A DNA stretch of 49,182 nt from contig CAIKHZ010000128.1 in the NCBI GenBank assembly GCA_903827375.1, forward strand, positions 1 through 49,182, read 5' to 3'. Position 1 is the first letter of the stretch; each line of letters opens with the position of its first letter. Below, one piece after another: positions 1 to 49,182 of the stretch. A model generated the notes under the pieces. That model saw only the letters and a list, made by a program, of their open reading frames with translations. It made no database searches and was not told the origin of the DNA. Source of the stretch: Akkermansiaceae bacterium (lineage in GTDB: Bacteria > Verrucomicrobiota > Verrucomicrobiia > Verrucomicrobiales > Akkermansiaceae). The translations under genes and the position numbers were made by a program.

Positions 1-355
1 CAATCCACAGGTAGTCATCCTCCGGATCGCTGAACTCGTGCGCCTGCTTGCGGCCGCCGACGCCCGGCCCCCACTCGTAAAACACCGACACCGGAATGAT
101 GCAGCGACTCTCTCGATAGACAGTGGCCCACATGCCGACTTCCAACTTGTCAGACCTGGCATTGTTGACAGCTGGGTTGAAGGTCCGGTGAAATCCCCAG
201 CGCATGATCTCCACCCGCTCATCGGCCAGCACCACCACGCCGGGATCGGACGGGCGCACAAGCGGAGAGGCGAGCGTGGCTGCCGCCGCCGAGACTCTGG
301 CCCGAACGCCCTTGTCCGCGTCTTTCTTCGGGGCTATTCGATAGCTGTTGCACAT
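1..355 (-). CDS. SRAP family protein (YedK/HMCES-like), partial
   Basis: Runs off the left edge of the window. The 118 visible codons start MCNSY, which places the family's catalytic Cys at position 2. They continue with WGF, an NNARSDK segment corresponding to the Asn-Ala-Arg active-site strand, then a CIIP segment and FYEWG, which carries the conserved Glu. The SRAP family covalently captures abasic sites in single-stranded DNA and is SOS-linked in many bacteria. The conserved His-containing C-terminal part lies outside the window, so completeness cannot be judged. The start at 355 is chosen because the Met must directly precede the catalytic Cys; no purine-rich ribosome site is visible. 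Identification is by motif reading only. Confidence 0.8.
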   Translation of the reverse strand, partial: MCNSYRIAPKKDADKGVRARVSAAAATLASPLVRPSDPGVVVLADERVEIMRWGFHRTFNPAVNNARSDKLEVGMWATVYRESRCIIPVSVFYEWGPGVGGRKQAHEFSDPEDDYLWI

Positions 356-406
356 GAGGCAATCTACTCAGGAGACACAAAGAGAATAGGAGAGAAGAGA
401 AGATTG

Positions 407-481
407 TCTCGCGCTGAGGCGCAAAGGAGGGGCCTCAATTCATGGTCATCTTACTTTGCGCCTTGGCGGCTTTGCGCGAGA
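407..481. repeat. Imperfect inverted repeat, dispersed-repeat type
   Basis: The arms at 407-426 and 454-481 are imperfect reverse complements; both contain GCGCAAAG or its complement and both end in the TCTCGCGC/GCGCGAGA block. The right arm, read on the minus strand, begins CTCGCGCAAAG; the same 11-mer occurs at 23284-23294. This suggests a dispersed extragenic repeat family, with the hairpin form present here. Confidence 0.5.
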
Positions 482-841
482 TTTCTTTCTGAAAATGGAG
501 AAAAGAGGATTTTGGATTGGAGGTAAAGTCGGGTGGTTTTTCTTTCTAGCACCAGAGCCTACGCCTGCCCCAGCAGCTTCTCAACCTTCGCCTGGTTTCC
601 ACTATTGGGTTGTTTCGATCGGTCTGCCTCAGTAGGGTTGCTCCCTAAATAGCTCCATTCCGACAAGGTAGGGATGTGCCCCATGGCGGCAGACGCATTC
701 ACTGTGCATGTTAGCACTGGTGATGGAAGCAGCCTTCACCTACTCCTGATCGATCAAGAAAGTAGAAGATATTATTGCCGCACTCCTCATCACCTTAGGC
801 ATCGTAATCCTCGCCTAGCAAGCAATTGAAAGTTGATCTCT
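482..841. other. Gap with no convincing gene
   Basis: No gene can be supported here. A 41-codon open frame on the minus strand (684 down to 559) ends in a protein-like stretch, NQAKVEKLLGQA, and could be the tail of a decayed gene. A short hydrophobic open frame on the plus strand ends at about 820 and has no start codon. Both are recorded as possible relics only. Confidence 0.3.
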
Positions 842-1705
842 ATGAACACATCCATGTTTCTAATCATAGAAACCCTCCGCCAGTGGAATGCCCATCGTGT
901 GCCGAGAATGGGTGCCGCACTGTCATTCTACACAGTCTTCTCCCTTGCCCCTCTCGTGATTGTCTCCCAGTCCTTGGTCAGTCTGGCTGTGGCGCGCAAA
1001 ACCGCGAATTCGACGATGGTAAATCAAGTCAGAGACATGGTCGGCAATGAGGGAGCAGACACTGTGAGAATGATTCTATGTAAAGCGGCTGATGTGCATG
1101 CGGGCCCATGGGAAACAATGCTTGGCTTTGGTGTCTTACTGGTAGGCGCTTCTGGGGTATTCAGTGAGTTGCAGAACTCTCTGAATGAGATTTGGGATGT
1201 GGGTCCGAGACACCATCCCGTGTTTGCATTGCTCAAAGAACGCGCCACATCATTTGTTATGGTCCTCGTCATGAGTTTGCTGCTGCTCCTATCGTTTCTC
1301 TTGTCCGCCGGGGTGGCGATGGTAAACAACTTCTTGCAAGGAATTTCGCCCGGACTTAGTGATGCTTGGGAGCTTGGCAATTCGGGCGTATCTCTGTTTA
1401 TGACCGTCATTCTGTTTGCAGTGATCTATAGGGTGGTGCCTGATACCCGTATCCTTTGGCGCGACGTCTGGGCTGGTGCCTTGATTGCCTCAGTCCTCTT
1501 CGTAGTCGGGAAATTCGTTCTGGCTTTCTACTTTGGTCGGAGTGCCATTTCCTCGAACTATGGCCCTTCAGGTCCGCTTATCATCATTCTGCTCTGGGTC
1601 TTCTACTCGGCGCAGATATTCTTTTTCGGTGCAGAATTCACACGGGTTTACGCAATTCACTTCGGCTCGCAGAGATCTGCAATCGGCCCGCCGAAAATGG
1701 ATTAA
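842..1705 (+). CDS. YihY/virulence factor BrkB family membrane protein
   Basis: This is an integral membrane protein of about 287 residues with the YihY/BrkB signature: an early RMGAALSFYTVFSLAPL segment, then AVARK, a GASGVFSELQNSLNEIWDV segment, and a late GPSGPLIIILLWVFYSAQIF helix followed by FGAEFTRVYA. About six hydrophobic segments are visible. The family is widespread in the inner membrane and its function is unsettled; the older ribonuclease BN label is not supported. The ATG at 842 is preferred over an upstream TTG at 833 because a GAAAG sequence lies about 9 nt before it. It is monocistronic in appearance, with no co-directional neighbour within 4 kb. Confidence 0.88.
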   Translation: MNTSMFLIIETLRQWNAHRVPRMGAALSFYTVFSLAPLVIVSQSLVSLAVARKTANSTMVNQVRDMVGNEGADTVRMILCKAADVHAGPWETMLGFGVLLVGASGVFSELQNSLNEIWDVGPRHHPVFALLKERATSFVMVLVMSLLLLLSFLLSAGVAMVNNFLQGISPGLSDAWELGNSGVSLFMTVILFAVIYRVVPDTRILWRDVWAGALIASVLFVVGKFVLAFYFGRSAISSNYGPSGPLIIILLWVFYSAQIFFFGAEFTRVYAIHFGSQRSAIGPPKMD

Positions 1706-1780
1706 TGCCCGCTTCGCGAGGATCATAACTCCCCATCGCGTGGTTGTCGGGTAATCGGCTAGGGTCATTTTAACGCTATT

Positions 1781-1819
1781 TTAGCGCACATTGGCGCACA
1801 TTAGCGCACATTGGCGCAC
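1781..1819. repeat. 10-bp tandem repeat, four copies
   Basis: Four head-to-tail copies of TT(A/G)GCGCACA alternate TTAG, TTGG, TTAG and TTGG at 1781, 1791, 1801 and 1811. They lie between the convergent 3' ends of the BrkB-family gene and the large minus-strand gene. The alternation means the array also reads as two copies of a 20-bp unit. No function is evident. Confidence 0.8.
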
Positions 1820-1973
1820 TTGCCCCATTCTCTGATCCGCTGGTCAATTCATCATAACTCAATTATATGCAATTATTTGCAGTAAATGATTTCCATGTTG
1901 ATTCGCGTGAACAAGCGCTAGTCCGGCACGCCGGTTTGGACCTGCCGGGCGCGTGAACTTTGACGCGCAATAA

Positions 1974-4900
1974 TCAGTCTTCGACGATGATTCGGAAGCC
2001 GACGTTGGAGACTTTTTGCCAGGTGGGATAGGCTTGGCGGAAACCGGAGCGGGCGTGTACCGGTCGATCGTACCATGAGCCGCCGCGCACGGATTTTTTT
2101 GCCGCTGGATGGGTTTCCAGCGCATCAGCTGCGGCCTGATAGGGGTAGGGAAGATAGGTGCTGCGGGTCCATTCTGCGACGTTGCCGGCCATGTCCTTGA
2201 GGCCCCATGGATTGGCTTGATAGTGGCCGCAAGGAGCCAAGTGGAGAACTCCGTCATTGAATCGCTCGTCTTTAGGGACGAAATCCACGTCCTTGCCCGG
2301 GTTTTTGATCGGCTGTGGATCCACGCCGCTGACAGCGAGTTTCTTGAGCGAAACGTCACCAAGGTTGGCGAGTTGCGAGAAGTCGGTATCCAAATCGCCG
2401 TACCACAGTGGGGTGGCGCTGCCGGCGCGGGCGGCCCACTCCCACTGGGCTTCGGTGGGCAGGGTGACATGTTTGCCGCTGCGTTGTGAGAGCCAGCGGC
2501 AGAAGTCCATGGCCTCGTTCCAGGTCACGCGGATGACCGGCAGATCGGGGAAATCCATTAGATAGCCCGGCTTCACCTGGTCCTTGTAGTGCATGTCGTA
2601 GTAGCCGTTGGCATGTTGAGGGTTGAACTGTTGGTACTGTTCTAACGAGATCTCGGTGGTGGCCATCCAGAAGGGTTTTTGGATGGCGACCTTGGAAACG
2701 GGATACTCGTCGGGATAGCCGTTGATATCGCCCATGGCGAACCCCCCCCCCGGAATGCGCATGAGGTCCAGCACCTTGCCATCGCCCAGGTCGAGTGTTG
2801 TTTCCGTGGAGCCCAGAGACTTTTGCATTTGAGCGGCTTGTTCTGCACCGAATGGCCAGTTAGGCACGGCGGGCACGGGTGGCTTTGGCGGCATCGGTGG
2901 CGGCTGGATGAATGTTTCGGTTTTCACATAAGGATTGGGGATCGCTTCGATGTCCTCGTCGATCGCTGCGTACTGTTTGAGCATTTCACGGCGGCGATTT
3001 TCGAAATCCTTGGGGATGCCGCCAACCTCGTGCCAAGTGCCCAAGGCTGGCACATTCAGATCGATCCAAGTGATGAGCCGGTCCCATGCCTCGGCATCTA
3101 ACTTCACATTGTAGTGCCCTTTTTGGAGCATCTGGATCAAGTCACTGGTATCGGCATGAAACTCCAGCGGCGTGAGCGTGTGGTAGTCGCCCTCGGGGCC
3201 GTTGCGCCGCACAAACGGATGCAAGGCATTGTAGGATTTGGGGAAATGACCGCTCGCATCGTCAAAGCGCGGCCGCTCGGGGTGCTTGTCGTCGTGACAA
3301 CCGACGCAGTATTTGTCTAACACCGGTTGCACTTCGCGGATGAAACTAAAACCGCGGGTTGGGCCATGCCATGGTTGGACTTTGGCAGGGGGCAGTTGCG
3401 CCGCCTGGGTGAGCTTCGGAGCGGTGCCGCCGCTATTCTGATCGTCGTGGCAGCCGACGCAGGAGACGTGCTCGCCGGGCATGCCAACCATCCAACTGCG
3501 CTTGAGTTGCAGGGCTTTGCCCTCGGCATCGAGCGGTTGCAATGACACCGGGGTGTTGGCCGGAATCTCAAAAAAGCTTGAGCCGTCGGGCTGGACCGGC
3601 ACAGTGCCTAACAGACGCCTGACATCCCACGGGCCTTCCATCCCGACGCAGTAGTGGCCGCCCATATTGCGGTAGGAGTACTCGTATTGATAGACGCGTA
3701 ATGCCTTGACGGTGCCGCGCGGCACACCGGGCAAGCCTCGGCCGGTGTATATGTCCTGGATGGACACGGTGGCGGTCTTTTCATTGAGGCGAACCTTGTC
3801 AGGGATGACCGGCGGGGTGGGGGTTTTGCGCAGCGGGATGGGCTCCAGGTAGGCGTAGCCGGGTTCCTCGCGCAACAGTACCCGGTTGTCGAACACATCC
3901 ACCAGATAGATGCCCCAGTTAGCATTGCTTCGGGGTTGGCTGGCCACTAGAAAGTACTTGTCGGCGATGGGTAGCGGATGGAGCGACTTCGGCCAAAAGT
4001 CTCCGGCGAGTTGGTCTTGGATTTTGTCCTCGACGGGTTTGCCATAGCCGGGGATGCGTTGCAGTGCGCCGGAGTTTTCCTGGCGGCCGCTGGTTAGATC
4101 AAAGCATACCATTTCGCCCATTCGCGGGGCACCGTGGTGGCCTGAGACGATGCCGACGAATTTGCCGGTTTGGCCGGGCAGGGGCTTGGCGTAGAATGTG
4201 CTGTTAGGCCAATAACTATTACTTCCGTAGTACTCGATTTGGTTGCTGCCGTCCGGGTTCATGGACATCAGCACGCGGCTGAAGTAGTGGGCCGAGTCGG
4301 TGTATTCCCAGCGCAGAAACATCACTCGCCCGTCGGGCATGAGCGCCGGATACCAGTCATTGTCCTGCTCGAAGCACAGTCGGCGGACTGATTTGCGATC
4401 GGCGCTAAGCAGGTGCAGGTTGGCGACGTAATCGGCGCCGCCGACGCAAGGCACGCCAACAAACGAAGACGTCGAGTCGAAGATGATTCGGCCGTCTGGC
4501 AGATAGATGCCGTTGTAGTTGTCGATGTCAGCATCCTTGTCTGGAGTGACCAGAGTCGGGGAGGTTTCGCCTAACTTCAATTCAAAAACCTGCCAGCGGT
4601 TGTTGTTGCCGATGGACGAAAACAGCAGTCGGTCGGCGTCGAAGTGCAGATTGATGTCGCCGACAAACCAAGGTTCGGCTGGTTTGTATATCGTGGTGGG
4701 CGGGGCGTTTCCTTTGACCTCGAAGCGCAGCAATTCGTTTTCGATGCGGGGTTTGATGCTGGAATTGCCCTGCCAGTTTTGGGGCAGGCCGAGGTTTTTG
4801 CGTTCGCGGCGCACGGCGAGGATTTCGGTGAAGTCGATGTAGGGGTTATCGGTCACCAGTGCCTGGCGTTGGAGGGCATCGAAGCGGGCCTGCCAATCGG

Positions 4901-5615
4901 CTGTTTTGTTAGCGTCGGCAGTGAGCGCGGCGTACTCGGTTTCCAGCGGCGCGAGTTGCTCGAGCAATGCCTGAGCCGATGGGTACTTGGAGCCGAATTT
5001 GGCCTTGAGTTCCAGGATAGAAAGGCGCAAGGCGTTGCATGGGGTATTTACGGTGAGGGCAGGCGCGGCAAGGCCGGAGAAAAACAATCGGCAGCCGCCG
5101 GCATGACTGAACACTTTCACCAGCAAGTCATTTACGCCCGGCTGTAGGTCCAAGACAACTTTGAATTGGTTGGGCACCATGGCGTGCGGGCCTTTGTTAG
5201 AAAAGATTTTTTTACCGTTGAGCCAAGTCTCGATGCCGCCCTCGCTGCCGAAGCCGACGGGTATTTTGGCGGCGTTGCGGCATTGGATTGTGCGAAACAG
5301 ATAGGTGGTGGAGCCGTCCAGGGTTGAGAGTCCTTGGGTGGAGCCGTCGAGCCATTTTGGCTTGGGCGTCCACAGTGGCTTGCCATCGCTGGTGGTGGCT
5401 TTGAGATTGACGCCGGTTTCAGGAAACAACGCCTCGTTGAAACCGCTGGCTGGCAGTGGGCCGGTCGTGTACCAGGCCGACTGGATCGGCGGGGCGGGGA
5501 GTGGTGGCGTATCGGCGGCGCGGACACGGGTGGCGGCGATGCCGAGGGCGGAGCAAGCTAACCAGGCGAGCCAGCGGCCATACGGGGAGGCAGGTTGGAT
5601 TGGAGCGGGATTCAT
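1974..5615 (-). CDS. Secreted HzsA-like / c-heme / formylglycine-generating-enzyme-like fusion
   Basis: 1213 residues with an N-terminal signal-like hydrophobic stretch (residues 13-33). Order seen: a jelly-roll-like region near residues 110-180 (WLNGKKIF, LLVKVFSHAGG); a beta-propeller-like region, about 290-690, that resembles the hydrazine synthase alpha-subunit-related family (for example YLPDGRIIFDSTS and MPDGRVMFLRWEY); two CVGCH c-type heme sites near residues 722 and 772; and a C-terminal SUMF1/FGE-like domain from about 940 (GGGFAMGD, LPTEAQWEWAARAG, DMAGNVAEW, VRGGSW). The FGE fold oxidises or modifies side chains in sulfatase maturation, but here it may only bind ligands. The protein is probably periplasmic or surface exposed. 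It is divergently oriented to mutL across a 184-bp gap. The real substrate is unknown; the HzsA likeness does not imply hydrazine synthesis. Confidence 0.82.
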   Translation of the reverse strand: MNPAPIQPASPYGRWLAWLACSALGIAATRVRAADTPPLPAPPIQSAWYTTGPLPASGFNEALFPETGVNLKATTSDGKPLWTPKPKWLDGSTQGLSTLDGSTTYLFRTIQCRNAAKIPVGFGSEGGIETWLNGKKIFSNKGPHAMVPNQFKVVLDLQPGVNDLLVKVFSHAGGCRLFFSGLAAPALTVNTPCNALRLSILELKAKFGSKYPSAQALLEQLAPLETEYAALTADANKTADWQARFDALQRQALVTDNPYIDFTEILAVRRERKNLGLPQNWQGNSSIKPRIENELLRFEVKGNAPPTTIYKPAEPWFVGDINLHFDADRLLFSSIGNNNRWQVFELKLGETSPTLVTPDKDADIDNYNGIYLPDGRIIFDSTSSFVGVPCVGGADYVANLHLLSADRKSVRRLCFEQDNDWYPALMPDGRVMFLRWEYTDSAHYFSRVLMSMNPDGSNQIEYYGSNSYWPNSTFYAKPLPGQTGKFVGIVSGHHGAPRMGEMVCFDLTSGRQENSGALQRIPGYGKPVEDKIQDQLAGDFWPKSLHPLPIADKYFLVASQPRSNANWGIYLVDVFDNRVLLREEPGYAYLEPIPLRKTPTPPVIPDKVRLNEKTATVSIQDIYTGRGLPGVPRGTVKALRVYQYEYSYRNMGGHYCVGMEGPWDVRRLLGTVPVQPDGSSFFEIPANTPVSLQPLDAEGKALQLKRSWMVGMPGEHVSCVGCHDDQNSGGTAPKLTQAAQLPPAKVQPWHGPTRGFSFIREVQPVLDKYCVGCHDDKHPERPRFDDASGHFPKSYNALHPFVRRNGPEGDYHTLTPLEFHADTSDLIQMLQKGHYNVKLDAEAWDRLITWIDLNVPALGTWHEVGGIPKDFENRRREMLKQYAAIDEDIEAIPNPYVKTETFIQPPPMPPKPPVPAVPNWPFGAEQAAQMQKSLGSTETTLDLGDGKVLDLMRIPGGGFAMGDINGYPDEYPVSKVAIQKPFWMATTEISLEQYQQFNPQHANGYYDMHYKDQVKPGYLMDFPDLPVIRVTWNEAMDFCRWLSQRSGKHVTLPTEAQWEWAARAGSATPLWYGDLDTDFSQLANLGDVSLKKLAVSGVDPQPIKNPGKDVDFVPKDERFNDGVLHLAPCGHYQANPWGLKDMAGNVAEWTRSTYLPYPYQAAADALETHPAAKKSVRGGSWYDRPVHARSGFRQAYPTWQKVSNVGFRIIVED

Positions 5616-5799
5616 GGGATGGCGGAGAGATTGGTGGATTGGGAAAATGGGCAGAGGTTAGTGAGGTACGTTGCGCAATTGGCTAGGTTTGCAAATATTC
5701 CCTCTGATACAAAGGGGACAGCTTGAATGGGTGGAGTGATGAGACGAAAAGCGGATTGGGATTGGAAAATGGGAGGGGAGGGGTTTAGATCGCGGGGCG

Positions 5800-7683
5800 A
5801 TGGCGAAAATCCGAGTGCTTTCTGATATACTGGCGAGCCAAGTGGCAGCGGGTGAGGTCGTGGAACGGCCGGCTTCGGTTGTGAAGGAGTTGGTGGAGAA
5901 TAGCATTGACGCGGGAGCTGGTGAGATACGCGTGGATGTGGATCGTGGTGGGTCGGCGTTGATTCGGGTGAGCGATGACGGCTGTGGGATGTCGCGGGAA
6001 GATGCGCTGCTTTCGTTAGAACGGCATGCGACTAGCAAGCTGCGAAATGCCGGGGATTTGGCGGCGATCCGGACACTGGGATTTCGTGGGGAGGCGGTGC
6101 CGAGCATCGCGAGTGTGTCGAGATTTCGGATGGTGACGCGAGAGGCGGGATCGGTTGCAGGCACGGAAATCTTGGTGGAAGGTGGGCAGTTGCGGGATGT
6201 GCGGGAGGCGGGCTGCGCACCAGGCACCATGATTGAGGCGAAGGCGCTGTTTTTCAATATGCCGGCGCGGCGCAAGTTCATGCGGGCGGAATCGACCGAG
6301 GCGGCACATGTGGAGCATCAGGTGCGACTGCATGCGCTGGGAGCTCCGGGGGTGCGCTTTCGCCTGCGCCGGGATGAGCGTGAGGTATTCGATCTGGCAC
6401 CTGTGGCGCGGGCGGTGGATCGAGTCCGGCAGCTTCTCGGGACAGAGCTTGCCAAGGAATTGATCGCATTGCCTCTGACTCATGGCAACGGTCTGATCGT
6501 GGAGGGTTTTGTTCTGCCAGCAGCGCATGCCCGCAAAGGGAGACATCATCAGTTTGTGATTTTGAACGGACGTCCGGTGGAGGATCCTGTGATTGCCCGC
6601 GCCTTGGCAGAGGGGTTTCGCGGGGCCTTGGCCGATGGGCTCTATCCTGCGGCCTGGCTATGGATCGATTTAGAGCCAGCTCTGGTGGATGTGAACGTCC
6701 ACCCGGCCAAGCGAGAAGTTCGTTTTCACCGGCCGATAGACGTCAGGGAAACCATCTTGGCGGCTGTCCTCGCCGGGTTGAAACCCGTGGCTCACCCAAC
6801 GATCCGACGCATCGAGCCAAGTCACGGGTCAGCGAAAGACGACGGTCATAGGCCGCCGCTGCAACAAGACGACGGTCATAGGCCGCCGCTGCAACAAGAC
6901 GACGGTCATAGGCCGCCGCTGCAACAAGACGACGGTCATAGGCCGCCGCTACAGGGAGGCGGGCCGGTGGTGGCGCGTCCTTGGCGGAATCGGATGCAGC
7001 GGGAGTTGTTGCTGTCGTCGGCGGCGCACGCAACGGCGCAGGGGAATGAGTTAGGAGCCGTAGGGACAGGGTCTGGACCCGAAGCGGGGGCTAACGAGAC
7101 GATGGGATCTGCGCCAGTGTTTCGAGTGATGGGGATGCTGCACCACCGGTTGGTGGTGATGGAAAGTGAGGATGGTCTGGTCCTGTTTGATCCGAAGGCG
7201 GCGCGGGAGCGAATTTATTATGAGAAATTGCTCAAGAATCGCTCAGGAACGTTGGAGACGCAGAGCCTGTTAGTTCCGGTCTTGCTCGAATTGGATCCGC
7301 GGGACTTGGATCTGGTGCTGCGCGAACGCATGGCCTTGGTAGAGGCAGGCATCGAGGTGGAAGCATTTGGTGGCAACACCCTGCAAGTGAGGTGCTTGCC
7401 GACCTGTTTGCCGGTGGACGATCCGCGGGCGTTTCTTGGGGCGTTGATGGATGAGTTACTACACGAAGCTGCGCCCGGAATGCGTTTCGCTTTCGAGCGC
7501 TTGGCGCGATTGCTGGCAAGGCGGGCGGCGGCGCAGGTCACGCCGAAACTGGCGGAAGTTGCATGTTTGCTGGCTGACTTGTTTGCTTGCGAGCTGCCCT
7601 ATTGCACCCCGGGAGGCCGTCCGACGCTCAGCGAGCTTGGAATGAGTGAACTTGAGCGACGTTTCGGGGTGAGCCGCGGATGA
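5800..7683 (+). CDS. mutL: DNA mismatch repair protein MutL
   Basis: 627 residues. The N-terminal GHKL ATPase is complete: VAAGEVVERPASVVKELVEN (motif I, with the catalytic Glu and metal-binding Asn), DDGCGM, RHATSKL and TLGFRGEAVPSIASV. The VDVNVHPAKREVRF segment ends the transducer domain near residue 310. A proline-rich linker (about 345-425) contains four copies of a 10-residue unit encoded by a 30-bp DNA repeat. The C-terminal dimerisation domain is present, but the endonuclease motif expected as DQHAxxExxxxE reads DPKAARERIYYE, and the CPHGRP motif reads CTPGGRP, so metal-dependent nicking may be lost. The start lies 20 nt downstream of a GGGAGGGGAGGGG tract. MutL acts with MutS in post-replicative mismatch repair. 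Confidence 0.96.
   Translation: MAKIRVLSDILASQVAAGEVVERPASVVKELVENSIDAGAGEIRVDVDRGGSALIRVSDDGCGMSREDALLSLERHATSKLRNAGDLAAIRTLGFRGEAVPSIASVSRFRMVTREAGSVAGTEILVEGGQLRDVREAGCAPGTMIEAKALFFNMPARRKFMRAESTEAAHVEHQVRLHALGAPGVRFRLRRDEREVFDLAPVARAVDRVRQLLGTELAKELIALPLTHGNGLIVEGFVLPAAHARKGRHHQFVILNGRPVEDPVIARALAEGFRGALADGLYPAAWLWIDLEPALVDVNVHPAKREVRFHRPIDVRETILAAVLAGLKPVAHPTIRRIEPSHGSAKDDGHRPPLQQDDGHRPPLQQDDGHRPPLQQDDGHRPPLQGGGPVVARPWRNRMQRELLLSSAAHATAQGNELGAVGTGSGPEAGANETMGSAPVFRVMGMLHHRLVVMESEDGLVLFDPKAARERIYYEKLLKNRSGTLETQSLLVPVLLELDPRDLDLVLRERMALVEAGIEVEAFGGNTLQVRCLPTCLPVDDPRAFLGALMDELLHEAAPGMRFAFERLARLLARRAAAQVTPKLAEVACLLADLFACELPYCTPGGRPTLSELGMSELERRFGVSRG
6838..6953 (+). repeat. 30-bp tandem repeat within mutL linker
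   Basis: Three full 30-bp copies (6838-6867, 6868-6897, 6898-6927) and one 26-bp copy (6928-6953) lie in frame and encode DDGHRPPLQQ units. The unit contains GTCATAGGCCGCCGCT. The last copy ends CCGCTACAG, the same 3' end as a related sequence in the gap at 23350-23370. The unit length is a multiple of three, so copy-number change would not break the frame. Confidence 0.92.
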
Positions 7684-7942
7684 GGAACTGGCGAGGCTGC
7701 CCCCCAGACACAAGACACAAGATTTGCAAAGGATGCGTCAATCATGAGATGCCTCCGTTCACCCTATGCCAATGGGATATTGTAACAAAAGTCAAGGTAG
7801 CGCGATGCGCAACCCTGGGCTATGGGATGAAACCGCGTTGCGGTATCGGAATAGGGATTAAGCAACTGTCAGAACGCATAACTTTGCAACGTGAACAACA
7901 GGTCAAAATACCAATGAATGGTATTTAACAATTTTGTTCTCC
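7684..7942 (+). other. Gap between mutL and the insertion sequence
   Basis: No gene is supported. The stretch at about 7800-7862 (CAACCCTGGGCTATGGGATG, then a small ACCGC/GCGGT hairpin) has the look of a dispersed extragenic repeat, but a genome-wide search would be needed to say so. The IS begins at 7943. Confidence 0.3.
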
Positions 7943-7963
7943 CTTAACTCTACTTTGTTATTT
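7943..7963 (+). repeat. IS left terminal inverted repeat
   Basis: Begins CTTAACTCTACTTTG and matches the reverse complement of 9506-9526 at 20 of 21 positions. Confidence 0.85.
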
Positions 7964-8110
7964 CGTTGAAAATAATTCTTGCCAAGTGGAGCGGCACGGG
8001 TAAAATCGCCGCCATGAACCCGCTGCCAGCCTCATAACGACCCCGATTTTCACCACCAACCAACCCCCTCCGATGCCTCACAATACATCGTCGGAGCTGT
8101 TAGCCGCCTT

Positions 8111-9511
8111 GTGTCTTACGTCAAGGAATTCACCCGGTTTTTCCACACTCGCAGTGATTCCAATGCTGATGAGGTGCGTGCCTATTTGAGCGGCCTCATG
8201 CAAGCCAAGCGCGGGGCGAAGAACCTCGAACGCATGGAGGAACACGTGCCGGATTTCAACTATCAGGCGGTTCACAACACCATCAGCCACTCGCCGTGGG
8301 ATTATCGCCCGCTCATGGATGAGGTCGCCCGCCGGGCCGACGGGCTGCTCGGCGGAGCCCCGCACTGCCGGCTCGTCATCGACGACACCGCATTTGCCAA
8401 GAAGGGCGATTGCTCCGTCGGGGTGGCTCCGATGTACAACGGACGGCTCGGCAAGATCGAAAACAGCCAGAACGCCGTCTGCACCAGTCTCGCCAGCGGC
8501 CAGCGGTCCACCCTCGTGGACATCCGCCTTTATCTGCCCAAGGCCTGGTGCGACGATTCCGAGCGCTGCGACAAAGCCGGCATCCCCGAGGATCAGCGCC
8601 AGTTTCTGACCAAGCCGCAAATCGCGCTTGAAAGCGTCCGCCACCAGCGCCAGCTCGGCATTGGCTTTGACCGCGTGGGCATGGACAGCGGCTACGGGAG
8701 CGACCACCCGTTCCTTCACGCGCTGGACCGCGACGGGGAAAATTTCGTGGCGGAGGTCCATTGTGACCAGCACATCTGGATCGAAGCGCCATGGCCCCAC
8801 CAGCAAGGCACCCGCCCCGGCAAGCCCCTGCTGCATCCGAAGGCGAGCCAGCCGAGCCAACGGGTTGACGCCTGGGCCGCCGCCCAACCCGACACCGCGT
8901 GGCAGCGGCTCAAGGTGCGCGACAGCGACCAGGGCTGGGTCGAGGTGAGCTACCTGGCGCAACGCGTGTGGGTGGTCGAAGGCGATGTCCAGAAAGTCTG
9001 GTGGCTGCTGGCTTGGGAAGATCCCGACGCGCGGACCAACAAGGGCGGCAAAACCACGGGCCCCCGCCGCCATTACGCCCTGAGCAACGACCCGGCCGAC
9101 GAGGATCCGCGCCTGCTGGTGGCCGATGGGGTCGAGCGCAACGTGGTAGAGCGCAACTTCCGCGATGGCAAAAAAGAGGTGGGAATGGCGGACTATCAGA
9201 CCCGCGGCTGGCTGGCCTGGCACCACCACATGGCGCTGGTGATGCTGGCATTGCTCTTCCTGACCCAGGAGCGCATGCACACTCCGGCACCCGCCACCCC
9301 GGAAGGCCCCATCAACATCACCAGTGGCGACATCACCTTCATTTTGGAGCGTCTGCTGCCCCGGCGCGGCCAAGGTCCGCCGGATGAGAAAGACCTCCGC
9401 CACATGTTGGAGCAACGAATAGAAAAACGCCTGAAAGACCAGGTCCGACGAAGAATCAAAACCCGAGCCACCCGCCCACCACTCTGGCCAGATGAGATCT
9501 TACCCAAATAA
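8111..9511 (+). CDS. IS701-family-like transposase (DDE)
   Basis: 466 residues, full length for the family. The DDE catalytic pattern is visible: LVIDDTAFAKKG around Asp 91/92, GMDSGYGSD with Asp 192, and VVERNFRDGKKEVGMADYQ holding the catalytic Glu region near 340-352. No ATG is available in frame before this point; an upstream TGA at 8015 closes the frame. The GTG at 8111 is therefore taken as start, though translation could begin slightly earlier at a non-standard codon. It is convergent with the respiratory operon. The frame is uninterrupted, so the element may be active. Confidence 0.9.
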   Translation: MSYVKEFTRFFHTRSDSNADEVRAYLSGLMQAKRGAKNLERMEEHVPDFNYQAVHNTISHSPWDYRPLMDEVARRADGLLGGAPHCRLVIDDTAFAKKGDCSVGVAPMYNGRLGKIENSQNAVCTSLASGQRSTLVDIRLYLPKAWCDDSERCDKAGIPEDQRQFLTKPQIALESVRHQRQLGIGFDRVGMDSGYGSDHPFLHALDRDGENFVAEVHCDQHIWIEAPWPHQQGTRPGKPLLHPKASQPSQRVDAWAAAQPDTAWQRLKVRDSDQGWVEVSYLAQRVWVVEGDVQKVWWLLAWEDPDARTNKGGKTTGPRRHYALSNDPADEDPRLLVADGVERNVVERNFRDGKKEVGMADYQTRGWLAWHHHMALVMLALLFLTQERMHTPAPATPEGPINITSGDITFILERLLPRRGQGPPDEKDLRHMLEQRIEKRLKDQVRRRIKTRATRPPLWPDEILPK

Positions 9512-9526
9512 CAGAGTAGAGTTAAG
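9506..9526 (-). repeat. IS right terminal inverted repeat
   Basis: Ends with GAGTTAAG; the reverse complement matches the left end with one mismatch. The transposase stop codon (9509-9511) lies within it. Confidence 0.85.
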
Positions 9527-9530
9527 AGGC

Positions 9531-10412
9531 TTAGGGCGCGCTTGGTGCCGGTGTTGCGGGTGCCGGTGTTGCGGGGGCCGGTGTTGCGGGGGCCGGTGTT
9601 GCGGGGGCCGGTGTTGCGGGGGCCGGTGTGGCGGGAACCGGTGTGGCGGGGGCTGGTGTTGCGGCCCCTGGGACGGGTTCTAGCGTGAGGGGATCGACCA
9701 TGGTGGTGGCAGTGACAAGTTTGCCGGGCAGGGCTTTGACGTGGTCGGCAGTGAGTTCCTCGATGGTGACGAATTGGCCGGCATTTTTTCGGGTGGCCGA
9801 GATTTTCATAGCGGCTTTGGCCATCTCGGTCGTGATCACGTCACCTTTGGTATTGCCGAAATGGTTGCGAACGTAGGTCATGATGCCAGCGAGTTCCTCC
9901 GGTGTCATGGGCACCTGTGGCGTCATCATCCCATAAACTTTCCCGTTGCTCGTTATTCCTTGCAGGCCGTTGAGGATGATCATGGAGAAGCGCTCGGTCT
10001 CGCCATTGGCCCAAGCGCTGCCGACCAGCGATGGGAAGTTGGTGCCATTGCCTTTGGCCTCCGGGCCGTGGCAGATGATGCACTTGGCCTCAAACACCTT
10101 CTTGCCGCGGGCCATGTAGGCCTCCAGTGCGGGCTTGGGCGGCAAGGGGGTGGCCACACTGCCGGGCGGAGTGCTGCGCACGTAACCATCACGAAACACC
10201 GAGGCGTAAGACAAGTGATCGCCACCATAGTCGAGAATAAAACCTGCTAGAATCAACACTGCGCCGCAGATGATGGTCGTGGGCCACAACGAAATCGGCT
10301 CAGTACCGTTATCCGGAATCCGTTTTTCACGTGCCGCAGCTGCATGCTCGGGAGCGGCGGCGGGCACTGCGGCGGGTTCGTTAGGATCGGTTGATTGAGA
10401 GGGCGCGGACAT
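9531..10412 (-). CDS. Monoheme cytochrome c, CcoP-like
   Basis: 293 residues: an Ala/Pro-rich N-terminus, one membrane helix (about 45-62, TTIICGAVLILAGFIL), a single CIICH c-heme site at residues 111-115 within a class I cytochrome c fold, with MMTPQVPMTPEE supplying candidate Met ligands, and a C-terminal tail of PATPA repeats. It is the last gene of the ACIII operon, 34 bp after the CcoO-like gene. A canonical cbb3 CcoP has two c-hemes; this one has one. It is probably anchored in the membrane with the heme outside, passing electrons from the complex to a partner. The tail is encoded by a 15-bp tandem repeat and probably varies in length between strains. Confidence 0.82.
   Translation of the reverse strand: MSAPSQSTDPNEPAAVPAAAPEHAAAAREKRIPDNGTEPISLWPTTIICGAVLILAGFILDYGGDHLSYASVFRDGYVRSTPPGSVATPLPPKPALEAYMARGKKVFEAKCIICHGPEAKGNGTNFPSLVGSAWANGETERFSMIILNGLQGITSNGKVYGMMTPQVPMTPEELAGIMTYVRNHFGNTKGDVITTEMAKAAMKISATRKNAGQFVTIEELTADHVKALPGKLVTATTMVDPLTLEPVPGAATPAPATPVPATPAPATPAPATPAPATPAPATPAPATPAPSAP
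9550..9669 (-). repeat. 15-bp tandem repeat coding for a PATPA tail
   Basis: Eight consecutive 15-bp units of the type GGTGTTGCGGGGGCC (plus strand) encode the Pro/Ala/Thr tail of the cytochrome. Units 2 to 5 are identical; the later ones have drifted. The in-frame unit permits length change without frameshift. Confidence 0.9.
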
Positions 10413-10446
10413 GATGCAAGGGGAATGGAACTGGGGAAAACAACAC

Positions 10447-11166
10447 TCAACGGGCGGCGGCCTTAGGTTCGGGCGGAGCGAAATTCAGCGCGGCGGGAAC
10501 GGGTTGGTCTTTTTTCATGGCTAGCAGATAGGAGACCAATGCCTTGGCGTCCGGGCTCGGCAGCAACTCGGTGGTGGCGTCCCCTCCGAACGGCAGCGCC
10601 TCATTGGACGGTTGGCCCTTGATCTCGCGCCGGGTGAAAAGAAACCGATAGGATGGGCAAGTGGATTTGCGAGTCTCAGGGTTGCGCCGTGGGTCGTAGA
10701 GGTGGGCGTAAAACATCGCGGCAGGATCTCCACCGCCACCTTTGGCTGCCACCGCCGCCTCGAAGCGCCTCGCCACGTTAGCCAAGTCTGGCCCCATGCG
10801 GGTGAGGCCAATCTGCGCGAATGTCTCGCCCTCGAAGTCGTAGGCATTGGTCTCGCGGCGGGTGTCCCCACGCTCCGGATCCTTGGCCAGACCGGCCAAA
10901 TCCGCGCGATACATGTCGTTGCCAGCATAAGTCGGACGCGCCACTTGGGTGTGGCACAGGTAGCAGCCGTTCTCAGCATAGACCTTGGCCCCGTTGATAA
11001 TACGGCCACTGCGCTTCGGATAGAAAATGCCGGCCGCTCCATCGGTCTCCTTGGTGAGCGTGATGGGCTCGAGATTGCGCATCATGATGAAGGGAACAAT
11101 GACGACAAGCAACCAGGCGAGACCAAAGCTGGCGGCGAGGCCGAGGATGAATGGGCGGAGGGACAT
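10447..11166 (-). CDS. ccoO: CcoO-like monoheme cytochrome c (cbb3 subunit II)
   Basis: 239 residues from the ATG at 11166, chosen because MSLRPFILGL leads directly into the single N-terminal membrane helix; the frame extends further upstream but over the neighbouring gene. The c-heme site is CYLCH at 68-72, followed by QVARP. The distal ligand candidate is Met 124 in TRMGPDLANVARR. These are the CcoO hallmarks. The C-terminal half includes an AMFYAHLYDPR segment. In a cbb3 oxidase CcoO carries electrons to CcoN; here its CcoN partner lacks most metal sites, so its acceptor is uncertain. It sits 44 bp after the CcoN-like gene. Confidence 0.87.
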   Translation of the reverse strand: MSLRPFILGLAASFGLAWLLVVIVPFIMMRNLEPITLTKETDGAAGIFYPKRSGRIINGAKVYAENGCYLCHTQVARPTYAGNDMYRADLAGLAKDPERGDTRRETNAYDFEGETFAQIGLTRMGPDLANVARRFEAAVAAKGGGGDPAAMFYAHLYDPRRNPETRKSTCPSYRFLFTRREIKGQPSNEALPFGGDATTELLPSPDAKALVSYLLAMKKDQPVPAALNFAPPEPKAAAR

Positions 11167-11210
11167 GGGAAATCGCGGAGGGTGGATATAGAAAAGATAG
11201 GGGGTGGCTC

Positions 11211-12671
11211 TCAGTGGCTGGCGGGGGCGGCGTGCTCGGCGGCCGAATCCAACAGGGTCGGGGCACCGCAGGGACGGCCACGGCCTAACCACATCATGGC
11301 GAGATGAAGGAAGAAGAAAACGTTAGAGAACAAGATGACGCACCAAGCGAAGGTGGAAACTGCGGCGTAGGGGCGGACGACATCGGTGACGGTTTCCCAT
11401 GGTTGGAGCCAGGCTTCCTGAGCGCTGCCTTGGATAAAACCGCCAAACAAGGCACCGAAGGCGATTGCGACGATGCCGTAGGCCGAGAAGAAGAAGTGCA
11501 TATTGATCAAGCGGCTGGATACCCACTCGCGGCAGGTGATGCGTGGCACGATGAAGTACACGGCACCAAACATCATGAAACTGAAACAGCCGTAGAGCGC
11601 GAGAATCTCAAAACCATAGCCGGAGATGGAGAACTGGGTAAGCTTGAGCGAGGATCCCGGCAGATTCAGGGCGATGGCAGCCACCGCCAGCAACAATAGT
11701 CCCATCAGACCGGCCAGCGTGAAATGGAGCGCGGGACTCTTGGGGAGCTTTTCCTCTGAGGAATAAATCGTACGCAGGATGTTGGCGACCGCGATGGCCA
11801 AAGGCACAGCCAACAGCACGGTGGCCGCAGCTCCCAGATAAGGCAGGAACACCCCGGTCAGCGGCACTCCTGCGAGTTTTTGCATGCCGGCCCAAGGTGC
11901 CACCACTGCCAGTGACCAAAATCCCAACTTGGCGAGCGATGTGCTGGGAATCGGCCGACCGGTTAGTTTGGGAGCCAGATAATAAGCGGTGCCGATGGCG
12001 ATTGGAATGAAGAACAAGAAGATCAGGGCCGATTTGAACCAAGCGTTGATGGCGGCGGCCATCAGCGGATGCGTGCTGGCGCAAAATAACAGTCCGTTGG
12101 CGGTGATGAAGACCCATGGAAACCAGATCATTGCCCCCAGCAAATACCACTGCGCCACATACGAGCGCTCACCATCCCGCACCCGGAACTGAATGAATGA
12201 CCACACCACGATCGCGCAATAACAAAGCAATAAACCTGGCCACACAAAGGCCGGAAATTCCATCCATGGCATGCCTGTTCCCCGGCCATCGAGAATGCCA
12301 ATGGTGCCTAACAGCACAACCAGATTCCACACGTGCCCGGCAGTGAGAATGGTCCCCGCCGCCCGGCATTCCTGATGCGACATCCGCGCCATCAGCCAAA
12401 TGAGCACCCCGAAGCCCGCCTGAAACCCCCAGCCGTAGATAAGCGTGTTGATATGTGCCGGAAACACCCGGCCGTAACTCGCATATTCACAGTCATCCAT
12501 GAACTGCGGACAGTGCACCTTGATCGAGGCAATGATGGCCAGCAGAATCGACACCGCCAGCCAAGCAGCCCCACTGGTTAGAAAAAACATCACCGGATGA
12601 CGCAGCGAGCGGTCAATCCCGGCTCGCAGCGTGGCGTCCGATAAGGCAGTGGCGGAAGAGGCAGATGACAT
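11211..12671 (-). CDS. CcoN-like heme-copper oxidase subunit I lacking most metal ligands
   Basis: 486 residues with about twelve membrane helices, alignable by eye to cbb3 subunit I: YGRVFPAHINTLIYGWGF (helix 2), NAWFKSALIFLFFIPIAIGT, KLGFWSLAVVAPWAGMQK and FGAVYFIVPRITCRE. Only the helix 2 low-spin heme His (His 73) is kept. The CuB His of the family's W-Y-G-H-N segment is Ser 214; the CuB His-His pair is Gln 264-Lys 265; the cross-linked Tyr position is Ala/Pro; and the His-x-His that binds heme b3 and the low-spin heme is absent, with that segment reading SGYGFEILALYG. A functional oxygen-reducing centre is therefore not expected. It is flanked by intact-looking CcoO-like and ActF genes and is likely a structural subunit or an anchor for the cytochromes. 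Confidence 0.85.
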   Translation of the reverse strand: MSSASSATALSDATLRAGIDRSLRHPVMFFLTSGAAWLAVSILLAIIASIKVHCPQFMDDCEYASYGRVFPAHINTLIYGWGFQAGFGVLIWLMARMSHQECRAAGTILTAGHVWNLVVLLGTIGILDGRGTGMPWMEFPAFVWPGLLLCYCAIVVWSFIQFRVRDGERSYVAQWYLLGAMIWFPWVFITANGLLFCASTHPLMAAAINAWFKSALIFLFFIPIAIGTAYYLAPKLTGRPIPSTSLAKLGFWSLAVVAPWAGMQKLAGVPLTGVFLPYLGAAATVLLAVPLAIAVANILRTIYSSEEKLPKSPALHFTLAGLMGLLLLAVAAIALNLPGSSLKLTQFSISGYGFEILALYGCFSFMMFGAVYFIVPRITCREWVSSRLINMHFFFSAYGIVAIAFGALFGGFIQGSAQEAWLQPWETVTDVVRPYAAVSTFAWCVILFSNVFFFLHLAMMWLGRGRPCGAPTLLDSAAEHAAPASH

Positions 12672-12698
12672 TGTTTTGTTAGAAATGAATTAGCGGCG

Positions 12699-13088
12699 TC
12701 AGGGCTTGACTGGGGGCACGGTTTCAGCGGGCGCGGCAGCGGGAGCAGGAGTGGCAGCCGGCTCGGCGGCGAGTTTGAGAGCCGTAGGCGATCCGGGTAC
12801 CACCTGGTCGGGCCGCTCAACGGCGGTGGGTTTGGCGGCCGGCAGGGTGGGGGCGACCTTGGCGATGGCTGCGGCGATTTGCTCTGCGGGCAAGGCAGCC
12901 GACTGGGCTGCCACCCATTTGTCTCTGGTGGCGTAACGCGCCACTGCGGCGGCATCCTCGAGGTTGCTAGGCGGCTTGCGGTTGAAAAGGATGACAGCGG
13001 CGAGCAGCACGGCAAACATCAAAAATGTCCACAATGCCCACCAAAATGTGTTGAAGCGGAGCAGCGGATTATCGCGGGTGGGGTCCAT
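12699..13088 (-). CDS. Small single-helix membrane protein in ACIII operon, unknown
   Basis: 129 residues. One membrane helix near residues 13-35 (FWWALWTFLMFAVLLAAVILF) is followed by about 90 residues rich in Ala and Pro, presumably outside the membrane. I do not recognise the family. It lies 69 bp after actF and 27 bp before the CcoN-like gene, in the same direction, so it is probably co-transcribed and co-assembled with the complex. The position is where other operons carry small oxidase subunits, but nothing in the sequence proves that role. Confidence 0.75.
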   Translation of the reverse strand: MDPTRDNPLLRFNTFWWALWTFLMFAVLLAAVILFNRKPPSNLEDAAAVARYATRDKWVAAQSAALPAEQIAAAIAKVAPTLPAAKPTAVERPDQVVPGSPTALKLAAEPAATPAPAAAPAETVPPVKP

Positions 13089-13157
13089 GGGAGGGAATGC
13101 TGAAAGTTGAAAGCTGAAATGCTGAAATTACGACGAACGGTTATCTACTATCTAATA

Positions 13158-14495
13158 TCAGTTCGAGACATTGGCGGACTCGAGGATTCGGGGGTCGCGG
13201 TTTGGATAGAGCGAGTGTTGGCCGAGGGCGCGCAGCAGGAAGAACAGGAAAGCCGCGCCGATGGTGATGAAGGCAAAGATATCGCCCCAGAAGGCACCTG
13301 GGATGCTCACTTGGATCGGGCCGAGGCCCTCGAAGGCGGGGCCTTTGGACATATGCTCGCCACCTAGCGAGATACCGCGCTCAGGAATGGTGATGAGATA
13401 GTGATCGAGGGCATGCATGCAAAGGGTGTAAACAGCGACGATCGAAAGCGCCTTGGGATTTTTCTTTAACCACGCCTGAAGCAGCACCACGAAGGGCACG
13501 ACAAAGTGACCAAACACCAACGCGATCATCGCAATATTCCAGTCACCCGTGTTGCGGATGAGGAAGTAGGCAGTCTCCTCGGTCTGATTCGAATACCAAA
13601 TCAGGAAAAACTGCGAAAACGTGACATAGGCCCAGAAAACCGTGAATGCCAGCATCAGCTTGCCCATCAGATGGAAGTGCTCCGGCCCGGTAACATGCTT
13701 GAGGTGGCCCTGGCTCTTGAGCCATGTGCATACCAGCACGATGACAGCCATTGAGTTGAGAGCGGACCCGGCGAAAAGATAGACACCCCACATCGTCGAG
13801 AACCACTTGTAATCGAGGCCCATCATGAAATCAAAACCGGTGAAGGTGATGGTTAGCGCGAAAATGATAAGCGTGTAGGTCGAGTGGAAGCGCGCTTTGA
13901 ACAAGCGGGCGGTGCCGTGGTTAGGGTCGGTATCCTGGTCGGTGGAAAGCTTGCGGAGGCCGTAGATGACCACGCTGAGGCCGATGCCCCAGAAGAGGAC
14001 GCGGCCATACCAGAACGGGATGTTCATGAACCAATATTTGTGATAGAGCAGGCTGGCCTCTTGGTTGAGGTAGTCCTTAATCATCATCGTGGGAGGGACA
14101 GCGCGATGGATGTTCATCCACTCGTAGAGGTATTGTTGGACCTGCGGGCAGAGCAGAGGCAGACCGAAGAGGAACATCCAGGGATAGGTTGAGCCGAGGT
14201 TCTCGAAGGTGCGGCGCACCGAGGTTCCCCAACCGGAGTTGGAAACGTTGTGCAACAGTGTCCAGAAACAACCGCCGATGGAGAGTGTTAGGAAGAAGTA
14301 GAACGCAAACAGCCAAGAATAGGCAAAGGGCGCACGTATCTTCACCGGCGCGAAAAATAACAGGTATAGGCTGGCAACTGTGCCGATCAAGGCGATGCCG
14401 AGGGCGATCGACTTGACCTTCGAGACCTTAGAGGCATCGAGGTGATCACCATGAATGGCGATGTCGGCGGAGGTGACGTGGTGGTGGTGGGCCAT
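13158..14495 (-). CDS. actF: ACIII subunit ActF (NrfD-like quinol-binding membrane protein)
   Basis: 445 residues with about ten membrane helices. Recognisable segments include FYFFLTLSIGGCFWTLLHNVSNSGWGTSVRR, GLDYKWFSTMWGVYLFAGS, FWAYVTFSQFFLIWYSNQTEE and DHYLITIPE. This pattern is typical of ActF in alternative complex III, a distant second copy of the NrfD fold paired with ActC. ACIII oxidises quinol and reduces cytochrome c or a linked oxidase. The start at 14495 begins MAHHHHV, a natural His-rich N-terminus. It lies 23 bp after actE and 69 bp before the small anchored protein. Confidence 0.9.
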   Translation of the reverse strand: MAHHHHVTSADIAIHGDHLDASKVSKVKSIALGIALIGTVASLYLLFFAPVKIRAPFAYSWLFAFYFFLTLSIGGCFWTLLHNVSNSGWGTSVRRTFENLGSTYPWMFLFGLPLLCPQVQQYLYEWMNIHRAVPPTMMIKDYLNQEASLLYHKYWFMNIPFWYGRVLFWGIGLSVVIYGLRKLSTDQDTDPNHGTARLFKARFHSTYTLIIFALTITFTGFDFMMGLDYKWFSTMWGVYLFAGSALNSMAVIVLVCTWLKSQGHLKHVTGPEHFHLMGKLMLAFTVFWAYVTFSQFFLIWYSNQTEETAYFLIRNTGDWNIAMIALVFGHFVVPFVVLLQAWLKKNPKALSIVAVYTLCMHALDHYLITIPERGISLGGEHMSKGPAFEGLGPIQVSIPGAFWGDIFAFITIGAAFLFFLLRALGQHSLYPNRDPRILESANVSN

Positions 14496-14518
14496 TGCTA
14501 GCGGGTTCGAAAAATTGG

Positions 14519-15205
14519 TTATTGCGGGGCGGGCTGGCTGGCCTTGGCGGCTTGCAGGGTGTGGAGATAGGCGATGACGGCCCAGCGGTCGCGGACAGAG
14601 ATGTTAGGCCCGTAGGGACCCATGTTGCCCTTGCCCTTGGTGATGGTGTCAAACGCCCGGCCGTCTGGATAGAAGATACGCCCGGTAGGCGGATTGGAGT
14701 CTTGGGTGTGGAGATTGAGGCGGCCATTGGCGATAGGTGTGATGGCCACCGGCACGCCATAGGTGGTGGTGATGCCCTGGCCGTCGCCGGAAGGTCCGTG
14801 GCAGAGGGCGCAATTGATAGAGAATACTTCCTGACCGCGCTGGATGAGAGCGGTGGCATTTTCGGGGGTGAGTTTGAGTTCTTCGGGCATGCCGTTGCCG
14901 AAGTAATCACCGATCTGCCCGCTGTAGTAGTAGCCGGTGGCACCGCTAAACTCATACTCGGGGATGCCGCCTAGTTCGCGCAGGCCATCCTCATTGAACC
15001 CACGTGGCTGGGTTTGCGCCAGCGGCAGACGCCCGCCCTGACCGTTGGCAAAAAACGCCTCAGGTTTCTGAGCACGCAGCACGTCCTGCTCACGCATATC
15101 CGGAAATATCCGGATTGGGGGTTTGGCAAACTTTTGGCCGTGGAAGCCAAAGATGCCCACCACCAGCACCGCGATGATTGCATAGACCAAGAAGAAATAT
15201 CGCAT
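14519..15205 (-). CDS. actE: ACIII subunit ActE, monoheme cytochrome c
   Basis: 228 residues with an N-terminal helix or signal anchor (residues 3-20) and one CALCH heme site at 132-136 in a class I cytochrome c domain; the Tyr-Pro-Asp-Gly-Arg-Ala and NMGPYGPNISVRDRWAVIAY segments follow as in ACIII monoheme subunits. It lies 45 bp after actD and 23 bp before actF. It is expected to lie on the periplasmic face and take electrons from the pentaheme ActA. Confidence 0.88.
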   Translation of the reverse strand: MRYFFLVYAIIAVLVVGIFGFHGQKFAKPPIRIFPDMREQDVLRAQKPEAFFANGQGGRLPLAQTQPRGFNEDGLRELGGIPEYEFSGATGYYYSGQIGDYFGNGMPEELKLTPENATALIQRGQEVFSINCALCHGPSGDGQGITTTYGVPVAITPIANGRLNLHTQDSNPPTGRIFYPDGRAFDTITKGKGNMGPYGPNISVRDRWAVIAYLHTLQAAKASQPAPQ

Positions 15206-15250
15206 GGAAATTTGTTTGGAATTTAGAATTTAGGATTGCAGATATTGCCG

Positions 15251-15805
15251 TCAATCTTCCTCGGCGACGAGTTCAATGTTAGACCCGCCGATTTCCTCGA
15301 GGAGGTCGCGGGTGCCGGCGGTGCTGAAGTTGCCATCGCGGGCCTCGATGGCGATGAAGAACCCGTCATCGGTGGCGCGGTGGAATTGGTGACTGGCGAA
15401 GAGTGGGTGATTGAGTCGTGGCAGGCGGATGAGTGAGAGCAGTCCGAAGAGCACCGTGAAGCCCGAGAACAGGATCGTCAGTTCGAACATGATAGGGAAA
15501 AACGCCGGGATGGTGAAGATATTGGCGGGTTTGCCCTGCACCACGGTTGGGAAGATCACCACTTGGGTCGAGTAGGCCAGGGTGAAGGCGGTGGCAGTGC
15601 CGGTGATGCCGCCGCAAAAGACGAACCACGGCAGCACGGAGCGCTTGATGCCCATGGCCCCGTCGAGGCCGTGGATTGGATAGGGAGAATAACAATCCCA
15701 TTGTTTGAAGCCGGCGTCGCGGACTTTTTCCGCGGCTTTGTAGAGGGCCGAGGCGCTCTTGAACTCGGCGAGATATCCGTAAACTCGTTGGCGGGTGCTG
15801 CTCAC
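15251..15805 (-). CDS. actD: ACIII subunit ActD (DUF3341)
   Basis: 184 residues with the DUF3341 pattern: an N-terminal soluble segment ([26 protein letters not shown] and [13 protein letters not shown]), two membrane helices (about 57-80 and 100-122), and the [10 protein letters not shown] segment. ActD is a structural membrane subunit without cofactors in known ACIII structures. Its ATG overlaps the stop of actC by 4 bp, indicating translational coupling. Confidence 0.9.
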
Positions 15806-17331
15806 TGGGGGATGGAGAGTTGAGGTTCGAGATTGCCGATGGCCGGTTTCTGGGCGGAAAGTTGCGCCAGTTCATGCTGATAGGCGGGTTCCTTGATCAC
15901 GCCCGGATCGGGATGTTCGACGTGATCCTCGTAATGCGGATCCGACTCACGTTTGGCCCACTTCACCTCGGCAATGTTGATGCAAGGCAGGAAGCGCAGG
16001 AATAACAGGAACAATGAGAGGAAAAATCCGATTGTGCCGATGAACAATATCTGGTCGGCCGCTGAGGGTGCATAGGTTTTCCAATCGCCCGGCAGCCACG
16101 AGCGGGCCAGGGTGGTGACGATGATGACGAAGCGTTCGAACCACATGCCGACGTTGACGAACATGGCGACGATCATCACGACCCATAGGTTTTCGCGGCA
16201 GGCGCGCGACCAGAAGACCTGGGGGGCGATCACATTGCAGGTCATCATTGCCGCGTAGGCCCACCAGTACGGCCCTGCGATGCGGAACTTGAATGCATCC
16301 ATTTCGTAAATTGCACCCGAGTAGAACGCCACAAACAGCTCCATCAGATAGGCATAACCAACGATCGTGCCCGTCAGGAGGATGATCTTGGCCATGTTGT
16401 CGATGTGCTTCATGGTGATCAAGTCCTGCAGGCCGTAGATAAACCGGGCCGGGACCATGATTGTGAGCACCATTGCGAAGCCGCCGAAAATGGCACCGGC
16501 GACGAAGTAAGGCGGAAAGATGGTGGTATGCCAACCGGGCACCACCGAGGTGGCAAAGTCGAAGGACACCACCGAGTGGACCGAGAGCACGAGCGGGGTG
16601 GAAAGCGCGGCTAACAGCAGATATGCCATTTCATAGTGGCTCCATTGGCGGTTGCCTCCGCGCCAGCCGAGGGACAGGATGCCATAGATGATTTTGCGGA
16701 TGCCGGGCTGGCAGCGATCGCGGATGGTGGCGAGGTCGGGCACCATGCCGAGGAACCAGAAGATAAGTGAGACGGTGAAATAGGTGGACACCGCAAACAC
16801 GTCCCACAAGAGCGGCGACTTGAAGTTTTGCCAGATGGCATTGGCATTGGGAACCGGCGCGAGGAACCAAGCCATCCACACCCGTCCGACGTGGAAGGCC
16901 GGGAAGATACCCGCGCACATCACCGCGAAGATGGTCATGGCCTCGGCGGCGCGGTTGATCGAGGTGCGCCAGTTCTGTCTTGTTAGGAAAAGAATGGCGG
17001 AGATCAGGGTGCCGGCATGGCCGATACCGATCCAGAACACGAAGTTGACGATGGGCCAGCCCCACATGACGCGGTTGGTGTTGCCCCAGACGCCGACGCC
17101 GGTGGACACCAGATAGAACAATCCACCGCCCACTCCGATGGCGGCGATCAGGGCGGATGGGATGAAAAGCAACCACCACAGGAGCGGTTGCTGGTTTTCC
17201 AAGACGCCGCAAATGCGCGCGGTGATCCAATGGTATGAGCGCCCGCTGAGAATGAGCTTCTCGCGCTCAAGCACCGGAAGGATCGGTCTCGAGTGGGAGG
17301 CCTCCGAGGCGTGCTGGATGGGGGATGCCAT
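15802..17331 (-). CDS. actC: ACIII subunit ActC (NrfD/PsrC-type quinol-binding protein)
   Basis: 509 residues, about ten membrane helices. Segments such as [21 protein letters not shown]-type ([20 protein letters not shown] is visible), [19 protein letters not shown] and [19 protein letters not shown] are diagnostic of NrfD/PsrC homologues in ACIII. It is expected to bind quinol on the side facing ActB. It overlaps actD by 4 bp and follows actB by 42 bp. Confidence 0.93.
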
Positions 17332-17373
17332 GAGTCGTTAAATTGCTGGAGTGGGGGAGTGCGTAGGGGAAAA

Positions 17374-20300
17374 TCAGGCCATGTGGATGGTGGCCTTGCC
17401 AATGAACCGTGCGTCGGGCATGTCCGGATTCGGGTTTTTGACTCGCGCCAAATAACTGGTGCGCGGCCGGGTTCCGATGTAGTTGAGCAAATCGTACGAG
17501 CGCTCCAGGCGCTTGGCACGGCCGAGGGCGGATTTTTCCTCATCCAACAAATTGCCGAAGGTGATGGCGGTGGCGGGGCAGGCGTCCTGACAGGCGGTCC
17601 TAACCGAGTCCACTGGGATGCGGAGGGTTTCGGCAGTGACGGTCATTTCGGTGGACGGTTTGCCGGCGGCGAGGGCCTCCTGTTTCGGGGCGCGTTTCTG
17701 GCGGATGACCGCATCCTTGAGGCGCTGCACACAGTAGGTGCATTTTTCCATCACACCGCGCATCCGCACCGTGACGTTGGGATTGCGCTGGAGATGGGGT
17801 GCCTCTCCCACTTGTTTTTCACCCAGCGGTCCCTTGTAGAGGTTGTGGGCGATGAGGGGGTTGCGCTTGTTGTAATCAAAGAAATTGAAGCGGCGCACCT
17901 TGTAAGGGCAATTGTTAGCGCAATAGCGGGTGCCGATGCAGCGATTGTAGGCCATCGCATTGAGGCCGTCTTCGGTGTGGACTGTGGCATTGACGGGGCA
18001 GACGGTTTCGCAGGGGGCCAGCTCGCATTGGAGGCAGGCGACGGGCTGCGGGACGAGTGCGGGATTGTCGGCGTCGAAGTCATTGTCCTTCTGGGTGGCG
18101 AAATACCGGTCCATGCGGATCCAGTGCATTTCGCGGCCTTTAGCGACTTGTTCCTTGCCGACGATGGGGATGTTGTTCTCGGCTTGGCAGGCGACGAGGC
18201 AGGCGTTGCAGCCCATGCAGGCGGACAAGTCGATGGCCATTCCCCACTGGTGGAGCGTGTCGCTGAGGAAATCAGGGGCCTTGCCATCCTTGTCGGGATG
18301 CCAGGTGGCGGAACCCTTTTGTTGATAGAGCGGAAGATTGGGCGGGGCGTGGGCGTCGTTGCCCTGTTTTTTAACGTTGGCGAGTTGGTGTTCAAACGAG
18401 CCGAGTTTGGCGTCGTCGATGGTGGACACTTCGCGGGCCAAGGCGCGGCCGTACATCGCGCTGTGTTCCTGGGTGACGGCGATTGAATAGACCGCTGCGG
18501 TTTTCTTGGCAGTGGCTCCGGTGGCGAAATATGGGCTGCCGGCGTTGCGCAGCGGATAGGCGTTGAACCCGCGATTGACGCCGACGCGGCCGACGTGGGC
18601 GGCATTGGCGGTGGAGCGTTTGAGTTCGTCGTCGTCGTCGCAGCCCTGGCCATAGCCGAGCGGGATGACCAACGTATTTTCGGCTTGGCCGAAGGAAATG
18701 AGGACGGGAATATCCAAGGTGGTGCCATTGACGACGACGCGGATCATCGGTGAGCGGCGGTTGCCACCTTCGCCATCTGGATAGGACTTGCCATAAGTGC
18801 TCTCGATGCCGAGCACACGGGTGACCGGTTCGGGGCTGATGATCAGGTCGTAGATGCCGAGGTTTTTCGCGGTGAGCGGGGCGATGAGAGCGGCGTTATC
18901 CCAGGTGAGTTTGGAGATGGGATCGGGTGCTTCCTGAAGCCAGCCGTTATCAATCCATCGTCCGTCAAACACAGAGGAATCCGTGGAAAAAACGATTTCC
19001 AATGCCTGTGGAGTGGGCACCGGGGCCTTTGCCTTTGCAATGTCCGAGGCTGCGGAGGTGGCGGTTTTTGGCATCACCGGCGTATAGGCATGGCCATCAG
19101 CAAACCCATCGCGCAAGAATTTCTTCCATGGCTCATCGCCTGCCCCGGCCAACGCGCTGAAGGTGGCACGCACTGCGCCGTATGCTGGCGAGGCCTCGCC
19201 TTTCGGGCCTTCGCCATTGAGCAACTTGCCGTCGTCGCTGAGCAGTGCCAGCAAGATCTCGAGTTCGGACACGCAATCCGGATAGAGAGGGAGGATCATC
19301 GGCTGCACCGCGGTGTAGGTGCCGCGGCATGTGCGGGCATCTGCCCATGATTCGAGGTAATGGGCGGCGGGAACGTGCCAAGTGGAGGCATGGGCCGTGG
19401 CATCGCAGCGTTGTCCGAGATGAATGCTGGTTTTGAGTTTCGCAAAACTTTCCCCGAATTTCAGGTCTGGCAAAGCGTCGTAAATCGGATTGGACGGGGT
19501 GAGCAGCACCAGGGTTTCGATGGTCCCTGCATCGATATCCGTCTTGAGGCTGGCCAGATTGCCGAGGCCTGCGGTTTCCGTTTGGACGGCCGTGAGTGGC
19601 TTGTTGGCAGCGATGTTGCCCAGCACCAGATTGATGGCCAAAGCCAAGTGGTGGAGGGCGGCGGGTTGGCGCGAGCCGGCGAGCACCAGCGACTTGCCGG
19701 GGTTGTCCTTGAGATCCTTGATGACACCCTGCACCCAGGCGATTTGCTTCTTGTCAGTGAGGGCCGGAATTTCACTCACCAGTGCCGTGTTGCTGATGAT
19801 ACCTCGGGCAATCTCCGCCGCCACCGTTAGGACCTGGCTCGGTGCCACCCGCAGGCGGTGATCGGCCATCCCACCGGTAAGCGTGTAGGCTGCCTCCACC
19901 GCATACAAACGGTTCATTTTAGCCACCTCCGCCGCTTTCGCATATCCTCCACCTTCCGGTTTGCGGCGATCGAAAAACCCCTTCACCGGCCCCTGCGGAT
20001 CGGTGCCTGCAAAATCACAGTCGAGCGATAAAATCCGGTCGGCCTTGGCAAAGTCAGCCACCCATTGCACCCCGTCGCCCAGCGCCACGGCAGACTCCCC
20101 AGTGAGCGCCTCGTATTGATAAAATTTCGCCGATCCAAATTTGGCCGCCAATTCCTTGCGCAAACGGTTGCGCGTCGGGCTGTCGTCAGCCCCAAATAAG
20201 AAGCCGATCTTTGCCGACTTATCCACTGCGAGGGCGGCGATGACCGGTTCAAATTCGCCGCGTGTGGTCGCCTTGCCGACCCTGAGAAATTTGCGTGAGC

Positions 20301-20766
20301 GTGACGGCGAGTACAGGTCCAGCACCGACGCCTGGGCAAAGGCGTCCGTCCCGTCTGCATCCGGGTGGAGGTGGTTAGGTGCCACCTTTGTCGGGCGGCC
20401 TTCGAAGGACGTGACCACCAGCGGCGTGGCACCGTTGGCGCGTGGCATACTGGATGCGTAGTAGGTCGCCTTGCCGGGAATCACCCATTCCGGAGCCTTG
20501 GTGAACGGGACAATGTAGCTTTCCGGGCGGCGGCAGGCGGCCATTCCCAGGCCGGCCAGCGCGGTGGATGCGCCCATCAATTTGAGGAACGAGCGGCGCG
20601 AGACATCGGCGTCGCCCGCATCAGCCATTTCAGCGGCTCCTTGCGGAAATTCGCGCTCCAGCCAATGGCGGAATTCGGCGCTGTCTTCTAGCTGCCCGGC
20701 GCTGCGCCATGCAACGGTGGATTCATCGGCGGAAACTGCGGGGTGATTCCAGGTGCGCTTACTCAT
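17374..20766 (-). CDS. actB: ACIII subunit ActB (molybdopterin-oxidoreductase-like with FeS domain)
   Basis: 1130 residues. A twin-arginine region with a long N-terminal extension is seen at about residues 54-75 (SRRSFLKLMGAS, ending in an AAC), typical of the TAT-variant ActB family. The large middle part resembles a molybdopterin oxidoreductase; family members studied lack the cofactor. The C-terminal FeS domain carries four Cys clusters: CMGCNACLVAC near 849, CLQCELAPCETVCP near 912, CIGTRYCANNCP near 945, and CTYCVQRL (about 1008) with CQDACP (about 1059). It is exported by Tat and faces the periplasm. It lies 49 bp after actA. Confidence 0.95.
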   Translation of the reverse strand: MSKRTWNHPAVSADESTVAWRSAGQLEDSAEFRHWLEREFPQGAAEMADAGDADVSRRSFLKLMGASTALAGLGMAACRRPESYIVPFTKAPEWVIPGKATYYASSMPRANGATPLVVTSFEGRPTKVAPNHLHPDADGTDAFAQASVLDLYSPSRSRKFLRVGKATTRGEFEPVIAALAVDKSAKIGFLFGADDSPTRNRLRKELAAKFGSAKFYQYEALTGESAVALGDGVQWVADFAKADRILSLDCDFAGTDPQGPVKGFFDRRKPEGGGYAKAAEVAKMNRLYAVEAAYTLTGGMADHRLRVAPSQVLTVAAEIARGIISNTALVSEIPALTDKKQIAWVQGVIKDLKDNPGKSLVLAGSRQPAALHHLALAINLVLGNIAANKPLTAVQTETAGLGNLASLKTDIDAGTIETLVLLTPSNPIYDALPDLKFGESFAKLKTSIHLGQRCDATAHASTWHVPAAHYLESWADARTCRGTYTAVQPMILPLYPDCVSELEILLALLSDDGKLLNGEGPKGEASPAYGAVRATFSALAGAGDEPWKKFLRDGFADGHAYTPVMPKTATSAASDIAKAKAPVPTPQALEIVFSTDSSVFDGRWIDNGWLQEAPDPISKLTWDNAALIAPLTAKNLGIYDLIISPEPVTRVLGIESTYGKSYPDGEGGNRRSPMIRVVVNGTTLDIPVLISFGQAENTLVIPLGYGQGCDDDDELKRSTANAAHVGRVGVNRGFNAYPLRNAGSPYFATGATAKKTAAVYSIAVTQEHSAMYGRALAREVSTIDDAKLGSFEHQLANVKKQGNDAHAPPNLPLYQQKGSATWHPDKDGKAPDFLSDTLHQWGMAIDLSACMGCNACLVACQAENNIPIVGKEQVAKGREMHWIRMDRYFATQKDNDFDADNPALVPQPVACLQCELAPCETVCPVNATVHTEDGLNAMAYNRCIGTRYCANNCPYKVRRFNFFDYNKRNPLIAHNLYKGPLGEKQVGEAPHLQRNPNVTVRMRGVMEKCTYCVQRLKDAVIRQKRAPKQEALAAGKPSTEMTVTAETLRIPVDSVRTACQDACPATAITFGNLLDEEKSALGRAKRLERSYDLLNYIGTRPRTSYLARVKNPNPDMPDARFIGKATIHMA

Positions 20767-20815
20767 GTTGGACTGCGGAAAATGGGATTGAACATCGGAA
20801 AATTCTCAGGGCGGA

Positions 20816-21514
20816 TCAATGGTGACAGGTGGCGCAGGTGGTTTTTGGGGACACCCGGAATTGCTCCTTGAGCTTGAGCCCAAACTCAGCAGGGGTCTTC
20901 GCACCAGCCTGCGGGTGGTCCTTGAGGTATTGGGCCGCGTCGTACTTCATGTTGTACACCTGCTCCAGCGGCCGCAACTGGGTTTCCGGCGCACGGTGGC
21001 AATCCAAACACCATCCCATCGATTGGTTCTGATCCTGAAATACCACTTCCATCTGGTCAATCCGACCATGGCAACTCACACAGGAAATCCCCCGGTTCAC
21101 ATGCGCCGAATGATTGAATTTTACAAAATCCGGCGACTTGTGGATGCGCACCCACTCGATCGGCTTGCCATCGTAACCGGCAAATGCCGGATCCATCGAC
21201 TTGCGCAGCGGCGCAAGCTTCGGACTCTCGCGTTGCACGTGCTGATGACAATTCCAGCAGGTGTTGCCCGTCGGCAAATTGGAATGCCCGGACACATCCA
21301 CAAACGAGTGGCAGTAACGACAGTCCATGCCCACCTGATCCACGTGAATCTTGTGCGAAAACGGGATCGGTTGGGACGGCTGATAGCCGACCACCTGGGC
21401 TTTCGGCGTCGCGTAATACGTGAACGCGACAGTCACTCCCGCGGCCACCGCAAGCACGCAGAAGGCGATTTTGAGGGGCAGCAGGTTCGACCAGCGAGGG
21501 AAGGTGTTTGCCAT
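20816..21514 (-). CDS. actA: ACIII subunit ActA, pentaheme cytochrome c
   Basis: 232 residues with one N-terminal membrane helix (KIAFCVLAVAAGVTVAFTYY) and exactly five CxxCH sites: CRYCH, CWNCH, CVSCH, CLDCH and, at the extreme C-terminus, CATCHH. That count and spacing match the ACIII pentaheme subunit. The start at 21514 (MANTFPRWSN) is chosen because it sits directly before the membrane anchor; the frame is open 36 codons further upstream but that part has no family features. It is the first gene of the nine-gene leftward operon, so the promoter should lie in 21515-21993. Confidence 0.94.
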   Translation of the reverse strand: MANTFPRWSNLLPLKIAFCVLAVAAGVTVAFTYYATPKAQVVGYQPSQPIPFSHKIHVDQVGMDCRYCHSFVDVSGHSNLPTGNTCWNCHQHVQRESPKLAPLRKSMDPAFAGYDGKPIEWVRIHKSPDFVKFNHSAHVNRGISCVSCHGRIDQMEVVFQDQNQSMGWCLDCHRAPETQLRPLEQVYNMKYDAAQYLKDHPQAGAKTPAEFGLKLKEQFRVSPKTTCATCHH

Positions 21515-21993
21515 GGGAGGGCTCTGGGAAATGGGATGAAAATTGCGGAATGGGTAGAGACAAAGACGAAAAGCGCCCCGAACGTCGCCGGTCGAGGCCG
21601 CAAAGATGCAACCCACAGCCAAGCTTGCAACCGAAAAAATTCAGAATTTTCTTTTCGATGGATAGGCACCCAGCGGCCAGGTGACGCGAGAAATCGCTTG
21701 ACGGCTTGCCGTCCTCGCCATGTCCGATGGGCACATCACCGTTCCTCTTCCGGTCTCACGAAACCAATCCCAAGCTTTCAGAGGCAGTTACAGTACCCTA
21801 ACTGGAATCTATTATCGGCCCAGGAGAGACCTATTGCCGGGCCATGCTGAGGCCCCGATTCCCACCCATTGATCGCCGCGTTAAATCCTTCCGTTCCATC
21901 AGGCTCAATGAGCGATGCCACCGGGTGCCCATATTTACTTTCTCTCAATCCGTGATTGCATCCTTGCGCGGCCACGGCATGCTCCGCGTCCCC
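21515..21993. other. Divergent promoter region, actA and phosphofructokinase
   Basis: No gene is supported in these 479 bases. The two flanking operons diverge from here, so both promoters should lie within it. A perfect 7-1-7 palindrome, AAAATTCAGAATTTT, at 21636-21650 is the only operator-like feature I see. No promoter boxes can be called with confidence. Confidence 0.4.
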
Positions 21994-23217
21994 ATGAAGC
22001 CTCTCAAAGGAAAAGTTCTTGTCGCCCAAGGCGGTGGCCCAACTCCGGTCATCAATCAAAGTTTGGTTGGGGTCGTCCTCGAAGCCCGAAAATTTGCTCA
22101 AGTCACTGCCATCTACGGCGCTTTGCACGGCGTGCGCGGCATCGTCAAGGAGCGCTTCGTCGATCTGAGCCGTGAGACCAGCCACAACCTCGAACGGGTG
22201 GCCGACACTCCCTCCTCGGCCCTGCTTTCCACTCGCGACAAGCCCGACGAAGACTACTGCGCCCGCATGTTCAAGGTGATGCAGGCTCACGATATCCGCT
22301 ATTTCTTCTACATTGGCGGCAATGATTCCTCAGACACCGTCCGCATCATCAACGAGCAGGCCCGGGCTGCGAGCTATGAATTGCGGGCCATTCATATCCC
22401 CAAAACCATCGATAATGATCTGGCCGAAAATGACCACTGCCCGGGTTTCCCATCCGCCGCACGCTACGTCGCTCAGGCGTTTATGGGCGTCAACCTCGAT
22501 AACCGCGCCCTCGGCGGCGTCTATATCGGCGTCATCATGGGCCGCCACGCCGGCTTTCTAACAGCCTCCTCGTCGCTCGCTCAAAAGCATCCCGACGACG
22601 GCCCGCATCTCATCTACATGCCGGAGCGCGCGTTTGACCTCTCCCGCTTCCTAACCGATGTCGAGCGCACGGTTTCCACTCACGGCCTCTGCACCATCGC
22701 AGTCTCCGAAGGCATCGCCGATGCCAGTGGCCAAGCCATGATCACCCGCTTGATGCAAACGTCGGAGCGCGACGACCACGGCAACGTCCAACTGTCCGGC
22801 ACCGGTGCCCTTGGCGACCTGCTCAGCGACACACTGCGCCGCGAACTCAAACTCAAGCGCGTCCGCGCTGATACCTTCGGCTACCTCCAGCGCTGTTTCA
22901 TCGGTTGCCGCTCCGACCGCGATGCCCACGAAGCCCGCGAGGTCGGCGAAAAAGCCGTCCAATTCGCCATGTGGGACAACGTCGATGGCTCGGTGGTCAT
23001 CCGCCGACCGGTGCTCGATTATAGCGTGGACTACGCCCTGGTTCCCTTGGAAAATGTCGCTGGCAAGACCCGCCACATGCCAGATTCATTCATCAATGCC
23101 GAGGGCAACGGGGTGACTGCTGCCTTTCACAGCTACTGCCGTCCGCTGCTGGGTTCCGGCGTCCCGGAGTCCCACCGTTTGAGGGCTCCCTCCGTCCCCA
23201 AAATCCTCGACCTCTGA
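21994..23217 (+). CDS. Phosphofructokinase, probably diphosphate-dependent
   Basis: 407 residues from the ATG at 21994, which begins MKPLKGKVLVAQGGGPTPV; the frame is open further upstream but that part is unlike the family. Motifs: GGGPTPVIN (phosphoryl-donor loop), YIGGNDSSDT at 107-115, and PKTIDNDL at 136-143. In phosphofructokinases the Asp after GGN/GGD and the Lys before TIDND mark diphosphate users, whereas ATP users have Gly at both positions; this protein has Asp 111 and Lys 137. It should interconvert fructose 6-phosphate and fructose 1,6-bisphosphate, reversibly, in the cytoplasm. It is transcribed alone, divergent to the ACIII operon. Confidence 0.9.
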   Translation: MKPLKGKVLVAQGGGPTPVINQSLVGVVLEARKFAQVTAIYGALHGVRGIVKERFVDLSRETSHNLERVADTPSSALLSTRDKPDEDYCARMFKVMQAHDIRYFFYIGGNDSSDTVRIINEQARAASYELRAIHIPKTIDNDLAENDHCPGFPSAARYVAQAFMGVNLDNRALGGVYIGVIMGRHAGFLTASSSLAQKHPDDGPHLIYMPERAFDLSRFLTDVERTVSTHGLCTIAVSEGIADASGQAMITRLMQTSERDDHGNVQLSGTGALGDLLSDTLRRELKLKRVRADTFGYLQRCFIGCRSDRDAHEAREVGEKAVQFAMWDNVDGSVVIRRPVLDYSVDYALVPLENVAGKTRHMPDSFINAEGNGVTAAFHSYCRPLLGSGVPESHRLRAPSVPKILDL

Positions 23218-23593
23218 GGAAGCGGAATGAATGGATTAGCCGTGAGGCAATTGCTGTTCGAGGCACTGTGGTCTAAAGATTACCTCGCGCAAAGACGCAG
23301 GACGATGGAACTCATGGCAAATTCGGAGATTCTTGATCCCTGAGGCGTCTTGTAGCGGCGTGTCTGTGACCGCCGCCGCGAATGAATGAACACGAACGCC
23401 GAACTTCCAACATCGATCGCCCAACATCGAACATAAGAGGCGAAAATAACCGCCTGAGTGGTCCATCTTTCTCTCTTGGTGCTCTTCTCTTCGGTTCGCA
23501 GTTCGCATGTTACCAAAAAGTGCCTATTGGAATCTAACAACAAGCCCAATGCCTGAATTGTGGTTATTGCGCATTTGCCCCAAATGCCACGGC
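23218..23593. other. Repeat-rich gap downstream of phosphofructokinase
   Basis: No gene is supported. It contains CTCGCGCAAAGACGC at 23284-23298, which shares 11 bases with the inverted repeat near 454-481 (opposite strand), and a 21-base element at 23350-23370 related to the mutL repeat. A GCGGCG/CGCCGC pair at 23355-23376 can form a short hairpin. Confidence 0.4.
23350..23370 (-). repeat. Dispersed element related to the mutL linker repeat
   Basis: On the minus strand this reads GTCACAG, ACA, then CGCCGCTACAA; the mutL unit reads GTCATAGG, then CCGCCGCTACAG in its last copy. The shared GTCAnAG and CGCCGCTACA blocks suggest one repeat family found both between genes and inside a gene. Confidence 0.45.
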
Positions 23594-23761
23594 TCAGTCC
23601 TTCCCTACCAACAGGTTTATCACCCAGAACAATGCCAGCACGACGGCCCCGATCCACAGGAGATGAAGGACGGCACCGGTCACTGCAAGGGCAATACGAA
23701 GGATGACCCACGCGACCGCAAGGAGGATTGCCAGGATGACTAATGAAATTGATAGGTTCAT
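23594..23761 (-). CDS. Small two-helix membrane protein (lmo0937/DUF5670-like)
   Basis: 55 residues, almost all hydrophobic: MNLSISLVILAILLAVAWVI followed by a short turn and a second helix ending in NLLVGKD. Length, two-helix layout and the short charged C-terminus resemble the lmo0937/DUF5670 small membrane protein family, whose role is unknown though members are often stress-linked. The call rests on hydrophobic pattern and clean start and stop; it is not supported by a conserved operon. Confidence 0.55.
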   Translation of the reverse strand: MNLSISLVILAILLAVAWVILRIALAVTGAVLHLLWIGAVVLALFWVINLLVGKD

Positions 23762-24227
23762 CACGAATGATTGGGTTGGGGCTAACCGAAATCACCCTCA
23801 AAAAGGTGATCCAAACCGCATTTGCAGCCAGATCTACGGTTGGGGTTTCTATCGAGCGAGCTCATGAGCGTGAACGGTTTTAACGAAACGCGCCCCGCTT
23901 GTCGAGTTCAGCGTTGCAACCTCTCCGCACGAGGTCGGAGGGTCGGGCGTGGATTTGGAGATCATGGCGGGGTCAATTCTGCGACGATCAGCGGTTAGAG
24001 CAGGGGACTCATAATTCGTTCAGGTGAACACTCGTAGTGTCGCATTGTGTTCCAAATGAATGAGTTACAGGACGAAAAGTTAGACAATGAGACGGGGTGG
24101 AACACCCCGAAACAGGGTGTTCTTCGGGTCAGGGGTGACGCGAAGTGTGGGAGTAAAAAACCGTGTTGGATCACGGGATAGGCGTCCCCTTGATTGTTGT
24201 TAGGCACGCAACTGCGTCCTATACACT
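23762..24227. other. Gap holding the left island edge
   Basis: No gene is supported. It contains the 28-bp tRNA-derived direct repeat (23988-24015) and an 8-bp-arm hairpin (GAACACCC at 24100-24107, GGGTGTTC at 24115-24122) downstream of the leftward gene cluster. The hairpin has no T-run in either direction, so terminator function is uncertain. Confidence 0.45.
23988..24015 (+). repeat. Left 28-bp direct repeat, candidate att site
   Basis: Identical over 28 bases to 36229-36256 within the tRNA-Met gene, covering most of the D-arm and the anticodon arm up to ACTCATAAT. The bases to its left do not resemble a tRNA acceptor stem. It is probably the left attachment core of an integrated element, or a relic of a partial tRNA duplication. 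Confidence 0.7.
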
Positions 24228-24638
24228 TCAGAACCGAAGCGGCTCACCAGCCCTTTGCGCGATCAGCGCCGCCTTCTCCTTTCGCTCAGCCTTGCCGAGG
24301 TCCGGGTCATGCTGCTGCCACGGCCAGCCGATAATGTCGGCATGGAGCGGGGGAGGTTCTCCTGCCCGCAGTTCAAGGTCAACCTCCCGGACGACACTCG
24401 CCTTGACGATGGCAGCACCGTGCAGGCTACGTGCCCCCATCTCCCGTTTGCCGATGGCTTGTAAACTCTCAAGTGGCTGGGCTCCGTGACGGAATACGGA
24501 TGTCTCTCCATTGTGCGGATTGGGCAGGAACGCGGCCGGTTTGACGGCGGTTGCGCTGAAATGACCCGAGGAAGTCAGAAACCTGGCAATGTCCTCCTCA
24601 TCCCCGACGTGCTCAGGCAGCCCGGAGGGAAGTGTCAT
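24228..24638 (-). CDS. Hypothetical protein, second gene of an unknown pair
   Basis: 136 residues, no membrane or catalytic motif I can name. It has segments such as GDEEDIARFLTSSGHFS, FLPNPHNGETSVFRHG and GAAIVKASVVREVDLEL. From memory this resembles a family of unknown function common on mobile islands and usually next to a gene like the one upstream. It overlaps the 3' end of the preceding gene by 26 bp, implying coupled translation. Function unknown. Confidence 0.75.
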   Translation of the reverse strand: MTLPSGLPEHVGDEEDIARFLTSSGHFSATAVKPAAFLPNPHNGETSVFRHGAQPLESLQAIGKREMGARSLHGAAIVKASVVREVDLELRAGEPPPLHADIIGWPWQQHDPDLGKAERKEKAALIAQRAGEPLRF

Positions 24639-25155
24639 TGGCGCAAATGCGTTTGATTTCCTGGAGAATCCGTGGCGGAAGCTGGCCGTCCACGAACTTT
24701 GCCACTGCGTGACCGCGGTCCGTGCCTTCGATCCATGCGTAGGGCAGGCGATCCGTTTTTCCAGCGCTCAGCGTGAATGTCCGGACGCGCGACGGCATCC
24801 AGTCCATTGACACACAGCCGTCGGGCTCGATGGAAAATGAGGGCATCGGCACATCGTCCGGCAATGAGCGGATGATGTCTCGCGCCAGCCTTAGGGCGCC
24901 GGGGTCCAGAGCCTCTGCGCCATAGCCGTCCCAATCTTGCCCGCGGCATTCGCTAGCCAAGATGGACAGCTCGGAGAGCGCCAGGCTCTTGGGACCGAAC
25001 AACGCGAGCGATTCCTCCGCCCGTTCAACAACGCTGGAAGCGTTGCGCCTGACGACGGCAGCCTCCCGAGAAACGGCGGAATTCGGCCGCGACAGCGCCG
25101 AAGCAGCGGCGTATCCGGCCATCAACAATCCGATTGTGAGAACAGGTTCAGGCAT
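24613..25155 (-). CDS. Hypothetical protein, first gene of an unknown pair
   Basis: 180 residues with an N-terminal hydrophobic patch (TIGLLMAGYAAASAL) that may be a weak membrane segment, a central WDGYGAEALDPGALRLARDI segment, and a C-terminal part with SIEPDGCVSMDWMPSRVRTF and LPYAWIEGTDRGHAVAKF. I recognise the pattern as a widespread island-borne family of unknown function but cannot assign a role. It overlaps the TIGR04255 gene by 34 bp and the following gene by 26 bp. Confidence 0.75.
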   Translation of the reverse strand: MPEPVLTIGLLMAGYAAASALSRPNSAVSREAAVVRRNASSVVERAEESLALFGPKSLALSELSILASECRGQDWDGYGAEALDPGALRLARDIIRSLPDDVPMPSFSIEPDGCVSMDWMPSRVRTFTLSAGKTDRLPYAWIEGTDRGHAVAKFVDGQLPPRILQEIKRICANDTSLRAA

Positions 25156-25925
25156 TGCGGGGTCAATGTGTGCTGGAAAATCTGGTTTTTCAAGGTTCTT
25201 AACGAATTTATTCTAGCGAGCAAGCCATTCCAATCCTCCGGGACGGCTTGGCAGAGCTGAAAAGCGTCAATGTCGAGAATCAGCGGCAGTTTGCCGTCTT
25301 CCGGAGGCTGGGTGGTTTTGACGATGGTCACCCGATTCTCGGTTTCGGCATCGATGGCCAGATGCTGGTCGAGGAAACCGAGGAAAACCAGCTTTTCCCC
25401 AATCGAGGGCAGGCGCGGAGGCACTTGTAGGAATTCGCCAAAATCCAGCTTTCCATCCGGCATCGGCAACAGAATCCGGTTGATCATGCGGATGCCGACT
25501 TTTCGAATCAGAACCGGTTTCGCCAGTTTCAGGAACGTGCGCCAGGATGCTTCGATCTCCTGCAGGTAATCGTCCAGGCTGCTGTAGGGTGCCAGGCGAT
25601 TGAAGGAATACCCATTCGGCCGGAACTGCACAAGCTGCTTCTCATCCGCCGCCAGAAACTGCAAGGCCCCAAGGCCCTCGGTGACCAGCAGTTCGGGTTC
25701 CCCATCAGCCTCCTTCGTCAGGACATGCTGCTGGACGAAATGTCGGCGGAATTTGGGATAGCGTTCCCGAAATGCATCGGCAGCCGCAGCTCGAAGATCC
25801 GATAGATCAAGGGCAGGTGGAAGATCGCAATCAATGTCCAATACCGCTTCGATGATCGGAGCGTTTGGAAGTTTGAGGGAAATTTGGGAGGTAGTCATCT
25901 TGGGCGCAGTGGGTTCTCGATTCAC
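25122..25925 (-). CDS. TIGR04255 family protein
   Basis: 267 residues if started at the GTG at 25925, whose GTGA overlaps the previous stop codon; 258 if started at the ATG at 25898 (MTTSQISLKLPNAPIIEAVLD). The family marks are LPNAPIIEAVLDIDC near the N-terminus, the central VQFRPNGYSFNRLAPYSSLDDY, and VRKVGIRMINRI-type strands (here LIRKVGIRMINRI). TIGR04255 is sporadically distributed and of unknown function, often beside restriction or toxin-antitoxin genes. The neighbourhood here fits that pattern. Confidence 0.82.
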   Translation of the reverse strand: MNREPTAPKMTTSQISLKLPNAPIIEAVLDIDCDLPPALDLSDLRAAAADAFRERYPKFRRHFVQQHVLTKEADGEPELLVTEGLGALQFLAADEKQLVQFRPNGYSFNRLAPYSSLDDYLQEIEASWRTFLKLAKPVLIRKVGIRMINRILLPMPDGKLDFGEFLQVPPRLPSIGEKLVFLGFLDQHLAIDAETENRVTIVKTTQPPEDGKLPLILDIDAFQLCQAVPEDWNGLLARINSLRTLKNQIFQHTLTPQCLNLFSQSDC

Positions 25926-26110
25926 TTCTTCTTGTTACGCTTGGGAATGGACGTTTCCAGCTCCTTGGCCGCATCCGGAAGGACGTAAATCTGTGCGATA
26001 ATGACCACATTCGCTTGCAGATCGAAAGCCGTTGTTTTCGCGGCTTTCTGCTCGTCCCCGGTCAGGCGAGACAGACTGTCAGTGAAGGTGTCGGAGATGA
26101 GGAAATTCAT
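25922..26110 (-). pseudogene. RelE-like N-terminal remnant of a UvrD-type helicase, or tiny coupled gene
   Basis: 62 residues from the ATG at 26110. The first about 30 residues (MNFLISDTFTDSLSRLTGDE and KAAKTTAFDLQ) resemble the N-terminus of UvrD-like helicases that begin with a RelE-like domain. Thereafter the resemblance stops and a different tail follows (VVIIAQIYVLPDAAKELE, ending KRNKKK). This looks like an internal deletion or fusion. Against simple decay, its ATG overlaps the ImmA stop (ATGA) and its stop overlaps the next GTG (GTGA), so it is still translated in the chain. It may therefore be a small functional gene. Confidence 0.5.
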
Positions 26111-26739
26111 CGTGATAAGGGCCACAGCCCCTCGCGAGTCAGCCGTCGCTCAATCACATCTTCAGAAACTGCAAAATGCTTTGAGAGTGGAATACAAAGG
26201 TACGATAGGTGGTCATCGTTCAGTTTGTGGCGAGCTATGCCAATTTTCTCAACTTGGACAATCGCTTTTTCGAACTCGACCCTCAGATTCCCAATAGGCA
26301 CCAATAGCCGACCTGCGAATTCATTGGCGTGATACTCCAGAAAGCCATATTCACTATCAGGCATTTCTTGCATGAAGTTGATCCATGTGTCTGGAGTATC
26401 CCGCGGAATCGCCAGAAATGTCACTTGGTGCAAAACAAAATGCCCTAGCTCATGAGCGACGCTGAACCTCAGCCTGTTGATGAATCTATCGTCTAAATAC
26501 TGCTCCTGATCCACTACAATAGTCTTCCAATCACCAAGGAGAAGAGCGTCCACGTCTGCCTCTTCTTTCAGGCCTGTAATTGTTCGAATTTCAAGATCCA
26601 GATCAAATTCTGCAATTGCCAGTACATCAACGGGAACGTCACCAGAAGGCCAGTATTGCAGTCTGAAACTCTCTGCTGCTTGCCAGCACTGCTGCCGTTC
26701 TATGAATGGTGCTTTGAAGGACCTTGGATCTTGGGACAT
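26107..26739 (-). CDS. ImmA/IrrE family metallopeptidase
   Basis: 210 residues. The zinc protease motif HELGHFVLH is visible near residue 96, followed by EYHANEFAGRLLVP with the third ligand Glu region, as in ImmA/IrrE (DUF955) proteins. Such proteases cleave partner XRE repressors to switch mobile elements or stress genes. The XRE gene directly upstream ends 3 bp before this start, the usual regulator-protease pairing. The ATGA overlap couples it to the next small frame. Confidence 0.9.
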   Translation of the reverse strand: MSQDPRSFKAPFIERQQCWQAAESFRLQYWPSGDVPVDVLAIAEFDLDLEIRTITGLKEEADVDALLLGDWKTIVVDQEQYLDDRFINRLRFSVAHELGHFVLHQVTFLAIPRDTPDTWINFMQEMPDSEYGFLEYHANEFAGRLLVPIGNLRVEFEKAIVQVEKIGIARHKLNDDHLSYLCIPLSKHFAVSEDVIERRLTREGLWPLSR

Positions 26740-26742
26740 AGG

Positions 26743-27120
26743 TTAGCTTTTTCTGATTTTCGCAATGATCTTGCGCATTTCGGCTTCGGTCGGCTTTTGT
26801 CCTCGGAGCGTTCTGAAAAACGCTGGAAGCTCTTTCACGAGTTCTTCATCTTCCATGATATCCTGAGGAATGAGGCCGCGGTCTGCTGCGGCGAGATCAA
26901 AGAACAAATACCATTCGCTACTGCCAGCCTTTAGGCCAAGCGCGGTGGCGTAACGATCGAGAATTTCTCGGTCCTGCGGCGGCGGAATGGCCCGGCGCTC
27001 CATGCGGCTGATGTTTCCAGGATCCGCTACGGCAACCTCACAAAATGCCCGGAGGGTGATTCTGTGCTCTTTCCGAAGTGCCTTGAAAAACGAGGCGAAG
27101 TTTGAATGTGGAGTGTTCAT
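26743..27120 (-). CDS. XRE-type helix-turn-helix regulator
   Basis: 125 residues with an N-terminal HTH: FFKALRKEHRITLRAFCEVA, then GNISRMERRAIPPPQ, matching the XRE pattern. The C-terminal half contains a YLFFDLAAADRGLIPQDIMEDEELVKELP segment and a Lys-rich end. It is paired with the ImmA-like protease, which presumably inactivates it. It starts 102 bp after the methyltransferase stop, so the promoter for the small-gene cassette could lie in 27121-27222, an AT-rich stretch. Confidence 0.88.
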   Translation of the reverse strand: MNTPHSNFASFFKALRKEHRITLRAFCEVAVADPGNISRMERRAIPPPQDREILDRYATALGLKAGSSEWYLFFDLAAADRGLIPQDIMEDEELVKELPAFFRTLRGQKPTEAEMRKIIAKIRKS

Positions 27121-27222
27121 GGGTGGTTCATGTTGTGTTTTGAAGACAACAAAAGTTGTGCTCGTTCTACAAAATCTGCAACAAAATTAAAATTTTTTTA
27201 ATTTTGGACGGCTTTTCCACGG

Positions 27223-30200
27223 CTACACCCGGAACACCTTCATGACCTCATCGCCCAGGTGGTTGATAACTTTCACGGCGATGCGGCCCTGCTTGGGCTT
27301 GTCGAAGGGGCGGGAGGTGTCGCTGTGGAGGGTTTCCCAGGCTTCCTGGTTAATTTCGGCTTTGAGGGTGGTTTTTAGGGCGCTGTAGGGGTCGTTGGCG
27401 CCGAGGAAGTAGGCGTGGCGGACGAAGAAGCTTTCCTCGTTGTAGTCGGTGTCGATGAACCAGCAGGCGATGCCGTCGGCACCGGAACTGACGATTTCTC
27501 CGGTCTGGGGTTTGAAGACGTCCACGCCGTTGACTTTGACGCGGAGTCTGCCGTCTTGTTCGGTGGTGAGGGTGATGTCGGGCTCGCCGAAGATGACGAA
27601 GAGGTTGCCTTTGCCGGTGTTCTTGAGGTCCTCGGCCATGTGGAGGTCGGCATTCATGCGGGCTTTAAGGACCGGGATTCGGCCTAATTTGGTGAATTCC
27701 GTGGCGTGGGCTTCGTAGTTAAATGCGCAGGCGATGAGCACATCAAACCCGGCATCACCTGCCTCACGGGCGGCCGAGACGAGATCGGCGCGCTGGACGG
27801 TGCCGAACTCGGGGCCGATGAAGATGGCGGCACGCTTATCCGTATCGCCCTCAAGATAATGCGCATCGGCACAGACAAGATCGCCGGGCCAGGGGGTGAG
27901 GGCAGTGAAGGTGATGCGGTCCTCTTTGTGCGCTTGCTGCACACCGGCGGTTTTGAGGTTCTCCAGGACCATCTGCGGGAAGGACTGCTTGGCGGAACGG
28001 TCATCGTCACCATCGCGAACCACCAGCGGGTCGATCAACTCATCGTCTTCATCCACTCCTAACACGCGGTGGGGGCTGAGGCTCTCGACGGTGAACGGAC
28101 CGGCTACTCGGACCTTCTTCTTGTCGTCGTAGGGTTTGTCGTAGAGGTATTCAAACTCGGCCTTGGCAGCGATGGACTTGTCGATCTCCTGCTGCCGGGC
28201 GATGCGGGCCCGCCACCAGTCGGCGTGAAGTTTGGTGGGCGCGTCGGGCCATGGATTGGCGGGGCGTTCGGGTAGTGTTTTCAGGGTGTAGGTCCGCTTG
28301 AGATTGTGGTTGATCGCTTGAAGCCATTCCAGGGCTTTCGCTGCACTTCCTCCGTTTTCCCTATCTTGCTCTGACCTCAGCTTGTAAAATAACTCCTGAT
28401 CCTTGGCGGGCCATGGATCTGCGGCCTCGCGCGGAATCTCCCACTCCTGCCAGCCACTTTCGCCCAGGCTTCGATGGCCAGGGGTCTTCCTGAGCTCGAC
28501 GTTCAGCTTCTCGCGCAAGGGCTCTAACTTCGCCTGCCACTCGTCCCAGATGACATCGATCTCCGCGTTGTTGGCGATGGACTTGAGCGTGATGTGCGGC
28601 ACGCGCTCATAGACGAAGCCGTGGCGTATGTTTCCATGCACCGGCTGCGAACTCGGCGCGGTGCGGGTCACCTCGGATTCCTTCATCTGGCCATCGCGGG
28701 AATCGGCTAGCAGGTAAAAGGGATAACGTGCGCCCATGATTCGGGCGCGGGCCAGCGCCAGCGCCACGCGCGAGGTGTCTATCGTGATCCAGCGGCGGCC
28801 CCATTGCTCGGCGACGGTGGCGGTGGTGCCCGAGCCGCAGGTCGGGTCGAGCACGAGGTCGCCGGGGTCGGTGGCCATAAGGAGGCAGCGCTCCAACGCC
28901 TTGATGTTAGTCTGAACGACGTAAACTTTTGCATCAGCAAAGCCGCTAACGGCGGTGTCAGCCCAATGATCTGCGATCGGTGAGACAGAGAAATCATCGA
29001 GATACCGCCTTTGTCGCAGCGAATTCCCCACAGCCATGAGTCGTTGTGCCTTAACAAGAACTGGAAGCTTTGCAGTAATTGTCTTCCAGTGCCTGTCCAC
29101 ACGACCGCCGACACCGGGCCAAAAGGTTTTCCCTTCGAAATCGAACGGGTCAGATGCATTGGCGCTCGGGCCAGTGGAGGTGAGGTTGTCATGCAAGAAA
29201 AGCCTCCAACCGTCAGGTCTCTTTCGCGCGTCTATTCGTTCATCCGGAGTCAATGGCCGGGTTTGCGTTCCATCTGGATTTTCAACCCACGCGCCGGAAA
29301 TATCACCAAAATCCTCTTCTGCTTTGGCTCTGTAGAGCTGACGATACTTCAGTTTTTCAATGTCCTTTGCATACCAGACAATGAAGTCGTGCACCTGAGG
29401 GAGCCGCGTGGATGATGCCCAACCTGATTTCTTCATCAAGATGATTGTGCATCGGTTGGTGTCGCCAAAGACTTCATCCATCAAGGTTGTGACGCGGTGG
29501 ACATTCTCATCACTAATCTGCACGAAGATGGAACCGGATTCGGTGAGGAGATCGCGGGCGACGGTCAGCCGGTCTCGCAGATAGGTGAGGTAGCTATGGA
29601 TGCCGTCTCGCCAAGTGTCGCGGAAGGCTTTGACCTGTTCGGGTTCGCGGGTGATGTGGGTGGCGTTGCCGTCCTTCACGTCGCGGCTGGTGGTGGACCA
29701 CTGGAAGTTGGAGTTGAACTTGATGCCGTAGGGAGGGTCGAAATAGATGCACTGGACCTTCCCGCGCAGGCCCTCGCGCTCGGCGAGGCTGGCCATGACC
29801 TGGAGGGAGTCGCCAAGAATCATGCGGTTGGACCAGTTCTGGTCGTGTTGATAGAAATCGGTCTTGTCTGCGCCCTTGGGGATGCCGTTGAAATCGGCGA
29901 AGAGATCGAACTGGTTGTCATCGGCCTTTTTATCCGCCTTGGTTTGGACTAACAAATCATCGATGAGCACCTTGGGATGGACCTTTTCCTGAATGTAGAG
30001 TGGCGGGGCGTGGACGACGAGATCGCTCCAGTCCTGCTCATCCTTGCCGCGCCAGACGAGCTGAGGGTCGAGGTCGGTATTGCGCGGATACCTCAAGGTG
30101 CGTGGAATGGCCTCGTCCTCACAGACGACCGACTGGTGCTCGGCGGTGGGGATGTTTTTCCGCTTGGCCTCGTCGTGTTTGAGGGTCTCGACGGATTTGG

Positions 30201-30228
30201 AGGTGGGGGATTTTTTCTTGGCGGGCAT
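27223..30228 (-). CDS. Type III-like site-specific DNA methyltransferase (Mod)
   Basis: 1001 residues. An N6-adenine or N4-cytosine methyltransferase of the beta class: DPPYGIKF near residue 161 (motif IV) comes before DPTCGSGTT near 459 (motif I, SAM binding), with WITIDTSRVALALAR after it. The long C-terminal region, about 500 residues, with LDVLIACAFNYEA-type segments (FDVLIACAFNYEAHA is seen) and GKGNLFVIFGEPDI, resembles the Mod subunits of large type III-like systems. Together with the res gene it should recognise a site and methylate one strand. It lies 22 bp after the DUF262 gene. Confidence 0.9.
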   Translation of the reverse strand: MPAKKKSPTSKSVETLKHDEAKRKNIPTAEHQSVVCEDEAIPRTLRYPRNTDLDPQLVWRGKDEQDWSDLVVHAPPLYIQEKVHPKVLIDDLLVQTKADKKADDNQFDLFADFNGIPKGADKTDFYQHDQNWSNRMILGDSLQVMASLAEREGLRGKVQCIYFDPPYGIKFNSNFQWSTTSRDVKDGNATHITREPEQVKAFRDTWRDGIHSYLTYLRDRLTVARDLLTESGSIFVQISDENVHRVTTLMDEVFGDTNRCTIILMKKSGWASSTRLPQVHDFIVWYAKDIEKLKYRQLYRAKAEEDFGDISGAWVENPDGTQTRPLTPDERIDARKRPDGWRLFLHDNLTSTGPSANASDPFDFEGKTFWPGVGGRVDRHWKTITAKLPVLVKAQRLMAVGNSLRQRRYLDDFSVSPIADHWADTAVSGFADAKVYVVQTNIKALERCLLMATDPGDLVLDPTCGSGTTATVAEQWGRRWITIDTSRVALALARARIMGARYPFYLLADSRDGQMKESEVTRTAPSSQPVHGNIRHGFVYERVPHITLKSIANNAEIDVIWDEWQAKLEPLREKLNVELRKTPGHRSLGESGWQEWEIPREAADPWPAKDQELFYKLRSEQDRENGGSAAKALEWLQAINHNLKRTYTLKTLPERPANPWPDAPTKLHADWWRARIARQQEIDKSIAAKAEFEYLYDKPYDDKKKVRVAGPFTVESLSPHRVLGVDEDDELIDPLVVRDGDDDRSAKQSFPQMVLENLKTAGVQQAHKEDRITFTALTPWPGDLVCADAHYLEGDTDKRAAIFIGPEFGTVQRADLVSAAREAGDAGFDVLIACAFNYEAHATEFTKLGRIPVLKARMNADLHMAEDLKNTGKGNLFVIFGEPDITLTTEQDGRLRVKVNGVDVFKPQTGEIVSSGADGIACWFIDTDYNEESFFVRHAYFLGANDPYSALKTTLKAEINQEAWETLHSDTSRPFDKPKQGRIAVKVINHLGDEVMKVFRV

Positions 30229-30250
30229 AAAGTTTTTGAAATTGGGGCGT

Positions 30251-32131
30251 TCAAGCCGTAGCCAGTTGCTCCTCAGCCTCGACGTCCTCTAGGTCGGCAT
30301 CATCGTCAGCCTCCTGGACGTCTTCGTTGTTCCCGTGGTTTTCCACCACCGCCTTGCCCAGAGCTCCGGAGATGAGACGGGAAAGAGCCTTGAGGCGAGC
30401 ATCAAAGAAGCCTTGGAAGTCATCGTTACGGAGATGTTCAGGTTCAATCAGGTGGGTGCGTAGAATTGAATCCAGTCGATCCGGGGTGAGACCGTTCTTG
30501 GTTTCGATTCGTGCAAGATATACCGATGGGGCGTCCCCACTGATCAAGATGTTGGACTTCTTGGATAGTGGCGTCTTGTTGACGATGGAATCGAAAATCT
30601 TCTGGCTGATGCCTGCCTTCTTGCACCAAGCTTGCGGGAAAATGTGATGCACATCGACCTTGTCATTATAGAAAGTCATCAACTCGAAGCCTTTGCCGCT
30701 GATGAAATCCTGACAACCGGCGCGCATCAAAAGCGCATGCAGCGCTTTATAAGCTGCGGACAGTCGTGATCGGAGCGAGTAGAGCCGATCCTGCTGGAAG
30801 ATTGCTTCTTCTACTGTCCGAGGCTTCGGCCCTCCCTGGGTGATCCACGCGACCAGTTCCGGAAGATCACGGCCAAGCTTGGATTCCGTGCTGGATCCAT
30901 ATTGCTCACCCAGCGATACCGACCAGAACCATTGGGCCAGCTTGTCTCTTGCTGCCGCACTCAATCCGTCGTTCCCGAGAACCGAAAGAGTCGCCGCAAG
31001 TGCTGTGATCTGCGGTGGGTAAGGCACATCCTTGGGAAGAATGATCTTGAGCTCATTCAAGAAACCAGCAGCCTCAACGAATCCAGCCTCAACTGCATCT
31101 GCGTATTTTTGATACCCTGCCAATGGAAGGCTCAGCAGGGCTTCCCGCTTGCAACTAATCTGTGGTAGGTCAGAGTCATTTGCTCCGGATGCCGCTTTAT
31201 CCAGCCGCTTGTGCCGGGTGTGTAACAAGGTGCAGGCCTGAAGGAAGTCGGTGCTTTCGATTTCCTTCAAGACCCGGCGAGGATTATTGCTATCATACAT
31301 CCTGCCGCTACGCCCCTGGCCCTGCTTGCCTGTGGGTCCGCTCCAGTCCTCTCGCAGGTCGAAACTGGAAGCAGCGTAAATCGCTGTCACCAGTTCGAAC
31401 GCGTCCAGCTTCTTCCCCCCGACATTGACCTTCTCGAAGACAAGGCATATCGCTTCGCGAGTGTTTTTCTTATCGAGCCGGATGATTGGCATCTTGTATC
31501 GCTGGATGGTCTCAACGACTCCCTTGAAGAACATTTGTTCAGTCTCCAAACGATTTGGCTTCCGCTCATTCCAGTGTCCCCGCCATTTGAAATACCAGTC
31601 CGTGTGGTCAAACACATGATTCAGGGGAAACATGTCGTTTTCGAACTCAAGGTCGGGACTGGAAAGATCCAACTTCACGTCGCGACCGAAGTTTTCGCGA
31701 AGCACGCGGGTTGCCGGAACTCCGACGATGGCGTCTTCAATATTGGCCGAATCTGAACAGGCCTTGTTGATGTCGAGATAGTAAAAACGCTCAACCAGTT
31801 CTTTCTTTTGATTCTTCGTCCGTATCGGTCGCTTGCAATACATTGCCTGGAAGAGTGATGTCATGCGCTGCTGGCCATCCAGCAAGAGTTCTTCTGGAGT
31901 CGGATTGATACTGGCCACTCCTTCGAGGGTGCGCGGTTTGAATTTCACCGCGCCACCAGTTTCCAATGTGAGGAGCGCGCCGACCGGGAAGCCTTTTGCA
32001 ATGGATGCGATCAGGCTCTGAACGTCGTCGTCACCCCACACATAATCGCGCTGAAAGTCAGGTAGCTGGAGCTTCCCGTCATCGGCTTTGCGCAGGATGT
32101 CCTTGAGGTCTTCCTTGGTGGTATCAAACAT
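30251..32131 (-). CDS. DUF262 (GmrSD-like) protein
   Basis: 626 residues. The N-terminal DUF262 domain shows LQLPDFQRDYVWGDDDVQSL and LLDGQQRMTSLF (DGQQR near residue 84), the ParB/sulfiredoxin-like nucleotide-binding fold of GmrS. The C-terminal part has VDVHHIFPQAW near 494 with later Asn and His residues, resembling the DUF1524/HNH nuclease of GmrD. The full-length fusion is therefore plausibly a modification-sensing nuclease. It is inserted between res and mod with gaps of 10 and 22 bp. The C-terminus is acidic (EDVQEADDDADLEDVEAEEQ). Confidence 0.88.
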   Translation of the reverse strand: MFDTTKEDLKDILRKADDGKLQLPDFQRDYVWGDDDVQSLIASIAKGFPVGALLTLETGGAVKFKPRTLEGVASINPTPEELLLDGQQRMTSLFQAMYCKRPIRTKNQKKELVERFYYLDINKACSDSANIEDAIVGVPATRVLRENFGRDVKLDLSSPDLEFENDMFPLNHVFDHTDWYFKWRGHWNERKPNRLETEQMFFKGVVETIQRYKMPIIRLDKKNTREAICLVFEKVNVGGKKLDAFELVTAIYAASSFDLREDWSGPTGKQGQGRSGRMYDSNNPRRVLKEIESTDFLQACTLLHTRHKRLDKAASGANDSDLPQISCKREALLSLPLAGYQKYADAVEAGFVEAAGFLNELKIILPKDVPYPPQITALAATLSVLGNDGLSAAARDKLAQWFWSVSLGEQYGSSTESKLGRDLPELVAWITQGGPKPRTVEEAIFQQDRLYSLRSRLSAAYKALHALLMRAGCQDFISGKGFELMTFYNDKVDVHHIFPQAWCKKAGISQKIFDSIVNKTPLSKKSNILISGDAPSVYLARIETKNGLTPDRLDSILRTHLIEPEHLRNDDFQGFFDARLKALSRLISGALGKAVVENHGNNEDVQEADDDADLEDVEAEEQLATA

Positions 32132-32141
32132 GAGCTGTGTT

Positions 32142-35100
32142 TTAGTTAGATGCTGGAGGATTGGCTGCCTGTTGAATCATTTTCTCGAACTGGCTTTCCA
32201 CTTTGGCGGCGAAGTCGGCTTCGATTTCATAGATATCGCAGAACTCGGCGAAGGCCCAGCGGCCATGGGTGCCGAGGTGGTTCACACCGGGCACCCAGTA
32301 GGATTTCATGGTGGCGGCCTTCTCCTTGGCGTCCTCGCGGCGGTAGCCTTTGATCTCGATGATGAGGTGAAGGAGATCGGGACTGCCATCCGGGTGCGGT
32401 GGATGGCCATCATCCACGAGTACGATGAAATCGGGCAGATAGCGGCGCGTCTCGGAACCGTAGCGGTATGGGACTTCCAGACCGAGGTTGTGATTTTTGA
32501 CGTAGGCGCGGACATGCGGGTGTGCCTCCGCCACACGGCAGAACTCGGCTTCCCAATCGCTGTCGAGGATGACCCAGTTGAGGTGACATTTCGGCGACGG
32601 GCCTTTGGTGTCCCAGCGGTCGGTCTTGGAGGTGTTGAAACGGACGTGCTTGGTGGAACCGGTGGGGTTGTAGGGATCCAGCAGGGCCTTGATGGGGCGC
32701 GTATCGGAGAAGGCGGCGGTGATGCCAGCGGTGATCTTGTTGCAGGCCATATCCGCCAACTGCTGATACATGAGCAAGGCGGGGTAGGTGTTGCCCTTGC
32801 AGATGAGGCAGGTGTCCAGCCATTGTTTGGCAATGCGCTTGAGCTGGCCGAAGAGGTGCATCTTGGGTTCCTCCCCGGGGTCCCGCCACTTGGTCATGAC
32901 CAGCCGCTTTGTGAGATAGAAAAGCAGCGTGGACGGCCGCATGTCGCCGAGGTGCTCCAAACTCATGTCAGCTGTCGCGCCGATGATGCCGGAGTTTTGG
33001 GTGACGGAGGGGCCGACCAACTCCGGGCTGAGTTCGAGGGTGTGGTCGGCGTCGAATTTGGCTTCCAGCCGCTCCTCGGGCAATTCCACCCGGTAGCCTT
33101 CGACGCGGGGGAAGCGGATCTCCAGATGGTCGCGTTCCGGGCGCAAGGCCTTGACCTGAATGGTTTCGCGCGGGGGCTGGGGCGGAGCTATGACCGGCTT
33201 GGCGGTGAAGTCGAAGGGAATGCCAAAGACGTCGGCATATTCCACATTGAACAAGCCTTTTTCATTCAGCTCGTAGGACTGGCGGCGCAGGGCGCGGCCG
33301 ATGACCTGTTCGCACAGAAGCTGGGTGCCAAAGGCGCGGATGCCGAGGACGTGGGTGACGGTGTTGGCGTCCCAGCCTTCCGTGAGCATGGAGACGGAAA
33401 CGACGCAGCGGATAGAGGCCCCAAGCTGGCCGGGTTTGCCGACGGTGTTCATGACCTCGCGGAGCAATTCCTGGTCGGTGAGGTTTTCACCTGCACGGGC
33501 ATCGCCAGTGCGTTCGATCATTTCGCGTCGGAAGCGTTCAATCTCATTGGCGGCCATGCCGCGGAAGTTGTCGTCGAGGGTTTCGCCGGATTCGAGTTGC
33601 TCGCTGTCGATCAGTAAGGTGTTAGGTCTGGGCAGCGGGCTGCCGTGTTCATCGAAATTGCGGAAGAGTTCAAGGCGCCCGCCGACGGGTGTTTCCGAGC
33701 CGTCCGTGTTTTTTTGCAGGAAGCCGGAAATGAAGTCGTAAACCAGCTTGGAGATGGCGGTGTTCTGACAAACGATGATGAAGCAGGGCGGGACGGAGAT
33801 GCCTGCCTTTTCCCAGAGGTCGAAGGTTTTCACGTAGTGGCCGTAAAGCGATTCGATGGCGGTCTGAAGCAGGACGGGCAGCTTGAGGGGGTCGAGGTCG
33901 CCTGCTTTGGCGCGCCCGGCTTTGGGCAAGGTGACTTTTTGCTTTTTCAAGGCCTCCCATAGATTGCGGAACATGGGCATTTCATTGCCTGGAATGTTCT
34001 CGGCGACGGGCACGCGTGGCAGCTTGACGATGCCACACTCGATGGCGTCCATCAGGGAGAAGTCGCTCATGGTCCACGGGAACAAAGTGCCCTCGACGTA
34101 GCCTGAGCCGCTGAGGAAGAAGGGTGTGGCGGAAAGGTCGATGACACGGGTGACGACGAGTTTGCGGTTCACCGCTTCCAGGCCTGAAATCCACAGGCGG
34201 GCGGCTTCCTTGTTTTTCTCGGCTTCCTTTTTCTCCTCGCCTTTGAGGTCTTCGTCGTCTTCCACGCTGTCACCTGCTTTCTCGCGATAGCAGTGGTGCG
34301 CCTCGTCATTGATCACGAGAATGTTCTTCATGCCCATGAGGTCGGGCATCACCCGCTGGATCATCTGGCCTTCGGTCTCAAGGGTCCTGATTTCCTCGCC
34401 GGTGCGACCTTTGAGGAGTTGGCGACCGCCTTTGGAAATGTCGAGGCGTTCGCGGAGTTTGAAGGCATGGTAGTTGGTGATGAGGATCTTGGCCCGGTTC
34501 ACATCGTCCAGCATGTCGGTCGGCACCAATTCGCGGCTGGCATAGTAGCTGTCGGGATCGTTGGGCTGGAGGACGCGAAGGCGGTCCTTGATGGTCAGGC
34601 CCGGGGAGACAACGAGAAAGCCGCGGGTGAACTGCTTGCTGCCAGGGCGGCGGACGGCGTTGATCGTCTGCCAGGCGATGAGCATGGCCATGACGGTGGT
34701 CTTGCCCGCGCCTGTGGCGAGCTTGAGGGCGACCCGCATGAGCTCTGGGTTGGCCTCCCTGTTGACTCTAACAAGGAGGTCCAGGATGCGCTTGCCGGAT
34801 TTGGAGTGGGGAGCGACTTCGGTGAGCCAGATGGCGGTCTCCACGGCCTCGACCTGACAGAAGAACGGGCGGGGGCCGCTGAACTTGTGGTGCCGCCAAT
34901 GTTGGAGAAGCTGCTGGGTTTCCGGCGTCACCTGCCACAAGCCGGGAGCAAGGTTGCGCCAGATGTCCACAAAGCCACGAATCTCATTGATGATGGGGTT
35001 GGGGTCATATCGCTGCTGCTTGGTGGAGAGGCCTTTGCCCTCATCAAACACCATTTCGCCCTGGGCTGCCGCACCCTTGCGCTTTTTGGGTTTTGGGATC

Positions 35101-35237
35101 GGCGTGATGAACTCCGCACGGCGGCGGTTTTCCTTGATTTGCTGGGTTGGCTGTCCCGATGCATCCAGTTCCCAATGCCGCTGCGGGCACTCGTAAGGTG
35201 AGTTCAGGATGGGATGGTCGAAGAAGGGATTTGACAT
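32142..35237 (-). CDS. Type III-like restriction endonuclease subunit (Res)
   Basis: 1031 residues from the ATG at 35237 (MSNPFFDHPILNSPYECP), chosen over an in-frame ATG 19 codons upstream because it begins the recognisable domain. SF2 helicase motifs: LATGAGKTTVMAM (Walker A, about 177), VINDEAHHCY (DEAH-type, about 309), and EQVIGRALRRQ (motif VI, about 645). At the C-terminus PDFIVLVDD (about 935) and LIIEIKGYR (about 960) form a PD-(D/E)xK nuclease pair. It is the first gene of the res-DUF262-mod run and should translocate along and cut unmodified DNA. Confidence 0.92.
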   Translation of the reverse strand: MSNPFFDHPILNSPYECPQRHWELDASGQPTQQIKENRRRAEFITPIPKPKKRKGAAAQGEMVFDEGKGLSTKQQRYDPNPIINEIRGFVDIWRNLAPGLWQVTPETQQLLQHWRHHKFSGPRPFFCQVEAVETAIWLTEVAPHSKSGKRILDLLVRVNREANPELMRVALKLATGAGKTTVMAMLIAWQTINAVRRPGSKQFTRGFLVVSPGLTIKDRLRVLQPNDPDSYYASRELVPTDMLDDVNRAKILITNYHAFKLRERLDISKGGRQLLKGRTGEEIRTLETEGQMIQRVMPDLMGMKNILVINDEAHHCYREKAGDSVEDDEDLKGEEKKEAEKNKEAARLWISGLEAVNRKLVVTRVIDLSATPFFLSGSGYVEGTLFPWTMSDFSLMDAIECGIVKLPRVPVAENIPGNEMPMFRNLWEALKKQKVTLPKAGRAKAGDLDPLKLPVLLQTAIESLYGHYVKTFDLWEKAGISVPPCFIIVCQNTAISKLVYDFISGFLQKNTDGSETPVGGRLELFRNFDEHGSPLPRPNTLLIDSEQLESGETLDDNFRGMAANEIERFRREMIERTGDARAGENLTDQELLREVMNTVGKPGQLGASIRCVVSVSMLTEGWDANTVTHVLGIRAFGTQLLCEQVIGRALRRQSYELNEKGLFNVEYADVFGIPFDFTAKPVIAPPQPPRETIQVKALRPERDHLEIRFPRVEGYRVELPEERLEAKFDADHTLELSPELVGPSVTQNSGIIGATADMSLEHLGDMRPSTLLFYLTKRLVMTKWRDPGEEPKMHLFGQLKRIAKQWLDTCLICKGNTYPALLMYQQLADMACNKITAGITAAFSDTRPIKALLDPYNPTGSTKHVRFNTSKTDRWDTKGPSPKCHLNWVILDSDWEAEFCRVAEAHPHVRAYVKNHNLGLEVPYRYGSETRRYLPDFIVLVDDGHPPHPDGSPDLLHLIIEIKGYRREDAKEKAATMKSYWVPGVNHLGTHGRWAFAEFCDIYEIEADFAAKVESQFEKMIQQAANPPASN

Positions 35238-35704
35238 GGCCAGAGCGGGTTCATACGATAGACAATCGGGATTGTTGGCAACTGTCTGCGACATGTCGCC
35301 ACAAGACGCGCTGGAGCGGAAGCTAATTCACCGGGATGTTCCGGAATTCGGTAGTTTTTTTGGGAGGGTCATGCGCGGCGGTGGTGTGCCGGGCTGTGGG
35401 ACCGGGAGGGATTCTGGCTGGGGAAAGACCGCGGGCAGACCGTTGAAGGCCGCGCAGCGCAGCTTGTCCCCCTCAGAAGGGGTAGGGCCGCAGGCAGTGG
35501 ACCCAAGGTGAAGGCTTTCCCCAGCAGAGGGGGCCGAGGGCGGCGCAGCAGGCAGCAGGGGGATGAGCGCATTTTGCATTTTGGTTAGGATCTCCGAAGG
35601 GTAATCCAGCAGGGAATCGGCGGGACAAAGACGGGTGGGTGGATTTGTGTTGATAGGAGGATGGGCCGGTGGGAATCGTGTCTCTTGATTCCAAAACTGA
35701 AGCC
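35238..35704. other. Gap upstream of the restriction operon
   Basis: No gene is supported. The stretch 35470-35570 is G-rich with repeated runs such as CCCCTCAGAAGGGGTAGG and CCCCAGCAGAGGGGGCC, which can form short CCCC/GGGG hairpins and may be a dispersed extragenic repeat. The promoter of the leftward restriction run should lie to the left part of it. Confidence 0.35.
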
Positions 35705-36010
35705 ATGAGAACCAACGCACCCCGTCAACCCACCGTCCCTCGGTGCCCCGCCGCGAAGCCAGCCACACTCCAAGCGGCGGCGCGGTTGCGAGGCTCCGCC
35801 AAAGTCGGCTGGCTCCCGCTGACGGTGCTGGCGCGGACTCTAGCGGGCACGCCACTCGCCACAGGGGCTTCTTTCGCCAATACCGGATCGATGTGGGCCA
35901 CCACTCGCATTTATCACACCGCGACCTTGCTGCCCAACGGCAAGGTGCTGGTCGCGGGAGGCGTAGGCGGCTCCTACCTTTCCGGAAGCAGACTGGAGGC
36001 CAGGTTGTAG
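35705..36010 (+). pseudogene. Kelch-repeat surface protein, 5' fragment
   Basis: About 101 residues. After a signal-like N-terminus it reads MWATTRIYHTATLLPNGKVL and VAGGVGGSYLSGS, the first kelch/galactose-oxidase-type blade common in verrucomicrobial surface proteins, which normally repeats many times. Here the frame leaves family-like sequence after SYLSGS and stops at 36010, exactly where the integrase remnant on the other strand begins. This looks like a gene cut by an insertion or deletion. Confidence 0.65.
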
Positions 36011-36153
36011 TCGGTCGTGTGCAAGCTGCGCTCCTTGGATTTGTGGTTGACCTTGATCCGGGCGAAATATACGCCCTTCGCGTGACGAAACAGGTTCTCC
36101 AACTTCGACCGCTTGAGGCGGGTTGTTTTACATGGGGTTGTCATCTGTTTCAT
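35974..36153 (-). pseudogene. Tyrosine integrase, N-terminal remnant
   Basis: 59 residues. LFRHAKGVYFARIKVNHKSK and ERSLHTTDYNLA match the usual start of phage-type site-specific integrases (arm-binding or SAM-like N-terminal strand). The catalytic domain is missing: a TAG at 35974 follows sequence that belongs to the kelch junction. Its start is 65 bp from the tRNA, the usual place for an island integrase. The gene is inactive by truncation. Confidence 0.65.
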
Positions 36154-36217
36154 CGGGTTTTGTTTTTTTCACCGCAGGGTGTGGAAAATAAGGCTAAATT
36201 TCAACCCAGTCCTACTG

Positions 36218-36290
<73 letters not shown>

Positions 36291-36728
36291 CCTTGGAAAT
36301 CAACGGGTTATGAAGATTCGAGGTGTTAGGAAATGCCTCTGGTGCCCGTGTGGTGCCCAAACGATTTCCAGCCCTACGGCCACAAGCGATAAATCCCGGT
36401 GGTGATGGCAATTTGACCAATAGGAGACGCCTACCCCATTCATGGCCAATTTGTTGGATCGGGGGAATATGGACGTTGTGATCCATCTTGACACTTCCTG
36501 ACCTCGGCGGAAAACGGTTTGGCACTTTTCGGGGGCGAGGTCAGGAAGTGTGACCTTCCATTGGCCGGATTCTCTCCGAACACCCTCCATGACCGTCGAA
36601 TCAGAACCACTGTTCCATCCAGAACGACCGGTTTAGCCGCGTCTGAATGCAGTTCGAGCCTTGAAAGCGCGGAATGGCCCGCAGCTTTACAGTGGCCGAG
36701 GATCCGAGTATGGTGGGCTCTTCCAAGC
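36291..36728. other. Gap between tRNA and histidine kinase
   Basis: No gene is supported. It contains a perfect 16-bp inverted repeat (36491-36551) and the likely promoter of the two-component pair. An open frame extends upstream of the kinase start, but its sequence has no membrane or sensor features. Confidence 0.4.
36491..36551. repeat. 16-bp perfect inverted repeat upstream of kinase
   Basis: The arms ACACTTCCTGACCTCG (36491-36506) and its exact complement (36536-36551) are separated by 29 bases. It is not followed by a T-run, so a simple terminator is unlikely. It may be an operator, or the two ends of a small mobile relic. The kinase start lies 178 bp downstream. Confidence 0.7.
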
Positions 36729-38798
36729 ATGGCGAGATTTCCGGCACTTATTATCCTCCTCTGCCTCTCGTTCGCTGGGGGCACCGTGACGGCTGCTCCG
36801 CCGTCCGAAATCACCAGCGTCGCCGAGGTCCGGGCGCTCGGTGGAACCGGGGAATTCGTCGAGCATCCGGTCCGTCTTCGCGGTGTCATCCTGTTGAAGT
36901 TGGCAGTGGATCCAACTACGGGGTTGGATGCCTTCATGTTCGCGGATGGCAGTGCCTCCATTTACGTGGCTGCGCAGCCCGGACGATTTTCCGGCTTGAA
37001 ACGGGGCGATCTGCTGGAAGTCCGCGGGCTCGCGGCGCGTGGCGATTTCGCTCCCATTGTCATGGCCAGCGGAGTCACCGCCCAGGGCACCGGCGAAATC
37101 CCGCCGCCTGCGCCCGTGACTTTCGACCAGTTGGCCACGGGCAGTTTCGACGGGCAATATGTCGAAATTTCCGGCATTGTCAGAAGCTCCAGGAGGACTG
37201 GCACGCCGGATTCCCGGGCGCTTGCCGAATTGTCCACCGGCGGCGGCCGGCTGGTCGTTAACTCGCAGGACTCGCAGGCGCAGAGCTTGCCAGTGGATTC
37301 CGAAGTCAGGGTAACGGGAATCGTTTTCCAACAATTCAGCCGCGTTGGTCAGGCGATCCATCCCTTCCTGACAGTGCCCCACAGAGTTCCCATTGTCATC
37401 ACGCGCCCCCCTCCGGGCGATGTGCCCTTGCGGCGGATCGACCGCCTCATGGCGTTCTCCAGCGAGGGTGCGCCCGGGCACCGGGTGCGAATCCGCGGTG
37501 TAGTTACCCATCAGCAACGGGGGGAGTCGCTCTGGCTGGAGGAGGAGGGTCATGGCATCCGGGTGCATCTGGACGACCCTGCCGCCTACACTGCCGGGGA
37601 GGTGGTGGAAGTTGCGGGTTTCGTTGTTCAGGGAAACTACTCACCGGAGATGGAGGATGCGTCGGTGCTTCGTCTGGCGGTTGTAGATCCCCCCAGGCCA
37701 GCTATTTTGAAATCCTCGGGAGAGGCACTGGAGCATGATGGCGGGTTGGTTATGCTGGAAGGAAAGCTGATTGAAGTAATGCGGGTGCCACAAGGGATTC
37801 GCCTGGTTTTCCGGGATGCCGAGCGGGATTTTGTGGCCTATTTGCGGACGGACGGCAGTACTCCGGGTCCGGCATGGGAAATCGGCTCACGGGTGAGATT
37901 CCCGGCCATCTGCAGCGTTTCCAAAGTGCCTCCGAGCGACGGCCCTGGAACGGTGGTCCCCCGGGATTTTGAATTGATCCTGCGCTCGCCTGCTGGGGTG
38001 GAGGTTCTGCAAATGCCACCTTGGTGGAATGCCCAACGGAGATTGTGGGCCTTGGCCGGCATCGTCGTTGCCCTCGTGCTGGTCATTCTTGGCGTCGTCT
38101 GGAAGAACCGCCGTCGCCTGCGTCTTTCAAGCGACTCGCGCCGACAAGCGGAGGTCGAATTCGCCGCCATTCTGGCAGAGCGGAATCGCATTGCCCGCGA
38201 GATCCACGACACCCTGGCGCAGGGGCTCGGTGCCATTTCCGTACATCTGGAATTGGTCACGGGCCATGTTCCCGCAGGCACCAAGGCGGCCGTGCATCTC
38301 GCCGAAGCGCGGAACCTGACCCGCGAAAGCCTGACCGAGGCCCGCTTCTCCATTTGGAACATGCGCTCGCAGGTCTTGGAAACCGGGGACAGTTCGGATG
38401 CGATCGCCGGGGTCCTCGACCGGCTCACCGACCTCGAAGGTCTTGAGAGCCATTTTTCTGTTGCGGGTGAGCCCTTCCGCTTGCCGCCTGTGACGGAGAA
38501 CAACCTTCTCCGTATCGCTCAAGAGGCGATTACCAATGCGGTCAGACATGCCCGGGCCACCCGCATCGAGGTCAGCCTCGCTTTCGCTCGCGAGGAGATC
38601 TGCCTGAAGGTGAGCGACAACGGTCGCGGGTTTGACCGCTCCGTGGTGCCGCCGGTCAGTTCTCACTTCGGGCTGGTGGGCATGCGGGAGCGGGCGGCCG
38701 AGACGCACGGCACGCTCACGATTGAAAGTGACCATGGCAAAGGGACCGTGGTTTCCTACGTATTGCCCGTGTCTTTCGCCACAGGCATCCCTTCCTAA
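36729..38798 (+). CDS. Sensor histidine kinase, NarX/DegS-type
   Basis: 689 residues from the ATG at 36729, which starts a clear signal peptide (MARFPALIILLCLSFAGGTV). A periplasmic region of about 400 residues contains repeated OB-like modules (VRLRGVILL, YVEISGIVRSS, HRVRIRGVVTHQ). A membrane helix lies near 436-458. The cytoplasmic part has a HisKA_3 domain with RIAREIHDTLAQGL, the phosphorylated His being about residue 493, and a HATPase_c domain (RIAQEAITNAVRHA, DNGRGFD, GMRERA). It pairs with the response regulator 14 bp downstream. The signal sensed is unknown. Confidence 0.9.
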   Translation: MARFPALIILLCLSFAGGTVTAAPPSEITSVAEVRALGGTGEFVEHPVRLRGVILLKLAVDPTTGLDAFMFADGSASIYVAAQPGRFSGLKRGDLLEVRGLAARGDFAPIVMASGVTAQGTGEIPPPAPVTFDQLATGSFDGQYVEISGIVRSSRRTGTPDSRALAELSTGGGRLVVNSQDSQAQSLPVDSEVRVTGIVFQQFSRVGQAIHPFLTVPHRVPIVITRPPPGDVPLRRIDRLMAFSSEGAPGHRVRIRGVVTHQQRGESLWLEEEGHGIRVHLDDPAAYTAGEVVEVAGFVVQGNYSPEMEDASVLRLAVVDPPRPAILKSSGEALEHDGGLVMLEGKLIEVMRVPQGIRLVFRDAERDFVAYLRTDGSTPGPAWEIGSRVRFPAICSVSKVPPSDGPGTVVPRDFELILRSPAGVEVLQMPPWWNAQRRLWALAGIVVALVLVILGVVWKNRRRLRLSSDSRRQAEVEFAAILAERNRIAREIHDTLAQGLGAISVHLELVTGHVPAGTKAAVHLAEARNLTRESLTEARFSIWNMRSQVLETGDSSDAIAGVLDRLTDLEGLESHFSVAGEPFRLPPVTENNLLRIAQEAITNAVRHARATRIEVSLAFAREEICLKVSDNGRGFDRSVVPPVSSHFGLVGMRERAAETHGTLTIESDHGKGTVVSYVLPVSFATGIPS

Positions 38799-38812
38799 AA
38801 TCCGAACCTCAC

Positions 38813-39433
38813 ATGTTAATCCGCATTCTCATCGTCGATGATCACCCGGCTCTCCGGGCCGGGCTCAACGCCTTGTTATCCAACGAGGACGACATGGAAG
38901 TCATCGCTGAAGCCTCCACCGGGGACGAGGGCGTCGCGATGTTCCTGCGGCACCGGCCGGACATTGTGCTGATGGATCTGCGGCTGCCGGGCCTCAGTGG
39001 AGTGGATGCCATTCTCGCCATCCGGGCGAAGGACCCCACCGCCCGGATCATCGTCAACACGACCTATGATACTGACGAGGACATTTATCGCGCCCTCCAA
39101 TCCGGTGCCAGTTCCTACCTGCTGAAGGACATGTTCAAGGAGGAGATTTTCGCGACCGTCCGGTCGGTCCATGCCGGGCGTGCGGTGCTACCCTCGCAGG
39201 TTGCCCAACGGCTTGGCGAGCGCCTCCGTCGCCCGGAACTCACGTCCCGAGAACTGGCCGTGCTGGAGCTGCTGGCCAAGGGACGCAGCAACAAGGAGAT
39301 CGCCGAGGGCCTCGCCATCAGCGAGGACACCGTGAAATTCCGCCTCAAGGGCCTGTTCTCAAAACTCGGCGTCATGGACCGCACCAACGCCGTCGTCAGC
39401 GCGGTCCGCCACGGCATCGTGCATCTGGATTGA
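38813..39433 (+). CDS. LuxR/NarL-type response regulator
   Basis: 206 residues. The receiver domain has the acidic pair at ILIVDDHP, phosphoacceptor Asp 55 in IVLMDLRLPG, and Lys 105 in SYLLKDM. The C-terminal LuxR-type HTH (about 143-190) reads LTSRELAVLELLAKGRSNKE and TVKFRLKGLFSKLG. It is expected to be phosphorylated by the kinase 14 bp upstream and to bind DNA as a dimer. The pair is probably one transcript. Target genes are not evident; the repeat-rich surface-protein gene lies 258 bp downstream. Confidence 0.95.
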   Translation: MLIRILIVDDHPALRAGLNALLSNEDDMEVIAEASTGDEGVAMFLRHRPDIVLMDLRLPGLSGVDAILAIRAKDPTARIIVNTTYDTDEDIYRALQSGASSYLLKDMFKEEIFATVRSVHAGRAVLPSQVAQRLGERLRRPELTSRELAVLELLAKGRSNKEIAEGLAISEDTVKFRLKGLFSKLGVMDRTNAVVSAVRHGIVHLD

Positions 39434-39583
39434 ACAGATGATCAGCGCATGCCGCAATCTTCGTGATGGAAGCGCAACCGCTCATCCTTGTTCGGCTGCC
39501 AGCAGCCCATATTTCCATACAGCGGGCTGACCTGCAACGAGAGGCCACTGGTCCCATGGATGCGAGTTAGGGCCAAAAACCTA

Positions 39584-39606
39584 CCCAAAAGAGAGCTTTT
39601 TTTGGG
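39584..39606 (+). terminator. Possible intrinsic terminator after the two-component pair
   Basis: CCCAAAA, a 6 to 8-base loop containing GAGAGC, then TTTT and GGG give a 7-bp stem. The T-run lies inside the 3' arm rather than after it, so termination strength is uncertain. The response-regulator gene ends about 150 bp upstream. Confidence 0.35.
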
Positions 39607-39691
39607 GGGAGATTCCGTGGTAGTGATGGACGGTTGCACGCGAAAGAAACGCGCGTGCCATCGTGAAATCTAATCCCCAACCCATGAACCC

Positions 39692-42600
39692 ATGAAAGAC
39701 ATATCTCACACCAGTCCAATCCAGCCCGGATTCTCGGGTGGACTTTCCGCCGCTCTCGCGATGAGCAGATCCTTGGCCGCCAGTCTTGTGCTGCTGCCGA
39801 CGGCATTGTTAGCTGACTCGTTTTGGGACGGGGGTGGCAGCGCGAGCTTGTGGTCGGAGGCTGCCAACTGGTCTGACGATGTCATGCCGAGTTCTGGCAA
39901 TGTGTGGATCGGGAATGGCCAAACTAGCAAAATTCCGGAAGTCAACGCTGGTACGGCAAGCGCTCCAAGCACCCTCTATGTCGGCCATAACAGGTATGGC
40001 TGGGCTGGTCCCGGCAGCCTTACGGTCAGCGGCGGGACGCTGCAGGTTGGCGGCGGGATTGCCGTCGGCGTCGATTGGAAAAATGGTGCGGTGACCCAAA
40101 CGGGTGGCCAGGTGAATGCGGGTGAACTGGATTTGGGGCACGAAAGCAATTTCGGCAGCTATACGATCAGCGGTGGGGCGCTCAATGCAGGCGGCCATCT
40201 TCTGCTGTCCGATGCCGGCACCAGCAGCGGCTTGTTTGAAGTCAACGGCAGTGGGGCGACGAGTATTACCGCGAGCTATCAGCTCCGCTTCCGCAATGGA
40301 ACAGGCGAGTTGAAATACGTCCTGGACGCCGGCGGAGTCACCCCCATCACCGCCGCCCGTCTCATCCTGAGTACCGGCGCGGGCCGCATCCTCACCGTGG
40401 ATGCCAGCGCCTATACGGGTCCGCCGGCAGACATCGTCTTGGTGGACTACTCCGCCACTGGCTACTGGGACGGCAACCCGTTCAGCGCGGTCAATCTCAG
40501 TGCCAATGCAAGCGCCGTTTCCTTCGGCGGGGTGCTGTCCAATCGGCTGACCGTTCATGTGGTTGCCGCCGTCTTGCCCGCCACCACGACCACGCTGGTC
40601 CGTAGCTCGGGCACCGGCACGACCTCGACCTTCGGCGAGCCGCTGAGCTTCGATGTGACCGTGAGTGGAGCCCCCGGGTCCCCGACTGGCAACGTTAGCC
40701 TGAGGGACGGTGGTCCCAGCGGGGCACCCCTGGGGAGCGGCACCCTCTCCAGCGGCGCGTGAACCATCACCACCAACGTGTTGGCGGTCGGCACCCATGA
40801 CAACATCGTGGCCGTCTATGGTGGCGACAGCACCCATGCCAGCAGCACTTCGAGCGCCTTGACGGGCACCCAAACCGTCAATCCAACGGTGACCACCGTG
40901 ACTTGGGATGGGGGAGGGGCCACGAATCTGTGGTCGGAGGCCGCCAACTGGTCTGACAATATCCTGCCGAGTGCTTTTACGGGCACCGTGCGGATCGGTG
41001 ACAATGGGGGCACAATCACCAAAATGCCGGAGGTCGCCGCCGGCACGGCAGTCGCCGCAAATTCCTGCTACGTGGGCGACAACAGCAGCGGCCCCGGCAG
41101 CCTCAAGGTGAGTGGCGGGACCCTGCAGGTCAATGGTGGAGGACTCTATGTTGGCACCAATTTTAGGAATGGCGCGGTGACTCAGACAGGCGGCCAGGTC
41201 ACTGTGGCTGGCGAGATGGCGCTCGGGCACGAAACCAATTTCGGCAGCTATACAATCAGCGGCGGGGCACTCAATGCCGGCGCCCATCTGCTGCTGTCCG
41301 ATGCCGGCACCAGCAGCGGCTTGTTTGAAGTCAACGGCAGTGGGGCGACGAGTATTACCGCGAGCTATCAGCTCCGCTTCCGCAATGGAACAGGCGAGTT
41401 GAAATACGTTCTGGACGCCGCAGGAGTCACCCCCATCACCGCCGCCCGTCTCATCCTGAGTACCGGCGCGGGCCGCATCCTCACCGTGGATGCCAGCGCC
41501 TATACGGGTCCGCCGGCAGACATCGTATTGGTGGACTACTCCGCCACTGGCTACTGGGATGGCAACCCGTTCACGACGGTGAATCTCAGTGGCGGCGCAA
41601 CCTCGATCTCCTTCGGCAGTGTGATTGCCAATAAGCTCACCGTCCATGTGGTTCCTGTCGTCCTGACCCCCACCACGACCACGCTGGCCCGCAGTTCGGG
41701 CACCGGCACGACTTCGATCTTCGGCGATCCGTTGAGCTTCGATGTGACCGTGAGCGGAGCCCCCGGATCCCCGACCGGCAACGTCACCCTGAGGGACGGT
41801 GGGTCTAGCGGGGCACCCCTCGGCACCGGCACACTCTCCAGCGGCGCGTGCATCATCACCACCAACGTGTTGACGGTCGGCACCCACAACAACATCGTGG
41901 CCATTTATGATGGCGACAGCAGCTATGCCACCAGCACTTCGAGCGCCTTGACGGGCACCCAAACCGTCATTCCAACGGTTACCACCGTGACTTGGGACGG
42001 GGGAGGTACCACGAATTTGTGGTCGGAGGCCGCCAACTGGTCTGACAATATCCTGCCGAGTGCTTTTACGGGCACCGTGCGTATCGGTGACAATGGGGGC
42101 ACGATCAGCAAAATGCCGGAGATCGCCGCCGGCACGGCGATCGCCGCAAATTCCTGCTACGTGGGCGACAATGCCAGTGGCAACGGCCCAGGGACCCTCA
42201 CGGTCAGCGGTGGCACCCTGCAGGTTAATTTGGGAGGGCTATACGTCGGATATAATCTCAAGAATGGCGCGCTTACCCAGACGGGCGGCCAGGTTTCTGT
42301 GGCTGGCGAGACGGCGCTCGGGGGCGGGCCCAATTTCGGCAGCTATAAGATCAGCGGTGGCTCGCTCAATGCGGGTGCTCATCTGCTGCTGACCGATGCG
42401 GGCACCAGCAGCGGTCTGCTCGAAGTTGACGGCACGGATCCGATGAGCATTGCGGCGGGCTATCAGGTCCTGTTCCGCAATGGAGCAGGTGAGTTGAAAT
42501 ATGTCATGGATGCCTCAGGAGTAACGCCGATCACCACCCCGCGTCTGAACTTCAATAACTCCACCACCCACAAACTGACCGTGGACGCCAGCGCCTATGC

Positions 42601-43426
42601 CGGGCCTGAGGACGATTTGATCCTGATGGACAACGCGGGTGGCAGTCTGAGCTTCAGCGGTCAATTCGGCACGCTCAATCTGAGTGGCGGCGCACAGTCG
42701 ATCGCCTACGGCACGGTGGTTCCCAATGCCCTGACCGTTTACGTGGTTCCTTCCTACCTGACCCGTACGAACACCACGGTGGCCCGCGGTTCGGGCACCG
42801 GCACGACTTCGACCTACGGCGCTCCCTTGAGCTTCGAGGTGACTGTGAGCGGGCAGCCCGGCCCCCCGACCGGCAACGTCACCCTGAAGGACGGTGGCCC
42901 TGGCGGCACCACAATCGGTACCGGAACCCTCTCGGGCGGCACCTGTACCATCATCACCACCAGTCTGGCGGTCGGCACTCATGACAATATCGTGGCCGTC
43001 TATGGTCGAGGCAACGACACCTTCGCCTCCAGCACGTCCAGCCCCTTGGCGGGTGCCCAAGTCGTTAACATCGCCGCCACCTACGCCACTTGGGCTGCCG
43101 CCAACAAGGTAACGGGCGGACCGAACGGCGATTCTGACCATGACGGCATCAGCAACCTGGTCGAATACGCACTTAACCTCAATCCGGCCGGTTCCGATGG
43201 CTCGCCCGGCACGCTCACCGGCAAGCTACTCAGCTTCGCCAAGCGCGCCGAAGCCGTTACCAACGGGGACGTCACCTACATGATCGAGGTATCCACCGAC
43301 CTCGGGCTCACCCACCCGTGGACCGAGGTTTCGAGTTACCAGACCAACGACGGCACGACTATTTCATGCATCCTGCCGGACGGTGTGCCCGCGAGTTTCG
43401 CCCGCCTCAAGGTGACGGCGCCGTGA
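39692..43426 (+). pseudogene. Secreted triple-repeat beta-strand protein broken by in-frame TGA
   Basis: 1244 codons plus stop, same frame on both sides of a TGA at 40760-40762. After a signal peptide (about residues 20-48) come three repeats of about 360 residues. Each has a WSEAANWSD start, a beta-strand stretch (VSGGTLQV, ALTQTGGQV-type), an LSDAGTSSGLFEV motif, and an Ig-like module (SSGTGTTSTFGEPLSFDVTV in copy 1, then GNVTLRDGG-type strands). The C-terminal part (DSDHDGISNLVEYALNLNP and IEVSTDLG) is typical of verrucomicrobial exported proteins. The first repeat ends at the TGA, where copies 2 and 3 have TGC and TGT. Downstream of it reading resumes with no frameshift. It is either a recent nonsense mutation, a sequencing error or a recoded site. 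Confidence 0.8.
39851..43060 (+). repeat. Three tandem approximately 1.08-kb repeats
   Basis: The anchor TGGTCGGAGGC occurs at 39851, 40931 and 42020, giving periods of 1080 and 1089 bp. Copies 1 and 2 are nearly identical between about 40202-40437 and 41291-41526, with only a few base differences, while copy 3 is more diverged. All lie in one reading frame. Confidence 0.9.
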
Positions 43427-43514
43427 CGTACTGGCGGCAAACGGGTTGATCGTCTTGGATTGATAGAGTGAAAGCAGCCGCTATGCTCTACTGATAACTC
43501 TCAACTCGTGATGA

Positions 43515-43545
43515 ACCGGTGCCCTCTTGCAGGCAGGGCACCGGT
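43515..43545 (+). terminator. Hairpin downstream of the repeat protein
   Basis: A perfect 11-bp stem, ACCGGTGCCCT at 43515-43525 and its complement at 43535-43545, with a 9-base loop, about 90 bp after the stop codon. No T-run follows, so it is a stability or factor-dependent signal rather than a clear intrinsic terminator. Confidence 0.55.
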
Positions 43546-43650
43546 GGACCGGCAGAATTAAATCGTTAGGCGCTTCTGCCAACAAGAGCGTGCCAATGTC
43601 CGGGGTTATCCGCTAAATCGCATTCCCCGCCTGAGCTCGCATAAACATCC

Positions 43651-46600
43651 ATGCCCCCCCCAATAAATAGATTTATCGTTGCTGGCAGCAAAGGGTTTGC
43701 CTTGGTAGTGACTCTGGCCTTGATGACTTTGCTGACACTCATCGCCGTGGGACTGCTGTCACTCTCTACCATTGCAATGCGTTCCTCAGGCCAAGGGGAG
43801 TCCATGGCCACCGCACGTGCCAACGCACGCCTCGCCCTCATGCTTGCTTTGGGCGAGCTTCAGAAAGTTGCGGGTGATGACCGCAGGGTCACGGTTGATG
43901 GCTCCATCTTCGATGGTGCGAAAAACCCGAATGTCGTCGGTGTCTGGAAGTCATGGTCGCCAAAGCTTGCGGAAGATCCCTCCGCGAGTGCGCCTGATTA
44001 TGGCAAGAAAGACCAACAATTCGTTGCCTGGCTGACATCTAGCGACAACCCGTCCGTCCTTGCCGCGCAGGACTGGGCCAAGAACGGCACGCTGGCGAAT
44101 CCGATCCATTTGTTTACCGAAAAATCCGATGGCTTCCTCCTCGCCGGTTCCAAGATCGATATCAAAAAAGGAACCCCTGGCCGAGGTGCGCTGGCCTGGA
44201 CCGTGGTGCAGCATGCCACGAGAGCCAAAATCAACGTGGGCGGTCCGGAAAACAACCAGCGCTTTGCCAACGCCGACTTGCAGGCGCAGCCACGGCCATC
44301 CTTGGCCAAGTCCGGGAGCTTCAAGCAACCCGGCGGTGATTGGAACAAACGCAGTGCCCGGGTGCTCAGCATGCCCCAAGCAAAACTCGATGGCGATCTT
44401 TGGAAGGCGAGCCCACCTTTTCCGGAAGCTGCCCATTTCACTTCGCAGGGTTACGGTTTGCTGACCGATACCGTCAACGGCGGTCTCAAGACCGACTTAA
44501 GTCTTGGTTTTGAAATGTCCGATATAAACTTCCAGAAAGATACTTGGGGAGTTTTTAAAAATCCTTTTCGCTCTGCCAACGCGCCGCAGGTAACCACTCC
44601 GGCCAGCTACCGTGGCGAACGCCCCCTGTTTGAACCGCTCACCGCTTCCGGCAGCGTGCGTGTGGATCTGAATTTTTCGCCAGCCAACACGGTCTATGAA
44701 TTTCCCGCTGCTGCGGTTCCCACGTTTGCCACTCTGCGCTCGTTCTATCGCACGCCATACCATGTCTATGGCACGGCCGATGGGCCAACCATCTTCGAAC
44801 GCGGGATGGATCACGTGGCACTCAAACAACCCGCGCCAGCCGGCGGGCAGTATGTGAGTCCGGGAGCCACACCACCCGCACGACACTCGCAGACCAGCTA
44901 TCGCCCGGTGCTTGACCGCCTGCTTTTCGTTCTCAGCGTGGGACTATCGGCGAACCCGAATACCCTGAATGAGCTTCGTCTCATCATCACACCCATTGTC
45001 ACGCTCTGGAATCCCTACAATGTGGCTTTGGAAATCGAGGGCGCCGTGGTGTACCCATGGATGGATATGGCTTACTACCCCGCCTGGAAAATCTATCAGG
45101 ACGGCAAGGAAACATTCTCAGCTGAGTCCCACCTAGCGGGTTTGCTGGCTACGCAATTCGTTGATGCCGGCGGAGCAAGATCGGTAAATCCCTACTTCTT
45201 TGCTTCGATCACCCCGGACGGAACCGGGACCGCTGGCGGTGGCAATTCCATCCGCTTCCAGCCCGGCGAGGTGCGGATTTTCGTGCCTGCGGATTCTGTC
45301 GCCAAGGAAATTGTCGCAACTGATTCTATCCGCAAACGAACCCTTAGTCTTCGACCGGTCGATAGCCTGGACCAACTTTCTCTCAGGGGCGGATTCGCCG
45401 TCCCCACCAAGAATCCCAAGACCGGTGGCGGTTTCTCCCGCGTGCTGGCCCATACCGAATCCGTGCAGGTCTCCCTTTCAACTCACGATTGGTATCCATT
45501 CGGCGTGGGAGTTGAAGATGCAACTCGCGCCAAATTGTCGGATCCAGGTGTCGCCGACCGCGGTCAGTCGGTGAGTGACGTGCAGACGACCAACTTCATC
45601 AATTCCGGTGCAACGACGATCATGACCTCACCCTTGCTAACGTTCAACGTGCTTTCCAACCCTGCGACCAGACAGCCCTTCGGCATGCTCGAAACCTATC
45701 ACCGCGTGGCAAATGATTCGGCCGCCTACCGCCGGTCAGATTTGGTCTATACAACCAATCCACGCCAAGCCCATATCAACCGCTTCCTCACCACGGGGAG
45801 CTTTTTTGCCGGCCCTCACTACGAGACCCGGATGACTGCTATCTCCAATTTTAACCAGGTCATCCAAACCGCAAATGGGGGCCGTTGCGCCTTCTATGGT
45901 GCCACCAACAGTGCCGCCAGCGGCATGACTCACCTAGTGTTTTTTGAGGCCCCCCGCTCCCCGCTGCTCTCGCTTGCGGCCCTCCAACATGCGGACCTCG
46001 CCGGAACCTCCTATTCTCCTGCCAATCAATTTGCTAACAGTTGGGCCAGTGCTTATCTCAAAAGACAATCAGCAGCGAAAAAGCTCCCTGCCGCAACGGT
46101 GGCCATGGCGGGCGCTGATGCGGGGTACACCAGAGCTGAAATGCCAGTTTACGACTATTCGTATCTGGCAAATGAGTCCATCTGGGATTCCTTCTTTTTC
46201 AGCGGCGCGGCGGCCAATTTGGAAACGAGCCCTGCCAGCGGCAACCCTGGCGTCTGGGATTCGGATATTGCCGTGATCAGTGAGGGTTACCAACAGACCC
46301 TCGAAAAATTCCTCGATGATCCGGCTAAGAACCCATTGCGCAACCCGCGGATGCGTTTCCACGACGGCAATATTCCGGCCAGCACTCTCAAAAATGACCT
46401 ATTAAGTCCCCAAGGCTGCCTGTTGCTCGCTGCGCACCTCATTGTGGATGGTGCCTTTAATATCAACTCCACGAGCGAAAAGGCGTGGATCGCGTTTCTC
46501 AGCGGGATGAAGAATCTGCCGTTCGATGTCACCACAGACCCGAAGAACGCAGCCAGAACCCAGAGCAACTCACTCGCCCAAGGCTCCATCGCCTTTTCCC

Positions 46601-47196
46601 GATTCCGCAACCCCGTTGGCACCGAAAACAATCATTGGCAGGGTTTTCGCTCGCTCACCGACAGCCAAGTGGAGGAACTCGCTAAGAGATTGGTCCTACA
46701 GGTCAGGAAGCGCGGCCCGTTTCTCTCGCTCGGGGAATTCGTCAACCGCCGCATCGAGAATTCCGACCTCGGCCTCAAAGGGGCCATTCAAGCGGTGATC
46801 AACGATGCCGATATTAACAGTGACTCGCTTTATGATACCTTCGATACCAGTGGATATCCCGCCGAGGGGAAAGCCAATCTCTCGCCTAACAAAACCGGGG
46901 TTGGCATTCCCGGCTACCTGACCCAGGCAGACGTGCTGCAATCCATCGCTCCGGTGATGTGCGCCCGGTCCGATACGTTCACCATCCGTGGCTATGGTGA
47001 GGCGAAGGATTCCTCGGGTAAGCTGCTTGCCACCTCATGGTGTGAGGCGGTGGTGCAGAGGACCCCTGAGTTTGTCGATGCGAGCAATCCTGCCCACACG
47101 ACCATCGCCAGCTTGAATCGAACGAACCAGCGATTCGGCAGGAGATTCTCGATTGTCTCGTTCCGCTGGCTCGAAGGATCCGAGCTTGGGACTTAA
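43651..47196 (+). CDS. Verru_Chthon cassette protein A-like PilX-type protein
   Basis: 1181 residues. The N-terminus is pilin-like: a short leader ending in Gly 15, then FALVVTLALMTLLTLIAVGL and a RSSGQGESMATARANARLAL helix, which matches the PilX-like cassette A family (TIGR02600) of Verrucomicrobia. The pilin Glu at mature position 5 is absent. The long soluble part contains GALAWTVVQHATRAKINVGG and a C-terminal RGYGEAKDSSGKLLATSWCE-type segment (IRGYGEAKDSSGKLLATSWC is visible). It is probably an exported scaffold of a type II/IV-like secretion or pilus system. The next gene starts 12 bp downstream, so the two are likely co-transcribed. Confidence 0.8.
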   Translation: MPPPINRFIVAGSKGFALVVTLALMTLLTLIAVGLLSLSTIAMRSSGQGESMATARANARLALMLALGELQKVAGDDRRVTVDGSIFDGAKNPNVVGVWKSWSPKLAEDPSASAPDYGKKDQQFVAWLTSSDNPSVLAAQDWAKNGTLANPIHLFTEKSDGFLLAGSKIDIKKGTPGRGALAWTVVQHATRAKINVGGPENNQRFANADLQAQPRPSLAKSGSFKQPGGDWNKRSARVLSMPQAKLDGDLWKASPPFPEAAHFTSQGYGLLTDTVNGGLKTDLSLGFEMSDINFQKDTWGVFKNPFRSANAPQVTTPASYRGERPLFEPLTASGSVRVDLNFSPANTVYEFPAAAVPTFATLRSFYRTPYHVYGTADGPTIFERGMDHVALKQPAPAGGQYVSPGATPPARHSQTSYRPVLDRLLFVLSVGLSANPNTLNELRLIITPIVTLWNPYNVALEIEGAVVYPWMDMAYYPAWKIYQDGKETFSAESHLAGLLATQFVDAGGARSVNPYFFASITPDGTGTAGGGNSIRFQPGEVRIFVPADSVAKEIVATDSIRKRTLSLRPVDSLDQLSLRGGFAVPTKNPKTGGGFSRVLAHTESVQVSLSTHDWYPFGVGVEDATRAKLSDPGVADRGQSVSDVQTTNFINSGATTIMTSPLLTFNVLSNPATRQPFGMLETYHRVANDSAAYRRSDLVYTTNPRQAHINRFLTTGSFFAGPHYETRMTAISNFNQVIQTANGGRCAFYGATNSAASGMTHLVFFEAPRSPLLSLAALQHADLAGTSYSPANQFANSWASAYLKRQSAAKKLPAATVAMAGADAGYTRAEMPVYDYSYLANESIWDSFFFSGAAANLETSPASGNPGVWDSDIAVISEGYQQTLEKFLDDPAKNPLRNPRMRFHDGNIPASTLKNDLLSPQGCLLLAAHLIVDGAFNINSTSEKAWIAFLSGMKNLPFDVTTDPKNAARTQSNSLAQGSIAFSRFRNPVGTENNHWQGFRSLTDSQVEELAKRLVLQVRKRGPFLSLGEFVNRRIENSDLGLKGAIQAVINDADINSDSLYDTFDTSGYPAEGKANLSPNKTGVGIPGYLTQADVLQSIAPVMCARSDTFTIRGYGEAKDSSGKLLATSWCEAVVQRTPEFVDASNPAHTTIASLNRTNQRFGRRFSIVSFRWLEGSELGT

Positions 47197-47208
47197 ACTC
47201 ATTCTGCC

Positions 47209-47952
47209 ATGAATTATCCATTTCCATCCAAGTTTAGGACCGTCCGCCTGTATGCGGCGATCTTGTTAACTCTGATGCTGAGCCAATGGCTCCATGCCAT
47301 CCCGCTCCGGGTGCTGGCCTGGAATGACGAAATAGCCGCCTGCAAGTTGATGATCGACACTTCCAAGGGACCCGCCCCCATCGAGGGCATGCACCCGTCC
47401 AAGCGCACCAAAGAATATCAGGTAACATCAGGAGAGAAGCCTGTCACGATTCAGGCACTCGACAAAATAGACAAGGATGGCAAACCCCTCGCCAGTGCCG
47501 TGATCATTCCGAAAGGTACCAAACAAGCCCTCCTACTATTGTTGCCGGATGCCAAAGCAGACACCGGGCTGCGTCTTTTCGTGCTGGAAGACGATGTGGC
47601 GAACTTTCCTTGGGGTGGCATTCGGTTCATCAATGCCTGCGGCAGAAAACTGGCCTTTGTATATGAAAAGAAAACGATCATCTTGCCCGTCTCATGGACG
47701 CCCGTGCTGGCCAAGCCCGGAGGCACCAATCGCAACATGGAAACCCAGCTATTCCTGTTTGAACAGCCCGATCGCCCAATCTATTCGGCCGTATGGGAGC
47801 AACAACAAGACGTGCGGACCTTGATTTTCATCGTGCCAGGCACCGATCCTCGGCTCGGCCCGGTTGCCATGAAAATGATCTCCGAGGATCGCCGAGTTGA
47901 AGAGGCAACGGAGGGCACGGCCGACTCTTCCAGGTCGGCCCGGGGGCGGTAG
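47209..47952 (+). CDS. Exported hypothetical protein
   Basis: 247 residues with an N-terminal signal peptide ending near residue 30 (AAILLTLMLSQWLHA). The mature part has LRVLAWNDEIAACKLMI, a LFVLEDDVANFPWGGIRFIN segment and a predicted all-beta look, with a charged Arg-rich C-terminus. I recognise it only as a frequent companion of cassette A-like genes in Verrucomicrobia; its function is unknown. It lies 12 bp after that gene. Confidence 0.7.
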   Translation: MNYPFPSKFRTVRLYAAILLTLMLSQWLHAIPLRVLAWNDEIAACKLMIDTSKGPAPIEGMHPSKRTKEYQVTSGEKPVTIQALDKIDKDGKPLASAVIIPKGTKQALLLLLPDAKADTGLRLFVLEDDVANFPWGGIRFINACGRKLAFVYEKKTIILPVSWTPVLAKPGGTNRNMETQLFLFEQPDRPIYSAVWEQQQDVRTLIFIVPGTDPRLGPVAMKMISEDRRVEEATEGTADSSRSARGR

Positions 47953-48018
47953 ATCAAACATTCGGCCCAAACAACAATCATTCAACTTAACACTCAAAAC
48001 TAAAAATATCCCTGCCGA

Positions 48019-49182
48019 ATGATCAGAATAACAAAATACACAATCGCCACCTTCGCGGTAATCTCGCTGGTCATCACCAGAGTATCGATTGCGGCAGGCA
48101 CCACGCCGGAGCTCGGCAAGGGCGTTGAGAGACCCGTCTGGAACCAGCGCGTTGATCCCAAAACGCATCCCGGTGCACTGGCCCGCAAGATCATGCCGGT
48201 CACCTGGGAAGAGCAGGGCGGACAGGTCTTGCTGCCGGTGGCCGGCGGACTGGCTCTGACGGCTGACAATCAGGCCGTCAACCTGCCAGCCTATCGGAGC
48301 TATCTCGATTACTGGACATCCGGAGCACCCGATAGCAGAACCGCCCCCTTTGGCTTTGAAAACCAGATCTACCCACGGGCCGAATTTGCATACACGGCAA
48401 ACTACCGGCAAGTCATTGATGAGTGGGTCACGCGAAAGAGCCAGATTGCCGGCTTCGTGAGCCCTGGCGGCTGGACCTACGACGGCTACTTCAGCGTGCC
48501 TAGCTTTGGCTTTCCCGGCGGAATTCCCGACGCTGTGCACGAATATGCGATGACCCGCCTAGGAGGGCGCTTCGGCGGCTGGGAGTATGGAGAGAACGAC
48601 GCTGGCTATTGCTATTCGCCCATGCCCGAAGAGCCGCCTACCCGCTTGGTTGGACACGATCTGTTGCTAGGGTTTAACCATCGGTGGTCTGAAAAACTGC
48701 ACAATTACATGGTTGCGATGCAAAACACCACCTGGAGTCCCTACATGGCCGACACGAGCTATTGTCGCAAGTTGGGGGTCCAGACTCCCAATCAGATGTA
48801 CAACATCAATATGTGGGCCGGCCTGTTGCGAGGGTCCTCAAGGCAGAATGGTGTACTCTGGTGGCCGAATATCGATTCGTGTTGGAACGTCATGGGAACG
48901 AGTAAGAATTGGGGACTGCCAGGCGGAAAGGACTGGGGCAACAGCGAGAGCTTGATTCGCCGGGCGACCTATCTGTATTTCATGTACGGAGCGTCCGCCC
49001 TGCAACCCTCTAGTCCACACCATATCCCGGCCAGCGCGGCAGGAACAAAATCGGACATTTTGAGCCCGTTTGGTGAACTCGCCGTTGAGATCCGCAAGTT
49101 TATCCGGGCCCATCCCTATCCTGCTCTCGGCACACCGCACATTCCGGTGGCCCTGGTCTGGGATTACTATACCGGTTGGCTG
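48019..49182 (+). CDS. Secreted protein of unknown function, partial
   Basis: 388 codons, open to the right edge of the window. It begins MIRITKYTIATFAVISLVIT, a signal peptide ending near residue 26. The mature part is rich in Trp, Tyr and Gly, with segments such as AGFVSPGGWTYDGYFSVPSF, GGWEYGENDAG and NGVLWWPNIDSCWNVMG. The aromatic-rich pattern and the late HIPVALVWDYYTGW segment suggest a TIM-barrel glycoside-hydrolase-like fold, but I cannot name a family. It starts 66 bp after the previous gene and may belong to the same transcript. The C-terminus is missing. Confidence 0.75.
   Translation, partial: MIRITKYTIATFAVISLVITRVSIAAGTTPELGKGVERPVWNQRVDPKTHPGALARKIMPVTWEEQGGQVLLPVAGGLALTADNQAVNLPAYRSYLDYWTSGAPDSRTAPFGFENQIYPRAEFAYTANYRQVIDEWVTRKSQIAGFVSPGGWTYDGYFSVPSFGFPGGIPDAVHEYAMTRLGGRFGGWEYGENDAGYCYSPMPEEPPTRLVGHDLLLGFNHRWSEKLHNYMVAMQNTTWSPYMADTSYCRKLGVQTPNQMYNINMWAGLLRGSSRQNGVLWWPNIDSCWNVMGTSKNWGLPGGKDWGNSESLIRRATYLYFMYGASALQPSSPHHIPASAAGTKSDILSPFGELAVEIRKFIRAHPYPALGTPHIPVALVWDYYTGWL

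Follow-up and report, generated by a model that had tools for sequence, protein, structure and literature searches.

What is a heme-copper oxidase subunit retained for once its oxygen-reducing site has gone? The question is raised by a stretch of 49,182 nucleotides from an Akkermansiaceae bacterium (Verrucomicrobiota; Verrucomicrobiia), hereafter the window, in which a homologue of the cbb3 oxidase subunit CcoN, here called CcoN*, is encoded behind the actABCDEF genes of ACIII.

CcoN* and its setting in the window

The gene for CcoN* lies at 11211-12671, as given in the earlier note, and is read from the minus strand, the plus-strand reading of this interval containing stops. Its homology to CcoN over the full length, noticed at the outset by eye, emerges concordantly from three comparisons: PF00115 matches residues 27-441 with 133.6 bits (cut-off 34.8), the CcoN chain 3mk7_A aligns with residues 31-467 (E 2e-15), and an AlphaFold model built from 40 sequences (pLDDT 89.4, pTM 0.90) superimposes on 3mk7 with TM 0.86/0.90 and rmsd 2.3, cbb3 CcoN chains being its top PDB matches in Foldseek. 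The predicted fold is thus that of heme-copper subunit I. By contrast, the curated ccoN equivalog TIGR00780 gives CcoN* 86 bits, under the cut-off of 583, a cut-off missed as well by the ligand-bearing relative L117 (272.8 bits).

Ligand positions were assigned by sequence alignment, directly to 3mk7 and through a family alignment; further readings come from direct alignments of single copies to PDB CcoN chains and from extra named loci. In 3mk7 numbering, we take His60 and His347 to be the ligands of the low-spin heme b, His345 that of heme b3, and His207, His257 and His258 those of CuB, with Tyr251 and Glu323 as active-site residues. In CcoN*, His60 corresponds to His73, the sole ligand histidine kept of the six, and its low-spin partner His347 to Ile356; the heme b3 ligand His345 is replaced by Phe354, so that the His-x-His of the heme pair is gone, and the cross-linked Tyr251 has become Ala258. 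The CuB ligands His207, His257 and His258 are replaced by Ser214, Gln264 and Lys265, exactly as the earlier note had read them. The Glu323 column is less secure, falling on Ala331 in one alignment and one to two residues off in the other; in both, the surrounding stretch of CcoN* is devoid of Glu. Misalignment does not explain the losses, because the His and Tyr sites sit among columns that are kept in CcoN* and are 100% conserved in 24 ligand-bearing relatives (W211, P234, K235, W252, W260, G262, P270, Y372 and P376). Judged by these positions, CcoN* would carry neither heme b nor copper. The one other PF00115 protein of the genome is a fused CcoNO with all ligands.

The genes of the operon run in one direction, in the following order:

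20816..21622, minus strand: ActA, five CXXCH
17374..20766, minus strand: ActB, named from position and size
15802..17331, minus strand: ActC (NrfD family), PF03916 84.3 bits
15251..15805, minus strand: ActD, PF11821 204.2 bits
14519..15205, minus strand: ActE-like cytochrome c, one CXXCH, PF13442 48.7 bits, PF00034 40 bits
13158..14495, minus strand: ActF, named from position and size, Pfam scan without match
12699..13088, minus strand: 129-aa protein directly before CcoN*, Pfam scan without match
11211..12671, minus strand: CcoN*, 486 aa, predicted CcoN-fold heme-copper subunit I, five of six His ligands missing
10447..11166, minus strand: CcoO-like membrane cytochrome c, one CXXCH (CYLCH), PF02433 31.0 bits (cut-off 29.6)
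9531..10412, minus strand: CcoP-like membrane cytochrome c, one heme motif (CIICH), PF00034 47.4 bits

The mechanical extent of the CcoO-like ORF is 10447-11292, the likelier start being the ATG of MSLRPFIL at about 11166. Typical CcoP proteins have two heme motifs. The module of the window differs from cbb3 in its CcoP with a single CXXCH and in being set in an ACIII operon, and it shares with C-family oxidases, in addition to the fold and full-length homology of CcoN, the N-O-P order with CcoO and CcoP homologues. Two other ORFs of the window can be recorded here: 1974-5615 encodes a 1213-aa protein matching FGE-sulfatase and the hydrazine-synthase-alpha middle domain, and 5800-7683 is a 627-aa ORF, MutL-like by eye, with a tandem DGHRPPLQQ repeat.

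Spread and selection of ligandless CcoN

A survey of Verrucomicrobia beside actF, suggested in the earlier note, reveals that ligand loss is widespread in the class. Matches at E 1e-25 or better, ligand-bearing members included, were found in 196/286 genomes; family f1 also holds a genus of many near-complete 2-3.5 Mb genomes without a match, and in two genomes of that genus PF00115 is absent altogether. Among 139 related CcoN, 115 are ligandless (0-3 His) and 24 ligand-bearing (5-6 His), with 0, 1, 2, 3, 5 and 6 His kept in 30, 71, 11, 3, 1 and 23 copies, respectively, and four in none. Tyr251 is kept in 24/24 ligand-bearing copies versus 1/115 ligandless ones. Glu323, conserved in 11 canonical copies, is kept by none of the 24 ligand-bearing CcoN, which form a divergent, presumably active subgroup of the C family. 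One of them, L117, resembles CcoN* in its place behind ActF and the lack of Glu323 (35.6% identity) and differs in keeping all six His and the Tyr and in its strong matches to PDB CcoN chains (E 2.4e-62 for 9g83, 7.4e-60 for 3mk7).

Gene neighbourhoods were scored in 89 long loci from 51 families; loci of less than 6 kb (49 f1 copies and L074) are outside the synteny and ACIII-tree counts, and nine duplicates (L001, L002, L072, L073, L075-L079) were dropped before counting. The 65 ligandless and 24 ligand-bearing long loci do not represent a frequency, because class representatives were chosen at about one or two per family. The ligandless state occurs in 35 families and the ligand-bearing one in 20, including four (f13, f17, f23 and f32) with both. 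ActF is found upstream of CcoN in 86/89 loci, and in the remaining three (L080, L102 and L049 (contig end)) no ACIII genes were seen beside CcoN. CcoO was found in 88 of the loci and CcoP in 87 (misses: L124, L116 and L084); in L124, the 742-aa CcoN ORF itself holds a CXXCH. With the window included, CXXCH is present in 89/89 CcoO and 88/88 CcoP, 65 of each beside a ligandless CcoN, in a set that favours heme-bearing proteins since the ORFs were picked by similarity to those of the window.

A second, named set comprised the best 80 loci ranked by similarity to methanotroph ActC. In these 80, CcoN lies behind ActF in Verrucomicrobiota records and in L209; the Planctomycetota and Acidobacteriota records showed no CcoN, having either CoxA or nothing recognised before the stretch ended, and no CcoN was found in the 10 kb read downstream of the Verrucomicrobiota ACIII of L190. 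Of copies longer than 400 aa, 39/45 are ligandless and six ligand-bearing (five shorter rows uncounted), a proportion biased by the way the 80 were selected. L209, titled Proteobacteria bacterium, has an ACIII and a ligandless CcoN much like those of the Verrucomicrobiota record L206 and is probably a mislabelled bin.

Some copies occupy an intermediate state, in which both low-spin ligands are kept and those of CuB and b3 are lost: L049, L087 (read directly against 3mk7) and L088, along with the named records L165, L166, L169, L172 and L179, one of them titled Chthoniobacterales. Such intermediates make a stage with heme b alone plausible. They also lend some substance, as does the presence of His73 in 49/49 sequences of the window's family and in 91% of 70 f1-f6 sequences, to the reading that CcoN* itself is an electron relay with a single low-spin heme b, coordinated by His73 together with a distant or non-His ligand. 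However, in the window Ile stands in place of the partner His347, and the His60 position is lost in 48/139 copies; we regard this relay as improbable.

Is CcoN* simply a decaying gene, carried along by its operon position? Ligand loss itself would fit decay, and ligandless and ligand-bearing CcoN of one family are only 32-55% identical even where, compared by eye, such pairs are close on the ACIII core tree. In Chthoniobacter flavus Ellin428, moreover, the gene is split over two frames (L196, 14613-16095), through sequencing error or decay. Against this stand an unbroken reading frame in both the window and its relatives, dN/dS of 0.058-0.182 for the 12 pairs drawn from the full set (10 ligandless, 2 ligand-bearing) and 0.078-0.124 in four pairs of the window and its near relatives, and the near-invariance of the replacement residues: in the 49 sequences of the window's family, Gln264 is conserved at 100%, Lys265 at 95%, Ser214 at 91%, Ile356 at 89% and Phe354 at 81%. 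Given this selection and the invariant His73, decay in the window's lineage is rejected, and we give it hardly any credence. The earlier note held that close relatives keeping all ligands would mark CcoN* as a decayed copy. Relatives with ligands do exist, 23/139 with six His and one with five, but they belong to other families, whereas the window's own family conserves the replacement residues.

The phenomenon reaches beyond what the earlier note had envisaged, extending to verrucomicrobial methanotrophs, which we take to be marked by PF02461 (pmoA/amoA family), found in 8/8 genomes of family f12. None of the eight has a TIGR00780 match above 44.6 bits, the best being the ACIII-linked copy; for comparison, the true copy of the window genome scores 592 and a ligand-bearing ACIII-linked copy 272.8. 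At the positions H60/H207/Y251/H257/H258/E323/H345/H347, five f12 copies read ADAAHLQT, ADAAHLQV or SESSHGFV (one reading verified by direct alignment), so that five of six His are gone and His is kept at position 258 alone; the named Methylacidiphilaceae record L162 reads ADAAHLQI. Two more short PF00115 proteins of f12 have NorB as best match. In L129, L130 and L135, the ActC ORF measures 672-761 aa and no separate ActD was detected, possibly owing to a fusion. A cbb3-type oxidase beside ACIII has been described in these methanotrophs, according to the parts consulted of PMC8498564, PMC6688271 and PMC11102522, the second of which, in the part seen, ties it to high oxygen affinity. Gene order and family suggest that the f12 copies are the published genes. 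Because five copies are ligandless and TIGR00780 scores do not exceed 44.6 bits, the reported methanotroph "cbb3 oxidase", which shares the gene neighbourhood of CcoN* and is presented as an oxidase in those parts of the literature, is probably not one.

How often the site was lost

On the ActC+ActF+ActB tree of 84 rows, from which rows without ActC or ActF were excluded, the two states require 14 changes, 11 of them forced by well-supported branches, and 0/500 shuffles were as low. These parsimony counts do not separate loss from gain; when regain is forbidden, 19-26 losses result over all rootings. For 46 rows hand-picked after the 84-row tree as bearing on independent losses, the ActC+ActF tree under a mixture model gives 12 changes, 11 forced, and a single ligandless clade is rejected (p-AU 2.3e-5). 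The partners of CcoN lead in the same direction: the CcoO+CcoP tree built for these 46 loci needs 10 changes, five forced, and these data also reject a single ligandless clade (p-AU 2.8e-9). This tree unites ligandless and ligand-bearing loci within f32 (support 99) and f17 (93), and loci of both states from f13 and f23 fall in the same small groups.

By contrast, the trees of CcoN itself, built with the ligand columns removed, show 3 changes (110 rows, LG) and 2 changes (50 rows, namely the 46 and four outgroup rows; mixture model), both with a long-branch warning. The CcoN trees thus favour a single origin of the ligandless state, which both other data sets (ACIII core, CcoO+CcoP) reject. 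Because the tree of the partners disagrees, we are inclined to read the low counts on the CcoN trees as long-branch attraction. The simplest joint reading of all trees would be repeated loss in place followed by faster evolution of CcoN; the alternative is that CcoN alone was exchanged and in some cases replaced by an older ligandless CcoN. Apparently, then, ligand loss in the class occurred several separate times. On balance, we favour the more specific view that an ACIII-linked cbb3 subunit was converted in place some ten or more times independently, yielding an eight-c-heme complex composed of ActA-F and CcoN*OP, and that the methanotroph copy is among these and does not reduce O2.

A proposed role for CcoN* and the oxidases beside it

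If CcoN* does not reduce oxygen, another enzyme might. PF00115 proteins were scored in 115 genomes (E <= 0.001 or E <= 1e-8, depending on the batch), and at least two were found in 88/91 genomes with ligandless CcoN and in 22/24 with the ligand-bearing form, which is the only one in G061 and G066. The suspicion that another oxidase always accompanies ligandless CcoN is nearly true: in 3/91 genomes no second heme-copper subunit was found (G048, G295 and G098), and of these, two, G295 (98% complete) and G098 (95%), encode cytochrome bd (CydA) in addition to the ligandless CcoN*OP behind ACIII, whereas G048 (82% complete) yielded no CydA match either. Ligandless CcoN is rarely the sole heme-copper subunit I.

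In many relatives, an oxidase that we assign to the A family from its HPEVY motif and CuA subunit is encoded downstream of CcoP. In f2, f3, f4 and f6, CoxA follows CcoP immediately or one ORF on in 19/20 loci, on the same strand and within 5 kb of CcoN, with CoxC next; 5/5 methanotroph loci likewise have a co-oriented CoxA downstream of CcoP, and in most genomes examined from the window's family CoxA lies some 3 kb past CcoN*. An early impression that a CuA subunit was missing proved wrong, since CoxB was found in five clusters read farther downstream; it has the CuA motif and no CXXCH (three confirmed as PF00116). With no c heme on CoxB, an outside c heme would fit.

These observations invite the reading that CcoN* is an adaptor docking ACIII to the downstream A-family (aa3-like) oxidase, CcoO and CcoP forming a heme-c bridge. 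Supercomplexes of ACIII with aa3/caa3 oxidases are indeed known from Flavobacterium johnsoniae and Rhodothermus marinus; in the consulted parts of PMC8552683 and PMC5928083, ACIII genes are followed by oxidase genes and a c-heme domain located on ActA, ActE or subunit IIc links the complexes, and, unlike in the window, those parts do not mention a CcoNOP module. In the part available of PMC13274419, a Verrucomicrobiota isolate has ActABCDEF followed directly by cox genes. However, by similarity search (a motif search missed many CoxA), CoxA is near in 27/65 ligandless versus 5/24 ligand-bearing long loci, so that the downstream A-family oxidase is no general companion of ligand loss, and 38/65 ligandless loci have no CoxA in the 1.6-6.3 kb read behind CcoN. 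Five genomes that keep CcoN* (the window's, G035, G006, G025 and G028) show no such CoxA, their PF00115 proteins being only CcoN* and a long one like the fused CcoNO. We therefore deem a dedicated docking adaptor unlikely. In the window, the CcoP-like gene meets, tail-to-tail, a DDE_5 transposase ORF (8111-9511, plus strand), which occupies the site of the A-family oxidase genes of many relatives.

A further reading makes CcoN* an ion-conducting or conformational partner of ActC/ActF that would add proton translocation to ACIII. The fold is kept, and Lys235, Arg96, Glu382 and Arg377 are 100% conserved in f1-f6; however, ligand-bearing relatives conserve them to the same degree, so they may be structural, and no coupling site is known. 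We rate this very improbable.

The retained non-catalytic role put forward in the earlier note fits best, the site being lost and the fold, the CcoO/CcoP partners and the operon being preserved under purifying selection, as that note had seen. Thus, we propose, with a probability of roughly two in three, that CcoN* has no catalytic function and belongs, as a membrane subunit, to an extended ACIII, where it holds CcoO and CcoP. In this scenario, CcoN* would descend from a functional cbb3-type unit, CcoNOP, of the kind located downstream of actABCDEF in numerous members of the class. The window's lineage is one of many in which CcoN would then have shed its ligands for CuB and heme b3, and mostly those for the low-spin heme b as well, whereas the c-heme motifs of CcoO and CcoP persisted. 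CcoN*OP, whose place behind the ACIII genes is conserved, would be physically associated with ACIII, and CcoN* would serve as a membrane platform keeping CcoO/CcoP on ACIII as electron exits. Electrons would pass from menaquinol through ActB/ActA/ActE to CcoO/CcoP and on to a separate terminal oxidase, which would be the A-family enzyme encoded just downstream in most of the relatives read from the window's taxonomic order and, in the genome from which the window comes, the fused CcoNO at another locus. Points against this platform are the invariance of His73 in the window's family, for which there is no obvious reason without a bound heme, the low counts on the CcoN trees, the three genomes that showed no second heme-copper subunit, the patchy presence of CoxA, which the window's lineage lacks although it keeps CcoN*, the three long loci in which no ACIII genes were seen beside CcoN, and the ACIII of L190 with no CcoN behind it.

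Recruitment of a further inactive module by ACIII seems plausible because the complex already holds silent enzyme modules. ActB of ACIII has a domain without Mo, and this domain and the quinone-less ActF are, to our knowledge, general to ACIII. ActF is an NrfD subunit without a quinone site, according to the consulted part of PMC8076601. Like these modules, CcoN* would be an enzyme fold reused minus its cofactor or substrate site; unlike them, it arose in one class, apparently repeatedly. In the open PubMed Central literature, we found no account of a CcoN without ligands next to ACIII. If the proposal is correct, a terminal-oxidase subunit has repeatedly been turned into a structural part of a respiratory complex, a case in which catalysis was lost in parallel and the scaffold kept, with a course that can be traced on a tree and living intermediates in which only the ligands of the low-spin heme survive. 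It would also suggest, in a form open to testing, how ACIII connects to an A-family oxidase when subunit II of the latter lacks a c-heme domain, and an ACIII-adjacent "ccoN" in Verrucomicrobiota, methanotrophs included, should have its ligands checked before being counted as a high-affinity oxidase.

A last observation concerns the 129-aa protein. In its place, many relatives have a longer protein (about 250-260 aa) that includes a cytochrome c domain, absent from the window copy, and most of its f1 relatives (235-323 aa) hold the CXXCH domain. The motif is present in 19/20 readable f1 genomes with an A-family oxidase (two Pfam-checked) and in 0/4 without one, which is suggestive, and only that, of its absence tracking the absence of the oxidase in the window's lineage; some early f1 branches are also without this CXXCH, and among them G294 has the oxidase.
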